Positions 1-64,000 of a stretch of DNA of 64,000 bases are shown in pieces (position 1 is the stretch's first letter; each line of letters opens with the position of its first letter). Made by a program: the position numbers and the translations under genes. The stretch lies in contig NC_088309.1 of the NCBI RefSeq assembly GCF_910592395.1, positions 17,174,599 to 17,238,598 on the forward strand, read 5' to 3'. The DNA comes from Lineus longissimus. Taxonomy: Eukaryota; Nemertea; Pilidiophora; Heteronemertea; Lineidae. Under the pieces are notes generated by a model. The model had not been told where the DNA came from and did not search any database. It saw only the letters and a program-made list of their open reading frames with translations.

Positions 1-290
1 TTAAGGTTTTCATCTTCAAGCCACAAATGGCTTATCAGGCCAGAGCTTATCCTAGATTCCGTAGCATCAAGCAACTAGGAGTATCACTCCCCCTGGCTAG
101 GGTGTTGGTCAAAAGCAGGTTAACTTTCCAGGTAAGTCTAGTGCCCTGGGCTGATAGAAGCAATGTCAGGGTTATGTGTCTTGTTCAAGGACACAAGGAT
201 GAAACAGCGGTGATCATTTAGAGAGTCAAACCTACCACCTTCTGATTATGAGCTTGGCACTCAAACCACTATGCCACTGATCTCCCTAAC
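1..290 (-). mobile_element. tRNA-derived SINE, family 4 (partial, at window edge)
   Basis: The minus strand from 286 has TCAGTGGCATAGTGGTTTGA (box A) and GGTAGGTTTGACTCTC (box B). The body runs left toward the window edge. 300-410 has nothing recognisable. Confidence 0.55.
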
Positions 291-637
291 TAAAAGTGTG
301 ACACGTACAGTCTGAATCACAATGGACATCCCTAAAATTGTGTCAGTGGCGTGTCAGTAACACGCTACTAATTGAAGCGCAGCAGAAGGGATGTCAATTG
401 TGCCTTGGACTGTACTGTCTTTAATAGAGACTTGTTATAAATAGAGAGGTCAAATTAAATGGATTCGACCAATTTGGGACCAAAATCAGTGTCCTTAATA
501 GAGAGGGTGTCCCCTTGACATCTCGCTGAGGTCCAAAAATCAGTTTAATATCGAAACATCTCAATGAGGTGCGTATCAAGCAGATAAGAACAGATACATG
601 TACTACACTTTGATCTTAGCCAGTATGCAAACAGAGG

Positions 638-1099
638 TACAGTAGAACCTCTCTATTAAGGACATCCTCGGGACTGAAAAGTGCTGTCCTTAATAGAGAG
701 GTATCCTGATTGGAGATATTCAAGATGAATGGAAATGGGACCAAAACTAGTGTCCTTAATAGAGAGGGTGTCCTTAATAGAGAGGGTGTCCTTAATAGAG
801 AGGGTGTCCTTAATAGAGAGGGTGTCCTTAATAGAGAGGGTGTCCTTAATAGAGAGGGTGTCCTTAATAGAGAGGGTGTCCTTAATAGAGAGGGTGTCCT
901 TAATAGAGAGGGTGTCCTTAATAGAGAGGGTGTCCTTAATAGAGAGGGTGTCCTTAATAGAGAGGGTGTCCTTGATAGAGAGGGTGTCCTTAATAGAGAA
1001 GGTGTCCTTAATAGAGAGGGTGTCCTTAATAGAGAGGGTGTCCTTAACATAGACAGTGTCCTTAATAGAGGGGTGTCCTCTAAGGGAGGTTCTACTGTA
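638..1099. mobile_element. Pogo-like MITE with expanded 18-bp internal array
   Basis: The ends TACAGTAGAACCTCTCTATT and GGAGGTTCTACTGTA are those of the family. Between them the unit GTCCTTAATAGAGAGGGT is repeated about 17 times (754-1066), giving long but meaningless open frames on both strands. A diverged fragment of the same family lies at 411-515. Confidence 0.8.
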
Positions 1100-1511
1100 T
1101 TTGCTATTAAAAGGAGGTTCTGCTGTAATAATGACAAACTGATATTGATAATACTAAATGCTTACTTTGCTTGGCTGAATATTTCCTGACAGCGCTTCAT
1201 TCGTATCGGGTAGGAAGACTGAAATCAAAGGTTGGATTAAGACAAACACAATATTGAATATTGACACCCATAAATGTGCTACAGATTTGAAGTATGATAT
1301 TTGTAAAACATGAATCATATTTTTGCCAACACATCAGTAGGTTTGACATTGGTGATGGTATTGAAAACATGACTTTTAATTAACACATTAGCACATAATG
1401 ACGTTAATTAATATCAGATTTCCTTGAAGATGTTAAGAGCATATCTCAGGACGTAAACTCCAGTCACCTGGACTCAGCAGTAGATAAGAAGAAGGGGTGT
1501 TTGATCTTTAC

Positions 1512-1580
1512 CTTCGAGACAGCCATCATGAGCCACATGGCCTGCTGTGGATATTGTACCAGAACTTTCTTGACAATTTC
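1512..1580 (-). CDS. ATR: ATR coding exon 47 (last inside the window)
   Basis: Reads EIVKKVLVQYPQQAMWLM then MAVSK, joined at a GTAAAG donor. The next family residues (SSYPMR-like) and the kinase catalytic motifs are not found in 1-1500 on either strand, so the remaining exons lie outside. Confidence 0.93.
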
Positions 1581-4500
1581 CTACAAAAAATTCTTAGAAA
1601 TGAATACGAAAATAGGCAAATGGCTTCTCGCGAGGACCCATCAAAATATCGGACGCTTTTTTAGAAAGCAGAGACAAGTATCTCTATCTTGGAGAAATCC
1701 CATCCAAAATCAGGTTGCTACAATTAGGTTTCCTTAATTTATTAATAACATGAATGAATACCATAAAAGCTGCATTTGTCTTCGCCAGGCTGAGCGTTTA
1801 TCAACGAGGCCAATGAACAGATCCCCCTAAAATGGTTGCCGCAGTACATTTTCAACAATATGGCCGCCGCATTACATTTTCAACAATATGGCCACCACAG
1901 TACATTTTCAACAATATGGCCGCCACAGTACATTTTCAACAATATGGCCACCGCAGTACATTTTCAACAATATGGCCACCGCATTACATTTTCAACAATA
2001 TGGCCACCGCATTACATTTTCAACAATATGGCCGCCACAGTACATTTTCAACAATATGGCCACCGCAGTACATTTTCAACAATATGGCCACCGCATTACA
2101 TTTTCAACAATATGGCCACCGCATTACATTTTCAACAATATGGCCGCCACAGTACATTTTCAACAATATGGCCACCGCATTACATTTTCAACAATATGGC
2201 CGCCACAGTACATTTTCAACAATATGGCCACCGCAGTACATTTTCAACAATATGGCCACCGCATTACATTTTCAACAATATGGCCACCGCATTACATTTT
2301 CAACAATATGGCCGCCACAGTACATTTTCAACAATATGGCCACCGCATTACATTTTCAACAATATGGCCGCCACAGTACATTTTCAACAATATGGCTGCC
2401 ACAGTACATTTTCAACAATATGGCCGCCGCATTACATTTTCAACAATATGGCCGCCGCAGTACATTTTCAACAATATGGCCGCCACAGTACATTTTCAAC
2501 AATATGGCCGCCGCATTATGATACATGTGACTGTCATGCCCTAAATATAGCTGCTAATAACGATGCATCGGTTTTTATCCGGATAAGGCAATAAATGTGC
2601 TTGATATGCCGCATTTTAAAATTTTTACTGAACGGGGTAGGCCTTTAAAAGCCCCTAAAATGAACCGTAAATTGATCATGGCCGCCGCAGCAGCAATGGT
2701 AATTTCAAACTATGATAATAGCGTCGCGGTACCACCAATCAGGCCAGGCTTGCTTACCGTGACGCGCAATTGGTAGGTCTTCGTTTATATCTAAATTAAA
2801 CAATGCATTGGTGCCTTATGTCGTAAAGATGAGTCTTTGACTAAGGCGACACCAATGGTCCGAATATCAAGGAAATAGCATCGTCATGACGCTGTCCGAT
2901 GTCATGAATCTGGCGAATGACGCAATGGTGACGTAAGCATGGTGTTTTTTTTCCCAAGAAAATGGACAAATCACTCACCACAATGATGTAAAAGACACCT
3001 GCATCTGCGTGACATATCCTCGACACAAGCTGTGGGAGGGCGGTGAGGAACTGGTAAGCAGGAAGTTTCGTGCTAAAGTCTTCTAGCATCTGAAGAAAAC
3101 AAATAAAAATATGTAACGTCGATGCGTCACGAGAATCATTTAGTCATAAACTTACATTTTTTAATTTATTTTTAAATTTGACATAATTTGTTGAATATCA
3201 AAATACAGTAGAACCTCTCTATTTAGGACACCCTCGGGACTGACATGTGCCATCCTCAATAGAGAGGTGTCCTGATTAGAGAGGTCAAATTGAATGGAAA
3301 CACCCAATTTGGAACCAAAACTAGTGTCCTTAATAGAGAGTTGAGGGAGGTTTTACTGTACTGTGAACGTGGAAATATTCACAGCTATCATGGTTTGTGA
3401 TCTTATGAAATTGTGAAATTGCAAAATTGCCGTAGTTTTATTTTTAGCAATTGTGCAACCCTGTGACAGCAATTTCAATTAGATTTTAGAGACAAAAAAA
3501 AGCTACACTAGCCGAGATATCAGATCGCTGATAGAGCAATAGCGATGGTCAGTGGCCTCACGCTAACTTGTTACCATTGTGTGTACAGGGACGCCGTTCA
3601 TGAGGGAGTAATAGCCGACCAACTTCAGCTTGAAATAGATTGCATACAAATGCATGCTGTACTTCTTGTCAAGGTGTAAGACGCGCTTTTTCTGTAAAGC
3701 TTAAAGGGTAACTCGTGTCAAATTTCACCATATAATGTTTTAGCTGTTTTTGACAAATGACTACGTCACTTTCTCATAAATCGGTAAGGTTTTCGAATCG
3801 AAATGCACATTTTCTAGAAATTGATGGTTTAATCCCGCCCGGACGGCTCGCTTCGATGCCATTTTCGTTGATGACGTCACAACATGAACATTTTCGCAGT
3901 CGCGGTGGTTTACATTCAGCGATTTTACAATAAATCTAATCAAAAATGGAAAATTTGAGCTTTACATATGTGATCAACAATTAAAAACGGACGTATTTCC
4001 GCAAAGTTGTAAATCACATCATAGTAGCACTTTAATAGCAATGTCAATACATTGAGGGTCAAGATACTGCAATGCTGAAATGAAAACTTTTGGACTCGGC
4101 CCCTGGTCTGTACCTTATTGGCTTTCTCGTGGTGGGCCTTAATCGCATTCATCGCTGGGGTATTTTTCGGCATCTTGGCCTTCTCCTCCAAGAACTTGGC
4201 ACTGTTGTCCAACCACAAACTCAACATCCTGGGCATCGACTGGTAGATATATTCATTGCCATACATCAATGATTTACCAAAGTTCAGAGTAATCGGCCCG
4301 AGGCATTGACTGAAATTGCGACATTTCATGAATTATAATTCAGTTTGCGAAATATTAGAATTCTCATACGTATCAGAATTCAGATACTCATATCAGAATT
4401 TCGGATACTTAGGGTATCAGAATTCGGATACTTTGGGCCAGATTTTCACAAATATGTCCATTGCAGGGGGAGGAAACATAGATAGGACAGCAGTTTATGT

Positions 4501-7500
4501 TTGCATGATTTAGTAAAAAATGTGCACAATACTTGTTTTGAATACTTTGCACATTTTTGGGGATTCTTTTTCCCGCCCTTTTGTATTATGTCATTTCCTT
4601 TGATACGTCATCACGTCGCCGTCTTTGTTGATATTTACGTTACGTATTTCGGTTGGGTTAACGTCATTTTTTAGAATCATTCGCAGACGTCAGTCCTGTT
4701 TCCATTATAACACGAAAATCACACTCTTAGGTATGATTACTTTCCTTTTCGATTTCTCTTTGATTCGTTTGTAATGTTCATTCGCAATACCGAATGTGTT
4801 TCAGTACCTCATGTTTGTATATTTGTTTTTGAATGTGTTTTATAATAAATCATCAATCAAGAACGTAAAAGAACCTTTTTCTGTTAATCGTCATCGGATC
4901 TAAACCAACACTGTCAAACTAGCTTAGGAAAATTCTCGAGCGATTGCGTTCTAACATTTCGCGAACTGAATGGAGAACAGTCCAACCGATGCAACAAGAG
5001 CCACAACAAAGGGGCCTAGCAGTTTAGTGGCTTGGACCGCCTACAAGCGGTCACACGAAACAATAAAAGCCCAGTAAACAATAAAAGCCCAGCTCAAAAC
5101 TGCTGGGATTTATCAATTAAAGCTTATTGTGGTCATAGGTTTTTTACTTTTTACCGGGCCATTCAAACCGCATCCGAGCGACAACTTCTTTAACCCTCAG
5201 AACCCGAGCAACCGATTTCTGAACCGCAACCCAGGGGCGCATATACACCCGAGCGGGACCAAAATCGGCTGGGGAATCCCCATTTTATATTGGTATTTCC
5301 TAGCAACAAATCAGCCAATCAGAAGCGTTGTTACAAACGGTGCTTTGGCACTTCAGAGTCAGCGTAGCTCGGAGAATTTTCTGCTTTTTACCACATCGAT
5401 TTTGATCAAAATTTGACGATATGGCCAGGAATTTTCAGGGAGTTTTCTCCCAGGCACTTAGGGTGGGGGTGCCCATGGTCGCCAGGGATACAGGGCTCTA
5501 AGGGTTAAAGAATAGCAAAAACTCAAATGATTTGACTTACGCTTTTTTCTCATCAGTTAGATCGGGCATTGTATGCATCACTTTGTCATAGTACTTGGCC
5601 AGATGGAAGTAGCCAGCTTCCCAGTCTGGTTTGACATCCATTACGTCCATGTACTTCCTCATCAATGGATTGACGGCGACACACGCCGTCTCTTCACTGT
5701 AAATCGCCAACAGGAGGAGCGTCTGGAAAAGTCATGTTACAGTGTATCATGCGAGGATATAAATGAATCTCTCATCACAAAGTGCCAAAGTTTGCACCCC
5801 TTATTTGTAACTTGAAAAACATTCCCAGTTTTGTGGAAATATCAGCACCTGTCACCTCTGATCACCTCTGAGGTCCCGCATTCGATTCCCAGTCGGTCAT
5901 GGTACACACATGTGGTACCGAGAGGGCGACTCTCCTCGACAGAGTAGGTTTCCTCCGGGGTCTCCGGTTTCCTCCTACTTACATTACAATCGCCCAATAT
6001 TGTTTATGGAGCTAATAATGTCCTTAAGTCGACGCTGAGCACTCAGTTCAATATTTTAGAAAAACAGGCAATTTTTAGGGATTTTCGCATGATAACACTA
6101 CACTTCGAGTTGGAGAAAATAGATCCGGGAGTTGTTGGAACAACTCCACATAATTGCCTATCTACATGCTTTAATGACTTCACAACTCACCTTGGCATAC
6201 GATAGCTCCTCCTCCTTTTTCTTATCGGGATCAACCTCTGCTCGGATACGCTCCAAGTCGCTGTAATGAGTCTTGACACCCTTCTCGAGGAACGACTGGG
6301 CACCGTCATTATCACCCTGAAACAAGAGACACTCGCCCAATAATTTGCTATCCAACATGTTCAAACATGTCAAGTGAGAGATGAGACTGATGTGCAGCCA
6401 GGCAACGCCCTTCAAAGGACTGGTGCGCAGCCGATCAAATATTTTGCCCAAATCTCAGATCAAATGGCCAGTGTCATATAGATTTGGGCATGATACAATG
6501 AAATAGATGGATCTGGCTACCACCTGGTAGGACCCTTGCCTAAATGATGGGCACCTAGTCATGGAGCTGAAGACAGCGTTAAAAAACTTATCTTCAAGCA
6601 ACTGTCCAAGGACAAATGTTTCCTGGGGATTTCCAGGTCTCGCCTGGAAAAGTACGGTGGCAGGAGTGAGGAGCTTCCCTGTCCAGGCAGCCAGGCCTTG
6701 GAAGAAGCTTGGTGTTGACATTCAACATGTTCAAAAGGCTGAGACTGTTGCCATTTTCAGGTAGGGGCTAACCCACCTGTTCAGATGATCTTTTGAAACA
6801 CGGCATCAAAGCAATACTTGGATGGTGCGGAATAAAAATTTCAATTACAATTTCAACTGCCAGGTTTCAATATATTAACTCGGCATAGGACACTGGAGGC
6901 ACCACCAGTACCTAAACACAGCAGTGCTCCGTCAAACCTACTAACGTAGACTTGACAACCAAACACAAGAAATTTACCAGTCACAAGAACTTCTTGTCCT
7001 TAATAGCGAGGTGTCCACTAAGGGAGGTTCCACAGTACATTGAAGCCACACACTTCTTATATTTCGTTTCCGAAGAAAAAAAGCTTACCCTCTGCCAAAG
7101 CCACTTCGCTTTCTCTGCAACGAACTCAGGTAGGTTGAACTCACTGGCTTTTAGAAGTGAACTGTAAGCAGTCTGATTGTGACCAGCTCTGAAAAAACCA
7201 AATGGTGGTGAATTTTATTAACTTCGATGAATTAAGCGTTTACCATGGTGAAATCAGTGTTTATCATGCTCACCATGGTGAATGTAAATTTTACCATGCT
7301 TACCATGGTGAAATATTTTACAATCGCAATTTACCATGGTGAATTGCTTTCAGTTTACCATGGTGAATTGGGGATTTACCATGGTGAAAATGAGACACAA
7401 GGGACTGAATGACAACTTACTTTCGGGCAACTCTAGCACTCTGGAGAAAACAACGACCGATTTCCTTGTCGAGAGAGTAGTCAATGCACTCCTGGCCCAA

Positions 7501-10500
7501 TGACATCAGGACTCGTCGTATGATTAGGATTGGCTCCAAACTTCGGAAGGAGGACTGAAAATAAGCACAAACGTGGACAGATGCCCAAGGGAAAAACATC
7601 AGGATTCGAACCTTGAAAAGGTACAGTTTGTAAAGCAATCACCTGAAAGATTGAGCCAAGAACTTTGGAGGGGTCTCTGACCGTCCCTGTCCGTGGAAAA
7701 AAAAGATTGAGCCAAGGTTTCCCCCGGGACTCCAGTTTCCTCCTACATACATTTAGATTATAATCACCCAATATAATTTACAGAGCTATTAAGTTGACGC
7801 TCAGCTCGCAACTCAATATTTTTAAACTGACAAGTTTTGATATCATTCCAAAAGTTTTGGCTTCAGAGCCAGAGGTGACTCTAGTTCAATACTTTTCCTT
7901 TGGGTTTTGGAAGTGCTGTGTCCACACAACAGTGCTCTGATATTCATTCCAATATCTCTATGGTATTCAATCTCTAACCGCAAGAAACATCAGTTGGACA
8001 CACGATCGTGGAACAGAGGAATTACACATCGGTTCTATCTGATGAATCTTAACCCAGGAACATCCGAGTTTACCTTCATTCACAGTATACAGTGGAACCT
8101 CCCTTTGCAGACACCTCTCTATTAGGGACACCCTCTTTATTATGGACACTAGTTTTGGTCCCAAATTGGTTGTTTACATTCAATTTGACCTCTCTAATCA
8201 GTACACCTCTCTATTAAGGACAGCACTAGTCAGTCCTGTGGGTGTCCTTAATAGAGAGGTTCTATTGTAGTTAGATAATAGAAACAGCTAGGGGCTCCAC
8301 CTGGTGATTGATATGCACACTTTAAAGGGGTATGCCGTTTGTTTACACACATTTACTGTTGGACCAACTAAATACAATTTCAATAGATTTCTGACGCCAA
8401 TAGACTGTCACAATGAATGATACATGAATGCATGCACGCGTGTTATTTGCATGATGCGTGTATGATGTTTCACAATCGTTGCGTGATAATTTTGGTTATG
8501 TGTACACATGAGGTAATCAACAATCCCCACATGAAAAATTCTTACCTGAACCAAAGACAGCCTCGATTCCCACTGAGACAAAAGCTGATTCTTGGTCAAA
8601 GGTGACAAGATTTCATTGTCTGTGCCAGGCCATCTGCCCCGGTGAAGCAAGCTATGCACACCCTTCTCAATTTCGTTCAGGATGTGAAGCCTGTAAACCA
8701 GAAAGAAGAGAATAAATTTACAACCGAGAAATACCGGGAGAAACTCTGCTTCTTTTCTTCTCCTGCAAGTTGATGACCACCGGTTTAACTTTTGTCTGAA
8801 GTCACTTCCCTTTGATGATTTGTCAGGTGAAGAGAGCCACATAAAACAGCCCCAAAGATCTATGCCCAGCAGATCTATGCAGGGATGCCAATAAGCTGAG
8901 GTAAAAAGACTGACTATTTTTTCGTGGTGAATATCCTGTCATTTGATCAACACCCTCTAAAATCCATCTTTTTGGTCCATTTTTGAAAATTCAAAGAGCC
9001 ACAGAGAGTTGAGAGAGATATCTTTCCATTCCAGCTATCATATTTAGCTTTGAAAAAAATAGGAAAAAGTCTGAAATCTGCCTAAAAGAGGAAATTTGAC
9101 ATCCAAGCCTATGACCTCCTGATTATGAGTCCGGCGGTCTTTTAATACCACTATGCCACTGATCTCCAAAGGAAGCAATCTCCAATTCAATATCAGCAAG
9201 TATGGATTAATCTCTACTCGATATCAGACATACCTTACAATGTACTCGTAGCCCCGCTGGTAGGAGCCACTTTCCATACTAGCGGCAGAGAGCGGACCCA
9301 TCTGATCGCATCGAGCAATCTCAAGCTGCTTCATGAACGAACCAACATCCTGAAAATGTATATTCACACAAATAGTCAAAGTTCAATAATTTTCAAGAAT
9401 CTGATCCATACTTTTATAGTTCTTCTATGAGACTTTGATTTCCTAAGGCAAGAACGTCAAGGAAATTTACCATTACTACTCCATTGATTTTACTGAACTT
9501 CACCAAGATTGGCATTAGCTTGGGTGGGGGTATGCACAGTTGTATCCATGGAGATTTCTAAGAGCCCCTTATGGCAGGCAGGCAGGCACCGGCAGTGAGA
9601 GGTTTCAACCCTCACCCCCTTCAGCGGGGTGAGAATTGGATTTTAGGGCATATTGAGGATGTTGACTACAATCTGCCCAGCGACAGTTTGAAATTGTCAG
9701 TCGGCCTTAACATACTCGTGGGTACCAATGTATTGCTTTTGACTTCCTGCACGGGCAATCATTACAAGAATGACCATACTTTACCAGCCAAACCTGGGCA
9801 CCGATGTCCATACCCAAATTGGCTGAGAGAAATTCACTATCAAAGCTGTGGCGTCAAGACTGTTGAAACTTTTTTGGTTTCCTGTTTAAATCTGAAAACC
9901 GTGGCTGACCGTATATATACATGTAGAGCTTGCGGGCTGAAAGAGTTTAAAAAGTGTTTACAAATAGGTCACACATACCCGAGATCTGGCAGCCAGGAAG
10001 ATCTTACTGAGGTGAACATTCCAGTTGGCACTGCTATGCTCCTGCAACGCAAGCAAGAATGACCAGATCAGACTTTTTAGTGAGAACCAAAAACAAACAC
10101 TGATTTGAGTTGAAGTTGATAGATGACATGAAAGGGCATTGCAAAATAAAAGCCTTTTTAATATATCATTGTGTGCAGTGATTGTGACCAAATAGACTTT
10201 GAGAAACGAAGAAATCCTTTCTCCCCGTTTGTTTGCTGTTATCTGACAAGATTGTTTCTTATTAGATTCATATCAAGAAAACAGCAAATGCTTGGGATTT
10301 TTATGGTTTTAAATCGAAGATTAAGGCATACTGAACATCTTTCATGTTCATAGATTAAGATATACTTCGAAAAGAAAGATTTTGTGAGTAGCCGGAACAG
10401 AACATTCCAATTGGGGTGAAAATCATTCTGCACTGACAGCAGTCAAAAGCAAAATCACTCAGCAGCGAAAAGATATTTTCCGCCCAAGATGAGTGTTTCT

Positions 10501-13500
10501 TTCATCTAGTACAAAACGCAACCTTTACCTTTTTGAGGTAGCCATCTAAACTATCCCAGTTGCTCAGCTTCCAAGCTGCCTCAATCCTGAACGCATTCAG
10601 CTGGTTACTCCACTCAGGCCTGGAAGAAAAACATGCCACAAAATAAAGTTTTATGATTCATCGGTTTAGTTCAAAGAAGTAATAGCCAAACGTCGTTTAG
10701 TGACTGACGTGATATATCATATCTACGAAAGCCCAGAAGGCTCATTCGACAAAACTTACTTCGACAAAATTGACTTCGACAAAACTCACTTCAACAAAAC
10801 TTGACTTCGACAAAACTCACTTCAACAAAGACTTTGATAAAATAGATTTCGACAAAACTCACTTCGACAAAATCGACCAATCAAATCGTGTTTTACATAC
10901 CTACCTATGAGTTTTACAAAACTCGTGGTTTCGGAAAATAAATAAAAAACGAGTTTTGCTCATCAGAGATTGATACCCTCGTGTTGGGTGGATTCTTGGC
11001 TGCCATGATAGCTACTATGACCTAAATACTGACCTCTGGCCTACCTACGTAAAAACACATAAGTAGGTATGTTATAACACGATTTGATTGGTCGATTTTG
11101 TCGAAGTGAGTTTTGTCGGAGTCAATTTTGTCGAAGTGATCATGAGTATTGTTGAAGTGAGTTTTGTCGACGTCAATTTTGGCGAAGTGAGTTTTGTCGA
11201 AGTGAGTTTTGTCGAAGTCAATTTTGTCGAAGTGAGTTTTGTCGAAATCAATTTTGTCAAAGTCTTTGTTGAAGTGAGTTTTGTCGAAGTCAATTTTGTC
11301 GAAGTAAGTTTTGTCGAATGAGCCATCTGGGCTTTCGTACATATGGGCTGTTATGCGTGCAGAAAAAGACCACATGAAATCCGATTGTAGTTCAAATTCT
11401 CCTTGGGCGAAACGCAAATTAATCGGTACTTTTGCGGAATCGTACGGATTCAAAGTTGACAACCTATCAAGCTGGTTATATAGGGTCTAAACCGTTGTTT
11501 CTGAATCGTTTCGCCTTTCATAATGGAAAATGCAAAATCGCCTCTGCACAGCGTATTGACAATGCATCAATTCGCACAAGTGATCACTGCACAGAGGGCT
11601 CACTCGGGTCCAGTCGGGATAAAAAACAGGACAGCATGATGATTCAGAATAAGAATTTTTCCATTTAAGTATGATTTTATGATGGAAACTAGAATTGTAG
11701 AATTGGAGGTGACTGGGCAGCCGACATATTGGTAATAATGCAATTAATAGCTCTGTTGGTCCTCTTATAGTGATAAGGATTTCTTAACAGGACCTTAAGC
11801 CCTGTGTACACTGTCAACATTTTCGGTAACATGTTGAGCAACATGTTGACCAGGTACGGAAACTCGCCTGGGCAACATAAATTTTGGCCCTGTGTACACT
11901 TGGTAACAAATGGGTAACATTTGGCCAACATGTTACCGAGATGCTGCCGAAAAATAAGCGGGAATGTTGATTTGGAGGGCAGTTTTTGGAGGGAAAATCA
12001 TAAGAATGGAAAATTCCAAGAGTAGAAGATGCCTTGTCAGGGCTTCTGCTGCAATTTTGATGCTGGTGGTTGACAGGCGGAAGAGAAGACGCAATGATGA
12101 AGTAAAACGAGTGTGGACAAGGCCCTGGATCATCTTGAGGGAGCAGCATGGGGCCTATCACTGTCTCCTGAAGGAGTTGAGACTGGGGGACAAGCCCTCA
12201 TATAAGAACTTTCTCCGCATGGATGTAAAGGCATTTGAGGAGCTGCTTCGATGTTACATCCCACAAAAAGGTGCAACTTTCCCATATTTCAATGAGCATG
12301 TCCTCCTTCCCTTTGTTCCATTCCATGGTGGCTGCCATTTTGTCCAAATCACATGACCACAGGCAGGTCATGTGCTTTAGAATCTATTCCTGATTGGTTA
12401 AAGCTCGTCAACATCTTGTCAACATATATGCATCTGCATTCTTTCGTCAACATCTCAGTAACATTTGGGTAACATGTTACCGAACTCTTTTTACTCTGTG
12501 TACACTGTCAACAATTCTGTCAACAAGCTACCTCGTCAACATGTTGCTCAACATGTTACCGAAAATGTTGACAGTGTACACAGGGCTTTACTCAAGACAT
12601 TCCTTTTAAAACAACACTTCAATGTTTGACTATTTTTTGAGTGATGATGCGACACTTTGACGTGAGCACTTTTGAATATTGGTCTATTTTCAGTGGAAAG
12701 GGCGCTATATCAAGTGCTATTTATCATTTATTCATTTAACTTACCAATCAGCAAGGATTCCGTTGACGTGATAGAGAGCTGTGGTCGTCTGCCCGAGATC
12801 CATCAGACATTTCAGCAGGCCCTGGTGGTGTGTGATCTTGTCTGGTTCAAGTTGAATCACTTGTTCATAACATGCTGTGGCATCTTGGAGCTGACCTAAA
12901 ACATGAAAACTTGATGAAAGATAGCACCAAAAATACTGCAGTGAATAAACCTAAAAAAATTTGTGGCCATTTAATTTAATGGTTTTGTAAAACTGCACAT
13001 TTTGCGTATTGATAGTTTTGATTCAGTGTTTTGACAACCCCATATCATTTATTTCAATGAGGTTTTCTTTTCGCCACCATATATTTTTGCCATTATCTGT
13101 AATTAGTGAAAAATGCAAAATGAAAGGCATGTGGATATTTTCGGATTTTCAGTATGTCAAAGAACATCTCCAGATGTCGTCAAAATCTTTCAACATTCGA
13201 AAAGAACCCTGGCTTTTTTCAGAAAACATTGCATTATCCCAACTGGGGAAAATAATGGCAGCAATTGAAAATGTATATTAGAAAGCTTCCTTACGATTTG
13301 TCACTGCACCAGGCATTCATTCTGGACTGAAAACAGCCTTATCTGCAACAGTGCAGCAGACAACATCAAGATGATTAAGTTCCTACCTATGCTTTCATGA
13401 GCTAGGATCTGTTCATGGAGAGTGAGCTGCTGCTGACAGGCGGCTGTAACTCCTCTCACACCATCTGGCTCGTCCATGGCCACGTAGATTTTCTGAAACG

Positions 13501-16500
13501 GGGCAGGGAATGAGATACGATGAAGTTGTTTAGTTGCTGGGGAAATTACTGGGAAGTGTGGTGGCGCAGTCTGCTAGGCAAACCGACCACACTGGGAAGC
13601 GTGTTGCAAAGTGGTAGAGTGCCCGACTCCTGACTGAGAGATTAGAATCCCTTCCATGCCATTCTGTTCTATTCACATTGGGATGGCATTAGAGTGACAT
13701 GTTAGCGCTAGTTAATTTCAAAGCTACAAATTGTCTGGTCAACTCATCTCTGCACAACCATGTTTTTGATGAGCCCACTGGTTGATACAAAAAGATGCCA
13801 CTGATCGAATCGTGTTCCAACTTTGTAGGCCAGAAATTTTATACCAATTTTGAATGCATCTATGGAAGCTTTCACTCAAAGTGACCCTACGCTGCCTGCG
13901 GATAAAGGCCTTGCTTTTGATTGTACATTGGGGTAAACGATATATTCAGCAGAAGATCGAAATATCGGTTATAAACATTCCAAAGAAATCGGCTTCGGTC
14001 TGATTCAGAAGGGTATATTTGACCAGTCAGCTTTAAGTAAATGCACTTCGCTCAGTAGCTGCTCCATAACATCAACTGGAGCACTCTGAGATGCTGAAAA
14101 GCTTCGACTTGAAAAAATGTAAAATAAATCCCGATCTTTTAACATAAACTGACAGGGTAGTCACAAGTACAGTGTCAACTCAACCAATAAACATACCTGA
14201 ATGAAGTCTAAATTGTCCTGGACACTCTGGTTCTCAAGTTTGATGAACTGTTCAATATGCATGAGAGCTCTGGTGTATGCCTTGCAGTTATATGAGGCAG
14301 CAGCCAGCAGGTCCTGGGGAATCTTCTCAAGGAAGTTCTTTATTGTCTTATACTCGGCATCATCGATGTAGGAGGGACAGGCTAGAAAGCAGAAGAAAGG
14401 TAATGAGCCTTTCTCTAACCTTGGTCACAAGATAGTACAAGTACAGTGGAACCTCCCTTAGCGGACACCTCTCTATCAAGGACACTAATTGTGGTCCCAA
14501 AGTGGTTGTTTCCATTCAATTTGACCTCTCTAATGAGGACACCTCTCTATTAAGGACAGCACTTGTCAGTCCAGAGGGTGTCCTTAATAGAGAGGTTCTA
14601 CTGTACTTTCAAGTGCAACTAAAATAAGAGTGATTAATTAAGGTTGTTAACGCAAGCATAATGGTACTGAAGCTTCTCCACCTCCCCTTTAACACAACTA
14701 TAGTCCGTTCATAAATAATTGTTTGGGGCTCTGGAGTGCCAACTACTGATTGGATTTCGTTGAAGACTTGTTTTTATTAATCTCAGCTTCAAAACCAAAG
14801 AAGATTTTGAGGGTAAAGGAATGTCAGTCAAGAAAAAAAGTTCTTCAGCCAAGCCGAATGGTCATTTTGGGGTCACTTGGATAGGCCATATTTTGGTTCT
14901 GGCTATTTTGAGATGCTCCCTTTTAAAGCTGACCAGTCAGTGGGGCAAATGGTCCCTTTGCCAGACTCTTGGTGGTCGTTCATTTGCGGCGGCTGCTCCA
15001 AAACTGTGGAACCAGCTGCCGCAAAAGCTTCGTAACACTGATTCCCTCCAGACTTTCAAGTCAATCCTAAAGGCCTACCTTTTTGCAGAAGCCTTTGGGA
15101 AAAAAGCGCTCCAGAATACCCACTCGCTGAGTAATTGGAGCGCTTTATATATGCTAACATTGATTGATTGATTGATTTGACTGAGAGGTTGGTTTAGTCC
15201 TTTCCACAATTCATCAGTGTAAATCTCCTGTCAATCCACTGTCGCCTTTAGAATAGTTGCCAGTGTGTCCTACACTTACACTGAGGTGTATCCCTTGAGG
15301 ATCTTGAGCCAGTGCTGGACAGGGTTTGGATGCGGTGCCGAATCCATTTAGTCAGATGGTCCAAAACCGAGAAAACCGTCTGCGCGCTCAGATGTCGGAA
15401 ATCCGACACACTGCCGAGTATCGTGTCTGCTTTCTTCACGTGACTCAGGACTTCTAGGATTTCCTGGGTGATCTTGAATTAAAATGAGGGAACAAATCAA
15501 GAAATGAACAAAGTGTTAGGCGTTTTTTAAGCTTTTTAAGCTTGTTTGTTGGCAGTTTCCAATCCGAAGGCTGACAATTTGGTTTCTTTTGTTGCCTACT
15601 CCCGCAGGCAAAGGAGGTTCAGAAGGCAGACCTGTGCAGGAATGTCAGTTAGGTTCCGTGAGCATTTTTAATACTAATGGGGCAATCTCATAAGGAAATA
15701 TGTCTAGAAGAGTGATTCTAATGGCCATGAGTGAGACATTAGGGAGGTTAAGGACTTTTCTACGAGACGAAATATGTCTAGAAGAGTGATTCTAATGGCC
15801 ATGAGTGAGACATTAGGGAGGTTAAGGACTTTTCTACGAGAGGAAATATGTCTAGAAGAGTGATTCTGATGGCCATGAGTGGGACATTAGGGAGGTTAAG
15901 GACTTTTCTACGAGAGGAAATATGTCTAGAAGAGTGATTCTGATGGCCATGAGTGAGACATTAGGGAGGTTAAGGACTTTTCTACGAGAGGAAATATGTC
16001 TAGAAGAGTGATTCTGATGGCCATGAGTGAGACATTAGGGAGGTTAAGGACTTTTCTACGAGAGGAAATATGTCTAGAAGAGTGATTCTGATGGCCATGA
16101 GTGGGACATTAGGGAGGTTAAGGACTTTTCTACGAGAGGAATGTCTAGAAGAGTGATTCTGATGGCCATGAGTGAGACATTAGGGAGGTTAAGGACTTTT
16201 CTACGAGAGGAAATATGTCCAGAAGAGTGATTCTGATGGCCATGAGTGAGACATTAGGGAGGTTAAGGACTTTTCTACGAGAGGAAATATGTCTAGAAGA
16301 GTGATTCTGATGGCCATCAGTGAGACATTAGGGAGGTTAAGGACTTTTCTACAAGAGGAAATATGTCTAGAAGAGTGATTCTGATGGCCATCAGTGAGAC
16401 ATTAGGGAGGTTAAGGACTTTTCCACGAGAGGAAATATGTCTAGAAGAGTGATTCTGATGGCCACGAGTGAGACATTAGGGAGGTTAAGGACTTTTCTAC

Positions 16501-19500
16501 GAGAGGAAATATGTCTAGAAGATTGATTCGGATGGCCATGAATGAGACATTAGGGAGGTTAAGGACTTTTCTACAAGAAAGAGAATGACTTGAACTCAAA
16601 TTGGTGCCAGAGTGGTACGAGCAGAGATTCATCAAATGTTAGTATGTGAAAATGCCCAGATTGAGAAAGCCATTTACAAAGTCTTATTTGTAGCCATGAC
16701 TGGCTATGGCTATCACGGCTTGGAAAGCGTCTCCATACTTTCCCTCTAGTGGGCTATTCACATCTAAACGTACAAATATCAATTTACAGGTTCACTGAAG
16801 TTCTCAATATGGTTATTTTTGTCAAATAACATAAAAGAATAAACTCCCAGGACCACACTACCCTACTTGAATTTCAAGTCGTTTTCATTCTCCCTATAAC
16901 TCCCCTTTGACTCTCAGTGCCAAAAACTTTACAAGAGTAGCTAAGCATGTTTAATTTTAATGATTAGGCAGCTCGAGTGTTAAAAGGTTTCTTACGATTT
17001 CATTTTCTTCAGGAGTTCCATCAAGGAGGGCATGAATGAGCACGTGTGGAAGGAGGTACAGAGCCAAGTGGGCATTGTATTTAATCGCGGCGCTGCATGA
17101 CTGGAACACTCTCATCGGCTTGTCGGCAGCCACCTAGGGGGAAAAGTGCAAAATGTGACAAATGGAAAGCACATATTGTATTCTAGTGAATCAAAGAATA
17201 AGTTAATCTTCGGTCCTCCCTTTTATCAATATGCGACAAGCGCCAACTTTAGCTAGAACTGGCCACATAATACAAACAAAATTACAATTTTCCTTAAAAT
17301 TGTTGTTAAAACACTGCTAGAAGAACCCAACATGGCTAAATCGCTCATTTGTAAACATTGTAATATGGAGATCAGATAACCACTCCAGGTGCACACCCAG
17401 TTATGAAGCTGTTCCCTTTCTAGCCGTGGTAAGTCAACAAAATACTTACTGGTTACAATGGCCTTAAAGGGGTACACCATTCGTAATTACTGGTGGTCCA
17501 GTTAACTAGAAATCCACTATTACACAATGCCGTAGTGCAATTATTATGAATACGAATTTGTTGAAAATATTGGTATTTATAGTATTTGTATATCTGTCTA
17601 CACAAAGGCAATGCTGAAATTTATATTGATGCAATCGAAAGTATTCAAATTCAATTACAAATTCAAAAATTTTAACGAACGGCATAGGCCTTTAATAATG
17701 CCAATGGTCCTTTAGACCGTTGTTTGGAAAATTACTAGAAGAACACAAGATGGCCTAACTCCTCTTTTGCAAATATCGCAATGGTACCAACCTTTGAGAT
17801 CAGATAGCCAGTCCAGGTGCACACCCAGTCATTGAAGTTGTTCCCTTTCTTGCTGTGGTAGATAGGATGGGGAAGCGTGCTCCAATCGGAAGTGGTCGAC
17901 AAAATATACCTGCAGGTATAAGGAATTATTATACACAAGAAAGGGAGACGGATGGTTGAAGGGACCTCACTTTTTTGTCATATTTAACGCACACATTTAT
18001 GTATTGGATAAGGGACAAAGAACAAGACAGGATTTGAATTATCAAACAAACCCAGCAACATTAAGGTCAAAGTAGAAATGCCGAATTTCTCTGGTAGTTT
18101 TTTTATGACAGAATTACATTTAAGTTTGTAATAAAGAAGCTTATATTTATGATTATGTCAATTCACCACTAGCCTTTGCACATAAAATGACAGTGCATGC
18201 GACTGCAGCTGAGAGTTGTTGCCAATTATGAACCACTGACCCCAATTTTTTGAAGGAGGAATCACTTATCGCATAACCAGGGATGCCAAGGAGACAAGAA
18301 ATAGTATGACATTTTTTCTTGTAGAAATATTGTCCTTTGATCAGAACTCACTTGCACAAAAATTCCTCTAAAATGTGAACTTTTTGTCCAAATTTGAAAA
18401 TTCAAAGATCCACAGAGAGTGGAGACAAAGATCTTTCCACTCCAGCTGCTTAGTAAGAGGAAAAAGTCTTAAATCCGTCTAAAATCAAAAATTTGACATC
18501 CCTGCATATTACCTTTATGAAATCATACAAGTAATCTCACCTGGACATTAACAGAGGAGACAGTATCTCCTGGACATGTTCTGGGAATCTGTTCCACAGT
18601 CGGCTCCCAGGACTCCCCTCTTCCGTCGAGCTCACCTCATAGATCTGCAACAATTCCTGAATGGCCAATGCCGAGCAATCCTGCAACAAATTTCGGTCAA
18701 AGCTATATAAAGTGGAACCTCCCATAGTGGACACCTTTCTATAAAGGACACCCTCTCTATTAAGGACACTGCAGTTGGTCCCAAACTGGTTGTTTCTATT
18801 ACATTTGACCTCTGTCATCAGGACGCCTCTCAATTAAGGATGGCATTTGTCAGTCTGAAGGGTGTCCTTAATACAGGGTGGATCAATAAAAAGGTAATCC
18901 TGAAATAAACAGCTTTTATGTGATAAGTATTAATGCCATGGATATTTCATTGCATCTATGATAAAGTGGGAGCAAGGCGCCCTTTCCATTGATGTCTTCA
19001 TAACACCCATGCGTTCACGGATGACCCTACATCATTTGCTTTCAAAATGACATGCTGAAATCTGATTTTTCCAAGTCACCTGTTCCATTCTTTTCATGTT
19101 GTGTTATGCAGGCGTATCCCTGGTGCATTTTGAGTACGTACATGAATTGAATGTAAAAAGAAGAGTGTCTCACCAGATTATCAGTTTATCAAGCGCCAAC
19201 ACCTTCAACATGACCAGCTCCACCTCTTTGGAAGCAGAGTTCACAACAATGTCGCATATCTTGAATTGCTCTTCTAACTATGGCCGGTTCCTCATGAGGA
19301 ATTCAGCAGAAGGTGGACATTCTTCGTGAGGACCCGGCCACGTTTAGAAGAGCAATTCAAAACATGCCACATCATTGTGAACTCTGGTCCATACTTACGT
19401 AGATGAAACTAAACTTGACACAGACTTTTCAACTGAAAAAAGCTAGTCAACTAAGGGCTTTATTGCCGCTTCCTCTCGTAGTGTAGCAACAGAACTGACC

Positions 19501-22500
19501 TGTGTTCTTGCATCTTCTGCAGCAAGGAAAGCTCTAGCCAGCTCATTGATCAAATCGAACGCAAAGTTCGAATCGTTGACTGAAGCGTGAAACTTGGCCT
19601 GTTCTTCTTTTGGGTTGTTGGTCTTCAAATCCAACCTGGAAACAATTTGAGGAAGAGCTAAATCATTCTGACCTACCGGCGGTGAACATCAGTCCTAAAG
19701 TCTCCTCCTTTCAACGGGATGGACATACGCACAAGGCTGGTCAAATCAAATCAGATTGGAGTCACCGTTTCTTTTTCACGTTGTCAGAATATGATTGGAA
19801 CACAGAAATGTTTACAAACCACTGGGCTCCTGTAGTCACGATCAAATTAGACATGTCACTGAGGAAGCAAAAGGTTTATTCATTCTATCCAAGGGATAGA
19901 AAGAAAGATTTTCACCAAAGAGAATTTTTTAACTACCATCACATTACAAACATCCTAAAGAGTCTAATCCTAACCCTAACCCACTTACCTCCCGGGGTCA
20001 ATAGCACCTAGTTCACCAAGGCATTCTCCAGACAGGCAACGAATCTTGGAATCGGATTCACGACAACCACCTAATAGCTAAAGAAATGCAAAGAAAACAA
20101 GAATAGGTGAAAACAGCCAGAGTTCAGCATCCAATGAAATACTTAATGGTGGATTATTGCTGCCGGTCCCACATCGATTTTATGACATTGGGTTTAGTCT
20201 GATATAAACTGTGGTGTCATCAGACTTCACACTTTAATCCCAGTGTATTTTGAAGCCTTTCAGTAGAACTCAGATGTGCTGCTCACCCAGCGCTACAACC
20301 TGAGCATTTCTGACCGGTACCCATTTTTACCCTTGCCATAATGGGTTAAGTTTAAGTGCTGTTCGGCAAGCAGCTCTCCAAACAAGACAACAAATGGTGC
20401 TAGTTCAGCGTGTGGGTCGCCAAATATCACTACACCACTCGAACCACATGACTCTGGGGGAACTACATGTATGACAGAACTCTCTAGGACAGCCAACGAA
20501 TGGGGTCGCGTTTCAAACTTTGAAGGCTGTGGGTAGGCTACATCACTGAGTCAGATCCATCAAACACCTTGGTGTAGTAAGCAACATTTATCAAACATAC
20601 CCCTCTTACGAGGATAACATGGGTTTTTTGGATATTTTGGGGGGGATATAACCTAAGTTTACACTTACAGCACCAGCAATCTGAGAGACCATCGGATCAG
20701 CCAACTCATTCCCGAGGACCATTTCCCGTATAGCGCTCTGGTTAGTATGCAGCAGTTGCTTCAGCTTCGTCAGAGCATGCATCCGCACATCTGGACTCTC
20801 ATGACCAACACCTTTCAACAGATGTGACATCTGGGTCTTAAGACTGGAGCTAGAAAATATTATTTGGAGATCAGAAACGGACCATTACATCTTGGAACCT
20901 TCTTACATCTGTGCGCTCCAATCAAGATAGGTGGTTCAGGAGCTGAATCAAGAGCAAAATTCAAAATTCAACAAATATTGTTCTTTGAATTTTGAAGAAA
21001 ACCAATTGTGTGACTTCAAAATTTCAAATTCAAAATTTCAAATTTCATATATTGAATTTTGAAGTCGTACAATTCGATGACTTCATAATTCAAAATTCAG
21101 TATTTGAAATTTTGAATTTTGAATTTTGAAGTCAAACAATTGGTTTTCTTCAAAATTCAAAATTCAAAGTTCAATATTTGTTGAATTTTGAATATTGAAT
21201 GAGCCTTCTGGGCTTTCGTATAATTCAGTCAGATTTCGTTTTATGTGCAATTTGGTAATGGAAACTTCTATAGGGTAGGAGGTGACTGAGCAGCTGACAG
21301 CTTGCTAATATTGCCCTTAATAACTCTGCTGGTCCTTTAACAACTCTACTGCTCCTTTAACCCCTTTAAAACAACTCAGACAAATATTTTCCTAATTTGA
21401 ATGAAATAAATCACACAAAGAAACAAAGAAAAAAAATTTACCTTTGCTGTCCCTCTTGGCATTTCTTTAGAAGAGCATTGACGTCTGCCAGCTCTGGTAT
21501 ATCTGGCATGAAGTACAACTCGTGGAAATGCTGCTTCAAAGCTCGCCGATTTTCAATGATCAAGAAATTGAAGATAGTGGCAACTTGAATTGGTAGTTTG
21601 TTGAGTAGGGGGATGAGGGTGACCACTATCTGGGAGAGCATTGGGCCAAGGGAGGAAATGTGAACACTGGAATGAATAGAGAATAGGAAATGCTGCTTCA
21701 AAGCTCGCCGATTTTCAATGATCAAGAAATTGAAGATAGTGGCAACTTGACTTGGTAGTTTGTTGAGTAGGGGGATGAGGGTGACCACTATCTGGGAGAG
21801 CATTGGGCCAAGGGAGGAAATGTGAACACTGGAATGAATGGAGAATAGGAAATGCTGCTTCAAAGCTCGCCGATTTTCAATGATCAAGAAATTGAAGACA
21901 GTGGCAACTTGACTTGGTAGTTTGTTGAGTAGGGGGATGAGGGTGACCACTATCTGGGAGAGCATTGGGCCAAGGGAGGAAATGTGAACACTGGAATGAA
22001 TAGAGAATAGGAAATGCTGCTTCAAAGCTCGCCGATTTTCAATGATCAAGAAATTGAAGATAGTGGCAACTTGACTTGGTAGTTTGTTGAGTAGGGGGAT
22101 GAGGGTGACCACTATCTGGGAGAGCATTGGGCCAAGGGAGGAAATGTGAACACTGGAATGAATAGAGAATAGGAAATGCTGCTTCAAAGCTCGCCGATTT
22201 TCAATGATCAAGAAATTGAAGACAGTGGCAACTTGACTTGGTAGTTTGTTCAGTAGGGGGATGAGAGTGACCACTATCTGGGAGAGCATTGGGCCAAGGG
22301 AGGAAATGTGAACACTGGAATGAATAGAGAATAGGAAATGCTGCTTCAAAGCTCGCCGATTTTCAATGATCAAGAAATTGAAGACAGTGGCAACTTGACT
22401 TGGTAATTTGTTCAGTAGGGGGATGAGAGTGACCACTATCTGGGAGAGCATTGGGCCAAGGGAGGAAATGTGAACACTGGAATGAATAGAGAATAGGAAA

Positions 22501-25500
22501 TGCTGCTTCAAAGCTCGCCGATTTTCAATGATCAAGAAATTGAAGACAGTGGCAACTTGACTTGGTAGTTTGTTGAGCAGGGGGATGAGAGTGACCACTA
22601 TCTGGGAGAGCATTGGGCCAAGGGAGGAAATGTGAACACTGGAATGAATAGAGAATGGGAAATGCTGCTTCAAAGCTCGCCGATTTTCAATGATCAAGAA
22701 ATTGAAGATAGTGGCAACTTGACTTGGTAGTTTGTTGAGCAGGGGGATGAGGGTGACCACTATCTGGGAGAGCATTGGGCCAAGGGAGGAAATGTGAACA
22801 CTGGAATGAATAGAGAATAGGAAATGCTGCTTCAAAGCTCGCCGATTTTCAATGATCAAGAAATTGAAGATAGTGGCAACTTGACTTGGTAGTTTGTTGA
22901 GCAGGGGGATGAGGGTTATCACTATCTGGGAGAGCATTGGGCCAAGGGAGGAAATGTGAACACTGGAATGAATAGAGAATGGGAAGATGCCGTGTCGACC
23001 AAGATGAACAATATCAGAAAGAAAGTATGAAATACCACCATTGTTTGTAGATCGACATAGAATTTTGTTGAGGCTAGCTTTCGACACTACCGTGACTTCC
23101 TCAAGGTGTGCCAGGGGTAAGTTTTACTCAGCATCAAATATAAACAAGCAAAATAGTACAGTGATTGTTGGCAGAACTGGAGATCACAAAATCCACACAG
23201 GCAATACAGTACGAACAAGGGAATAAAAGGTACAAATCAAAAGAAAACAGGCTGGATGAATAACACTGGCTTTTCAGAGATGGGACTGGCCAACGGACCA
23301 ATGATAAGATATGTAGCAGACGTCCTTTTGCAAGCAATTAATACAAAAATTGTGATGGCAATTCAAATGCATTTGCCTGAAAGAACATACCTTTCTAACA
23401 CTCGATGTTTTAGATTTTCCCTAAAATCTGTCGCAGACGTACTTTTGCAAGCAATAAATACATATATACAAGAATTCCGACGGCAATTCAAATGCAGTAG
23501 CCTAAAACTGACTCCCTTTTTAAGAATCAATGATTTAAATTTCTCTCAAATTAAATGTATCAAAATAGAATTGTTTACCGCTTTATATTTGAAAGCCTAG
23601 TATTGTCACAATTTTGGCGAGAGGGGTACAATTTCAAAAGTAAGGGGTGACATTTTTTTTAATATGATGCTTTTATCACTGGAAAATTTACCCATTCTCA
23701 GGATGAGCGGAGAATCTGAAAATGATGTTTTTGTCAGTAGTGTCTTCCTGTCTGCTGTTTGTGAATATTTAGGGCCACGAAAATAAAGGGGTTTTCCTTA
23801 TCGGATGATTTCTAACATTTTATCCACAAGGTTCAGTGGAAGTTGTTTGAGCGTCAGGCTTATAACTGGACAGATCAGCACTGTTTCATCTTTGTGTACA
23901 TGGGCAAGGCACTTAACCCAACTTGCTTCTCTTCACCCAGAAGTAAATGGGTACCAGGCTTGCCTGGGATGTTAACCAGCAATAGACCAGCATTCGATCA
24001 AGGGGGACGTACTCCTAGTCGCTTAATGCTATGGAATCCGGGATAAATCTCGGCCGGATGGGCTGTTTGCAGCTCAAGCAATAGCCCAGCGGACTCCCAC
24101 TTTTAACAATAGTTTGTAGAGGATGACAGCCTGGGGAACTGATATCTTACCTTCGAACGAATGTGTTCCAAGCCTTACAGCACACCTCCGGTATGTCCTT
24201 GTCCTTGAAGCCAAGGCCTATCCTCAGGGTGGTCATCACCTTCACTCTCACCGTGGTGATGTGCTTGGTACCCATCAGTGTCATGATGGCAGTCAAACTC
24301 TTCAGGGCCTGTCAAAATCAATATACAGCAAAACCTCTCAATTAAGGACACCCTCGGGACTGAGAAGTGCTGTCCTTGATAGTGATGTGTCCTGATTAGA
24401 GCGGTCTAACTGAATGGAACCAACCAATTTGGGACCAAAACTAGGGTCCTTAATAGAGGGGGTGTCCTTATTACAGAGGTGAGGTTTTCCACTGTACAAG
24501 AGAGGTTCCATTGTACTATCTGTAAAGTGAAATGATTTCTAAATGAGTAATATTTTTTCTTGATTTAATTCAATTTCGAAGGCTCAATCCTGTTATCAAA
24601 TTCATGGCCAGATATTTGTTCCCCCTTTATATTACAAGGAGTTGCATGGAAGGACGATGAGCGCAAGAAACATACCATTCTCTTCTCGGGGAATGGAACA
24701 CTGTTGGTCAAGAAGTGTGTATCAAAAGATGCCAGGATGCCAAGCAAACGTGGCTGCAGAAAGTCGGCCATCTCTTCGGTTGTGTTCACCAACTTATCCT
24801 CTGTCTTTGCCAACATTTTCAGAGCATTGAAGACCTGAAAGAAAATTGTTCGAGTTTAAAAAATGGTGTCAGAAGACAGAGTGTGCCCACTACGTGTGCA
24901 TCACCACTACATGTGCAATCCCAAATGCCTGGTAGGTTAGATGTATCAGCTAGGTTGAGGGCAAGTCACCAACGAGAAAAACCCCAAAACAAGAGCTGTT
25001 ATTGCCAAGGACAAGCCCTCGCGAAGTCACATAAACACAAGCTCGCATCTACATGTTATCTGTAGACCAATGTTTTACAACTGGGACTCAATGTTTTGTC
25101 TTCTTCTTCTGCGTTCGGAGTTTTTGAGATGTACACTAGACAGGCCGTCCTTTTTCGGTAACAAAAGTCGGCTGTCCTAGACAGTTCCACCAAAGAGCCC
25201 CAGAGCTTTGTGGTCAGGGTGGTGTCCTTTGGCCAGTATTCCTCCTCTCTATTCTTCATAAGGGAGGAGGTCTGAAGCCACAGAGCCCCACAGCTTTGTG
25301 GTCAGGGTGGTGTCCTTTTGCCAGTATTCCTCCTTTCTATTCTTCATAAGGGAGCCGGTCTGAAGCCACAGAGCCCCAGAACTTTGTGGTCAGGGTGGTG
25401 TCCTTTGGCCAGTATTCCTCCTCTCTATTCTTCATAAGGGAGCAGGTCTGAAGCCACAGAGCCCCAGAGCTTTGTGGTCAGGGTGATGTCCTTTGGCCAG

Positions 25501-28337
25501 TATTCCTCTCTATTCTTCATGAGGGAGCAGGTATTAAGCACTCGAGCTTGAATCTGATCTCCAGCTTCACATTTACATCGAGCACTTCATGTCTTCAACA
25601 TCTCAAGAGATAGTACAAGCCAGAAGTGACAAGACAACTGCAGTATAATGATGTAGACAAATCTACCTCACCTCGTTATAATGAGTTCCAAGATAGAGCA
25701 GCAGTTCATTTTGCAGTTTCTGGCAGTCCAACCTGAACAGGGACTGCAGTTGTACTTTGGTTTCTGTCTGAAGGTACTGAAGTGCGGTATCCAGGTCCTG
25801 TTGGCCACACGTCCGCACTAGATAGCAAAATGTGTACTTGGTACTGCTGATCAAAACCTTGGCATAATTCTGGAAAAGGAATTTATTTATTGAAATCTTT
25901 GCGTAGTACTGGATACAAAGTAACAAGAACTAGAAATGAGTGAACACCAGGAAAAGAGAAAAGTATGCGGGGTAGATAACAACAAACATGGTGGAAAACT
26001 AGTGTCGATTCACTGCAACAATTCAATTCTGCCAGAATACAAGGTTCTCTCACAGGTTTTCTCAAGGTAGGGCGGTACCCTTGTTATTCAAGATGTTTTG
26101 CCAATGTGCAACACAAGGTTGGGTGGCCAGCAATTTAAGGTAGGGTGGCCCTCTTGAAACCATTTCCAATTTCTAGAGCAAGGTAAGGTGGCTGCTTCCA
26201 AGGTACGGTGGTAAGCTACCAAGGTAGGGTGGCCCTTTTGAAACCATTTCCTGTTTCTAGAGCAAGGTAAGGTGGCTGCTTCCAAGGTACGGTGGTAAGC
26301 TACCAAGGTGGGGTGGCCCTTTTGAAACCATTTCCAATTTCTAGTGCAAGGTAAGGTGGCTGCTTCCAAGGTAGGGTGGTAAGCTACCAAGGTAGGGTGG
26401 CCCTTTTCAAACCATTTCCAATTTCTAGTGCAAGGTAAGGTGGCTGCTTCCAAGGTAGGGTGGTAAGCTACCAAGGTAGGGTGGCCCTTTTGAAACCATT
26501 TCCAATTCCTAGTGCAAGGTAAGGTGGCTGCTTCCAAGATAGGGTGGTAAGCTGCCAAGGTAGGGTGGTAAGCTGCCAAGGTAGGGTGGCCCTTTTGAAA
26601 CCATTTCCAATTTCTAGAGCAAGGTGGGGCGGCTGCTTCCAAGATAGGGTGGTAAGCTGCCAAGGTAGGGTGGCCCTTTTGAAACCATTTCCAATTTCTA
26701 GTGCAAGGTAAAGTGGCTGCTTCCAAGGTAGGGTGGTAAGCTACCAAGGTAGGGTGGCCCTTTTGAAACCATTTCCAATTCCTAGTGCAAGGTAAGGTGG
26801 CTGCTTCCAAGATAGGGTGGTATAAAGCTGCCAAGGTAGGGTGGCCCTTTTGAAACCATTTCCAATTTCTAGAGCAAGGTGGGGCGGCTGCTTCCAAGAT
26901 AGGGTGGTAAGCTGCCAAGGTAGGGTGGGCCGCCCTGACAAAAGGTCTTGTGGAGACCACTTGGATACACAGTGACAGTGACAATCTGTTCAGTATGCTT
27001 TGGCAGTCATCTTTCTAAGTACAGAGACACAATAATCTCAAAGGGTGAATGCATGCAGGAGACTTTTTTCTAGGAGTACGGCCACTTGCTCCAGCCCATA
27101 TGATTGCATGCAAACTTATTCAACTGCAGACTTACCACATGGAGAGTCTTGGCAATGATCTTGATGAGCTGTGATGTGGTGGCATTGGCCTTGCTCACCA
27201 GGTATGGAATGAAGTATTTCTCATAGGTTCGCTGAAAAACAATACAAGATAAGAGCAGTTTGAATGCCGAAACACTGAAAATATACCCCCTGATCATAAT
27301 GAAATGGCCAGGGCCATTGTGCTCACCTCATGTGGAGGAAAGATGGATAAAGAGCATGGTATTGTGTCATGTAGTGTTAGGTTTGATGTAGGTCCAAGCA
27401 ATTACAATTTCCCCAAAATGGCCAATTTACAGTACATTCGACCTCTGTGACCTTGAAAAGTAGGTCAAATCAAAGAAGACCCGGGTGACACATTGAATGG
27501 TTGTTAGAATTAGACGTACCTATGATATAAAATTGGTGCCAATCGGGCAAGTCATTACTGGGAATAATGGCATTTTGAAGAATTTAGGATTTGGCCCCCT
27601 CCCTGGAGGCCAAATGGCAAATCAGATCGGACCAAACTTCAGTACCTGAGATCACCTGACCAAGGGGTCCATGTGTACTTAATTTGTGATCAATAGTCAT
27701 TGCAGTTAAGAAACGTGCCACAGTTACGGCCTGACGGCGAATTTATGCCATTTGACCTCTGTGACCTTGACAAGAAGGTCAAATTAAAAACCTGTGTGAC
27801 ATATACTGTATGGTGGTTAGATGTACCCATGATATCAAATTGGTGGCAATCGGGCAAGAAGTTAAGGAATAATTACATTTTTAAGGTTTTTGGATTTTGC
27901 CCCCTGGTGGTCAAGTGGTGAATCATATTGGACCAAACTTTGGTCCCTGAGATCACCTGACTAAGGGGTAAATGTGTATCAAATTTGGTATCAATAGTCA
28001 TTGCAGTTTAGAAACGTGCCATCGTTACATCCTAACGGCCAATTTACACCATTTGACCTCTGTGACCTTGAAAAGGAGGTCAAATCAAAAACCCGGAGGA
28101 TATATGATGCACCTTTGCTAGAAGTACCTACCATATTTTTTTCAAAATTTCCCGACTACTATTAAGGGAGATATTGCATATTTTCACTTTTAACGTTTGG
28201 CCCCCTGGTGGCCAAACCATGAAACGAATCGGACCGAAACTTGGTCTCCAAGGTGTCATTACATAAGGGTACATGTGTACCAAGTTTCAACTCAATAGCT
28301 CTAACAGTTACGAAACGTGCCCTGCTAACGGACGACG

Positions 28338-28372
<35 letters not shown>

Positions 28373-31300
28373 ACGACGGACGCCACGGTATGGGATAAGC
28401 TCACCTCTGCTAAGAGGTGAGCTAAAAAGGGTATAAACTGGCATATTATTCATCCTAATTAATAGAAAGAAGTGTCAACATATTTATACACAACCAAGAC
28501 TAACAGGAAACTCATTAGATACATCTTCCAGGAGCTGGGCTACGAGTTGACAAGAGAAATTCTTTCTAAAATGGCAAAAGCAGGGACTAGCTTGGAAAGA
28601 TCGATATCAGAAGAGTTCGCCCTACACACATGTAACTGAGAAGTTAAACAAGGGATTCGTTATTTGATGGACTTCTTTTAACAGCAACATTTTTGAGTTC
28701 AAGGATTTAGTATAACTTTTAATTAATAAAGATTACAGGTATTAGTCTTTATTAATTTTTGGTGTTACCTTCAGAAAGGATTCCACATCAGCAAAATCAA
28801 ACACATTTGCCAAAGCTTCCAGAATCTTCTTGGGTTTCTTCATCTTGCTGTCAGCCCGAGACTGCACCTCATACATCAGCTCAGCAAATACCTAGAAGGG
28901 AAAATCACGAATTATTAGGAAGTTTTGGCAAATGCATTTTTTTTCCCCACATTAAATATCTGTTTCAATTTTATGTACTGTTGTGTCAAGAGTCCCATAC
29001 ACATTAGGACCAACGTCTGGCCTTAAATCGATATGGATATGTCATGATGCAAGAGTTGCTTACCAGCGAGAAGAAAAACCCACAAGGTCAAAGACACTAA
29101 ATAGCCAGTTTAATGGAAACTCTATTTGATTTTGATGAAAAACCTGGGAGACACTGTAAAACAACCCTAAAGACAAAGGAAAATGCATTAAATGCACTTC
29201 CTACAAAGAAATCAGGATATGTTCCAGTTTTCCAGGAAGGTATTTCTGGAATGCGTTCTTGGTTTGCCACATCTGCTGATGTCCTTCGACGGCTACCTCA
29301 TAGCTTTCAAGGAACTTAAATTCCTGGCTCTTGACAACACGTCATGACGCACAACATACAAAACTTTGAGAGTCAGTCGGATGAGACGAAAAGCTGTTAT
29401 CCCTTGTACCCGAGTGTCTGTGCCAGGGCAAGTAAAAGATCCCACAGAGGTGGACAGCAGCCTATAGTGGACACCATACCTCCGGCAAAAATCTAATAGG
29501 GTTACCACACCAGTAATGATATGATGGTACCGATGTGCAAACAGATCTACACAAAAGGCACCAACGTTTTTGTCTGCATCAAAATATTTGTTTCAGTTAC
29601 AGTGGAACCCCGGTTGGCGACCACCTCAGTAACGCGACCACCCCGCCAACGCAACCACGATTCTCCGGTCCCGAATGGTTTCCTCTCTAATTACCATTAA
29701 GAGACCCCCGCTAAGACGACCACCCCGGTACCCCGACCGCGACCACTGGCTTGGCCGGTCCCAAACTGAAAATCAACCCCGCTAACCCGACCACCAGGCC
29801 TAATTGCCGTAATCGGTCGCGACCGTGGCATAGTAATTAGCACCTCGCTGCCAAGCTTTGTTGAGACGGGGACAATGGCCATGGGAATACATATGAAAAC
29901 AAAAAATACAATGTGATTTTGCAGGTATGATCAATTGTATAAGTGTAAATGAATAAATAAACTTTCCTTTTCTAACGTTTTCATGGTTTGTTTTCATTAC
30001 TGAGCCAGTTCAGTACCAGACATGCGCACTCAGCAGCAGCAAAATCATGTGATTTGCGTGATTTGCATATGAACTTATAATAAACGGCGGGTAGTTTGAA
30101 GACCACACTTATGAAAAGGTTAATTCAAATAAAATATATTGTCTTCTTAATTCATTAAATTACAATAAAAACATAACACAATAGAAAATATGTTTTTTAT
30201 TCGCAATAAAACGCTAAGTTATGCAAATTAACATGCGTTACGGCTCACGTGGAATCATACGACAAGTTTACTTCAATCGTCACAAACAGTCGGGTACATG
30301 AAGGATGATTCACCAAATTGCCCGCAAATGCGTCACGTCGGGCAGATAATGAAACTTTGTGGATAAATGAGTTACAAAATTACCTTTTCTAACTCATTCT
30401 GAGAATGTAACATGTAATTTTATCGACGAACTGTTCTTGCGAGGCATGATAACAAAACTTTGGAGTGTGCATCATCTCAATCAGGCAGCGTTGCTATGGT
30501 AGTACAGCGTACACACACCATGCAGTCGGCAATTTTGGCGGGAAAAATAATCTGGGGATTCCCAACTTCGCTAACACGACCACCCGGGTAACACGACCAC
30601 TCCGACCACGGTCCCATGAGTGGTCGTGTTACCGGGGTTCCACTGTATTTGAATATCAATAACAAGATTGGAAAGAAAATTTTTATGGATAAGTGAAATT
30701 TACCGAGCATATCTGCATCCTGAATTGCATGAATAGTTGCTGCATGGTCATTTCTTTGTGTTTTGCTACAGCTTGGATCTGAAATCACAGAGAAGAGATT
30801 CTGGAAATGAAATATCCATAGGGTAGGCCTAAATGAAGCTCTTTAACGGTGTCAAATAATGCCAGTCAACTATGACACTGCATGGCTGCCTCGGGCTGTT
30901 AAACATTACTTCTTGTGATCACACTATTACAGTCAAGTGACAAGGGGTCAGCCAAGTACCTTTTGGCAAGATCTATCTGAAAACACTTTAACAAAGGTAT
31001 TGTTATAATGAAAAAAAAATCATAACCTGAAAATATCTTCTCTTTCAATGTTTTCCATGACGAATGAAGGAGATCCAGTGTCTTTTCACTCTATTTCGTA
31101 CGAAAGATTTGTTCCCAGCCATTTCTCCATTTAATGTCCATTTGCAATCTTCACCAAAAACTTCATATGATTATTTCTCACCTGCTGATTTGCCACGGCT
31201 GCTACAAATGGCGTCGTCGAGATAAGACTCTCCAGGAGACAGATGATGGACATGATCAACAGATGTCCTTGGCTTGACCTAACAAATACCAAGTACAGAT

Positions 31301-34300
31301 TAAACTATGCTTGCAAAGAGTGTTTTCACGGTCAGCCATGTCGGAGGGCACAACAATGACTTGTCGTGCCTACTAACTTAATAACTAAATCAAATGCTGT
31401 CATAATTATTTGTGCTTGCTTTCTTTTATCTGTCCCTCCAGCATGGCAGGTGATGACATCACATGAAACCACTCGATACAGAAATACTGTAAACCCTATT
31501 TGTTTGCAATCCTGAATGTTTGCAAAAGCATTCTTTTCAGTTTTGGCTTTCATTCATTTCCACGAATGAGAGCGTATTTCCAATGACAGAATTATTAACA
31601 TGATTAAGTCAGACATTTTACACCCCTCAAGTCTGCAATTTTACCCCATCTTCTAAAAGAACCTGAGAAAATGATAGGCTCGCAAAAATAAAAGGGTTTA
31701 CAACACTCATTTTAACAAGAATTCCAAATCTTTTATCGGCAACACGCCGCCGCATTCCTGACGCTGGCAATCGGTGGCTTAGCCTCACCGCCCACCACCG
31801 CCAAACACATGCGAGATGCTGCCACAATAACGAGGCAGCCTCAATGAGCCAATCAGAATAGTCACACTGGTTAAATTGGCTTCTGACCACACTGACTGAC
31901 ATTCATATGTTAAAGCATTGCCTCTTATTTTTTAAATATTGAGTTGAGAGCTTTAAGATCATTATTGGCTCTTTAGTCACCTGATCGATCACCTGAGGTA
32001 ACGGGGACCGTTAGGGAATCGAACCTGGGACCTCAGAGGTGACTGGCGCTGATGTTTTCACAGTGCCACTCCGACAGCCCGATTGCTTCCGATTGATGAC
32101 TCAATGGCTGCATCATGTGTACCGCGCATGTTCCTGAACAACTTCGTCAGCCAAATTAGCTTTCATCATGGGTGATCACAATTGAAAGGGCATGTGAAAT
32201 AAACCGACACTTTTGGTTGTAGCACGCAGCGCTAACCGTGACTTGAGGCTATGAGGCTCTCGGTTTATCATATTCAAACTCAGTTTGAGTTTGAAACTCA
32301 TCATACTCAAACTCAGTTTATCATATTCACTCACTTTCCAAGCTGTCCAATAGTGATAAGGACAGTCTCCTGAAGTCGATGGTTGGAGTTATCAATGGCG
32401 AGCATCTTGACTTCCTTGAGTTTGTTTATAATGGCTTCATCGGTTTCACTGGCCTTGTCTGAGCGGCTGTCACTCACGAGATTCTGCATGATTTCACTGG
32501 AAAATAGATAATGAAGACTACAGGCTGGCGCCAGGCGGACCAGATTATGTTCAAGGCAGGGAAATGGCCTTTTCAGGACTCCGGGATTGGCCAAAAAAAA
32601 TTACCAGGATTTGGAATAGAGGAAAAATCTTTGGGAAAATACGATTTTTTCCATATGGAAAATGGGTTTGCAAAATATTAGACAGCAATCAGGGTTTTCC
32701 CCCAAACAACCTAATCAGGATGACAAAAATGCTTCCAAAAATAGCTCTGGTATATCAATTGACTCATTTTATTCTAAAACAACCCCTAAAGCATGATTTG
32801 ATAAATTGGTAGCCAAAATTTCAAATTCCAAGGAAAAAGGCATATTTTTCGCCAGAAGAATACGGAAGTATATGCATTTTTGGATGAGAGTTACTGTCAG
32901 TAAGTACATAGATTTGGCTGAAATCGCAATCTGGAACCGGGATGCTTATTTCATTTAACATGTTTAAGATCAACAAATTTTTTTTCTCATGACTTTGAAC
33001 CTGGGGGCCGTTATTACGGATGATCTGGTCCTACCTGAAAGCCAACCTGACATTGTAATCAGAATCCTCGATGAGACAAAGGCACTTGTTCATCATGTCA
33101 ACAGTGGCAGTATTGTTGGCTCGAAGTTCAATATGGCCAAACACCCTCTTTAGACTTCCAACAATGCCTAAAAGAACAGAAACGACGGATATTAGTCAGT
33201 TCTCAAATGCAGAAAACATTTCATACAATCATACAAAATCATTGAGCAGTCATCAATATACAGTAGAACCTCTCTATTAAGGACACCCTCGGGACCGACA
33301 AGTGCTGCCCCTAATAGAGAGGTGTCCCGATTAGAGAGGTCAAATTGAATGCAAAGACCCAATTTGGGACTAAAACGAGTGTCCTACATAGAGAGGGTGT
33401 CCTCAATAGAGAGATGTCCACTAAGAGAGGTTCCACTGTGTTATAGGCTGCAGCAGTTCCTGTGCTGCGGCAGTTCCAGTCCCAACCAAGACCACCGGAG
33501 TGGGTTTATAATTTGGAATCAGTCAATAGTGTTCAAATTCCCACATGAACAGGCCCCAGCATACTTGTGGAACTGATACCAAAATACAACCCCACATATG
33601 ATCTCTGGTGTACTGAAAAAATCCTTCTCATCACACGTGAGCCTTGGTGCAAAGGCAATGGCTAGTCAGTGACCTGAGCAATTACATGTACATTTTTGAG
33701 GTAACAGTGAGGTATCAATTCCTGAGACAATATTTCATCAGGACAACTTACCAAGTCTAACTTGTTTCTCTTCCAATTTGAGTAAATGTAGAAATGGCAG
33801 GAACATGCCCGGGTCGACAAGTCTGGGCCTGCCCGACTTGTCATTGTCTGAAAGAAAAGCATAGATGTAATAAAGAGTTTCGGGTCCCATGTTTGATTCC
33901 CAGTCGGTCCCGGTACACTCATGAGATAGAGAGGGCGACTCTCTCCGACAGTGTTTGTTATCTCTGGGATCTCCGGTTTCCTCCTACTTACATTACAATA
34001 ACCAATATTTTTTATAGAGCTCATAATGTCCCAGTTGACATTCAGCTCTCAATTCAATGTTTTATTCCTTATTAGTATTAAGGAGCGAGAACTTAACAGG
34101 GACTCGAACAGACAAGCACTGCAGTGTAATTTAAGTAAAAGCTGTCATACTTCCGAAATCTCTCCTCTACAAATGAACATGAGGGTACTGTTGGTCTTAC
34201 CAGGCAAAGGGTCACAAGAAGTGCACTTCAGTTCCATCAACTCATAGAGAGGTCGACTAAAGTCAGGTCCAGCAGGACTGAAAGTGGAACAAATTTCAAA

Positions 34301-37300
34301 ATACAGTTGTTGTGGTAAAGAAATGACTCCTTCATGGAACTGAACTACATAGGAAAGCACTGTACAAGTTTGAAATTTATTTATTGATTTGAAATTTATT
34401 CTGATCATATCATGGTATCAGTTGTATATGCAGCTCTCAGCCTAAAAACTTTAGTATAAAGTTACAAAGTTAAAGTTTGGGTGTATTATCAGATTACAGC
34501 TGCTGAAGAGGTGACATCTGACTTCCCACTTTAACGCCGTTATATCCTGAAACATTTCAGATTACAGCTGCTGAAGAGGTGACATCTGACTTCCCACTTT
34601 AACGCCATTATATCCTGAAACATTTCAGATTACAGCTGCTGAAGAGGTGACATCTGACTTCCCACTTTAACGTCGTTATATCCTGAAACATTTCAGATTA
34701 CAGCTGCTAAAGAGGTGACATCTGACTTCCCACTTTAACGACGTTATATCCTGAAACATTTCAGATTACAGCTGCTGAAGAGGTGACATCTGACTTCCCA
34801 CTTTAACGCCATTATATCCTGAAACATTTCAGATTACAGCTGCTAAAGAGGTGACATCTGACTTCCCACTTTAACGCCATTATATCCAGAAACAGTTCAG
34901 ATTACAGCTGCTAAAGAGGTGACATCTGACTTCCCACTTTAACGCCATTATATCCTGAAACATTTCAGATTACAGCTGCTGAAGAGGTGACATCTGACTT
35001 CCCACTTTAACGTCGTTATATCCTGAAACATTTCAGATTACAGCTGCTGAAAAGGTGACATCTGACTTCCCACTTTTAAAGCTATTATATCCTGAAACAT
35101 TTCAGATTACAGCTGCTAAAGAGGTGACATCTGACTTCCCACTTTAACGCCGTTATATCCTGAAACAGTTCAGATTACAGCTGCTAAAGAGGTGACATCT
35201 GACTTCCCACTTTAACGACGTTATATCCTGAAACATTTCAGATTACAGCTGCTGAAGAGGTGACATCTGACTTCCCACTTTAACGCCGTTATATCCTGAA
35301 ACATTTCAGATTACAGCTGCTGAAGAGGTGACATCTGACTTCCCACTTTAACGCTGTTATATCCTGAAACACTTCCAGAAAACACAAGATGACCTGCTCA
35401 ATCAGTGCTACGACCTCACCTGAGCATTTCTGACCGGTACCCATTTATACACCAGGGCAAAGTAATGAGACCTGCCTAAACTTTCACGCCGATTGTGGGT
35501 TTCGGAACCAGGGCCTCTGGACAGCTAGCTGAGGGACTGACATGACTGAGAAACTAGTCCAAGACAGAAGCTCAGCAAGAAGAACTTGGCAAACTTTACA
35601 CAGAACAATTCCTCTACAACAAGAACAAAATTAGGAGTCTTCACTGATTTGGATTGTCCTGAAAGAACTGATAAACTTACGATTGTAAGACGGCCTTCCT
35701 TGAAACAACACAGGCCAATGGTCCATAAATTTGAGCGAGTTCACAAGACACCTTCGTGCAGGTCTCCTTAACTAGGTGGCTGAAATTAACAAAGGAAAAA
35801 TTAAGCAAAAGGATATTATAGGGTACTGTTCGTCAAGTGCAGCACCCGCAGCCTATCAAACTGAAGAAAACCAGAGAAAATGTATCATCGAGGAGATTTT
35901 TAAAAATGAAGTGACGTACACAAAAATGTATGTCTATCTACTCATCACATGCTAGTAAACCCTTATCTATCATTGCAAGGAGGCAAGACATGTTATTCTC
36001 TCCTTTCCCGTTGCTTAGAAATACTTCAGCGAAAACCATCAATATTGACCAGAAAAACATTTCTCCACGCTTTTACGTCACGCGTTAAAAAGGTAAACAG
36101 AAGTAAAGTTTGCTTTTTATTGTAGTGTCACCCCTGATGAAAGTGCCAGCCAGATTGGGTTTCTGAGACATTTTACTTCCAAATTCCTACCTCAAATGCC
36201 AGGTGCCTGATGAGAAGGCAGTCTGTACCCTATATCTAACTCATTTTATTTTGAGAGAAATAAAGAAACATCGTGTGGTTCTATATTTAACTAGCTCGTG
36301 GCTAACCAACAATTAACAATTAACGATTTTCCAGCTCTACCGGTCAATTGTCAAACAGTGTAAACATATTTACAGTAAACACAGAAGAAAAGCAATAAAA
36401 AATTAAGTACATTATACTGTATCTTACAAAAAATGATTCCCTTTTTTTCAGAAAAAATCTAAAGAATCATACATACTGCAGTAAGTCATACACAAGATGA
36501 TTGCCATTGGGTCCATAGTAGTATAGCAGGGTTGGGAAACAATGGATTGACCAACACTTGAGCCCTTTATCAGAGTCGTTCTAAAGGATAAAAAAGAAAA
36601 TGACTGAAATGTCACTTGAGATAATGTTCATGACTATGATTGCGTCTGCTCTAGTAAGCATCTGTTGCCTATTGCTACAGCTCGGTACCAATTCAGGTCA
36701 TTGGCCTAGAGAAGACCAGTTATCATCATAGTCGTATTAAGTTATCAGTAATCAAGCTAAGCGAAAAAAATTACTTCATGATTCAGGGACAGAAAAGAGG
36801 CATTAGGCTTAATCTACCACACTCATCAAGCATGTCAAGTAACTCTGCTTGACCTTGGATCGCCACTGATGACATACTTCCTTTCGCATCAATCCCAACA
36901 CAGAGGTACAATCACAGAGAAATGGAGTATACACCTGGACACAAAGTTCTGGATCTAGCAGGGCGATCTCTTTGCTGTCATACTCACCAAGGCACTCTGC
37001 ATCACCTTGGATCGCCACTGAGGACACACTTCCTTTGGCATCAAGCCCAGCACTGAGACACAGTCACAGAGAGACTGTGGGGACAATTTGTCAGCAAGGA
37101 CTGTAGCCAGTTGGGCGATCTCTTTACTGTCGTTACGCTTCAGGTCCAACCAAGATATATCATTCTGAAAATGAATTTAAGCTGATGAACTTATTTGGGA
37201 AACAAATATGCTTTTGAAATAACAAAAAATGTGCCTTCTCCTCTAAACATTGAAAATCAGATGCGCTTCTACCAACAGCCACTAAGGAGATATTTGCAAC

Positions 37301-40300
37301 AAATGCCAACTAAAAGTTCCCAATGTCCCGCAAATGCAATACGCTTCATCATCCCCAGATAGCCACAGGGGACCAACTCAACAACCCAAAACTTAACACA
37401 AGTACTCTGCAAGGGTTGCCCAAGGCCTCAAGTGTGACTACTTGTTCTAAGGTTGTTTTTTAAAGAGACCATGTTTTAAGATAATCTGCTAGTCTTTCCT
37501 TTTAGGCAGGCTTACTCTAGCTAAGATCACTTTCTGAGTGCAACTGGACTCAAGCTATATATAGAAACTGACCCCTTTAATACTGGCAGCCACTGCACTG
37601 GCAGCTAGCTCTAGCAGAAACAACTTAAGCCCGCAGCACACTAGCCGCCAACTTTGGCGACAAGAAGCGTTCGGCTGACGCCTCTCGACGCCAAAGTTCG
37701 CGGCCAGTGGATCCCGGTCAGAGCACACCTTCCCAGAATTGGCGTCCAGTAGCGTCTTTTCCGCCACTTTAACCCATCCTGGGCCATGCAGCGCGAAATC
37801 ATGTGACATCAAGACGCAAGCTGATTGGCCATAGCCTCGCCGCCGACGCCAAATCAGGCGGCCATCCGTAGCACACCTGGCTTCTTCTTGCGTTCAAACG
37901 CGGCGACATGCGTCAAAAATCAAACATGTTAGATATTTGGCATTTTGCGGCAAGTGACGTCAAGTTGCGTTCGCCGACGCTGTTCGTAGCAGACTAGGGA
38001 TTTTTCAGGCGTTCAGGACTCTTGCGGCAAAAAATGCCTGTGAATGCCGAAGTTGGCGGCTAGTGTGCTGCGGGCTTTACTGAGAACCACGGGATTTGAG
38101 CTCACTCTACTGATGACTTCTTACTGAGGGGCCCTGGAGTCGAGCTAACTCTAGCGAGGACTATAACTGGGAGCCACTGGAGTCGAGCTAACTCTAGAGA
38201 AGACTACTTACTGGGAGCCACTGCAGTCGAGCTAACTCTAGCAAAGACTACTTACAGGGAGCCACTATTGTCGAGCTAACTCTAGCGTGGACTACTTACT
38301 GGTAACCACTGGAGAGTCAACATCCATGAGAAATCCAACCACAAATCGGGAGTACTTTTCATCACATCTGAAACGAAAATTGAATTTTATTCAAGACCCT
38401 CAGATTTCAGGCTGCGTGCTGTGGTATTTTTTCTGAGAGTAGTTCACCGATGTATCCTTGTGGGGTAGGATAGACGAAATCGCTTACCTCCAACCACAAG
38501 GATTGCACCCATGGTCCTGACAATCTGGCTGTAAATCTGGGCAACATGTTCGGCTTGCATCTGTTCAGCAGCAAGGAACCTCAGAGTACTCCTGAAGACA
38601 TCACACAAAGTCACCAGGAACTCCTCAGACGCGAACCCTGGGCTCAGTGCCAGAACATTCTTGGCATGCCTTGAAAAAAAGGAAGTGAACTCACTAGAAA
38701 TTCAAATGATGAAGTAGTTTTTGATTGGGAAAAATTTCTCGTTACAGCAAAATAAAAATTGCCTTTTATATTTTCACAGATCACCAAAGTGAGGCACGAA
38801 TATTTGGCAGTGTGCAGTTGTCAACGTGGATCCTAAACTCACTTTGATAGCAGCGCCATTGAGAGGACTTCTGTAATAACCCTTAGCCCCTCCACCATCC
38901 GCGACACACTACTGCCATCCTGCAAGAGAAGAAATTGATCAGATTTATATTTTTCATTTGTTTCTTACTTTAATATAGGTTAGTTTAGCCAATGGTTTCA
39001 ACCTCGGTAATTTAAACTGAATGTTTATTGACAAAACAACTTCATGCCCACATTTTGTTTCAGTCCAAAAAGACCAGAAATCATCATTCAGCGATGCGGG
39101 TTTCTTATTCAAATAGAACAATATTGAGTGTTCCCAGAGCACTTTAACAAATTATTCTAACACATCTCGATTGCAATATGTCTGTATTATCATTATACAC
39201 AGTGCCTCATTATTCCAGCAGCGGTCTCAATTTTTCAATCGAGATATGGAAGAATGCAGCCACGGTGAAATATAGTTTTCAGTATGTTGTTTTGTGCTGA
39301 CAACTCGTTAAATTTAAGGTATGATAGAATTGAAATCAACTCTGCACTGTGGGGTCTCTCGACTAAAATCGAGCCCGTCAGGTTTAGCTCAAATTCTGCC
39401 CCAAACCTTTGGTGAAAGCACATATGGCTTCAGATTTAGCTTCACCTTCCCAGTCTCGATTTTCGGACAGAGATCCACCAATGCAGTGTTAATTCCTCAA
39501 CAAAGACAACTTCTAAGTCTCCTTTTTACCAAGTACAGTAGAACCTATCTATTACGGACTTCCCTCGGGACTGACAAGTGCTGTCCTTAATGGAGAGGCG
39601 TCCTGATTAGAGGAGTCAAATTGAAGGGAAACAACCAATTTGGAGCAAAAACTAGTGTCATTAATAGAGAGGTTGTCTTTGATAGAGAGGTTGTCTTTAA
39701 TAGAGAGGTATCTGCTAAAGGAGGTTCCACTGTATAGAACGATTTAAACTCTACTTGCTAACGTACATTCTGGCCGAGGTTCATCAACTGCGTGAGGACA
39801 AAAGTTCTCTTTCTTAGCAGTTCCTGATAGAGTACTCCACCAGCAACTGACGATTGTGGGTCCACATCTGATCTGAAACAGTAGAAGTAGGCAAGGAGAT
39901 TTCTAAACATCTTTGAAAGGGCATGTTGGTATTCAATAGATATATGCATGAGGACCATAATGACATCCAATTCATAGAGACATCATGAAAGACGTGATGA
40001 TTATACGAGTTCGTTGAGCAGTGAAGCTCTCTGTGAGAAGACGCTGACAGAGGACTTTGCCGACGTAATCAGACGCCGCAGACTTGGCTTAGAAATGTCC
40101 TCCGGATGAACCCAGGCAGCTTGCCAGAGACTGCCCTGCATTGGACCCCCAGAGAGAGAGGAAATGAGGCAGACCCAAAGCCACCTGGAGGAGCACTATG
40201 TCAGAGGAGCTGCAACTCATGGGGCTGACATGGGACGAGGCACAGCGGGTAGCAGGAGACCGTAAAGGCTGGATGAAGCGTGTTGTGGCCTGTCCCACTA

Positions 40301-43300
40301 GGGAAAAAGAGCCATAAGTAAGTAAGTCATTTAGCAGTTCTAAAATATTTTAGACAGAACTTCATGAGAAATCTGCAAGGTTTTGCCACCTGAAAGCAGC
40401 CGCAAAAACCAGTGTCAAACTTACTGGCAGAAGGAAACTAAAAGGACACTTTCTATTAAACAAATATTACTCACTTCGCAAAAAGGTCCTCTTGAGAGCA
40501 GAACTTATCCTCAAGTTCGAGGTCCAGCTCAAACCATACACAAGGGACAAGGAACTGGGAAACAAAATAACAGGAATACATATATATCCATTGAGCGAAC
40601 AAAAAAGAACATTTAAAGTTGACTATCTCGAAGACGCATGGTGAGAAGTCAATAAGATTTGGCTTTCATCTACACTGACATGATACACATGATATAAGCT
40701 TGAAGACTCTTCACATAGTGAGGAAATATCCGATGGCATGCCAAAAATTGCTGTATGATATCATTTTATACAATTTCTTTCCTAATCGTTCTTGGCGCCA
40801 AAACAAGACGGTGCCATGTTGGCAAAAATGACGTCATACCATGTCAAGTCCAAAAAAGACATTTGCGGCGGACATTTTTCACCTCCGCCAGTCCACACAG
40901 AGCAGTGGACGGCTATTGCCCGACATGCCGAACACTGCTTACTTTTATCTGAACAGGCAAATAATACCATAGTTTCAGGATCTAATGTTTCCTAGGTGCA
41001 TTCGGCATATCTAGAGAGGTTGCAGCCAAGTGCTGATCGACTGAAATCGTAGCAGGGCATGACGTGCTATGCATGCATGTTACCAGCATGTGATGGGGAC
41101 ATGTGACATGACGTGCTATGCATGTCACCAGCATGTGATGGGGACATGTGACATGATGTGCTATGCATGTCACCAGCATGTGATGGGGACATGTGACACG
41201 AGGTGCTCTGCACGTCACCCGCAGCAAAAAGGCCGACAGTGTTGCCCTCTAGAGAGATACCGAGACAACTATCCACGACTTCGTAAAACATAATCTTGCC
41301 CCTCTGGTGTCTGAAGCCTAAAGTCTCAACTTTACACAAGACAATAACCCCTTGCCTACGTAATGCGTACCCCGTACGCAGTAATTTGCTATCCCAGGCC
41401 ACGTCACGCGTACTGGGTACGCCTAAAAAAAAGCGTTTTAAGTGAATGCATAGTACTGCCATCTGCTAACAACTTTCGTAACTACTCTAATGATTCGTGC
41501 TGCCAGTACAAACATTCGGCGGCCATTAGAATTACATACACAATGGCGAGTACTCACGGCGTTCCTCACAGGTAAATTCAATCATGGAAAAAGTGCTCTC
41601 GTGTCCCAGGTGGGCAGTTGCTCAGGAGGCAAAGGGTTAGTTAATATACGCACCTGTGCAGTGGTAAGCATCCCTATTTCAAAACAAAGCTGTGAACTCC
41701 ACTTGGACCTGATCTCCTTCAACGAGGGACTCTGAATCACGCTTGCCGGCATCTCCTTCCAAACCTTCATGACAAGCGTGCACATCTTCGCCATCAGTTC
41801 ATTTGAAAGTTTCTCCGGTCGGTGTCTGGCCACAGCAGACGTCAGTGACACCAACATTTGTTCAAAATGGTACAGCTCGAGATTGTTGCTGCTTCCAAAG
41901 CCCTTGTTGGCGATGAAGAATTGCGAGAAACAGCTACACCAACTCTCCTCAAGGCCATCTGTTGTGCTGCAAAAAACAAGATTAAATGAAATAGCTAGGG
42001 CCATTGTGCTCACCTCCCTTAGCGACTGTTTATTACATATGATAAAAGTATTTTCCAATGATCAAGCCCTTAGTTTTTGATTTTAGCCACCTGGTGGCCA
42101 AACAAGGAATCAAACTGGACCAAAATCAGTTAGGGAGATATAGCACTTTTTGTGTTTTCGGCAAAGGGCTACATATGCAACAAGTTTCAAGTTGACAGCT
42201 CCAGTATTTACATGCTTTGCAACATGCCTTGCTGACGGACCTTGCGACATAAGATAAGCTCACCTCTCTGGGGTTAGCTAAATAGCAAGGTTATATCCAA
42301 AATGCAATTCAAGCCCTAGTATTGCACTGAGCAATGTACCGCCTACTGTCATTATAAACTTGACAAATGTTTTCACTGATTTAAAGGTCTAACCTTCCAA
42401 ACATGCCCTGTTCCTCCACAATGAAGTCAATCATTCCCTCCAGACAAGACACAGCATAATCCAAGGGCTGGGGAGATGGAAGGCCAACGTACTTCAACAA
42501 CATAGTCATCGCATCAAGTGAGACCTGCAAAAAACCATGGTGTGCCAAGTATTCAAAAATTTGTTAATTTTTTCTTCATGAATCCGTTAATTTTGAATTT
42601 TTCTGTACAATTTCTGAAACTGGGCAACTAGGTCCACAGTGAACTATAAGGATAATATCTTTCTCATTAACTCTTTCCTACCGCACCCAGTGTGGGATTT
42701 TCTGGGTGCGGTAGTGAAAGGGTCCACACACTGCATGCTACGTACTACTGCTGGCCCACAGTAACCCGTACCGCAAGATTTTTCCGAAGTTCTATCATTC
42801 AACCACAGTCCCTATAAGTCTTTGGCTGGTTACACCTGAAACAATGAGCTGGCAAGCACGGCAGTCCACCCAATGCACACCTCATCCCTGAGATTGGGTA
42901 GTGCCAGCTATTTTACAATGAAAATTTTGCCAAGTTTAGAATCCAGGCAGTCCGGTCTTCGAGGTGCAGGCCAGGGGTACAGTACAGTTCAAAGGGTTAG
43001 GAAGACGTTAGATCACAACATTCTGGGAATGTTACGATTCAGAGGTTTTTTCACATATAAAACATCTTGTGAACCAATAAAGCATACCTTTTTAACATTT
43101 GGTGCGCCATATTCTACCTGACACCCAATGGCTCCCCAGATCAGATCCAAATACAGTACAGTTCAAAGGGTAAGGAAGACGTTAGATCATAACATTCTGG
43201 GAATGTAACGATTCAGAGGTTTTTTTCACATATAAAACATCTTGTGAACCAATAAAGCATACCTTTTTAACATTGGGAGCGCCATATTCTACCTGACACC

Positions 43301-46300
43301 CAATGGCTCCCCAGATCAGATCAACCTACAGTACAGTTCAAAGGGTTAGGAAGACGTTAGATCATAACATTCTGGGAATGTAACGATTCAAAGGTTTTTT
43401 TCACATATAAAACATCTTGTGAACCAATAAAGCATACCTTTTTAACATTGGGAGCGCCATATTCTACCTGACACCCAATGGCTCCCCAGATCAGATCCAC
43501 CTACAGTACAGTTCAAAGGGTAAGGAAGACGTTAGATCATAACATTCTGGGAATGTAACGATTCAGAGGTTTTTTTCACAGATAAAACATCTTGTGAACC
43601 AATAAAGCATACCTTTTTAACATTTGGAGCGCCATATTCTACCTGACACCCAATGGCTCCCCAGATCAGATCCACCTACAGTACAGTTCAAAGGGTAAGG
43701 AAGACGTTAGATCATAACATTCTGGGAATGTAACGATTCAGAGGTTTTTTTCACAGATAAAACATCTTGTGAACCAATAAAGCATACCTTTTTAACATTG
43801 GGAGCTCCATATTCTACCTGACACCCAATAGCTCCCCAGAGCAGGTCCACCTTAGCGCCAGCAACTGCACTCTGGCAGGCCTCAGTCAGATTGGTCATGA
43901 AGATACTCCTGCAATCAGAATGGAAAGAAGTGTTATAAATCCTCTGCCTCAAGACAAAGAGACTTACTGTTGGCCTCGCAGTTTTAACCACTTTTGAACC
44001 CCTTGTCACAAAATGTGGGACAACTTCGTGACCTCCTGGTTGCAAAGTTGCCAGGTACTTCTTCCTTTGCAAAATTTAATCCAAGTACATGTCATGATAC
44101 TTACGTAATAGCTATCTGTAACAACTCGCATGATTCTGGTGTAGAAACGATCACTGGTTTCTGACACATTTCTATATCATCAACGTTAGTCTGAAACAAA
44201 TATGACACAAATACTAAATATACATGTACCACATTTTGAAATAAGAGTGATGAAAATACAATTCATTTGGCTCTGGGGGATACACCACTGGTCTGATTTC
44301 TTCAAAGTTTCATATATTGAGCCGAGTTGAGAATAGGATTAAGCAAGTCTGAGAAGCCAAATTTTGGGGTCTCCCTGCCCTGCCACAGTCTAGTGGTCAA
44401 CACTGCTGGGTGCCACGCAATAGGGCCAGAGTTCAATCCCGGGTAGAACCCTGGATTATATTTCTAGATGAACCGGCATGGTTTTCAAGGAACTAAATTC
44501 CTGGCTTTTCACAACAAGTTTGAGGCTCAATATGTGATAAAATGAAGGTCTGTCGGATAACTCTAATAGTAAAAGCTGTGCCTGTGGTCCTTTATACCTT
44601 AGTGTCTATGCCAGGGCAAAAGATCCCCCCGCAGGTGGAGAGTAGCCTATAGTCGACTCGATACCTCCGGCAGAAATTCCAAAGGGCGTCGGTAATGATG
44701 ACGATGGAGAGTGAGTGGCAATTATGACATAGAATCTAACAAAGATACCTTAGCTGCAGCAGCACCTGTTGGACAAGCTGGGCTGAATCTTTTGATGATG
44801 GTTGATTCCAGGACGACACAATCGTCACAGAACTGATCATAGAGAAGTGCAAGATCTAAAAGTGAAAGTTCGAAATTACATGTACATAACTCAATCATGA
44901 TAACATTGACAGTTTTTTTTTCAAGAATCATCTCATACATGTAACTTTCATTTGAAATTTGAGATTCGTCACGATTTTAGAAACAAATTCATTCATTTGC
45001 ACCTTTTTCAAAACAAATAAAGGCAAACAACCGTATCAACTCTTTTAGGGGCGAATTTCATCCCAAACCTGACCATTTCTGCACAACTTCATGTCACTTG
45101 TATGCCCAAAGGGTGTCCTTAATAGAGGATTTACTGCACTGCCTTGAATTAGTTTACTGCATGTATCATGTTTGAAATAGGCCTACACTGATAATGTGAA
45201 CTGCTAAATTTTTGTGGGTATTTACTTTTTCGTACATTTTGTGAAAATAAAAATCGCCAAAACAATTTTGCATTGGAAAACCGAAAGAAATGCAAAATGG
45301 GGAAATACAGTAGAACCTCTCTATTAAGGACACCTTTGGGACTGGGAAGTCCTTAATAGAGAGGTGTCCTGATTAGAGAGATCAAACTGAATGGAAACAA
45401 CCAATTTGGGACCAAAACTAGTGTGCTTAATAAGAGGTGTCCACTAAGGGAGGTTCCACTATATATCACATCGGAAATCATTACCTTTTTAAGCATTTGA
45501 GAAAATTTTGTGAAAAATGTGGGGCAACATTTTTTCGGTATACGCTACGCATCTCGTACCCAATTTATCGCATGGAGCAGACAAGAATGGTGTGAAAGAA
45601 GAAATGGTAGATGACCAAATATACCACACCTCCGAGGCAAGAAATCAACTCGGATATCAAAATAAGGAAGGCGTGTGGTTCTTTCCATCTCAGCAGCTTG
45701 AAAATGGATATCAGGGCGCTCAAAGCCTTGTCGTGCAGCACCGTGCAGCTGGGGTGACCAAGAATACAGAGAAGTCGCTCGATTATCCATAAGGTGAATG
45801 CTGCAATGGAAAAAGGGTTGATAAACATTTCGCTCAAGACTATGAGCTGTCTATAATCTTCAAAAGTTTTTAAAGTTAAAGTGTTGGTTTGTCGTCTGAT
45901 ATCAACAACAGTAGAAGTTATCATCCGATTTCACACTTTTACGCAAGTCTGTCCTGAAACCTTTCAGTAGAGTTCAGAAAAGCTGCTCAATCAGCCTTAC
46001 AATCTGAGCATTCTGATTGGTACCCATACACTGGGCTGGAGTAAAGCATGTAAGGTGAAGAGACATGCCTAGAGTCATACGCCGACAGTGAGGATTGAAC
46101 CAGGGATCTCATAACTGACAGTCTGGCACCCGATGAAATGACTGACAGTCTTACACCACGGGAATTCCTTTCAGTCATTCACAAGCGTATTTATTAGCCA
46201 ACAACAGACAAACGTGATGCCATTTTTGATTACACAGCTCAAGTGCTGTTCACAAGGAGAAGAGAGATTGGGGTAAAAAATGCAGGAGACCAGGGCACAT

Positions 46301-49300
46301 GTGGTAAAAAATTATTGTTTCTCAACATCAAAAATTCCAAGCCAATCGAGTAAAAGAATGTAAAGAGCCTCGAAACCAATGCTGGTCTATCTAGCAACTC
46401 AAATTTGTGTCTCCATCAATTGGTAACTGTACTGGAACATTTCGTCGAGTAGTAGGCCCGGTTGTTCAAAAGAACAAAAGCCAAGTTTTCCCCAACAGTG
46501 ATGTTAAAGGTATCCTAAAGAACGTTATATCCTTCAGTTCAAATCTTCACGTTAAAGGGGTACACTGTTCATATTTATACTCGTGGTCCAGTTAAATAGA
46601 AATCCACTAATACACAATGCCATAGTGCGGTTATCATGAATATGAATTTGTTGAAACTTGATATTTATAGTACAGTACAACCTCTCTATTGCGGACACCC
46701 ATGGGACTGGGCCAAGGTGTCCGCAATAGAGAGGTGTCCGCACTAGAGAGGTTATGCCAAATCGTCCGAGAGGTGGATTTGAAGTTCCCGCCTTGCAGGT
46801 CTTGGTTTTCTCTGTGTCGACATCCAGAAGTATTAAGGTAGCAGGAAGGGTTGGGCGTTTGTGGTTTCTGAGTCTGAGGGGGTTGGTGTCTGTTGACTGT
46901 GCTTTAAGAGAGACTAGGCATGGCGCCAGTCTCTCTTAAAGCACAGTCAACAGACATTTGGTCTCAGTATTTGGGTTTTGATTGCCATGACTGTACCCCT
47001 GTAAAAGTCCGAGGAGGAGAAGTTTGGAATGATGAAAGCATTGAAGAAGAAGAAATGTTATTATTGAGGAAAGCAAAATTTATTATGAGACTAGAAGGCA
47101 GTGTCCTGACTTGATTATTTTGAAAATGGCGGTCTGAACACATTAAAAGGTGGAACATGGCATTTTATCGACTTTGAAGTGTTCCGCAGTTAAAGGGAGA
47201 CTATAGGCAGCAGCTAGGTAGGCAAGATAAAGTCATACAAATTTGCCAATAGGGGTCAGTCATATCTCTAGGCATGGCGCCAGTCTCTCTTAAAGCACAG
47301 TCAACAGGCGTTTGGTCTTAGTATTTGGGTAAGTACAGAATCAAGGCAGCTCAGAGAGCAATGATTGAACGATGCTGTGGACAAGTCCAAGGATACTGCA
47401 TCAGTCACGACCAACTTCTCATCAGAAAGCGTCACCACCAGCATATTCAATGTTCAATTCCAACCTGTACCAGTCCAATGCACGCCTGTCATGGTCAGCA
47501 GTGGTCAGCTTAGCGCGATATGGAACATTCTTCCGAAACTCAAGCGAGGGAAGTCTGCTCATTAGCCTATCTCGCGCACTGCTCCTTCTTGTCAAACATC
47601 GTAGTGAAATCGTGGTACAGTGGGGCGTCCTCGAGGATTGCAGCTGGTCGGACAGACGTGAGGTGGAATGTGGGCGGCTGCACTTCTTCGTTGATGTGCG
47701 ATGGCAGATAGCACAGTTGTTGCATTGCATGACAGCTGAAAGTGAATGTGATATCATAGAACTGAGGCGTTTGCAATGAGACTATAGGTGAAGTAGAAGG
47801 AAGGAGTGAAATGGGCCATCTTCCAGTGACTAATATACAGAGTAAGGGCACTGGGTGTTGTTAGATTCAGCATTGAATGTATTCCTCGTACAAGCGTGAA
47901 TAGTGTGGACATACAGTGAGAGGTGAGAGACCCCTATTGACTACTTCTTGTAACTTTATCTTGGATAGTGCCCCTTTATCAAGACTGAAACCCACTGTGC
48001 GGGGCTAAGAAATTACCTTTATAATCCTAGTTGGATAACCACTGTGTAGATGATTTGAAGAGTGCTCTGTGGATGTGTGCCTGTAATGTCAATGAAAGTA
48101 TGATGAGGTGATGACGATAGTGGAATGACGAAATATTGGAAAGAGATCTATTCCTAGAAGAACATATGTCCTGTTTTGACTAGGTGGCGCATTTTAGAAT
48201 CAGCAGTGAGCACTGTGTGTAACATGGTGGAGGCAGCGGAGATAATAACTGTGTCGAAAGTATTGTTATAGGGCCTTCCCTAGGCCCATGGGGTTAAATT
48301 TACAATCCACGCTTGAAAAGACGTAGTTTGATCGCATTCAACTATAAATACATTGAACAGTTGGGTTCCTTTAGTCAACCGATGACCTTTTGTTGGGCCA
48401 TGATCGGGGATTGTAAACTGTAAATGTATTATGGACTGGGAGACGGGGGAAACACAAGTGAAACTGAAATAGACCAAAACAAGTGATTTTGGGGCTTTGG
48501 TTTAGACGCATGCCCCACATGCGCCATGCGGGATTATACGGTTCATGTGAACTTGTTGACATCTAGCCTACATGACAAAATAAAACATGATCTAGTGCTG
48601 TTATTGGTCATGGTACATGGTAGGCCTAATCATCATGGCTATATGTTTCAGGAAAAGCTCGGAGTAAAATGAACTGCCGATGAATAATGATGTTGTTCAT
48701 GTTTACCATGTTTGCTAGTACATAGCCATAGGGTATGCACTGGCCAGTGCACTTTCTGCACGTCGTCATGGTCATGTACGTGATACCTTGCATATTTTGT
48801 TTTTTGAATGCGCATGCTTTTTGGGCAAAATCACTTGTACCAACACTAATGAATAATGTCTTCTTATCCCTATGACTCCATACACAGTGAGGGCATTGTC
48901 CCATTCCCATCAAATGGTAACTTATTGTACCGTATTAGGGTGGAAGTTGGGGAGCAGATACCTACCGTTGCACGCCTGTCATAATCAGTGGTGATGAGCT
49001 TAGCGCGATATGGAACATTCTTCAGAAACTCAAGCGAGGGAAGTCTGCTCATTAGCATATCTCGCGCACTGCTCCTTCTTGTCAAACATCGTAGTGAAAT
49101 CGTAATGGAAAACGTCTGGCTTTGCGCCAGACGTTGAGACTAATAAGTGAAGAACTAACAGGTAAAGAACTTCTACTTGCGCGAGACTGATCTGATAAAA
49201 TTATCATTGCAGAGACTACGGTGACGTACACATATATTTTTTACAATCAAAAATGCCCTCAAAAGACGAAATGGAATGATTATTTTATTGATATTTCCTA

Positions 49301-51231
49301 CTATATACCTTCCGATTATCACTTTATACAAATAGATCGGCGTTAGGTCGCATGCTTTTCTTTCCTGGTGACACTATAAAGCAAAATAGTTGCAACCCCG
49401 TAAATGCGCTATAAGTCCAATAATAAGTGACGGTGACCCGTTATAAATGTTTCGCCAGCTTCGCTTTTTTGCCGCTACGCGGCGCGTTGGGCCCTTGCGT
49501 CTAGCGTAGAAACTTTAAACCTGTTGGCTGATCGGTATTTGCTTGTGATGTTGCGTTGAATGACGTGAGCTACTTTGGAACTCAGAGCGTGAATAATCTC
49601 TCTAGTAAAAGGTGCCCCTTGTATTGCAAAATCTCCTCGAAATGTCATAATGTGTGAAAAAACACCATAATTTTTGTCCATCAGCCACCTTTGATTAATA
49701 ATTAATTTTTTCTTATTTCTCTACTAACGCATATTCGCCGCAACACTGACAAAACCGCGTGGATTTATGAGTGTCCGTTGACACAATACATGCAATAGGC
49801 CTATGTGATTAGTTGAAAAGATGGGTAAACAAATGCCGCGGCTTAATTAGGATACAAAAACACAATGCCATGGGGTAATTACGTTGATTAATTACGCAAA
49901 TATCACACCTGTCGGGCCTACTTGACTCTCCAAGCGCACGCGGGAAACCATTGTTTTTGCCTACTGTCCGTAATTGGGAGGGAATTGGACCAAAAATTGG
50001 CTATCGCCCTGTCCGCAATTCGGAATAGAGAGGTGTCCGCCGTACAGAGGTTTTTGTTATTGGAAATGACTTAGAAAAAATCGGGACTGGCCGGACGTGT
50101 CCGTAATGTAGAGGTGTCCGCCTGGCAGAGGTGTCCGCTGAGGGAGGTTCTACTGTATTTGTATAACTCTCTACACAAAGGCAATGCTGAAATTTATATT
50201 TAGTATGTATTTACGCAATTGACAATTTTCAAATTCAATTACAATTTTTCTAATGAACGGCGTAAGCCTTTAAGACTTAACGAGTCCGTAAAAACTAACA
50301 TGGTTTTGAACAACCCAGCAATTTAAATCAACTGGGCTATGTGGGTCCTCTAATTACCTAATCTTTTACATGCTCACAGAACTTACAATGACAAAGTTGT
50401 TCCTCTCTGCACACCTCTTCAGATTTCATTTGGGACAAGGCGGGCGTTTCTGATCCAAGAGGAGAGGTGGCCACGAATACCTGTGGGAATGTCGCGGTGC
50501 AGTACCCAATGAACGGGAGGACCACCTCCGTTGCCGGAGACTTCCCATGCTTGGTAATATCATCGGCAACTATAAAACAGAATAAGAATCTGTTAAAGGG
50601 GTACACCATTCATATTTAAGCGTGGGTCTGAAAAATTGTAATGCAGGTATATACACAATGATGTAGTGCAGCAGAAGGCGTTGTTTTGAACATGTCAGCC
50701 TGCTGCGTTCAAGACTGACAGTCATGAACGACACTGTAGGCAACAGGCAGCAACTGATGAATTTCATGAAATAGTCTAATCGACAGTCAACAGTCTAAAC
50801 AGTCTAAAGGACACGGGCTGTTTGATTGGCGCAGTGGTAACATCAGTGACTGTCACCTCTGGGGTCCCGGGTTCAATTCCCGGTCGGTCCCAGTATGCTC
50901 ATGTGACAAAGAGGGCGACTCTCTTCGACAGAGTCGGTTTCCTCCAGGGTCTCCGGTTTCCTCCTACTTACATTACAATCGCCCAATATTGTTTATAGAG
51001 CTAATAATGTCCTAGTTGACGCTCAGCTCTCAACTCAATGTTTTAGAACAGTCTAAATGTTCATGTTCTAATACCTTTGTCAAGATCCAAAAGAAGCGAA
51101 TTGATAATTTTACAGATGGCTTTCCGCTTTTTGCATATTTTTTCCTTCCTGATCTCTGGTGTATCGCTGGGGTCATCATTATCGCCCTCTCCAAGTTCCT
51201 GAAGAATATCCACCAGCTGTATCTCTGGCAT
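1512..51231 (-). CDS. ATR: ATR checkpoint kinase, 47 coding exons, 3' part beyond the window
   Basis: ATR is the nuclear PIKK kinase that, with ATRIP, senses RPA-coated single-stranded DNA and activates CHK1. I assembled 47 coding exons on the minus strand. All boundaries read as GT-AG and every phase joins, giving 6,369 nt or 2,123 codons. Family signatures seen directly include IYQSMPRML (exon 45), YQFLTALPQLVSRICH (46), YPQQAMW (47), ENELLL-like QNELLLYLGTHY (24), DFLQPRLLGILASFD (25), NFLIIENRRA (27), GECLGELGAIDPGR (29), LSAQTVFSVLDHLTKW (34) and MDEPDGVRGV (36). Exons 1-34 are the N-terminal HEAT solenoid, with the UME region at about exons 23-26. Exons 35-47 are the FAT domain of TPR-like helices. 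The kinase and FATC domains, roughly the last 450 residues of the family, should lie left of position 1. Several exon edges are tandemly duplicated (exons 6, 13, 14, 27, 32). Identification rests on recalled family sequence; the placement is very secure, individual splice sites slightly less so. Confidence 0.96.
1832..2520. repeat. 28-bp minisatellite, about 24 copies
   Basis: Unit ACATTTTCAACAATATGGCC + CCGCATT, period 28. It is open in three frames (peptides such as YIFNNMAT), but the repetition, not coding, explains this. In ATR intron 46. Confidence 0.85.
2979..3089 (-). CDS. ATR: ATR coding exon 46
   Basis: Reads MLEDFSTKLPAYQFLTAL then PQLVSRICHADAGVF. Phase 0 both ends. Confidence 0.96.
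3204..3360. mobile_element. Pogo-like MITE copy
   Basis: TACAGTAGAACCTCTCTATT ... GGAGGTTTTACTGTA, TA-bordered, 157 bp, in ATR intron 45. Confidence 0.75.
4114..4309 (-). CDS. ATR: ATR coding exon 45
   Basis: Reads AQCLGPITLNFGKSLMYG then YIYQSMPRMLSLWLDNSA. Phase 2 in, 0 out at GTACAG. End of the FAT domain. Confidence 0.96.
5190..5508. mobile_element. TTAA-bordered MITE
   Basis: TTAACCCTCAGAACCC at the left pairs with GGGCTCTAAGGGTTAA at the right; about 319 bp, no coding sequence. In ATR intron 44. Confidence 0.6.
5541..5722 (-). CDS. ATR: ATR coding exon 44
   Basis: Reads TLLLLAIYSEETACVAVN then DWEAGYFHLAKYYDKVM. Phase 0 in, 2 out. Confidence 0.95.
5860..6060 (+). mobile_element. tRNA-derived SINE, family 1, 5'-truncated
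   Basis: Keeps box B (CATTCGATTCCCAG) and the full body; the first part of the tRNA head is missing or diverged. Confidence 0.7.
6191..6316 (-). CDS. ATR: ATR coding exon 43
   Basis: Reads GDNDGAQSFLEKGVKTHY to KKEEELSYAK. Phase 0 both ends. Confidence 0.93.
6994..7036. mobile_element. Pogo-like MITE 3' end
   Basis: Only TCCTTAATAGCGAGGTG ... GGAGGTTCCACAGTA remains. Confidence 0.55.
7089..7188 (-). CDS. ATR: ATR coding exon 42
   Basis: Reads KAGHNQTAYSSLLKASEF then EKAKWLWQR. Phase 2 in, 0 out. Confidence 0.95.
7235..7390. repeat. Dispersed TTTACCATGGTGAA palindromes, at least 6
   Basis: The 14-nt near-palindrome TTTACCATGGTGAA recurs at irregular 20-30-nt spacing in ATR intron 41; some copies are split (ACCATGCTTACCATGGTGAA). 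Confidence 0.7.
7421..7554 (-). CDS. ATR: ATR coding exon 41
   Basis: Reads SSFRSLEPILIIRRVLMS then GRCFLQSARVAR, matching the WLQSARVARKAG motif. Phase 0 in, 2 out. Confidence 0.95.
7712..7835 (+). mobile_element. SINE family 1, 3' fragment
   Basis: Body only: CAGTTTCCTCCTACATAC to CAACTCAATATTT. Confidence 0.6.
8088..8269. mobile_element. Pogo-like MITE copy
   Basis: TACAGTGGAACCTCC ... GAGGTTCTATTGTA, complete. Confidence 0.75.
8322..8410 (+). mobile_element. TTAA MITE-like 5' fragment
   Basis: TTAAAGGGGTATGCCGTTTG and a following GGACCAACTAAATA are diverged matches to the TTAA family. Confidence 0.4.
8546..8690 (-). CDS. ATR: ATR coding exon 40
   Basis: Reads RLHILNEIEKGVHSLLHR through KNQLLSQWESRLSLVQ. 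Phase 2 in, 0 out. Confidence 0.95.
9105..9175 (-). mobile_element. SINE family 4 head
   Basis: The minus strand has GGAGATCAGTGGCATAGTGG then CGGACTCATAATCAGGAGG, the same tRNA-like head as at 228-290; the body is missing. Confidence 0.5.
9234..9349 (-). CDS. ATR: ATR coding exon 39
   Basis: Reads DVGSFMKQLEIARCDQM then ESGSYQRGYEYIV. Phase 0 in, 2 out at GTATGT. Confidence 0.95.
10529..10619 (-). CDS. ATR: ATR coding exon 38
   Basis: Reads WPEWSNQLNAFRIEAAWK to LDGYLKK. Phase 2 in, 0 out. Confidence 0.95.
10727..11340. mobile_element. Foldback element with TTCGACAAAA repeats
   Basis: The left arm begins TACGAAAGCCCAGAAGGC and carries ACTTCGACAAAACTC-type repeats. The right arm is the inverse and ends GGGCTTTCGTAC. 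The repeats make open frames (SFVEVNFVEV and similar) that have no meaning as protein. The centre (10885-11085) also pairs across CAATCAAATCGTG. Confidence 0.8.
11798..12587. mobile_element. PIF/Harbinger element, internally deleted (790 bp)
   Basis: Inverted ends AGCCCTGTGTACACTGTCAA / complement, about 53 bp, flanked by TTA on both sides (11795-11797, 12588-12590). That 3-bp duplication is diagnostic of PIF/Harbinger. ACATGTTGAC-type subterminal repeats fill both arms. Confidence 0.88.
11964..12356 (+). pseudogene. Harbinger transposase N-terminal remnant
   Basis: The 130-aa frame reads RRNDEVKRVWTRPWI, then HGAYHCLLKELRLGDKPS and NFLRMDVKAFEELL, the usual start of HARBI1-like nucleases. 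The DDE core is missing and the frame ends near the right arm, so it cannot be active. Confidence 0.75.
12745..12895 (-). CDS. ATR: ATR coding exon 37
   Basis: Reads GQLQDATACYEQVIQLEP then GLLKCLMDLGQTTTAL, a TPR-like hairpin. Phase 1 in, 2 out. Confidence 0.95.
13387..13492 (-). CDS. ATR: ATR coding exon 36
   Basis: Reads KIYVAMDEPDGVRGVTA to LHEQILAHESI; the MDEPDGV motif is typical of FAT domains in ATR. Phase 0 in, 1 out. Confidence 0.96.
13556..13690 (+). mobile_element. tRNA-like SINE head
   Basis: GTGTGGTGGCGCAGTC ... AAGTGGTAGAGTGCCCGACT ... TTAGAATCCC looks like a diverged tRNA-derived head. Only one copy is seen. Confidence 0.4.
14197..14381 (-). CDS. ATR: ATR coding exon 35 (start of FAT domain)
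   Basis: Reads CPSYIDDAEYKTIKNFLE through NCKAYTRALMHIEQFI to NLDFIQ. Phase 1 in, 0 out. Confidence 0.95.
14442..14605. mobile_element. Pogo-like MITE copy
   Basis: TACAGTGGAACCTCC ... GAGGTTCTACTGTA, complete, in ATR intron 34. Confidence 0.78.
14860..15178 (+). mobile_element. LINE 3' end (CR1/L2-like), truncated
   Basis: Reads GGRSFAAAAPKLWNQLPQKL then RNTDSLQTFKSILKAYLF, the usual last residues of CR1/L2-type reverse transcriptases, and ends in (ATTG)n at 15160-15175. 5'-truncated; the protein frame is open only for this tail. Confidence 0.75.
15280..15472 (-). CDS. ATR: ATR coding exon 34
   Basis: Reads ITQEILEVLSHVKKADT then HLSAQTVFSVLDHLTKWIRH. Donor GTAAGT after CCTCAGT gives phase 1, as exon 35 needs. 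Confidence 0.95.
15690..16577. repeat. 74-bp minisatellite, about 12 copies
   Basis: Unit ATGTCTAGAAGAGTGATTCT to GGTTAAGGACTTTTCTACGA, period 74, in ATR intron 33. Not related to an exon. Confidence 0.88.
16996..17133 (-). CDS. ATR: ATR coding exon 33
   Basis: Reads VAADKPMRVFQSCSAAIK then HLALYLLPHVLIHALLDG. Phase 0 both ends. Confidence 0.95.
17300..17455 (-). pseudogene. ATR: Decayed duplicate of ATR exon 32
   Basis: The minus strand reads KYFVDLPRLEREQLHN, then WVCTWSGYLIS, clearly like exon 32, but is shortened and lacks the exon's donor. Flanking intron is also shared: the AGAAGAACCCAACATGGC stretch parallels AGAAGAACACAAGATGGCC by exon 32. A TTAA MITE (17464-17695) lies between the copies. 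Probably an exon duplication that was not kept; a mutually exclusive exon is unlikely given the deletion. Confidence 0.75.
17464..17695 (+). mobile_element. TTAA MITE, full copy
   Basis: 232 bp, TTAAAGGGGTACACCATTCG at the left and GAACGGCATAGGCCTTTAA at the right, i.e. inverted ends with TTAA at both borders, as for piggyBac-type elements. It serves as the empty-site reference for 46552-50272. Confidence 0.8.
17792..17909 (-). CDS. ATR: ATR coding exon 32
   Basis: Reads RYILSTTSDWSTLPHPIY then NNFNDWVCTWTGYLISK. Phase 2 in, 0 out, donor GTTGGT. A decayed copy lies about 440 bp downstream. Confidence 0.95.
18541..18680 (-). CDS. ATR: ATR coding exon 31
   Basis: Reads DCSALAIQELLQIYEVSS then LWNRFPEHVQEILSPLL. 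Phase 0 in, 2 out. Confidence 0.96.
18709..18877. mobile_element. Pogo-like MITE copy, decayed ends
   Basis: AAGTGGAACCTCCCATAGTGG at the left and GGTGTCCTTAATACAGG at the right; lies just upstream of ATR exon 31. Confidence 0.65.
19260..19365. repeat. Imperfect 100-bp palindrome
   Basis: TTGAATTGCTCTTCTAA at the left pairs with TTAGAAGAGCAATTCAA at the right, and GGCCGGTTCCTCATGAGGA with TCGTGAGGACCCGGCC inside. Probably a small hairpin MITE. Confidence 0.6.
19500..19635 (-). CDS. ATR: ATR coding exon 30
   Basis: Reads RLDLKTNNPKEEQAKFHA then NDSNFAFDLINELARAFL. Phase 2 in, 0 out, donor GTCAGT. Confidence 0.96.
19989..20077 (-). CDS. ATR: ATR coding exon 29
   Basis: Reads LLGGCRESDSKIRCLSG then ECLGELGAIDPG; strong match. 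Phase 0 in, 2 out. Confidence 0.96.
20195..20345 (-). mobile_element. SINE family 3 fragment
   Basis: Shares CACTTT...CTTTCAGTAGAACTC...CTGAGCATTTCTGACCGGTA with the family 3 copy near 46 kb. Confidence 0.55.
20669..20849 (-). CDS. ATR: ATR coding exon 28
   Basis: Reads SSLKTQMSHLLKGVGHE through VRMHALTKLKQLLHTNQ to VSQIAGA. Phase 2 in, 0 out. Confidence 0.96.
20950..21225. mobile_element. Foldback element with TTCAAAATTC repeats
   Basis: AT-rich palindrome built from TTCAAAATTCAA words. Its right end TGAGCCTTCTGGGCTTTCGT is the same terminal sequence as the foldback element at 10727-11340, although the internal repeat is unrelated. Confidence 0.65.
21442..21666 (-). CDS. ATR: ATR coding exon 27, family-standard form
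   Basis: Using the last acceptor of the array (AG at 21667-21668) the exon is 225 nt and reads SVHISSLGPMLSQIVVTL, then NFLIIENRRALKQHFHELYF. This matches the length of ATR in other animals at this point. The same frame continues upstream without a stop to 22962, so longer forms are possible. Confidence 0.93.
21525..22982 (-). repeat. ATR: Nine tandem 162-bp units of 3' splice site + ATR exon 27
   Basis: Each unit holds 20 nt of intron end (a pyrimidine-rich stretch ending CATTCCAG) and 142 nt of exon 27. Exon ends after the nine AGs fall at 22962, 22800, 22638, 22476, 22314, 22152, 21990, 21828 and 21666, exactly 162 apart. The units differ at only a few positions, for example ATIF versus ATVF. 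162 is divisible by 3 and the 20-nt intron part reads through as LFSIHS, so 21442-22962 is a single 1,521-nt open exon. Splicing from exon 26 to the first acceptor would add eight 54-residue HEAT hairpins (432 aa). Confidence 0.95.
23300..23515. repeat. Two imperfect direct repeats in ATR intron 26
   Basis: GTAGCAGACGTCCTTTTGCAAGCAAT at 23310 is matched near 23442, and GGCAATTCAAATGCA follows both. The remainder of 22990-24150 shows no gene or known element. Confidence 0.55.
24151..24308 (-). CDS. ATR: ATR coding exon 26
   Basis: Reads ALKSLTAIMTLMGTKHIT through DIPEVCCKAWNTFVR. Ends in phase 2 (AG), which pairs with any of the nine acceptors of the exon-27 array. Confidence 0.96.
24324..24496. 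mobile_element. Pogo-like MITE copy
   Basis: TACAGCAAAACCTCTC ... TTTTCCACTGTA, followed by a second family end at 24501-24517. It starts only about 15 bp upstream of ATR exon 26. Confidence 0.7.
24676..24834 (-). CDS. ATR: ATR coding exon 25
   Basis: Reads VFNALKMLAKTEDKLVN through MADFLQPRLLGILASFDTHF. Phase 0 both ends, donor GTATGT. Confidence 0.96.
25160..25515. repeat. 88-bp tandem repeat, about 4 copies
   Basis: Unit GAGCCCCAGAGCTTTGTGG to TCTTCATAAGGGAG, period about 88, in ATR intron 24. Confidence 0.8.
25672..25869 (-). CDS. ATR: ATR coding exon 24 (UME region)
   Basis: Reads NYAKVLISSTKYTFCYLV through DLDTALQYLQTETKVQLQ to LQNELLLYLGTHYNE. Strong family match. Phase 0 both ends, donor GTGAGG. 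Confidence 0.96.
26140..26940. repeat. 84-bp minisatellite, about 9 copies
   Basis: Unit GTGGCCCTTTTGAAACCATT to GGTGGTAAGCTACCAAGG, period about 84 with one extra 27-nt subunit. It gives a 298-aa open frame on the minus strand that I regard as an accident of repetition. In ATR intron 23. Confidence 0.85.
27136..27231 (-). CDS. ATR: ATR coding exon 23
   Basis: Reads RTYEKYFIPYLVSKANAT to IAKTLHV, the start of the UME region. Phase 0 both ends. Confidence 0.94.
27300..28436. mobile_element. Interspersed repeat with three internal subrepeats and a (GAC)n stretch
   Basis: About 320-bp subrepeats share CCATTTGACCTCTGTGACCT, TTTGCCCCCTGGTGG and GAAACGTGCC. A (GAC)n tract follows near 28325-28382. 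The borders GTGCTCACCT and AGGTGAGCTAAA are inverted. A short single-unit copy lies at 42000-42285. No gene. Confidence 0.65.
28769..28891 (-). CDS. ATR: ATR coding exon 22
   Basis: Reads VFAELMYEVQSRADSK through ILEALANVFDFADVESFLK, matching the EIANVFDF motif. Phase 0 both ends. Confidence 0.94.
29285..29530 (+). mobile_element. SINE family 2, body
   Basis: Shares TTTCAAGGAACTTAAATTCC, GTGTCTGTGCCAGGGCAAG and ATACCTCCGGCAAAAAT with the copy at 44385-44710. Confidence 0.6.
29600..30645. mobile_element. 1,046-bp TA-flanked TIR element (second pogo-like family)
   Basis: Starts CAGTGGAACCCCGGTTGG and ends CCGGGGTTCCACTG, flanked by TA at 29598-29599 and 30646-30647. GACCACC/GGTCGTGTT subterminal repeats face inward. 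No coding frame. It occupies most of ATR intron 21, ending 58 bp from exon 21. Confidence 0.75.
30704..30778 (-). CDS. ATR: ATR coding exon 21
   Basis: Reads IQAVAKHKEMTMQQLFMQ to MQICS; in phase 0 throughout, donor GTAAAT. Confidence 0.88.
31182..31278 (-). CDS. ATR: ATR coding exon 20
   Basis: Reads SSQGHLLIMSIICLLESL to FVAAVANQQ. Phase 2 in, 0 out at GTGAGA. Confidence 0.9.
31929..32095 (-). mobile_element. SINE family 1, inverted and internally shortened
   Basis: The minus strand has the GGTTCGATTCCC box B and the tRNA-like head, then jumps to the GAGCTCTCAACTCAATATTT tail, lacking the middle of the body. Confidence 0.6.
32335..32496 (-). CDS. ATR: ATR coding exon 19
   Basis: Reads SEIMQNLVSDSRSDKASE through NSNHRLQETVLITIGQLG. 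Phase 2 in and out, donor GTGAGT. Confidence 0.92.
33035..33167 (-). CDS. ATR: ATR coding exon 18
   Basis: Reads GIVGSLKRVFGHIELR through MMNKCLCLIEDSDYNVRLAF, matching the LLNLMEDPDKDVRVAF HEAT repeat. Phase 1 in, 2 out. Confidence 0.93.
33259..33442. mobile_element. Pogo-like MITE copy
   Basis: TACAGTAGAACCTCTC ... GAGAGGTTCCACTGTG, in ATR intron 17. Confidence 0.75.
33752..33847 (-). CDS. ATR: ATR coding exon 17
   Basis: Reads DNDKSGRPRLVDPGMFLP to EEKQVRLG. Phase 1 in and out, donor GTAAGT. Confidence 0.86.
33880..34066 (+). mobile_element. SINE family 1
   Basis: Box B TTTGATTCCCAG, then the family body to TCAATTCAATGTTTTA. Confidence 0.7.
34201..34277 (-). CDS. ATR: ATR coding exon 16
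   Basis: Reads PAGPDFSRPLYELMELK to CDPLPG. Phase 2 in, 1 out at GTAAGA. Conservation is weak; support is the splice sites and phase. Confidence 0.82.
34490..35560 (-). repeat. 68-bp minisatellite (about 13 copies) grown from a SINE family 3 tail
   Basis: The unit runs CAGATTACAGCTGCTGAAGA to TATCCTGAAACATTT, period 68 bp, 34490-35375. It leads straight into a single SINE family 3 body (35375-35560). The unit resembles the SINE 3' segment seen at 45900-45965. No coding sense. Confidence 0.7.
36477..36580 (-). CDS. ATR: ATR coding exon 15
   Basis: Reads NDSDKGLKCWSIHCFPTL to HLVYDLLQ. Phase 0 in, 2 out at GTATGT. Confidence 0.87.
36836..36988 (-). pseudogene. ATR: 152-bp diverged duplicate of ATR exon 14's 3' part
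   Basis: Reads SKEIALLDPELCVQVY then DCTSVLGLMRKEVCHQWRSK, offset 152 nt from exon 14. The exon's GTGAGT donor stands at the junction; in the duplicate the donor is changed to ATGAGT. 152 is not a multiple of 3, so it is probably intronic debris. Confidence 0.8.
36988..37164 (-). CDS. ATR: ATR coding exon 14
   Basis: Reads NDISWLDLKRNDSKEIAQ through VSVLGLMPKEVCPQWR to VMQSAL. Phase 0 in and out, donor GTGAGT. A 152-bp diverged duplicate of its 3' part follows at once. Confidence 0.9.
37628..38076. mobile_element. PIF/Harbinger-type MITE (449 bp)
   Basis: Ends AGCCCGCAGCACACTAGCCG and its complement, flanked by TTA at 37625-37627 and 38077-38079. GC-rich inside with repeated GCCGACGCC-type words; no gene. 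Confidence 0.82.
38090..38310 (-). repeat. ATR: 44-bp tandem repeat covering the ATR exon 13 donor
   Basis: On the minus strand each unit has CCAGTGG..CCAGTAAGTAGTC followed by CTAGAGTTAGCTCGAC, i.e. the last 10 or so nt of exon 13 plus its GTAAGT donor. Cores begin near 38141, 38184, 38228 and 38272, besides the exon itself. Confidence 0.75.
38300..38367 (-). CDS. ATR: ATR coding exon 13
   Basis: In the phase set by exon 12 it reads DVMKSTPDLWLDFSWMLT then LQWLP, matching the LCGMLSLPW stretch. Donor GTAAGT. The donor edge recurs in a 44-bp tandem array just downstream. Confidence 0.85.
38488..38669 (-). CDS. ATR: ATR coding exon 12
   Basis: Reads HAKNVLALSPGFASEEFL to MGAILVVG. Phase 2 in, 1 out at GTAAGC. 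Confidence 0.88.
38843..38919 (-). CDS. ATR: ATR coding exon 11
   Basis: Reads DGSSVSRMVEGLRVITEV to MALLSK. Phase 0 in, 2 out at GTGAGT. Confidence 0.87.
39534..39734. mobile_element. Pogo-like MITE copy
   Basis: TACAGTAGAACCTATC ... GGAGGTTCCACTGTA, with a small internal duplication of the GAGAGGTTGTCTTTAATA type. Confidence 0.75.
39767..39872 (-). CDS. ATR: ATR coding exon 10
   Basis: Reads SDVDPQSSVAGGVLYQE to LTQLMNLGQN. This is a variable linker region of the family, so the assignment depends on phase fit (2 in, 0 out) and order. Confidence 0.8.
40010..40332 (+). mobile_element. LINE 3' end (RTE/CR1-like), truncated and frameshifted
   Basis: Reads ETALHWTPRERG in one frame and TWRSTMSEELQLMGLTWD then EAQRVAGDRKGW in another, the usual C-terminal motif of these LINEs, ending in (TAAG)n. 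One frameshift; dead. Confidence 0.7.
40475..40554 (-). CDS. ATR: ATR coding exon 9
   Basis: Reads FLVPCVWFELDLELEDK to QEDLFAK. Phase 0 in, phase 2 out at GTGAGT. Confidence 0.85.
41060..41220. repeat. 46-bp tandem repeat, about 3.5 copies
   Basis: Unit ACATGACGTGCTATGCATG + TCACCAGCATGTGATGGGG, in ATR intron 8. Confidence 0.75.
41654..41966 (-). CDS. ATR: ATR coding exon 8
   Basis: The largest ordinary exon (313 nt). Reads STTDGLEESWCSCFSQFF through NNLELYHFEQMLVSL to IGMLTTAQ. HEAT solenoid. Donor GTGCGT, phase 0 out. Confidence 0.9.
42000..42285. mobile_element. Short copy of the CCCTGGTGGCC interspersed repeat
   Basis: GGCCATTGTGCTCACCTCC at the left, GATAAGCTCACCTCTC...GGTTAGCTA at the right, with CACCTGGTGGCCAAAC in between; one subrepeat only and no (GAC)n. 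Confidence 0.6.
42394..42524 (-). CDS. ATR: ATR coding exon 7
   Basis: Reads VSLDAMTMLLKYVGLPSP to EEQGMFG. Phase 0 in, phase 2 out at GTTAGA. Confidence 0.9.
42976..43850 (-). repeat. ATR: Five tandem 175-bp units of ATR exon 6 donor half + intron
   Basis: Donor-side exon ends are at 43788 (true exon), 43613, 43438, 43263 and 43088. Each extra unit holds VDLIWGAIGCQVEYGAPN + VKK (63 nt, phase 0 to 0), GTATGC, and about 110 bp of intron ending CTGTACTGTAG. That new AG makes 43613-43675, 43438-43500 and 43263-43325 look like complete cassette exons; in the most distal unit (43088-43150) the AG is lost. Confidence 0.9.
43788..43908 (-). CDS. ATR: ATR coding exon 6 (donor half tandemly repeated downstream)
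   Basis: Reads SIFMTNLTEACQSAVAG, then VDLLWGAIGCQVEYGAPNVKK, matching the LLWQIGC..LEYGSPKIK stretch of ATR. It ends in phase 0 at GTATGC. Its last 63 nt and the following intron are repeated four more times at lower coordinates. Confidence 0.93.
44105..44190 (-). CDS. ATR: ATR coding exon 5
   Basis: Reads TNVDDIEMCQKPVIV to CELLQIAIT, between a CAG acceptor and a GTAAGT donor. Phase 0 in, phase 2 out. Confidence 0.88.
44385..44710 (+). mobile_element. tRNA-related SINE, family 2
   Basis: Head TAGTGGTCAACACTGCTGGG ... AGTTCAATCCCGGG (box A and B-like), body AAATTCCTGGC ... GTGCCTATGCCAGGGCAAA-type ... ATACCTCCGGCAGAAAT. Confidence 0.65.
44749..44855 (-). CDS. ATR: ATR coding exon 4
   Basis: Reads DLALLYDQFCDDCVVLES to TGAAAAK. 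Donor GTATCT; ends in phase 0. Confidence 0.88.
45306..45463. mobile_element. Pogo-like MITE copy
   Basis: TACAGTAGAACCTCTC ... GGAGGTTCCACTATA, downstream of ATR exon 3. Confidence 0.75.
45630..45800 (-). CDS. ATR: ATR coding exon 3
   Basis: Reads SFTLWIIERLL...HPSCTVLHDKAL, closely matching the ATR N-terminus. I chose the GTGTGG donor at 45628-45629 over nearby GTs because only it gives phase 1, which exon 4 needs, and it restores a conserved ELISCLGDLALLY join. Confidence 0.9.
45880..46170 (-). mobile_element. tRNA-related SINE, family 3
   Basis: On the minus strand a box-B-like GAGATCCCTGGTTCAATCC is followed by a body shared with 20195-20345 and 35375-35560 (CTGAGCATTTCTGACCGGTA in the plus sense). 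Confidence 0.6.
46552..50272. mobile_element. TTAA MITE, split by the 3.48-kb insertion
   Basis: Left part 46552-46672 and right part 50156-50272 together make a 236-bp MITE (TTAAAGGGGTAC ... CGTAAGCCTTTAA) matching the copy at 17464-17695 on both sides of the break. Confidence 0.85.
46673..50155. mobile_element. 3.48-kb TA-flanked TIR element, pogo-like ends, nested in a MITE
   Basis: Starts CAGTACAACCTCTCTATTGC and ends in the complementary GAGGTTCTACTG, with TA on both sides (46671-46672, 50156-50157). The ends belong to the same family as the many CAGTAGAACCTC MITEs here. It interrupts a TTAA MITE whose intact copies show the site before insertion. Inside, a ~120-bp segment is repeated directly (47504-47620 and 48985-49105), and one 25-nt sequence near 46895 recurs inverted at 46930 and 47286. 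No transposase domain is recognised; the coding potential is broken. Confidence 0.75.
50387..50569 (-). CDS. ATR: ATR coding exon 2
   Basis: Reads VADDITKHGKSP to EEQLCH. Enters in phase 1 and leaves in phase 1 at GTAAGT. This is the poorly conserved N-terminal helical region; membership rests on phase fit and position. Confidence 0.85.
50592..50680 (+). mobile_element. TTAA MITE, 5' fragment
   Basis: Begins GTTAAAGGGGTACACCATTC and keeps the ACACAATGATGTAGTGC block, then diverges. Confidence 0.55.
50810..51048 (+). mobile_element. tRNA-derived SINE, family 1, full copy
   Basis: The head has a box-A-like TGGCGCAGTGGTAACATC and a box B GGTTCAATTCC, as in a tRNA. A conserved body follows (GGTCTCCGGTTTCCTCCTAC, TTACAATCGCCCAATATTG) and it ends CAACTCAATGTTTTA. 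Confidence 0.75.
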
Positions 51232-51259
51232 AGTTGTGCTGTTTAGTAAATTCCGTTTC
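51075..51259 (-). CDS. ATR: ATR coding exon 1 (start codon at 51229-51231)
   Basis: The exon reads MPEIQLVDILQELGEG from the ATG at 51231, matching the short hydrophobic N-terminus of ATR. It ends in phase 1 at the GT donor 51073-51074. The frame is open upstream to an AG at 51260-51261, so 51232-51259 is probably 5' UTR of a second exon. An upstream start in another exon cannot be excluded. Confidence 0.82.
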
Positions 51260-51536
51260 CTGAAAATAATAAAAAGATTCATAATCATAATCATAACTAC
51301 ATGCAGAGTTACTATGGCACACCTACTGACATTTTAAAGGGGCAAAATACTAGTACACCATTGGCAAATGTCCAATAGATTTTTGGACATTGACATGGCA
51401 ATTTTATCACAGAGGACTGGAAGCGCCATCAAATCCATCTCAAAATTTCAGGGCACGTCATACAGTATCACTCATCAGCTCATGCAACAAGCAAAAATTT
51501 TGTCATTTGGTAAACAACTTTCATTGGCTGAGGTTC

Positions 51537-51943
51537 TTAACTCTTTCAGTGCCAAGGACGTACATGTACGTCCTAAATATTAAGGTATTTTAGTTCCTCC
51601 AGACGACACCAGATGTCCCCAGCTACTCAAATGTGGTTCATATGGTTTCTCTGGCCTGGGGCGTCCAAATTGAATAATTTTTTCGACTGAGAGGGTGGGG
51701 TGGGGTTTGCCACCCCTCATTTTAGGTGAAAAATGGTGAAAATCGGCCAAAAATACCACTCCCTCAAAAAAATTTAGAACATAATCCTAGTATGCCCCTA
51801 CTTATTACTGCTGTTTTATTGAAACAGGAGGTAAAGACAAAGGTTTTGAAGAATTTTGATGAGTGTATCTCAATTATTTTTGTGAGATTTTGGGTAGTGA
51901 CAATGCCCAAAAGTGCCCAAATCCTGGGCACTGAAAGAGTTAA
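51537..51943. mobile_element. TTAA-bordered MITE
   Basis: TTAACTCTTTCAGTGCC and GGCACTGAAAGAGTTAA are perfect inverted ends of a 407-bp element; CCAAGGACGTACATGTACGTCC just inside is itself a palindrome. It lies between ATR exon 1 and its candidate 5' exon. Confidence 0.7.
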
Positions 51944-52049
51944 GACCAACGTGGTGCTATCATCAACTTCTGCTTTCTCCGTTTCTGTCGAATCTTTTCC
52001 TGGACGTAGTGTGAAGAATTTCTCACCATCAATTAACACACAGTTAAAA

Positions 52050-53130
52050 CTTACAATCCCTGATTGGAAATAACGTAGTTTGATCACATTCAACTTAAAA
52101 TTAGAATTTGTTTATCAAGAAGGGTATGGCGGCAATGGCCTAGGCCTAGGGTAGGCTAAACTGGGCCATGGCAATTGGCATGGGGGATTATCAACGATTG
52201 AGACATACCTTCTCCTGCAGTTCACATGTTTGGAAGCAACTGCAGAATACCCGGGACACTCTGAATGTGTACATATGTACAGAGGGACAGAGTGTACATA
52301 ATGTACAGAGCTACTACTGTCCCGGCTATTCTGTAGTTAGGCTCATGTTTGAGCTTCATGAAATTTAGAGAGAATTTCTACGATGCTGAAAAAATGCATT
52401 GACCCGAACAAAAGTGTTCCAGATAGAACGTAGGCCAAAGAGTAAGGATGATGCACCTTTTTGGAACACCCTGTTTTTTTCTGACTTTTGACAAGAACAA
52501 TTTTGACAGGAAATCATTGATAAAATTCAGCATGCATGCAGATTCAAAAGTCAATGACAGTGCTTTTATTCGATTCTCCAACATCTCATCTTCATAAAGA
52601 ATTCAGCAATTAACCTTTTAACGAATATATATCACAGTAAAATCATGTAAAAACGAAATATTTTCATATTCTGATTTCATCTCGTGCCGCTTTCCTCACT
52701 TTCTTACCTCCGACAGCGTTTCTCGAGGGGAAGAGCTCCAAAATAAGAAATGGTGGACACAAAGCAAAAAAAATTAATTTTCTCAAAATTTTAGCCCGCT
52801 TAATGCTTTTACGGCACATTTAGAAATATTTTGCAAGGTTTGACTTGTCTTTAGTAAGTATCCCGTCAAAACAGGCAAAGTCAAGGCAAGCACAAGTCCT
52901 AAAGCAAAGGCAAACGCCAAAAAAACCAGGCACATCGTCGTTCATCATGACATACAAATTTACAATTTGAATGTATGCATGCACGCATATTGCATGCAAT
53001 GCCAATGATGCATTGCATGTGCCTTGCCTACTCTACTAGTTGGATCGTCGCCAAAACAGGCGACGAGGTACGACAACATGCGATCGGAGTGATGCAGGTT
53101 TTGACAATGATGACAAACCAACTCCTGTGA
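52050..53130. other. ATR upstream region, mostly featureless
   Basis: No coding frame with support. 52055-52160 shares a short CGTAGTTTGATC.CATTCAACT stretch with 48300-48345. The ATR core promoter should lie near here, but I see no clear TATA or initiator. Confidence 0.4.
52709..52765 (-). other. Possible non-coding first exon of ATR
   Basis: A good donor (GGAG followed by GTAAGA) on the minus strand at 52707-52708, downstream of a short GC-richer stretch, would splice to the acceptor at 51260-51261. It contains no ATG. A competing donor (AAG then GTATGT) lies at 52207-52208. Neither is proven. Confidence 0.25.
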
Positions 53131-53508
53131 GTGAGTAGGCCGGTTTACTGTCGTTTCGCTACATTGCCAGTTCGCTACCAGTCGTTTCGCTACATGTGGC
53201 GGTCGTTTCGTTACATGGTAGGTCGTTTCGCTACATGGGTGGAGTCGTTTCGCTACATGATGGGTACGGTCGTTTCGTTACATGGAGGACGTTTCGCTAC
53301 ATGGGTGGAGTCGTTTCGCGACATGGATGTAGGTCATTTCGCTACATCGTAGGTAGTTTCGCTACATGGGTGGAGTCATTATTTTTACTCTATTTTACCC
53401 TACTATAATTCCCGGTGGTGACTACAAATTTATTATAGCACAGTTTGCCGGTAAAAAAACTTATACGGTTTGATGGCGCGCAAGGGGTTCTTGTCGTCCT
53501 GGCCTGGG

Positions 53509-54600
53509 TTAGGCCACATAAAAAAAACGGCCAAGAACAATATGCTGACGACCTCTCGGCCTGGTCGGCACACCGATGTCGGCGGTGGGGTCAGAGACGG
53601 CGGAAATGTCAATCGTTGGCGGTGCCGGTGGGTCAGCAGTAGTCGGACTTGATGTCATCACTTTGCGCTTGCGCTTGTTGGGCTGTTCGTCGTGGACCAA
53701 GGTTCCTTTTCGCTTGTTGTCAACTTTTAGGAGAGGCACAAAATGGCTGGGAGTCCATGTTCCGCGATTAAACGCAGCACTTCCAGAGGACCAGAGGATG
53801 TGAATGGCAGCATTCGTTCCCCTGTTCTTTGAAGTTCGCGGAACAAACGTCGTGCTGAGGCAGCGTACAGCAGGGTCCATATGACCATTCATTGGCGGAT
53901 ACATGGATACGATCGAGCGGCCGACCACTGAGGCGAGAGCGTGAAAACACCACGCGGAAGATTCGTTGCGTCGGAGGCAGTCAGAACAGGCGTCATCAAA
54001 ACTTTGGGTGAGCGCGTCCCATACCGGATCAACATTCTGTTTGATGTAGAAATCGCGGTGAAGAATTAACTCAATGGCCGTTCTTACGCGCAGCTCGGGG
54101 GTTTTAGATAGACTCGTATCTCCGCAGAGCGCTACTGATACCGCGTGATAGAGACAATCCCCATCACCAGGAATGCTGACAGGTAGCCTGTTTCGCACTC
54201 CCCCACTCTTCTCCAAGATACGCTGTGCGTTTGTGTCGATAGCGTGTACGTTTTCTTGGTACATAGCAGTAAAGCCTTGGGGCGGTACAGCAATCGGGCC
54301 GACATTTCGGCGCAGGAGAATTTGCTCACGTCTTGCTGCTGCCCTCAGGAGGTCAGGGGTGATGCCAATAAAAAATCTCTGAAGAGATGCGCCGAAATTA
54401 TACGCGTTTGGGTCCGAGGTCAACGTAACGCACCTCGTACACCAGTACTCTAGTGGCAACTTACCTAACTCTTCGAAGATAGGTCCCGGAAGCCCTTGGC
54501 ACTTAGCGTGGAACCACAACGAGCATCCCTCGCAAAAAATCACGTCCGTGATGCATTGTCGCTTGCAATCTCCACAGGGATAGGAATTTCGTTTCGGCAT
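53509..54600 (-). CDS. Transposon-borne PHD finger + OTU-like cysteine protease protein (363 aa)
   Basis: Residues 9-57 form a complete C4HC3 PHD finger: C9, C12, C23, C26, H31, C34, C54, C57. Residues 140-290 look like an OTU deubiquitinase fold, with the catalytic box PGDGDCLYHA (D146, C149) and a second box WTPSHFVPL (H286). Both catalytic signatures are intact and there is no internal stop. The C-terminal end runs into the left inverted repeat, so the repeat supplies its last residues. A PHD-OTU combination is known from mobile elements; its role may be to act on host ubiquitin signals, but that is inference. No intron is apparent. Confidence 0.75.
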   Translation of the reverse strand: MPKRNSYPCGDCKRQCITDVIFCEGCSLWFHAKCQGLPGPIFEELGKLPLEYWCTRCVTLTSDPNAYNFGASLQRFFIGITPDLLRAAARREQILLRRNVGPIAVPPQGFTAMYQENVHAIDTNAQRILEKSGGVRNRLPVSIPGDGDCLYHAVSVALCGDTSLSKTPELRVRTAIELILHRDFYIKQNVDPVWDALTQSFDDACSDCLRRNESSAWCFHALASVVGRSIVSMYPPMNGHMDPAVRCLSTTFVPRTSKNRGTNAAIHILWSSGSAAFNRGTWTPSHFVPLLKVDNKRKGTLVHDEQPNKRKRKVMTSSPTTADPPAPPTIDISAVSDPTADIGVPTRPRGRQHIVLGRFFYVA

Positions 54601-55015
54601 GCTTTCTCTTGGGCTCCACTACAGACTATGTCAATTCGATGATGCTGACAATATGCGGAATGATGTTGTTGTTAAAGTATTTATTGCTAGACCCTTTTCA
54701 ATTTACATTGTCTTCAGGCGTCGACACGATACAACTGTTACACGAGGTGTTTGATCAATATGCGTACATGATTATGTTGGCAGATTAACAGGACTACTGT
54801 CCTTGAATACTTGATCATTAGCACAAATATATCATTAAATACAGCATAAAAGAGAGTAATCAACTTATATACACTAATGTACAAATCAGACAGTTACAAT
54901 ATCATGAATAGTTGCATGATACTCGGCGGTGCTGAGGTTGTGACGGTACGATGCTCGAAATATCAAAGTCTACTAGTGGGAGCCTGGGTCGTAGCCCTGG
55001 CTTAGAGTTCAGTGT

Positions 55016-55796
55016 TCATAGACGTAAGGTCCTACCGATGGGGGTGGAGTACAGAGGATGTAACATCCTGAGCGGCATTTTGTTCTTCGTTGAGTCAATG
55101 AGAGTTCTAATACTCGGGGCGCGCTTATCGCTGTCAATGTACTTTTTGGCTAGAGTTTCTATGCGCGATTTTGGTGATTCACATTGCATGGAGTCCTTTA
55201 TATGATTACCGTTCATCGATTTTGGAATGCCGTATGCAATCTTGTAGGCGCGAGTACGTAGTGAGTCCAACTTCTCAAATTGTTTATCGTTTAGGAGCAT
55301 CAGCGCCAAGGGAGCATACTCCATGATTGGACGAATCATTGTTTTGTAGATGCTAATGGTGACACTAGGCGGAGCACGGGGGTGATCGAAAGTACCGGCG
55401 ACTGCTTTTAGTAACGACACACGCTTTTTTGAAATGTTTGGACATAGTTAGTTTATTGTCAATGATGACACCAAGGTTGTTTGCGGATGATGACGCGTGA
55501 ATTCGTTGACCCTTAACATGTATGAATGCGGGGTAGTAGAGTTTTTTCTTCGACATTGCGACGAACTGGGTTTTGTCGGCATTGTATGTTGTTCGCCACT
55601 TGTCGCTCCATGTAGCAATGTCATCGTTCTGTTTTTGGATAAGCGTTTGGGCAGCGTGCTGACATCGGTGTGCCGACCAGGCCGAGAGGTCGTCAGCATA
55701 TTGTTCTTGGCCGTTTTTTTTATGTGGCCTAACCCAGGCCAGGACAACAAGAACCCCTTGCGCGCCATCAAACCGTATAAGTTTTTTTACCGGCAA
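55016..55796 (-). pseudogene. Captured non-LTR reverse-transcriptase fragment, frameshifted
   Basis: The upstream part reads EQYADDLSAWSAH (the YADD catalytic motif), then DDIATWSDKWRTTYNADK and NNLGVIIDNKLTMSKHF. After a frame change near 55400 it continues LLKAVAGTFDHPRAP, SIYKTMIRPIMEYAP and LDSLRTRAYKIAYGIPKS, the usual C-terminal part of Jockey/CR1-type polymerases. The endonuclease and most of the polymerase fingers are missing. The first ~130 nt, including the YADD motif, lie inside the inverted repeat and so occur again, inverted, near 53452-53579. Confidence 0.8.
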
Positions 55797-56109
55797 ACTG
55801 TGCTATAATAAATTTGTAGTCACCACCGGGAATTATAGTAGGGTAAAATAGAGTAAAAATAATGACTCCACCCATGTAGCGAAACTACCTACGATGTAGC
55901 GAAATGACCTACATCCATGTCGCGAAACGACTCCACCCATGTAGCGAAACGTCCTCCATGTAACGAAACGACCGTACCCATCATGTAGCGAAACGACTCC
56001 ACCCATGTAGCGAAATGACCTACCATGTAACGAAACGACCGCCACATGTAGCGAAACGACTGGTAGCGAACTGGCAATGCAGCGAAACAGCCTGATACCA
56101 GTAGGCCTA

Positions 56110-57055
56110 CAGAGAGAAGCCCAAAGTCTTTAGAGGAGATGGATTCGTTGTCAGTATTGAATTTGTTGTCATTGTCAGTATTGAATTTGTTGTCAGACAG
56201 TAGCACTGCACACAGACAACTAAATGACTCTTAAAGACCTGCGACTCTGCAGAGCCAAAACAAAACAAATGCGCACACTCAGACAGAACATATTTGTCAA
56301 AAGGCCTAACCCAAGATAAATACTTTTCGGACAATGCCAAAAGCCACGGTGACCCTTTGTTCCAGGTGAAACACATGACTGACTAGCTCCCAAACAAACC
56401 TTGTCGAAATGTCTATTTCCTACAGCATTATGCCCGGCATAACCTGACATATTGGTATCAATTCAAATTGCAGTCATAAGCGCTAAAATGTGGATGGAGA
56501 GGGGGGGCAATTGGCAGGCTGATCATGGGCATTGCAATATTGCCCTGCCACTATGGCTCTGTTAATGTAGACAACATTATTTGACGCGTTTAATGATGCA
56601 CTTGCAGGTCAGTAATCATGGTATAATTTTTTCACATTAGAGGACTGCGGAGGATAGGGTAAGGGGTTAGTTGTACCACCCCCTCTTCAGTCTTCCTGAA
56701 TACCCTGCCCTTGTTTATTGATGCTTTGTTTATATGAATAATAATGTTGTTCAGCAACTGCATAAGTAGCATTCATCTTCAATACCCATGATTCCAGTCA
56801 CAAGCTCTTTGCCATTTTATTATTACCCAAGCTTTTGGCCTGCTCATTCTTGTTCAAGCTCAACTCCCTGGCCATCGGCCTCAAGGCAGTAGGATTCAAC
56901 ATTCATGGGCATCTCTGCAAGCTGGGTACCCAGACACATCAGACAAGCATCAAGGTCTGCAACTTACATGTACATGTCGACTGTTTGAACATTCTGCTGT
57001 AAATGCCTGTTGGACTTGTAGACCCTCCATTGAAATGTTTCTGGAAAATCATATT
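56110..57055. other. INO80E: INO80E upstream region
   Basis: No supported coding frame or repeat. The INO80E promoter and any 5' non-coding exon should lie in or to the left of this stretch. Confidence 0.4.
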
Positions 57056-57061
57056 TTTCAG

Positions 57062-57160
57062 GTGACCACACTCAACTCAGCCATGCAGCCAGGGCAAACA
57101 GAAATCGACTACAAACAGAAATACAAGGCTTTGAAGCGGAAACTTCGATTTCTCATTTAT
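57062..57160 (+). CDS. INO80E: INO80E first coding exon (ATG 57083)
   Basis: An AG acceptor at 57060-57061 precedes 21 nt of probable 5' UTR and then [18 protein letters not shown]. The ATG matches the family start. The frame is open between acceptor and ATG, so a start in an earlier exon is possible but not needed. Donor GTAAGA. Confidence 0.9.
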
Positions 57161-60100
57161 GTAAGATAACAATTTTAAGAGTAGTGTTACTCGTCACTCT
57201 TCGTATATGCCTCTGAAATCAGGTTACCATATTCGTTGAAGAGTTTGTGTCCACTTCTTTATATCATATCGTTTGTAACAAGTATGATTGGCAACTGAAT
57301 ATCTGGTAATGTTCTTGTCCATTTACTGAGAGATTATCACAATATAGTCAAAACCGAAGAAGTTTGCAAAGAAACAGTTTTGAGATGATCCCTAGAAGAG
57401 TGAAATGCTGAAATAATATTATTTCTATTTTACAGGAACAGGAGAGCTTTGTGGATGAACTTCGAAAAGCCCAGAGAAAGATGTTGAAAGTTGCCAGAGA
57501 CAGAAGGTATGGTTTGACAGCAATCTCCGGCCGACAAGTTTAAAACAGCACTGTCTGGGGGCTGACAAATTAAAAAATAAATGGGGGAGAAATTTTCCTC
57601 ATACAATGCACGCCAACGACTTGAAAATCCCTTAAAGTGCATTTAAAGTCTGTGAAACTTATGAAATATGGCTTTTTGAAAAGTGTTAATTGACGTTAGC
57701 CCAAAAAACAAGATAAAATGCCAGAAGGCCCTTTGCGTTCAAACTCTAAAATTTCACTGAAGTTGGTATGTTTCACTACTATTTGTCACGGTTCTTCAAA
57801 TTTTATATGGAGACACCTATTGGGCATCTGTACAAGTTGACCCAATTAAGGTCAATTTTGACCTAGTTGTCAAGTTCACAAAAGTGTCATTGATAGTGCC
57901 GCAATTTGTCACATCAAAAAGTCAATTTAACCTCAATGTATCATTTCATCTACCACCAAATGATTCCCAGGTGAGCACAAGGTCCCCAGGACATTTCATT
58001 TTCTACAATAGAAATTGATACCTCACCGTCGCCGTCGGTATTGATTGTCTCACCAAAACTGCTTGGGTGGAGGAAAAATGTGGACTAAAACTTCGGCCCC
58101 GCCTTGGATCAGATCTACATCTTAGCTCCACCCTCACGGTTTTGGTGAGACAAAAGGCAGTCCCGGATAGCCTTACCTCATTTCCAAACAAGTTAGGTAA
58201 TCCAATGATATCTTTTTCTACAGTTTCCTACTCGATCGATTGCTGCAGTACGAGAAACCAGATGAGTCGTCGAGTGATTCTGATGCAACAGCGTCTAGTG
58301 ACAGTGAAGCTGAAGCAAGGGATGGACCACCAAAAAGGTAGCATATGAACCTGGTTACTTGATATTCCTGAGTTTCTTGCCAACCATTGACTCGTGTCAC
58401 AACACAGTGGCTTCACAGGTATTGTGGCCTCTACATGTTAGTCATGATATATTGAATTGAAGTACAGTGGAAGCTCCCTTAGTGTACAAAAGTATACTAG
58501 TTTTGGTCCCAAAGTGATTGTTTCCATTCAATTTGACCTATCCAATTAGGACACCTATCCATATTGAGGGTATCACTTGTCAGTCCGGAAGGTGTCCTTA
58601 AGTTAATAGAGAGGTTCTACTGTAATTTGATAAAAAATGGAACGTGTTAATTGTAGGGAGGAAGATGGCTGCGCTTGAGCTTGAGCAATTGCACCATCTG
58701 TCTGAAGCGAATTACACTAAATGCCACAACCTAAGTGAAGACAAGATGAACCCATTACACTACAGTGTCAGATACAAGCATAAATTTTCAATAGGCATAA
58801 GAGGGACTTATTATCGTAGTATAAACCAAGAAACTTGCGTTCAGACTGTGGCAATAGCTGGCTCAGAACTTCGCTTATATCTTTTTTTAACATGTTGAAA
58901 TTGACCAGGTAACATTTGTCTTCGAAATAGAGGGTGAAATATTGGGCTGTGTGGTCCCTTTCATGAGATCCTGGTGCCTGAACCCTTTCAGCAGCCATTT
59001 TTCGGCAGGCGCTTACAGTCAATACCAATAACGAACAGTGGAGCCTACTTTAATCGGAACCGTCAAAACTATTCAAAAGTGTAGCCATCTATACTTATTA
59101 TGATAAAACTGCCTCTAAAAATTCCTCTTTTTCATCTATCTTTTTGTCTATGCAGGAAGAAGCTTCATGCTTTCCGTCAACTGCCCATGGTGAATGAAAA
59201 CACAGCTGCATTGCTTGGCCACCTACCTTACTCAGTCGCTCTGTCACAGCAGGCAATGTCTTCGGCAAGTATCAATTTATTTTTCTATTTAATAGAGCCT
59301 TCTTGAATAGATTTATTCGACTGAATGGCATTCAATGTCCGTTACCAATGGCAGAGTATAGAAATTCAAAGTGTTGATAATTCCAACCAACATGATATAA
59401 GCTTGTTGTATTTGATACGTTAAAGGGGTATGCCATTCGTAATATCTGGTGGTCCAGGAAAATAGAAATGTAGTTTTACACAATGCCGTAGTGCGGTTGT
59501 TATGCAGAAACTTGGTATATATAAGTATTTGTATAACTGTTTACATAACAGCTATATTAAAATCTCCATTGAGTATAAAATGCAATTAAAAATTTTCAAA
59601 TTCAATTACAAATTTCAAATTTTTAAGGAACAGTGTAGGCCTTTAAATAGAAATGACCAACTCCATTAACAATGTTAAAGGAGTGCGCCATTTGTATATA
59701 CTGGTGAATGTTGAAAATAGAAATGCAGTTAAATACACAATGTTACCACGCATTCAGATTTGCTGAAATTTGTTTTTTGTATGTGTCTACTTGTACACAA
59801 CTGCAATGTTGAAATTTATATTCAGTACGTATTTACGCAATTTGAAATTTTCAAATTCAGTTACAAATTTCAATTTGTTAAAGGTCAATGCTGTTCGTTG
59901 AAAAAATGTTGAATTTGTTATTGAATTTGAAAATTTTCAATTGCGTAAAACATACTAGATAAAAATTTCAGCATTGCCTTTCTGGAGACTGATGTACACA
60001 AATACTAAAAATGCAAAGTTTCAACAAATTCGTATTCATAATAACTGCACTACGGCATTGTGTAATAGTGGATTTCTATTTGGACCACAAGTAATTACGA

Positions 60101-63100
60101 ACGGTGTACACCTTTAACGAACGGCGTACATGTTTGTGTATGGACAAGATCACCAACTTCTGTTCAAGAACTAACTGCATGAATCAGAATTATTTTCAGG
60201 GTGTGTTACCAAGTGTTTCGTTCATATTTCAGAGTTCGAATGTTAGTGCGGCACCAACCACCAGTGAACTGCTTGCGAGTCAGTTGTCAGCTTTGGTAAG
60301 TGTCGCCTCCTATTGCATGGGCTCTTTCCCGGCTTTTAGAACACGTTCTTCTAATAACCGCTGGCATGCTTGGTGCCCATTTAGAAGTACAGTAGAACCT
60401 CTCTATTAAGGACACCCTCAGGACTGACAAGTGATGTCCTTAATAGAGAGGTGTCCTGATTAGAGAGGTCAAATTGAATGGAAACAACCAATTTGGGACC
60501 AAAACAGGTGTCCTTAATAGAGAGGTTGTCCTTAAAAGAGAGGTGTCCGCGAAGGGAGATTCCACTGTTTCATCAAAAGATGGCCCAGTGAAAGGGTTAA
60601 GTAATGAGAAACTGTGGAGGAGTTTACCTACAAGTACTGCACTGATTAGAAGTTGTGTTGTTTTTTGCATTTAATTGTGTTTTAGAATAACAGTTCTCTT
60701 ACAGAGATTTTGTCATACCATTCAATGTTAAAGGAAAAATCATAAGTTTTGTTGATCTCGATACCATTGTTATGCATACATCGATAAAATGATAGAACGA
60801 CTCCTTTTCTAGCGAGCTGCCAATTTACCTGATCAAGCCAACCCTGGTCCTGGTCAGCCACCTAGGAAGCGACCAAAAACAGCGAAGAAAGGCTCAAAGT
60901 CAGGTGCGTCAATTCAAAAATAAGTAGGTCGGGTGCTACCTGTTCTGTTAGCCGCCAAGTTTTCTCAGGCGTTTTATTTTTATAGATTTGGTGAATAGTC
61001 TTTATTTGGAAAAATTAGGAACCTGCAGAACTAAAAATCCAGATGGCAGCACCAGTACTAAAAGGTACACTTCCAGTGCATTTTCCATTAAAATTAAGTT
61101 TTGTTGATTTTCTCCCTAAAACTCATCAAAATAGAATTAAGAACCAATAAAACAAAATTTTTGGTGCTATTTCCCCATGTAGAGTAATTAAGGGATGAAA
61201 TATTCAATAATCATTGACCCGGGAAATGGCTTTCTCATTACAACCATGGTCCACTTGCCTGCAGGGCCCCCTATTGGCAGGTTTTGTTGTGTAGGTTCCT
61301 CATTACAATCACAAATTCACAATCCGCCAGAATCAGGCGACATCATCTGATAACTCCCGTTGCTCTTTCTCCAGATAAATCACGATCTCAAGGCAAACGG
61401 CCGCACGGCGAGTCATCACTCTTCGTCGACCCAATGTCACGGGAAGAAATCGAGCGCCACCTAGATTCTAAGAAGCCAATTATGAACATAGAAAAAGCAG
61501 GTGCTTCACTACCGCTCGATATCTTCAGCAATGACAATTCAAATCAAGACAGGTTAGTGTCACGGATCAAGGTAATTTTCTTCTCAATTATAAAGTGATT
61601 GGAAATATTCTCATTGTAACCCATTGGACTTATTTAGTTTTGTACTGGTGTATTCTTTTGGTCATCCAGGTGTTTTTCGATAACATTAGAAAAAATTCAG
61701 CTCGGTCAATGGATTCAAATTTACTGGAGATTGTGTACTGTTCATAATTGTCCAACTCCAATAGACACAGTGATTTGTGGTTTAACTTGTCTACACATGG
61801 AACAAGACTGTAAGGACTATCAGTCTCCTCACAGGAAGTTGTAAGATCGGATGAGAACAATGTCAGTCCTGAAGAAGCCACTGAGGGCAAATATACTGTA
61901 GACAATCTCCCGTAAATTCAAATTCAGTTGACAGATTGTAATTTCTAATGTTATTATTTACTCTTGATGAGCCGTGTGAAAATTTTGAAGAAAAAAGACC
62001 ACTTTTACCATGTATTTATTTGAAATAATGTTGTTGTATCAGTCAAACACATCGACAAAAACAGTATCTGACACCATGCCTCATACCATGTCAGAGAGTA
62101 TTGTAAAAGCAGTTATAAAAAATTACTAAAGTCACCAATGGCGTGAAATTCTGTGGATTTTCAATAAAAGTCTGAGGCAACAGTTTTTTGTGTTTGTGCC
62201 AAGACTTTCCACCAATAATTTTCTCTTTGAAAGTGATATGTGTATTTTGAATGTGAATTTCGCATGTTGAAATACCCATCATGATATTAAGACCTCTGGG
62301 TGTATGTCAGAATATTTCTAAATCATATTCCAATTTCTGTAGAAGTTCATTTTTGCTGAGAGCAGTCATACTCATATTTATGAAGAGTTTCATCACAGAC
62401 ATGCGCAACATCCAGCGCTGACCTGTCCTCCAAATTTCAGAGCATTCAGGCCAGCAGTAAAACATTCATGATAAAAAATATCCAAACTTTTCCAATGCAT
62501 TTACAGTTGAATTCCAAGCCATTTTTAAAAATGGCAAAATGGTTGGAAGCTAATTTTTCCAATGAAACTCAATACATGAATATTGTATGACAAGACCTAA
62601 CTAACCTTCATGATCCTTTTAGTTCAGGTCCAAAATTGCTTGTTTCCATTTATTTTGACCTCTCTAACCAGACACCTCTCTATTAGGGAGAGCACTTGTC
62701 AGTCCCATGGGTATCCTTAATAGAGAGGTCCTACCATACAAACATAGAGAGTCAATAGAGCTTTGGTCAAAGAAGATATCAGATTATTGACCTATATTGT
62801 ATAGTCCGTTTTCTCATGAAATAGACTATAGATACATGAATGATGTACACTGGAACTTCCCTTAACGGAAACCTCCCTAATCAGGACACATCTCTATTAA
62901 GGACAGTATTTGTCAGTCCCAAGGGTGTCCTTAATAGGGAGGTTCTGCTTTAGTTGGAAATTGTAATAAAAAGTACAAAATTAACGAACAGACTTGAAGA
63001 GATTTTCACTAATCAAGCTAAAAAATAGTCAAATTTACAGTATTCATAAGCTGAAGCCGTACCATTAAAAATAACTCATTCCAATTTTCTTCCAGTGAGG

Positions 63101-63150
63101 ATGAAGATGATCCGAGAGGCAAGGAGCTAATAATAGACATTCCGAAGTGA
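57083..63150 (+). CDS. INO80E: INO80 complex subunit E, complete, 8 coding exons
   Basis: INO80E is a metazoan accessory subunit of the INO80 nucleosome remodeller, acting in the nucleus in transcription, replication and DNA repair. The assembled CDS is 759 nt, 252 aa: 57083-57160, 57436-57506, 58224-58337, 59156-59264, 60233-60295, 60813-60903, 61375-61552, 63096-63150. All phases join. The N-terminus has the family signature [18 protein letters not shown] (a coiled coil), [26 protein letters not shown], then the acidic [16 protein letters not shown]. The middle is low-complexity with a basic [12 protein letters not shown] stretch. The C-terminus ends ELIIDIPK, as in vertebrate INO80E (DLVIDIPE). 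Intron 4 starts with GC. The gene is head to head with ATR. The 5' non-coding exon was not located. Confidence 0.94.
57436..57506 (+). CDS. INO80E: INO80E exon 2
   Basis: Reads [18 protein letters not shown] then VARDR, continuing the conserved coiled coil. Phase 0 in, 2 out at GTATGG. Confidence 0.94.
58224..58337 (+). CDS. INO80E: INO80E exon 3
   Basis: Reads [18 protein letters not shown] then [17 protein letters not shown]. Phase 2 both ends. Confidence 0.95.
58463..58624. mobile_element. Pogo-like MITE copy
   Basis: TACAGTGGAAGCTCCC ... GAGGTTCTACTGTA, in INO80E intron 3. Confidence 0.75.
59156..59264 (+). CDS. INO80E: INO80E exon 4, with GC donor
   Basis: Reads [18 protein letters not shown] then [11 protein letters not shown]. 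The donor is GCAAGT. The nearest GT (GTATCA, 4 nt further on) gives the wrong phase for exon 5. Confidence 0.85.
59420..60117. mobile_element. Cluster of three TTAA MITEs
   Basis: Copies at 59420-59646 (+), 59675-59881 (+, diverged) and about 59882-60117 (-) lie end to end in INO80E intron 4. They have TTAA borders and the shared internal TACACAATGCCGTAGTGCGG block (inverted in the third). Confidence 0.75.
60233..60295 (+). CDS. INO80E: INO80E exon 5
   Basis: Reads [18 protein letters not shown] then SAL; 63 nt in phase 0, donor GTAAGT. Confidence 0.83.
60388..60569. mobile_element. Pogo-like MITE copy
   Basis: TACAGTAGAACCTCTC ... GGAGATTCCACTGTT, in INO80E intron 5. Confidence 0.75.
60813..60903 (+). 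CDS. INO80E: INO80E exon 6
   Basis: Reads [18 protein letters not shown] then [12 protein letters not shown], a proline-rich then basic stretch likely to be a nuclear localisation signal. Phase 0 in, 1 out at GTGCGT. Confidence 0.85.
61375..61552 (+). CDS. INO80E: INO80E exon 7
   Basis: Reads [17 protein letters not shown], then [18 protein letters not shown] and [14 protein letters not shown]. Phase 1 in, 2 out at GTTAGT. Confidence 0.88.
62632..62738. mobile_element. Pogo-like MITE fragment
   Basis: Internal and 3' part of the family (TTTGACCTCTCTAACCAG ... AGAGGTCCTACCATA). Confidence 0.6.
62846..62953. mobile_element. Pogo-like MITE, internally deleted
   Basis: TACACTGGAACTTCCC ... GAGGTTCTGCTTTA; about 108 bp, missing the CCAATTTGGGACC core. 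Confidence 0.6.
63096..63150 (+). CDS. INO80E: INO80E last coding exon
   Basis: Reads [18 protein letters not shown] followed by TGA; the conserved acidic tail of the family. Confidence 0.93.
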
Positions 63151-63900
63151 AAGATGGCCATCAGTCGACAAGGCTGAGGTGAAAATAACGTGTTTCAATG
63201 ACTAATTGCATGTGCTGTTACGATCTGCCACCAGTTGTGTTTGTTTTGACTAAGACGGATAAATGAACTTTCTGAGCTTGGCATAAGAATTCAGGATGAG
63301 GCGTAGATATGATCAGTTCTAGATCTGCGAGTGAGCTTCTTGGAGAGTCTCGTTTTGATGTTGGACATTGCAGTTACTGTCAGGAATGGGTGGAGTAATT
63401 TTTACCTTCAAGAACGAATATAAGCAGTAGCGATCCAGAAGCTGGAAAGGGGAGCACAGCCAAGCCTAGACCAGCCCTCATGATGTGATGTTGGAAATGA
63501 GGGGTTGCGGGTCCTCACCCAAAAAAATTGGAAATGTTTGTGCCAATTAGGCTTTTTTCAGGCATCTACATGTAAGGCTAAATCAAAAGTAGTCCTTGAC
63601 TTCTTGGAGAGAGGCACCCTGTAAAATCGTTGCTGGGGGTTAACTCCCCTCCCCTCTAAATCCCCCTCTATCACTGATGAGTAACTTAAGTGTTGTTAGA
63701 CTGATGTTATAATATCAAAATGGAAACAGGATGTGTGGAAATGGTACTGTCAAACAATAAGATTGAAAGAGAATGAGTGTCTCTGAATCCTCATACAATC
63801 TCAACTTGTAGCTGGTCATCAAGCAGATATGGCAACAGGGTGTGTCCTGTGGCCTACTATGACATGAAGAATAAAGAATAAATCTGCAGGGGGTGTATAT
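63151..63900 (+). other. INO80E: INO80E 3' UTR with polyadenylation signals
   Basis: No further coding sequence is seen. Two AATAAA hexamers at 63870-63875 and 63877-63882 are the likely polyadenylation signal; cleavage would fall near 63.9 kb. Confidence 0.6.
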
Positions 63901-64000
63901 TGTAGTGGCATCTTTCCTCCAGGCTGAAGGAATTTTCCATTTAGCTTAATCTGCATTAGTAGAGTGACAGCCTTGTAACTACATGTTTTGACCTGGTGTT

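Follow-up and report, generated by a model that had tools for sequence, protein, structure and literature searches.

The host gene and its exon map

The window, i.e. the whole stretch of 64,000 nucleotides of the Lineus longissimus genome that was analysed, carries on its minus strand the gene of the checkpoint kinase ATR, as the original prediction had proposed: the protein encoded there and the ATR deposited for L. longissimus (P0001, listed under a name without isoform label) are identical at 2,192 of 2,195 residues. The ATR N-HEAT, UME, M-HEAT, FAT, PI3_PI4 kinase and FATC domains are all found in P0001 (Pfam); its residues 1-2195 are covered by exons of the window, and residues 2195-2575, including the kinase exons, lie outside it (L009). 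Fifty coding exons were mapped from 49 tblastn matches (one of which was split in two), with ends refined for part of them; their median length is 131 nt and the longest measures 313 nt, the 49 introns having a median of 658 nt. Mapping to the deposited protein makes the exon that bears the array number 28 of the 50, and not exon 27 as first numbered. The features around it, all on the minus strand, are:

24151..24308, minus strand: coding exon 27, the upstream partner (P0001 residues 1127-1178; placed by splice phase and alignment to human ATR)
22963..23016, minus strand: unique intron bordering unit 1 on its upstream side; it belongs to an AG-free zone of 109 nt and has yTnAy candidates at -52 and -43
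21524..22990, minus strand: array of nine 162-bp units, each formed by a 3' intron end, an acceptor and a 5' exon part (TRF, unit comparison)
21667..22962, minus strand: eight further in-frame copies, with acceptors 22962 to 21828; intron in the deposited model
21442..21666, minus strand: coding exon 28 as in the deposited protein, 225 nt, unit 9 plus a unique tail (P0001 residues 1179-1253, 100%)
20669..20851, minus strand: coding exon 29, the downstream partner (P0001 residues 1254-1315)

Anatomy of the array at exon 28

The nine units and their exact period, already recognized in the original prediction, were recovered both by TRF (21524-22990, period 162, 9.0 copies, 98% matches) and by unit comparison, with pairwise identities of 0.951-0.994 (mean 0.979, i.e. 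97.9%). Roughly 20 nt of each unit belong to the 3' end of the intron and 140 nt to the 5' part of the exon; the split into 20+142 nt that had been predicted does fit, but it is not unique, a split into 23+139 nt fitting equally well depending on where one places the four bases (TTCC) that match at the ends of the units. At the unit-to-unit joint the exon end is followed by TTCCTATTCTC. When one unit was searched against the complete assembly, at least nine matches were obtained, all at the ATR locus. Private changes mark unit 1 (sites 66 and 68), unit 9 (site 100) and the interior units 4 (site 93) and 8 (site 11), further differences being common to neighbouring interior units; variability in the exon part of the units is not clearly below that in the intron part.

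All nine units (first exon bases 22962, 22800, 22638, 22476, 22314, 22152, 21990, 21828 and 21666) have a CAG acceptor with an 82% pyrimidine tract, and each reads CAG/TGTTCAC at that point. Since the donor of the upstream exon (24308-24151) reads CGAAG/GTAAGA, all nine acceptors join exon 27 as FVR-S-VHISS in one frame, which agrees with the single phase originally predicted, as does the open stretch: the exon would measure 225 nt from the last acceptor (21666) and 1,521 nt from the first (22962), within a minus-strand open frame of 561 aa from 23123 to 21438 that runs through all units. The array itself is certainly beyond chance; the open frame is much less so, with a chance of about 0.23, because the period is divisible by 3 and only some eight intron-derived codons have to be free of stops.

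Unit 1 alone retains the old intron upstream, where a zone of 109 nt is free of AG and two sites resemble branch points, whereas in units 2-9 the single branch-point candidate is TTGAT at -56, with three AGs between it and the acceptor. The AG-free zone of acceptor 21666 is 24 nt long, which is ordinary for this gene: zones of at most 25 nt are found at 17 of the 46 acceptors (21666 included) that could be scored among the 49, splice and branch-point scores being simple consensus counts.

The exon part of the unit aligns approximately with residues 1202-1248 of human ATR (numbering of chain 23ew_A), where the UME region of the solenoid ends, and the UME domain match in P0001 ends at residue 1199, 21 residues inside the array exon. 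A structure model of three units, built without alignment, has a mean pLDDT of 53.9 and a pTM of 0.38, and therefore goes no further than predicting the units to be helical.

The deposited protein and relatives of ATR

The deposited ATR contains a single array unit, equal to unit nine. As its isoleucine (an S-to-I change) is found in unit 9 alone, the deposited model uses acceptor 21666. Among the 120 ATR relatives listed, of 401 matches (protein models), the array segment is present once in every one, with a length difference of -4 to +2 aa around the array region in 119; P0036 departs from this with a gap of 391 residues, but its copy number is also one. Human ATR (PDB chains) and the other listed relatives carry the segment once, whereas in Lineus the boundary is repeated nine times in the DNA. 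When proteins with tandem copies were sought with the nine-unit frame as query, scoring the 7,991 candidates that shared most words with it, one match was obtained, an Ixodes UME protein, over 12% of the query. The envisaged kinase, with its HEAT hairpin in one to nine copies, finds no support in the single copy of P0001, taken from 21666, nor in the 120 relatives.

Boundary-spanning arrays in other animals

PMC3087553 describes in the amphioxus gene BflGb6 a so-called mirage, with units of 150-160 bp made of 3' intron and 5' exon, present as six and three units on two haplotypes, with edge copies escaping homogenization and with splicing found regular by RT-PCR. The Lineus array resembles it as a minisatellite-like tandem duplication across one splice boundary, in which near-identical units hold both intron and exon sequence and splice signals recur in many of them. 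It differs from this cephalochordate case in belonging to a nemertean and in having nine units, an exact 162-bp period and a single frame open throughout. Repeats overlapping splice sites are also described as mirages in amphioxus Adh3, TnC and PGBD5, and the same literature says that those of Adh and TnC do not give aberrant mRNA and reports somatic instability for that of Adh3 (PMC3087553, PMC3902484); the Adh3 units, of 10-72 bp, are shorter than the 162 bp of Lineus, in other genes and another phylum. In human segmental duplications, variable internal tandem repeats at exon-intron boundaries alter splicing, being either kept or spliced out; PMC2812944 gives 27 intron modifications, 66% of them also with transcripts keeping the repeat. 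There, recent paralogues were compared and novel introns had formed, whereas in Lineus an existing boundary of one ATR gene is repeated.

Other duplications in the same gene

Copies overlapping exons occur at five of the 50 ATR coding exons, namely exon 28 and four others:

42978..43852, minus strand: sister array of five 175-bp units at coding exon 6, spanning the exon end and donor (TRF)
38077..38314, minus strand: 44-bp array of 5.4 copies, overlapping the last 15 nt and the donor of coding exon 13
36836..37131, minus strand: two-copy, 152-bp duplication of coding exon 14, decayed (76% identity)
17302..17431, minus strand: donor end of coding exon 33 (17792-17909) in a decayed copy (approximately 75%), 429 bp downstream and not head-to-tail

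The exon-28 array is therefore part of a minisatellite habit of this gene; some of the exon-overlapping duplications have periods that would break the frame, which speaks against the variable-length kinase originally predicted. In the exon-6 array, copies 2-4 form complete in-frame mini-exons of 63 nt with acceptor, donor and a CTAAC branch-point-like site, and copy 5 has lost its acceptor AG; the deposited protein corresponds to the authentic exon-6 copy (100%) and not to the four others (91-95%), the model taking the first donor. Exons are overlapped by four of the 12 arrays of period 40 or more in the gene, against 3.27 expected under random unit placement (P = 0.42). The idea that arrays are drawn to splice sites was rejected on these figures and, overlap being at chance level, neither targeting nor function is needed as an explanation.

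Three arrays of 88, 68 and 74 bp (25190-25539, 34489-35375 and 15693-16578, respectively), considered as spanning ATR exons, are all placed within introns by the exon map. Some of their units resemble an acceptor followed by exon. Further mirages were sought among the 11 arrays of a 200-kb genome sample, of which three odd ones (L019, L023 and L027) were examined and none was counted; Pfam gave no match for four frames neighbouring the odd arrays. Positions 1017-1124 of L023 duplicate an acceptor-like stretch adjoining an open frame.

Most differences among the unused copies, 8 of 11, are synonymous (P 0.0012-0.0059 with the non-synonymous fraction taken as 0.75-0.686), in a test that was conceived after seeing the data, pools two arrays, treats the 11 sites as independent and enters a unit-1 codon that changed twice once as synonymous and once as non-synonymous. 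At exons 14 and 33, by comparison, the differences in the decayed copies are 15 synonymous and 24 non-synonymous, with one stop. The skew could arise by filtering of changes in the authentic exon, followed by their copying into the array.

How the array may be read by the spliceosome

The array is probably a mirage-like minisatellite, born of tandem duplication across an ATR intron-exon boundary and tolerated through the choice of the nearest splice site, rather than the basis of a length-variable kinase. The first duplication would have linked the intron-side TTCC to the short stretch that matches it in the exon, also TTCC, and unequal exchange would have enlarged the array to nine units. If the spliceosome picks the acceptor closest to the exon's own donor, as in exon definition, units 1-8 would be left as intron, and the array would be tolerated because intron length alone changes; by analogy with the known mirages, splicing most likely ignores all copies except the last. 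The same rule would also account for the exon-6 sister array, where the model uses the first donor. Such an array would be near-neutral, prone to length change and a possible source of new exons. The exon and intron lengths of the gene given above suit exon definition, and the single copy in the deposited protein, which is a protein model and not a transcript, supports a tolerated array. The fallback of the original prediction, a harmless array ignored by splicing, is thus better supported than the variable kinase. Against it, homology may have guided the placement of the deposited model, and short reads can hardly separate the nine acceptors because each is followed by 139 nt that are nearly the same. 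The clean branch-point zone of unit 1 alone, the mostly synonymous differences in supposedly intronic copies, the frame open through all units and the human boundary repeats sometimes retained in transcripts (PMC2812944) keep a bolder reading alive.

According to that reading, which seems improbable, the array is exonic and distal acceptors are at least partly used, yielding ATR with one to eight extra 54-residue helical units adjoining the UME region. Besides the four points just named, it draws on nine near-equal acceptors in phase, on the contrast between the synonymous skew and the decayed copies at exons 14 and 33, and on the sister array likewise yielding in-frame mini-exons. It has to contend, however, with the one copy in a deposited protein whose name bears no isoform label, with the lack of a second copy in any of the 120 listed relatives, with an exon that would reach 1,521 nt, almost five times the mapped maximum, and with extra units that would break the UME domain match ending at residue 1199; moreover, the open frame has the appreciable chance calculated above, the skew is post hoc, limited to 11 sites and explicable by filtering and copying, and exon-part variability is not clearly the lower. 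That Lineus ATR forms an isoform ladder of one to nine HEAT-like units, with the exon-6 mini-exons as a second, independent in-frame ladder, appears quite improbable; it would follow if the first acceptor, the sole one with an intact branch-point zone, were really used, and the synonymous skew would then be the trace of selection on the copies. Overlapping these readings is a mixed state, conceivable if on the unlikely side, in which the main mRNA starts exon 28 at 21666 and exon pieces of the array are occasionally included as splicing noise, as raw material for new exons or introns. The splice signals of the exon-6 mini-exons, the intron-gain model put forward for amphioxus mirages (PMC3087553) and the alternative transcripts at human boundary repeats (PMC2812944) are consistent with it, but copies elsewhere in the gene are decayed and one exon-6 copy is without an acceptor.

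Near-identical tandem units are also a classic site of assembly error, and in the amphioxus draft genome one mirage had been assembled wrongly (PMC3087553). The Lineus array was analysed in one haplotype, the alternate one being named in PMC8593623 as GCA_910592375.1. Nevertheless, it is highly improbable that the unit number is an assembly artefact or the state of one individual: the published L. longissimus assembly, described in PMC8593623, was made from HiFi reads with hifiasm and has a contig N50 of 10 Mb, so that reads should run across an array of 1.5 kb; the units are distinguished by private and shared changes in an ordered pattern; and the window is without any N.

Significance

Mirages are known from amphioxus and related boundary repeats from human duplicated genes (PMC3087553, PMC3902484 and PMC2812944); among the matches listed in the open-access literature, no report of boundary-spanning minisatellites in nemerteans or other spiralians was found. 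A nemertean gene with several such arrays, fresh and decayed, suggests that the habit is not peculiar to cephalochordates. Lineus ATR offers a natural test of how the spliceosome chooses among nine equal acceptors and of whether new exons and introns can spring from arrays of this sort; were the copies translated, the worm would have a length-variable checkpoint kinase.

The gene and its exon map

A 1,753-residue model built from the exons of the window matches human ATR with E 2e-286, most strongly in the middle and later parts and weakly in the N-terminal third, and its nearest protein by far is P0001, the deposited 'serine/threonine-protein kinase ATR-like [Lineus longissimus]' of 2,632 aa. 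The window encodes P0001 residues 1-2195, 2,192 of these 2,195 being identical in some match and the three others (114, 688 and 1586) lying at the ends of exon matches; residues 2195-2575 are encoded in the stretch immediately to the left (L009). The 49 matches of the exon chain comprise 33 at 95% identity or more, 5 at 90-95% and 11 lower, the latter because the matches extend past the exon.

Upstream of ATR exon 1, two inverted stretches of short GTCGTTTCGCTACATGG-type repeats flank two frames (window 53180-56061), perhaps representing a mobile element. The frame at 53512-54618 gives weak PHD and OTU matches, under the Pfam cut-offs; that at 55368-55802 resembles part of a reverse transcriptase and has no Pfam match.

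Anatomy of the exon 28 array

Tandem repeat search detects nine 162-bp units at 21524-22990 (minus strand, 98% matches), each of which reads on that strand TTCC[T/C]ATTCTC[T/C]ATTCATTCCAG, and then exon sequence. The units have a mean pairwise identity of 0.979 and differ at 10 sites, 2 in the 23-nt intron part and 8 in the 139-nt exon part. Their nine acceptors run from 22962 to 21666 at a spacing of 162; the upstream exon ends CGAAG|GTAAGA, so that the joint codon AG|T sets the frame for all nine, and the minus-strand reading frame is free of stops from 23123 to 21438. Since unit comparison, splice phase and frame agree with the units, acceptors, common phase and open frame of the original prediction, its facts are correct, except that the exon it numbered 27 is exon 28 on the P0001 map. 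The array would have arisen by an initial slip at the shared TTCC, followed by growth through unequal exchange, as suggested by the unit edges and by blockwise changes common to neighbouring units.

Copy used by the deposited protein, and relatives

P0001 contains the array segment once, reading ...WNTFVRSVHISSLGPMLSQIVVTLIPLLNKLPIQVATIF..., and the isoleucine of its LPIQ derives from a G-to-T change found only in unit 9, the other eight units encoding serine. This indicates that, in the deposited protein as modelled, exon 27 is joined to acceptor 21666 and units 1-8 are treated as intron; the nine acceptors are hard to tell apart by short reads. In the best 120 of 401 protein matches, the residue at this position is isoleucine in 1 (P0001 itself), serine in 2 and lysine in 86. 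The array exon is matched once in every one of these 120 relatives, and the surrounding alignment shows length differences of -4 to +2 residues in 119, the exception being P0036, with a 391-residue gap and still a single copy. One copy is also present in Tubulanus polymorphus (P0002), the other nemertean among the matches listed.

Acceptor choice

The exons of ATR are short (median 131 nt, longest 313) and its introns longer (median 658); in genes so arranged, splice-site recognition usually operates across the exon. With exon definition, the exon 28 donor (after base 21442) would pair with the nearest acceptor, 21666, enclosing 225 nt; with the farthest acceptor it would enclose 1,521 nt. Locally, acceptor 21666 is adequate, having 82% pyrimidines and a 24-nt AG-free zone, and zones of at most 25 nt are found in 17 of the 46 scored ATR acceptors, 21666 included. 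A scanning view of acceptor choice favours unit 1 instead, because the branch-point zone is intact there only: unit 1 alone retains the old upstream intron, with CTGAT at -52 and TTCAT at -43 in a 109-nt AG-free zone, and in units 2-9 three other AGs stand between the acceptor and the sole branch-point candidate, TTGAT at -56.

Other duplications in ATR and beyond

When the 50 mapped exons with 80-bp flanks were scanned against 3 kb on either side, exon-overlapping copies were found at five.

Exon-overlapping copies in ATR
Exon 6: 42978-43852, minus strand, 175-bp unit in five copies, the four extra copies spanning the donor
Exon 13: copies displaced by 88 and 132 bp within a 44-bp array, plus one 716 bp off that matches at 65%; the overlap covers just 12-15 nt of exon
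Exon 14: 152 bp, a single decayed copy
Exon 28: the nine-unit 162-bp array
Exon 33: a single decayed copy, 429 bp away

At exon 6 the duplication fused intron to exon. Copies 2-4 resemble complete in-frame 63-nt mini-exons (acceptor ctgtag|GTG or GTT, donor AAG|gtatgc), accompanied by a branch-point-like CTAAC; in copy 5 the acceptor AG has been lost. P0001 matches the authentic copy at 100% identity. There are 12 arrays of period at least 40 in ATR, and the four that overlap exons compare with 3.27 expected for unit-sized seeds placed at random (P = 0.42). The window as a whole is array-rich, with 14 in 64 kb versus 3.5 expected from the 11 in a 200-kb sample (twenty genome stretches at preset places).

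Large intronic minisatellites lie at 15693-16578 (74 bp), 25190-25539 (88 bp), 26137-26928 (84 bp) and 34489-35375 (68 bp); the 68- and 88-bp units hold an acceptor-like TTTCAG or CTTCAG, with no ATR exon at either place. An 18-bp unit, GTGTCCTTAATAGAGAGG, forms an array at 750-1079 and scattered two- or three-copy pieces. In the genome sample, a polypyrimidine-CAG acceptor-like stretch occurs in two 53-bp copies beside an open frame (L023, 1017-1124), perhaps a small boundary-spanning array ('mirage') of another gene, and a 79-bp unit repeated 12.8 times (L027, 7068-8075) has a short open stretch lying between CCCTCAG, which resembles an acceptor, and ACAG|GTACTG, which resembles a donor.

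Are the copies translated?

The array copies may be translated, or may have been in the past, since the copies assigned to introns by the model differ from one another mostly by synonymous changes (5 of 7 in units 1-8 and 3 of 4 in exon-6 copies 2-5, together 8 of 11). Random mutation is expected to be non-synonymous or to introduce a stop in 69-77% of changes, the figure varying with the array and the transition bias, and three or fewer non-synonymous changes among 11 have P = 0.0059-0.0012 at assumed fractions of 0.686-0.75. Applied to the exon 28 array alone, this test yields P = 0.013-0.035 (units 1-8; 0.027-0.069 with unit 9), and for both arrays with their authentic copies it yields P = 0.0003-0.0024 (11 of 16 synonymous); in the decayed exon 14 and exon 33 copies there are 15 synonymous and 24 non-synonymous changes and 1 stop. 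Translation would also fit the advantage of unit 1 under scanning, its branch-point candidates having no intervening AG, and, where human boundary repeats form new introns, a transcript retaining the repeat is also supported in 66% of cases (PMC2812944).

However, the skew may equally reflect filtering of variants in the authentic exon before they spread through the array. Furthermore, variability is not clearly lower in the exon part, either in the exon 28 array (8/139 sites versus 2/23 in the intron part) or in exon-6 copies 2-4 (2/63 exon sites versus 4/112 intron sites), which argues against strong constraint.

Comparison with known systems

A 2007 paper reportedly deals with human introns derived from tandem arrays. 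Minisatellite-like duplications of intron-exon boundaries are described in amphioxus under the name 'mirages', for which a part in intron gain is proposed; each 150-160 bp unit of the BflGb6 mirage joins the 3' end of the intron to the 5' part of the exon, the two haplotypes carry 6 and 3 copies, and splicing is regular by RT-PCR (PMC3087553). PMC3902484 describes 60- and 108-bp versions in lancelet PGBD5 and names Adh and TnC as further cases without aberrant mRNA. At the level of DNA sequence, the Lineus array has the structural features of an amphioxus mirage; a looser relative is found in human segmental duplications, where, as reported in PMC2812944, tandem repeats at exon-intron boundaries can create new introns. 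Among the papers listed (mostly open-access), no such array in nemerteans was found by title or abstract start, which is no proof of absence, and, as far as the literature searched shows, this is a mirage-type array in a new phylum.

The array that the original prediction described is real and well described. It most probably represents an array of the mirage type that this nemertean ATR gene tolerates, rather than the basis of the modular kinase that had been proposed. The Lineus ATR array also offers a natural experiment well suited to studying how acceptors are chosen.
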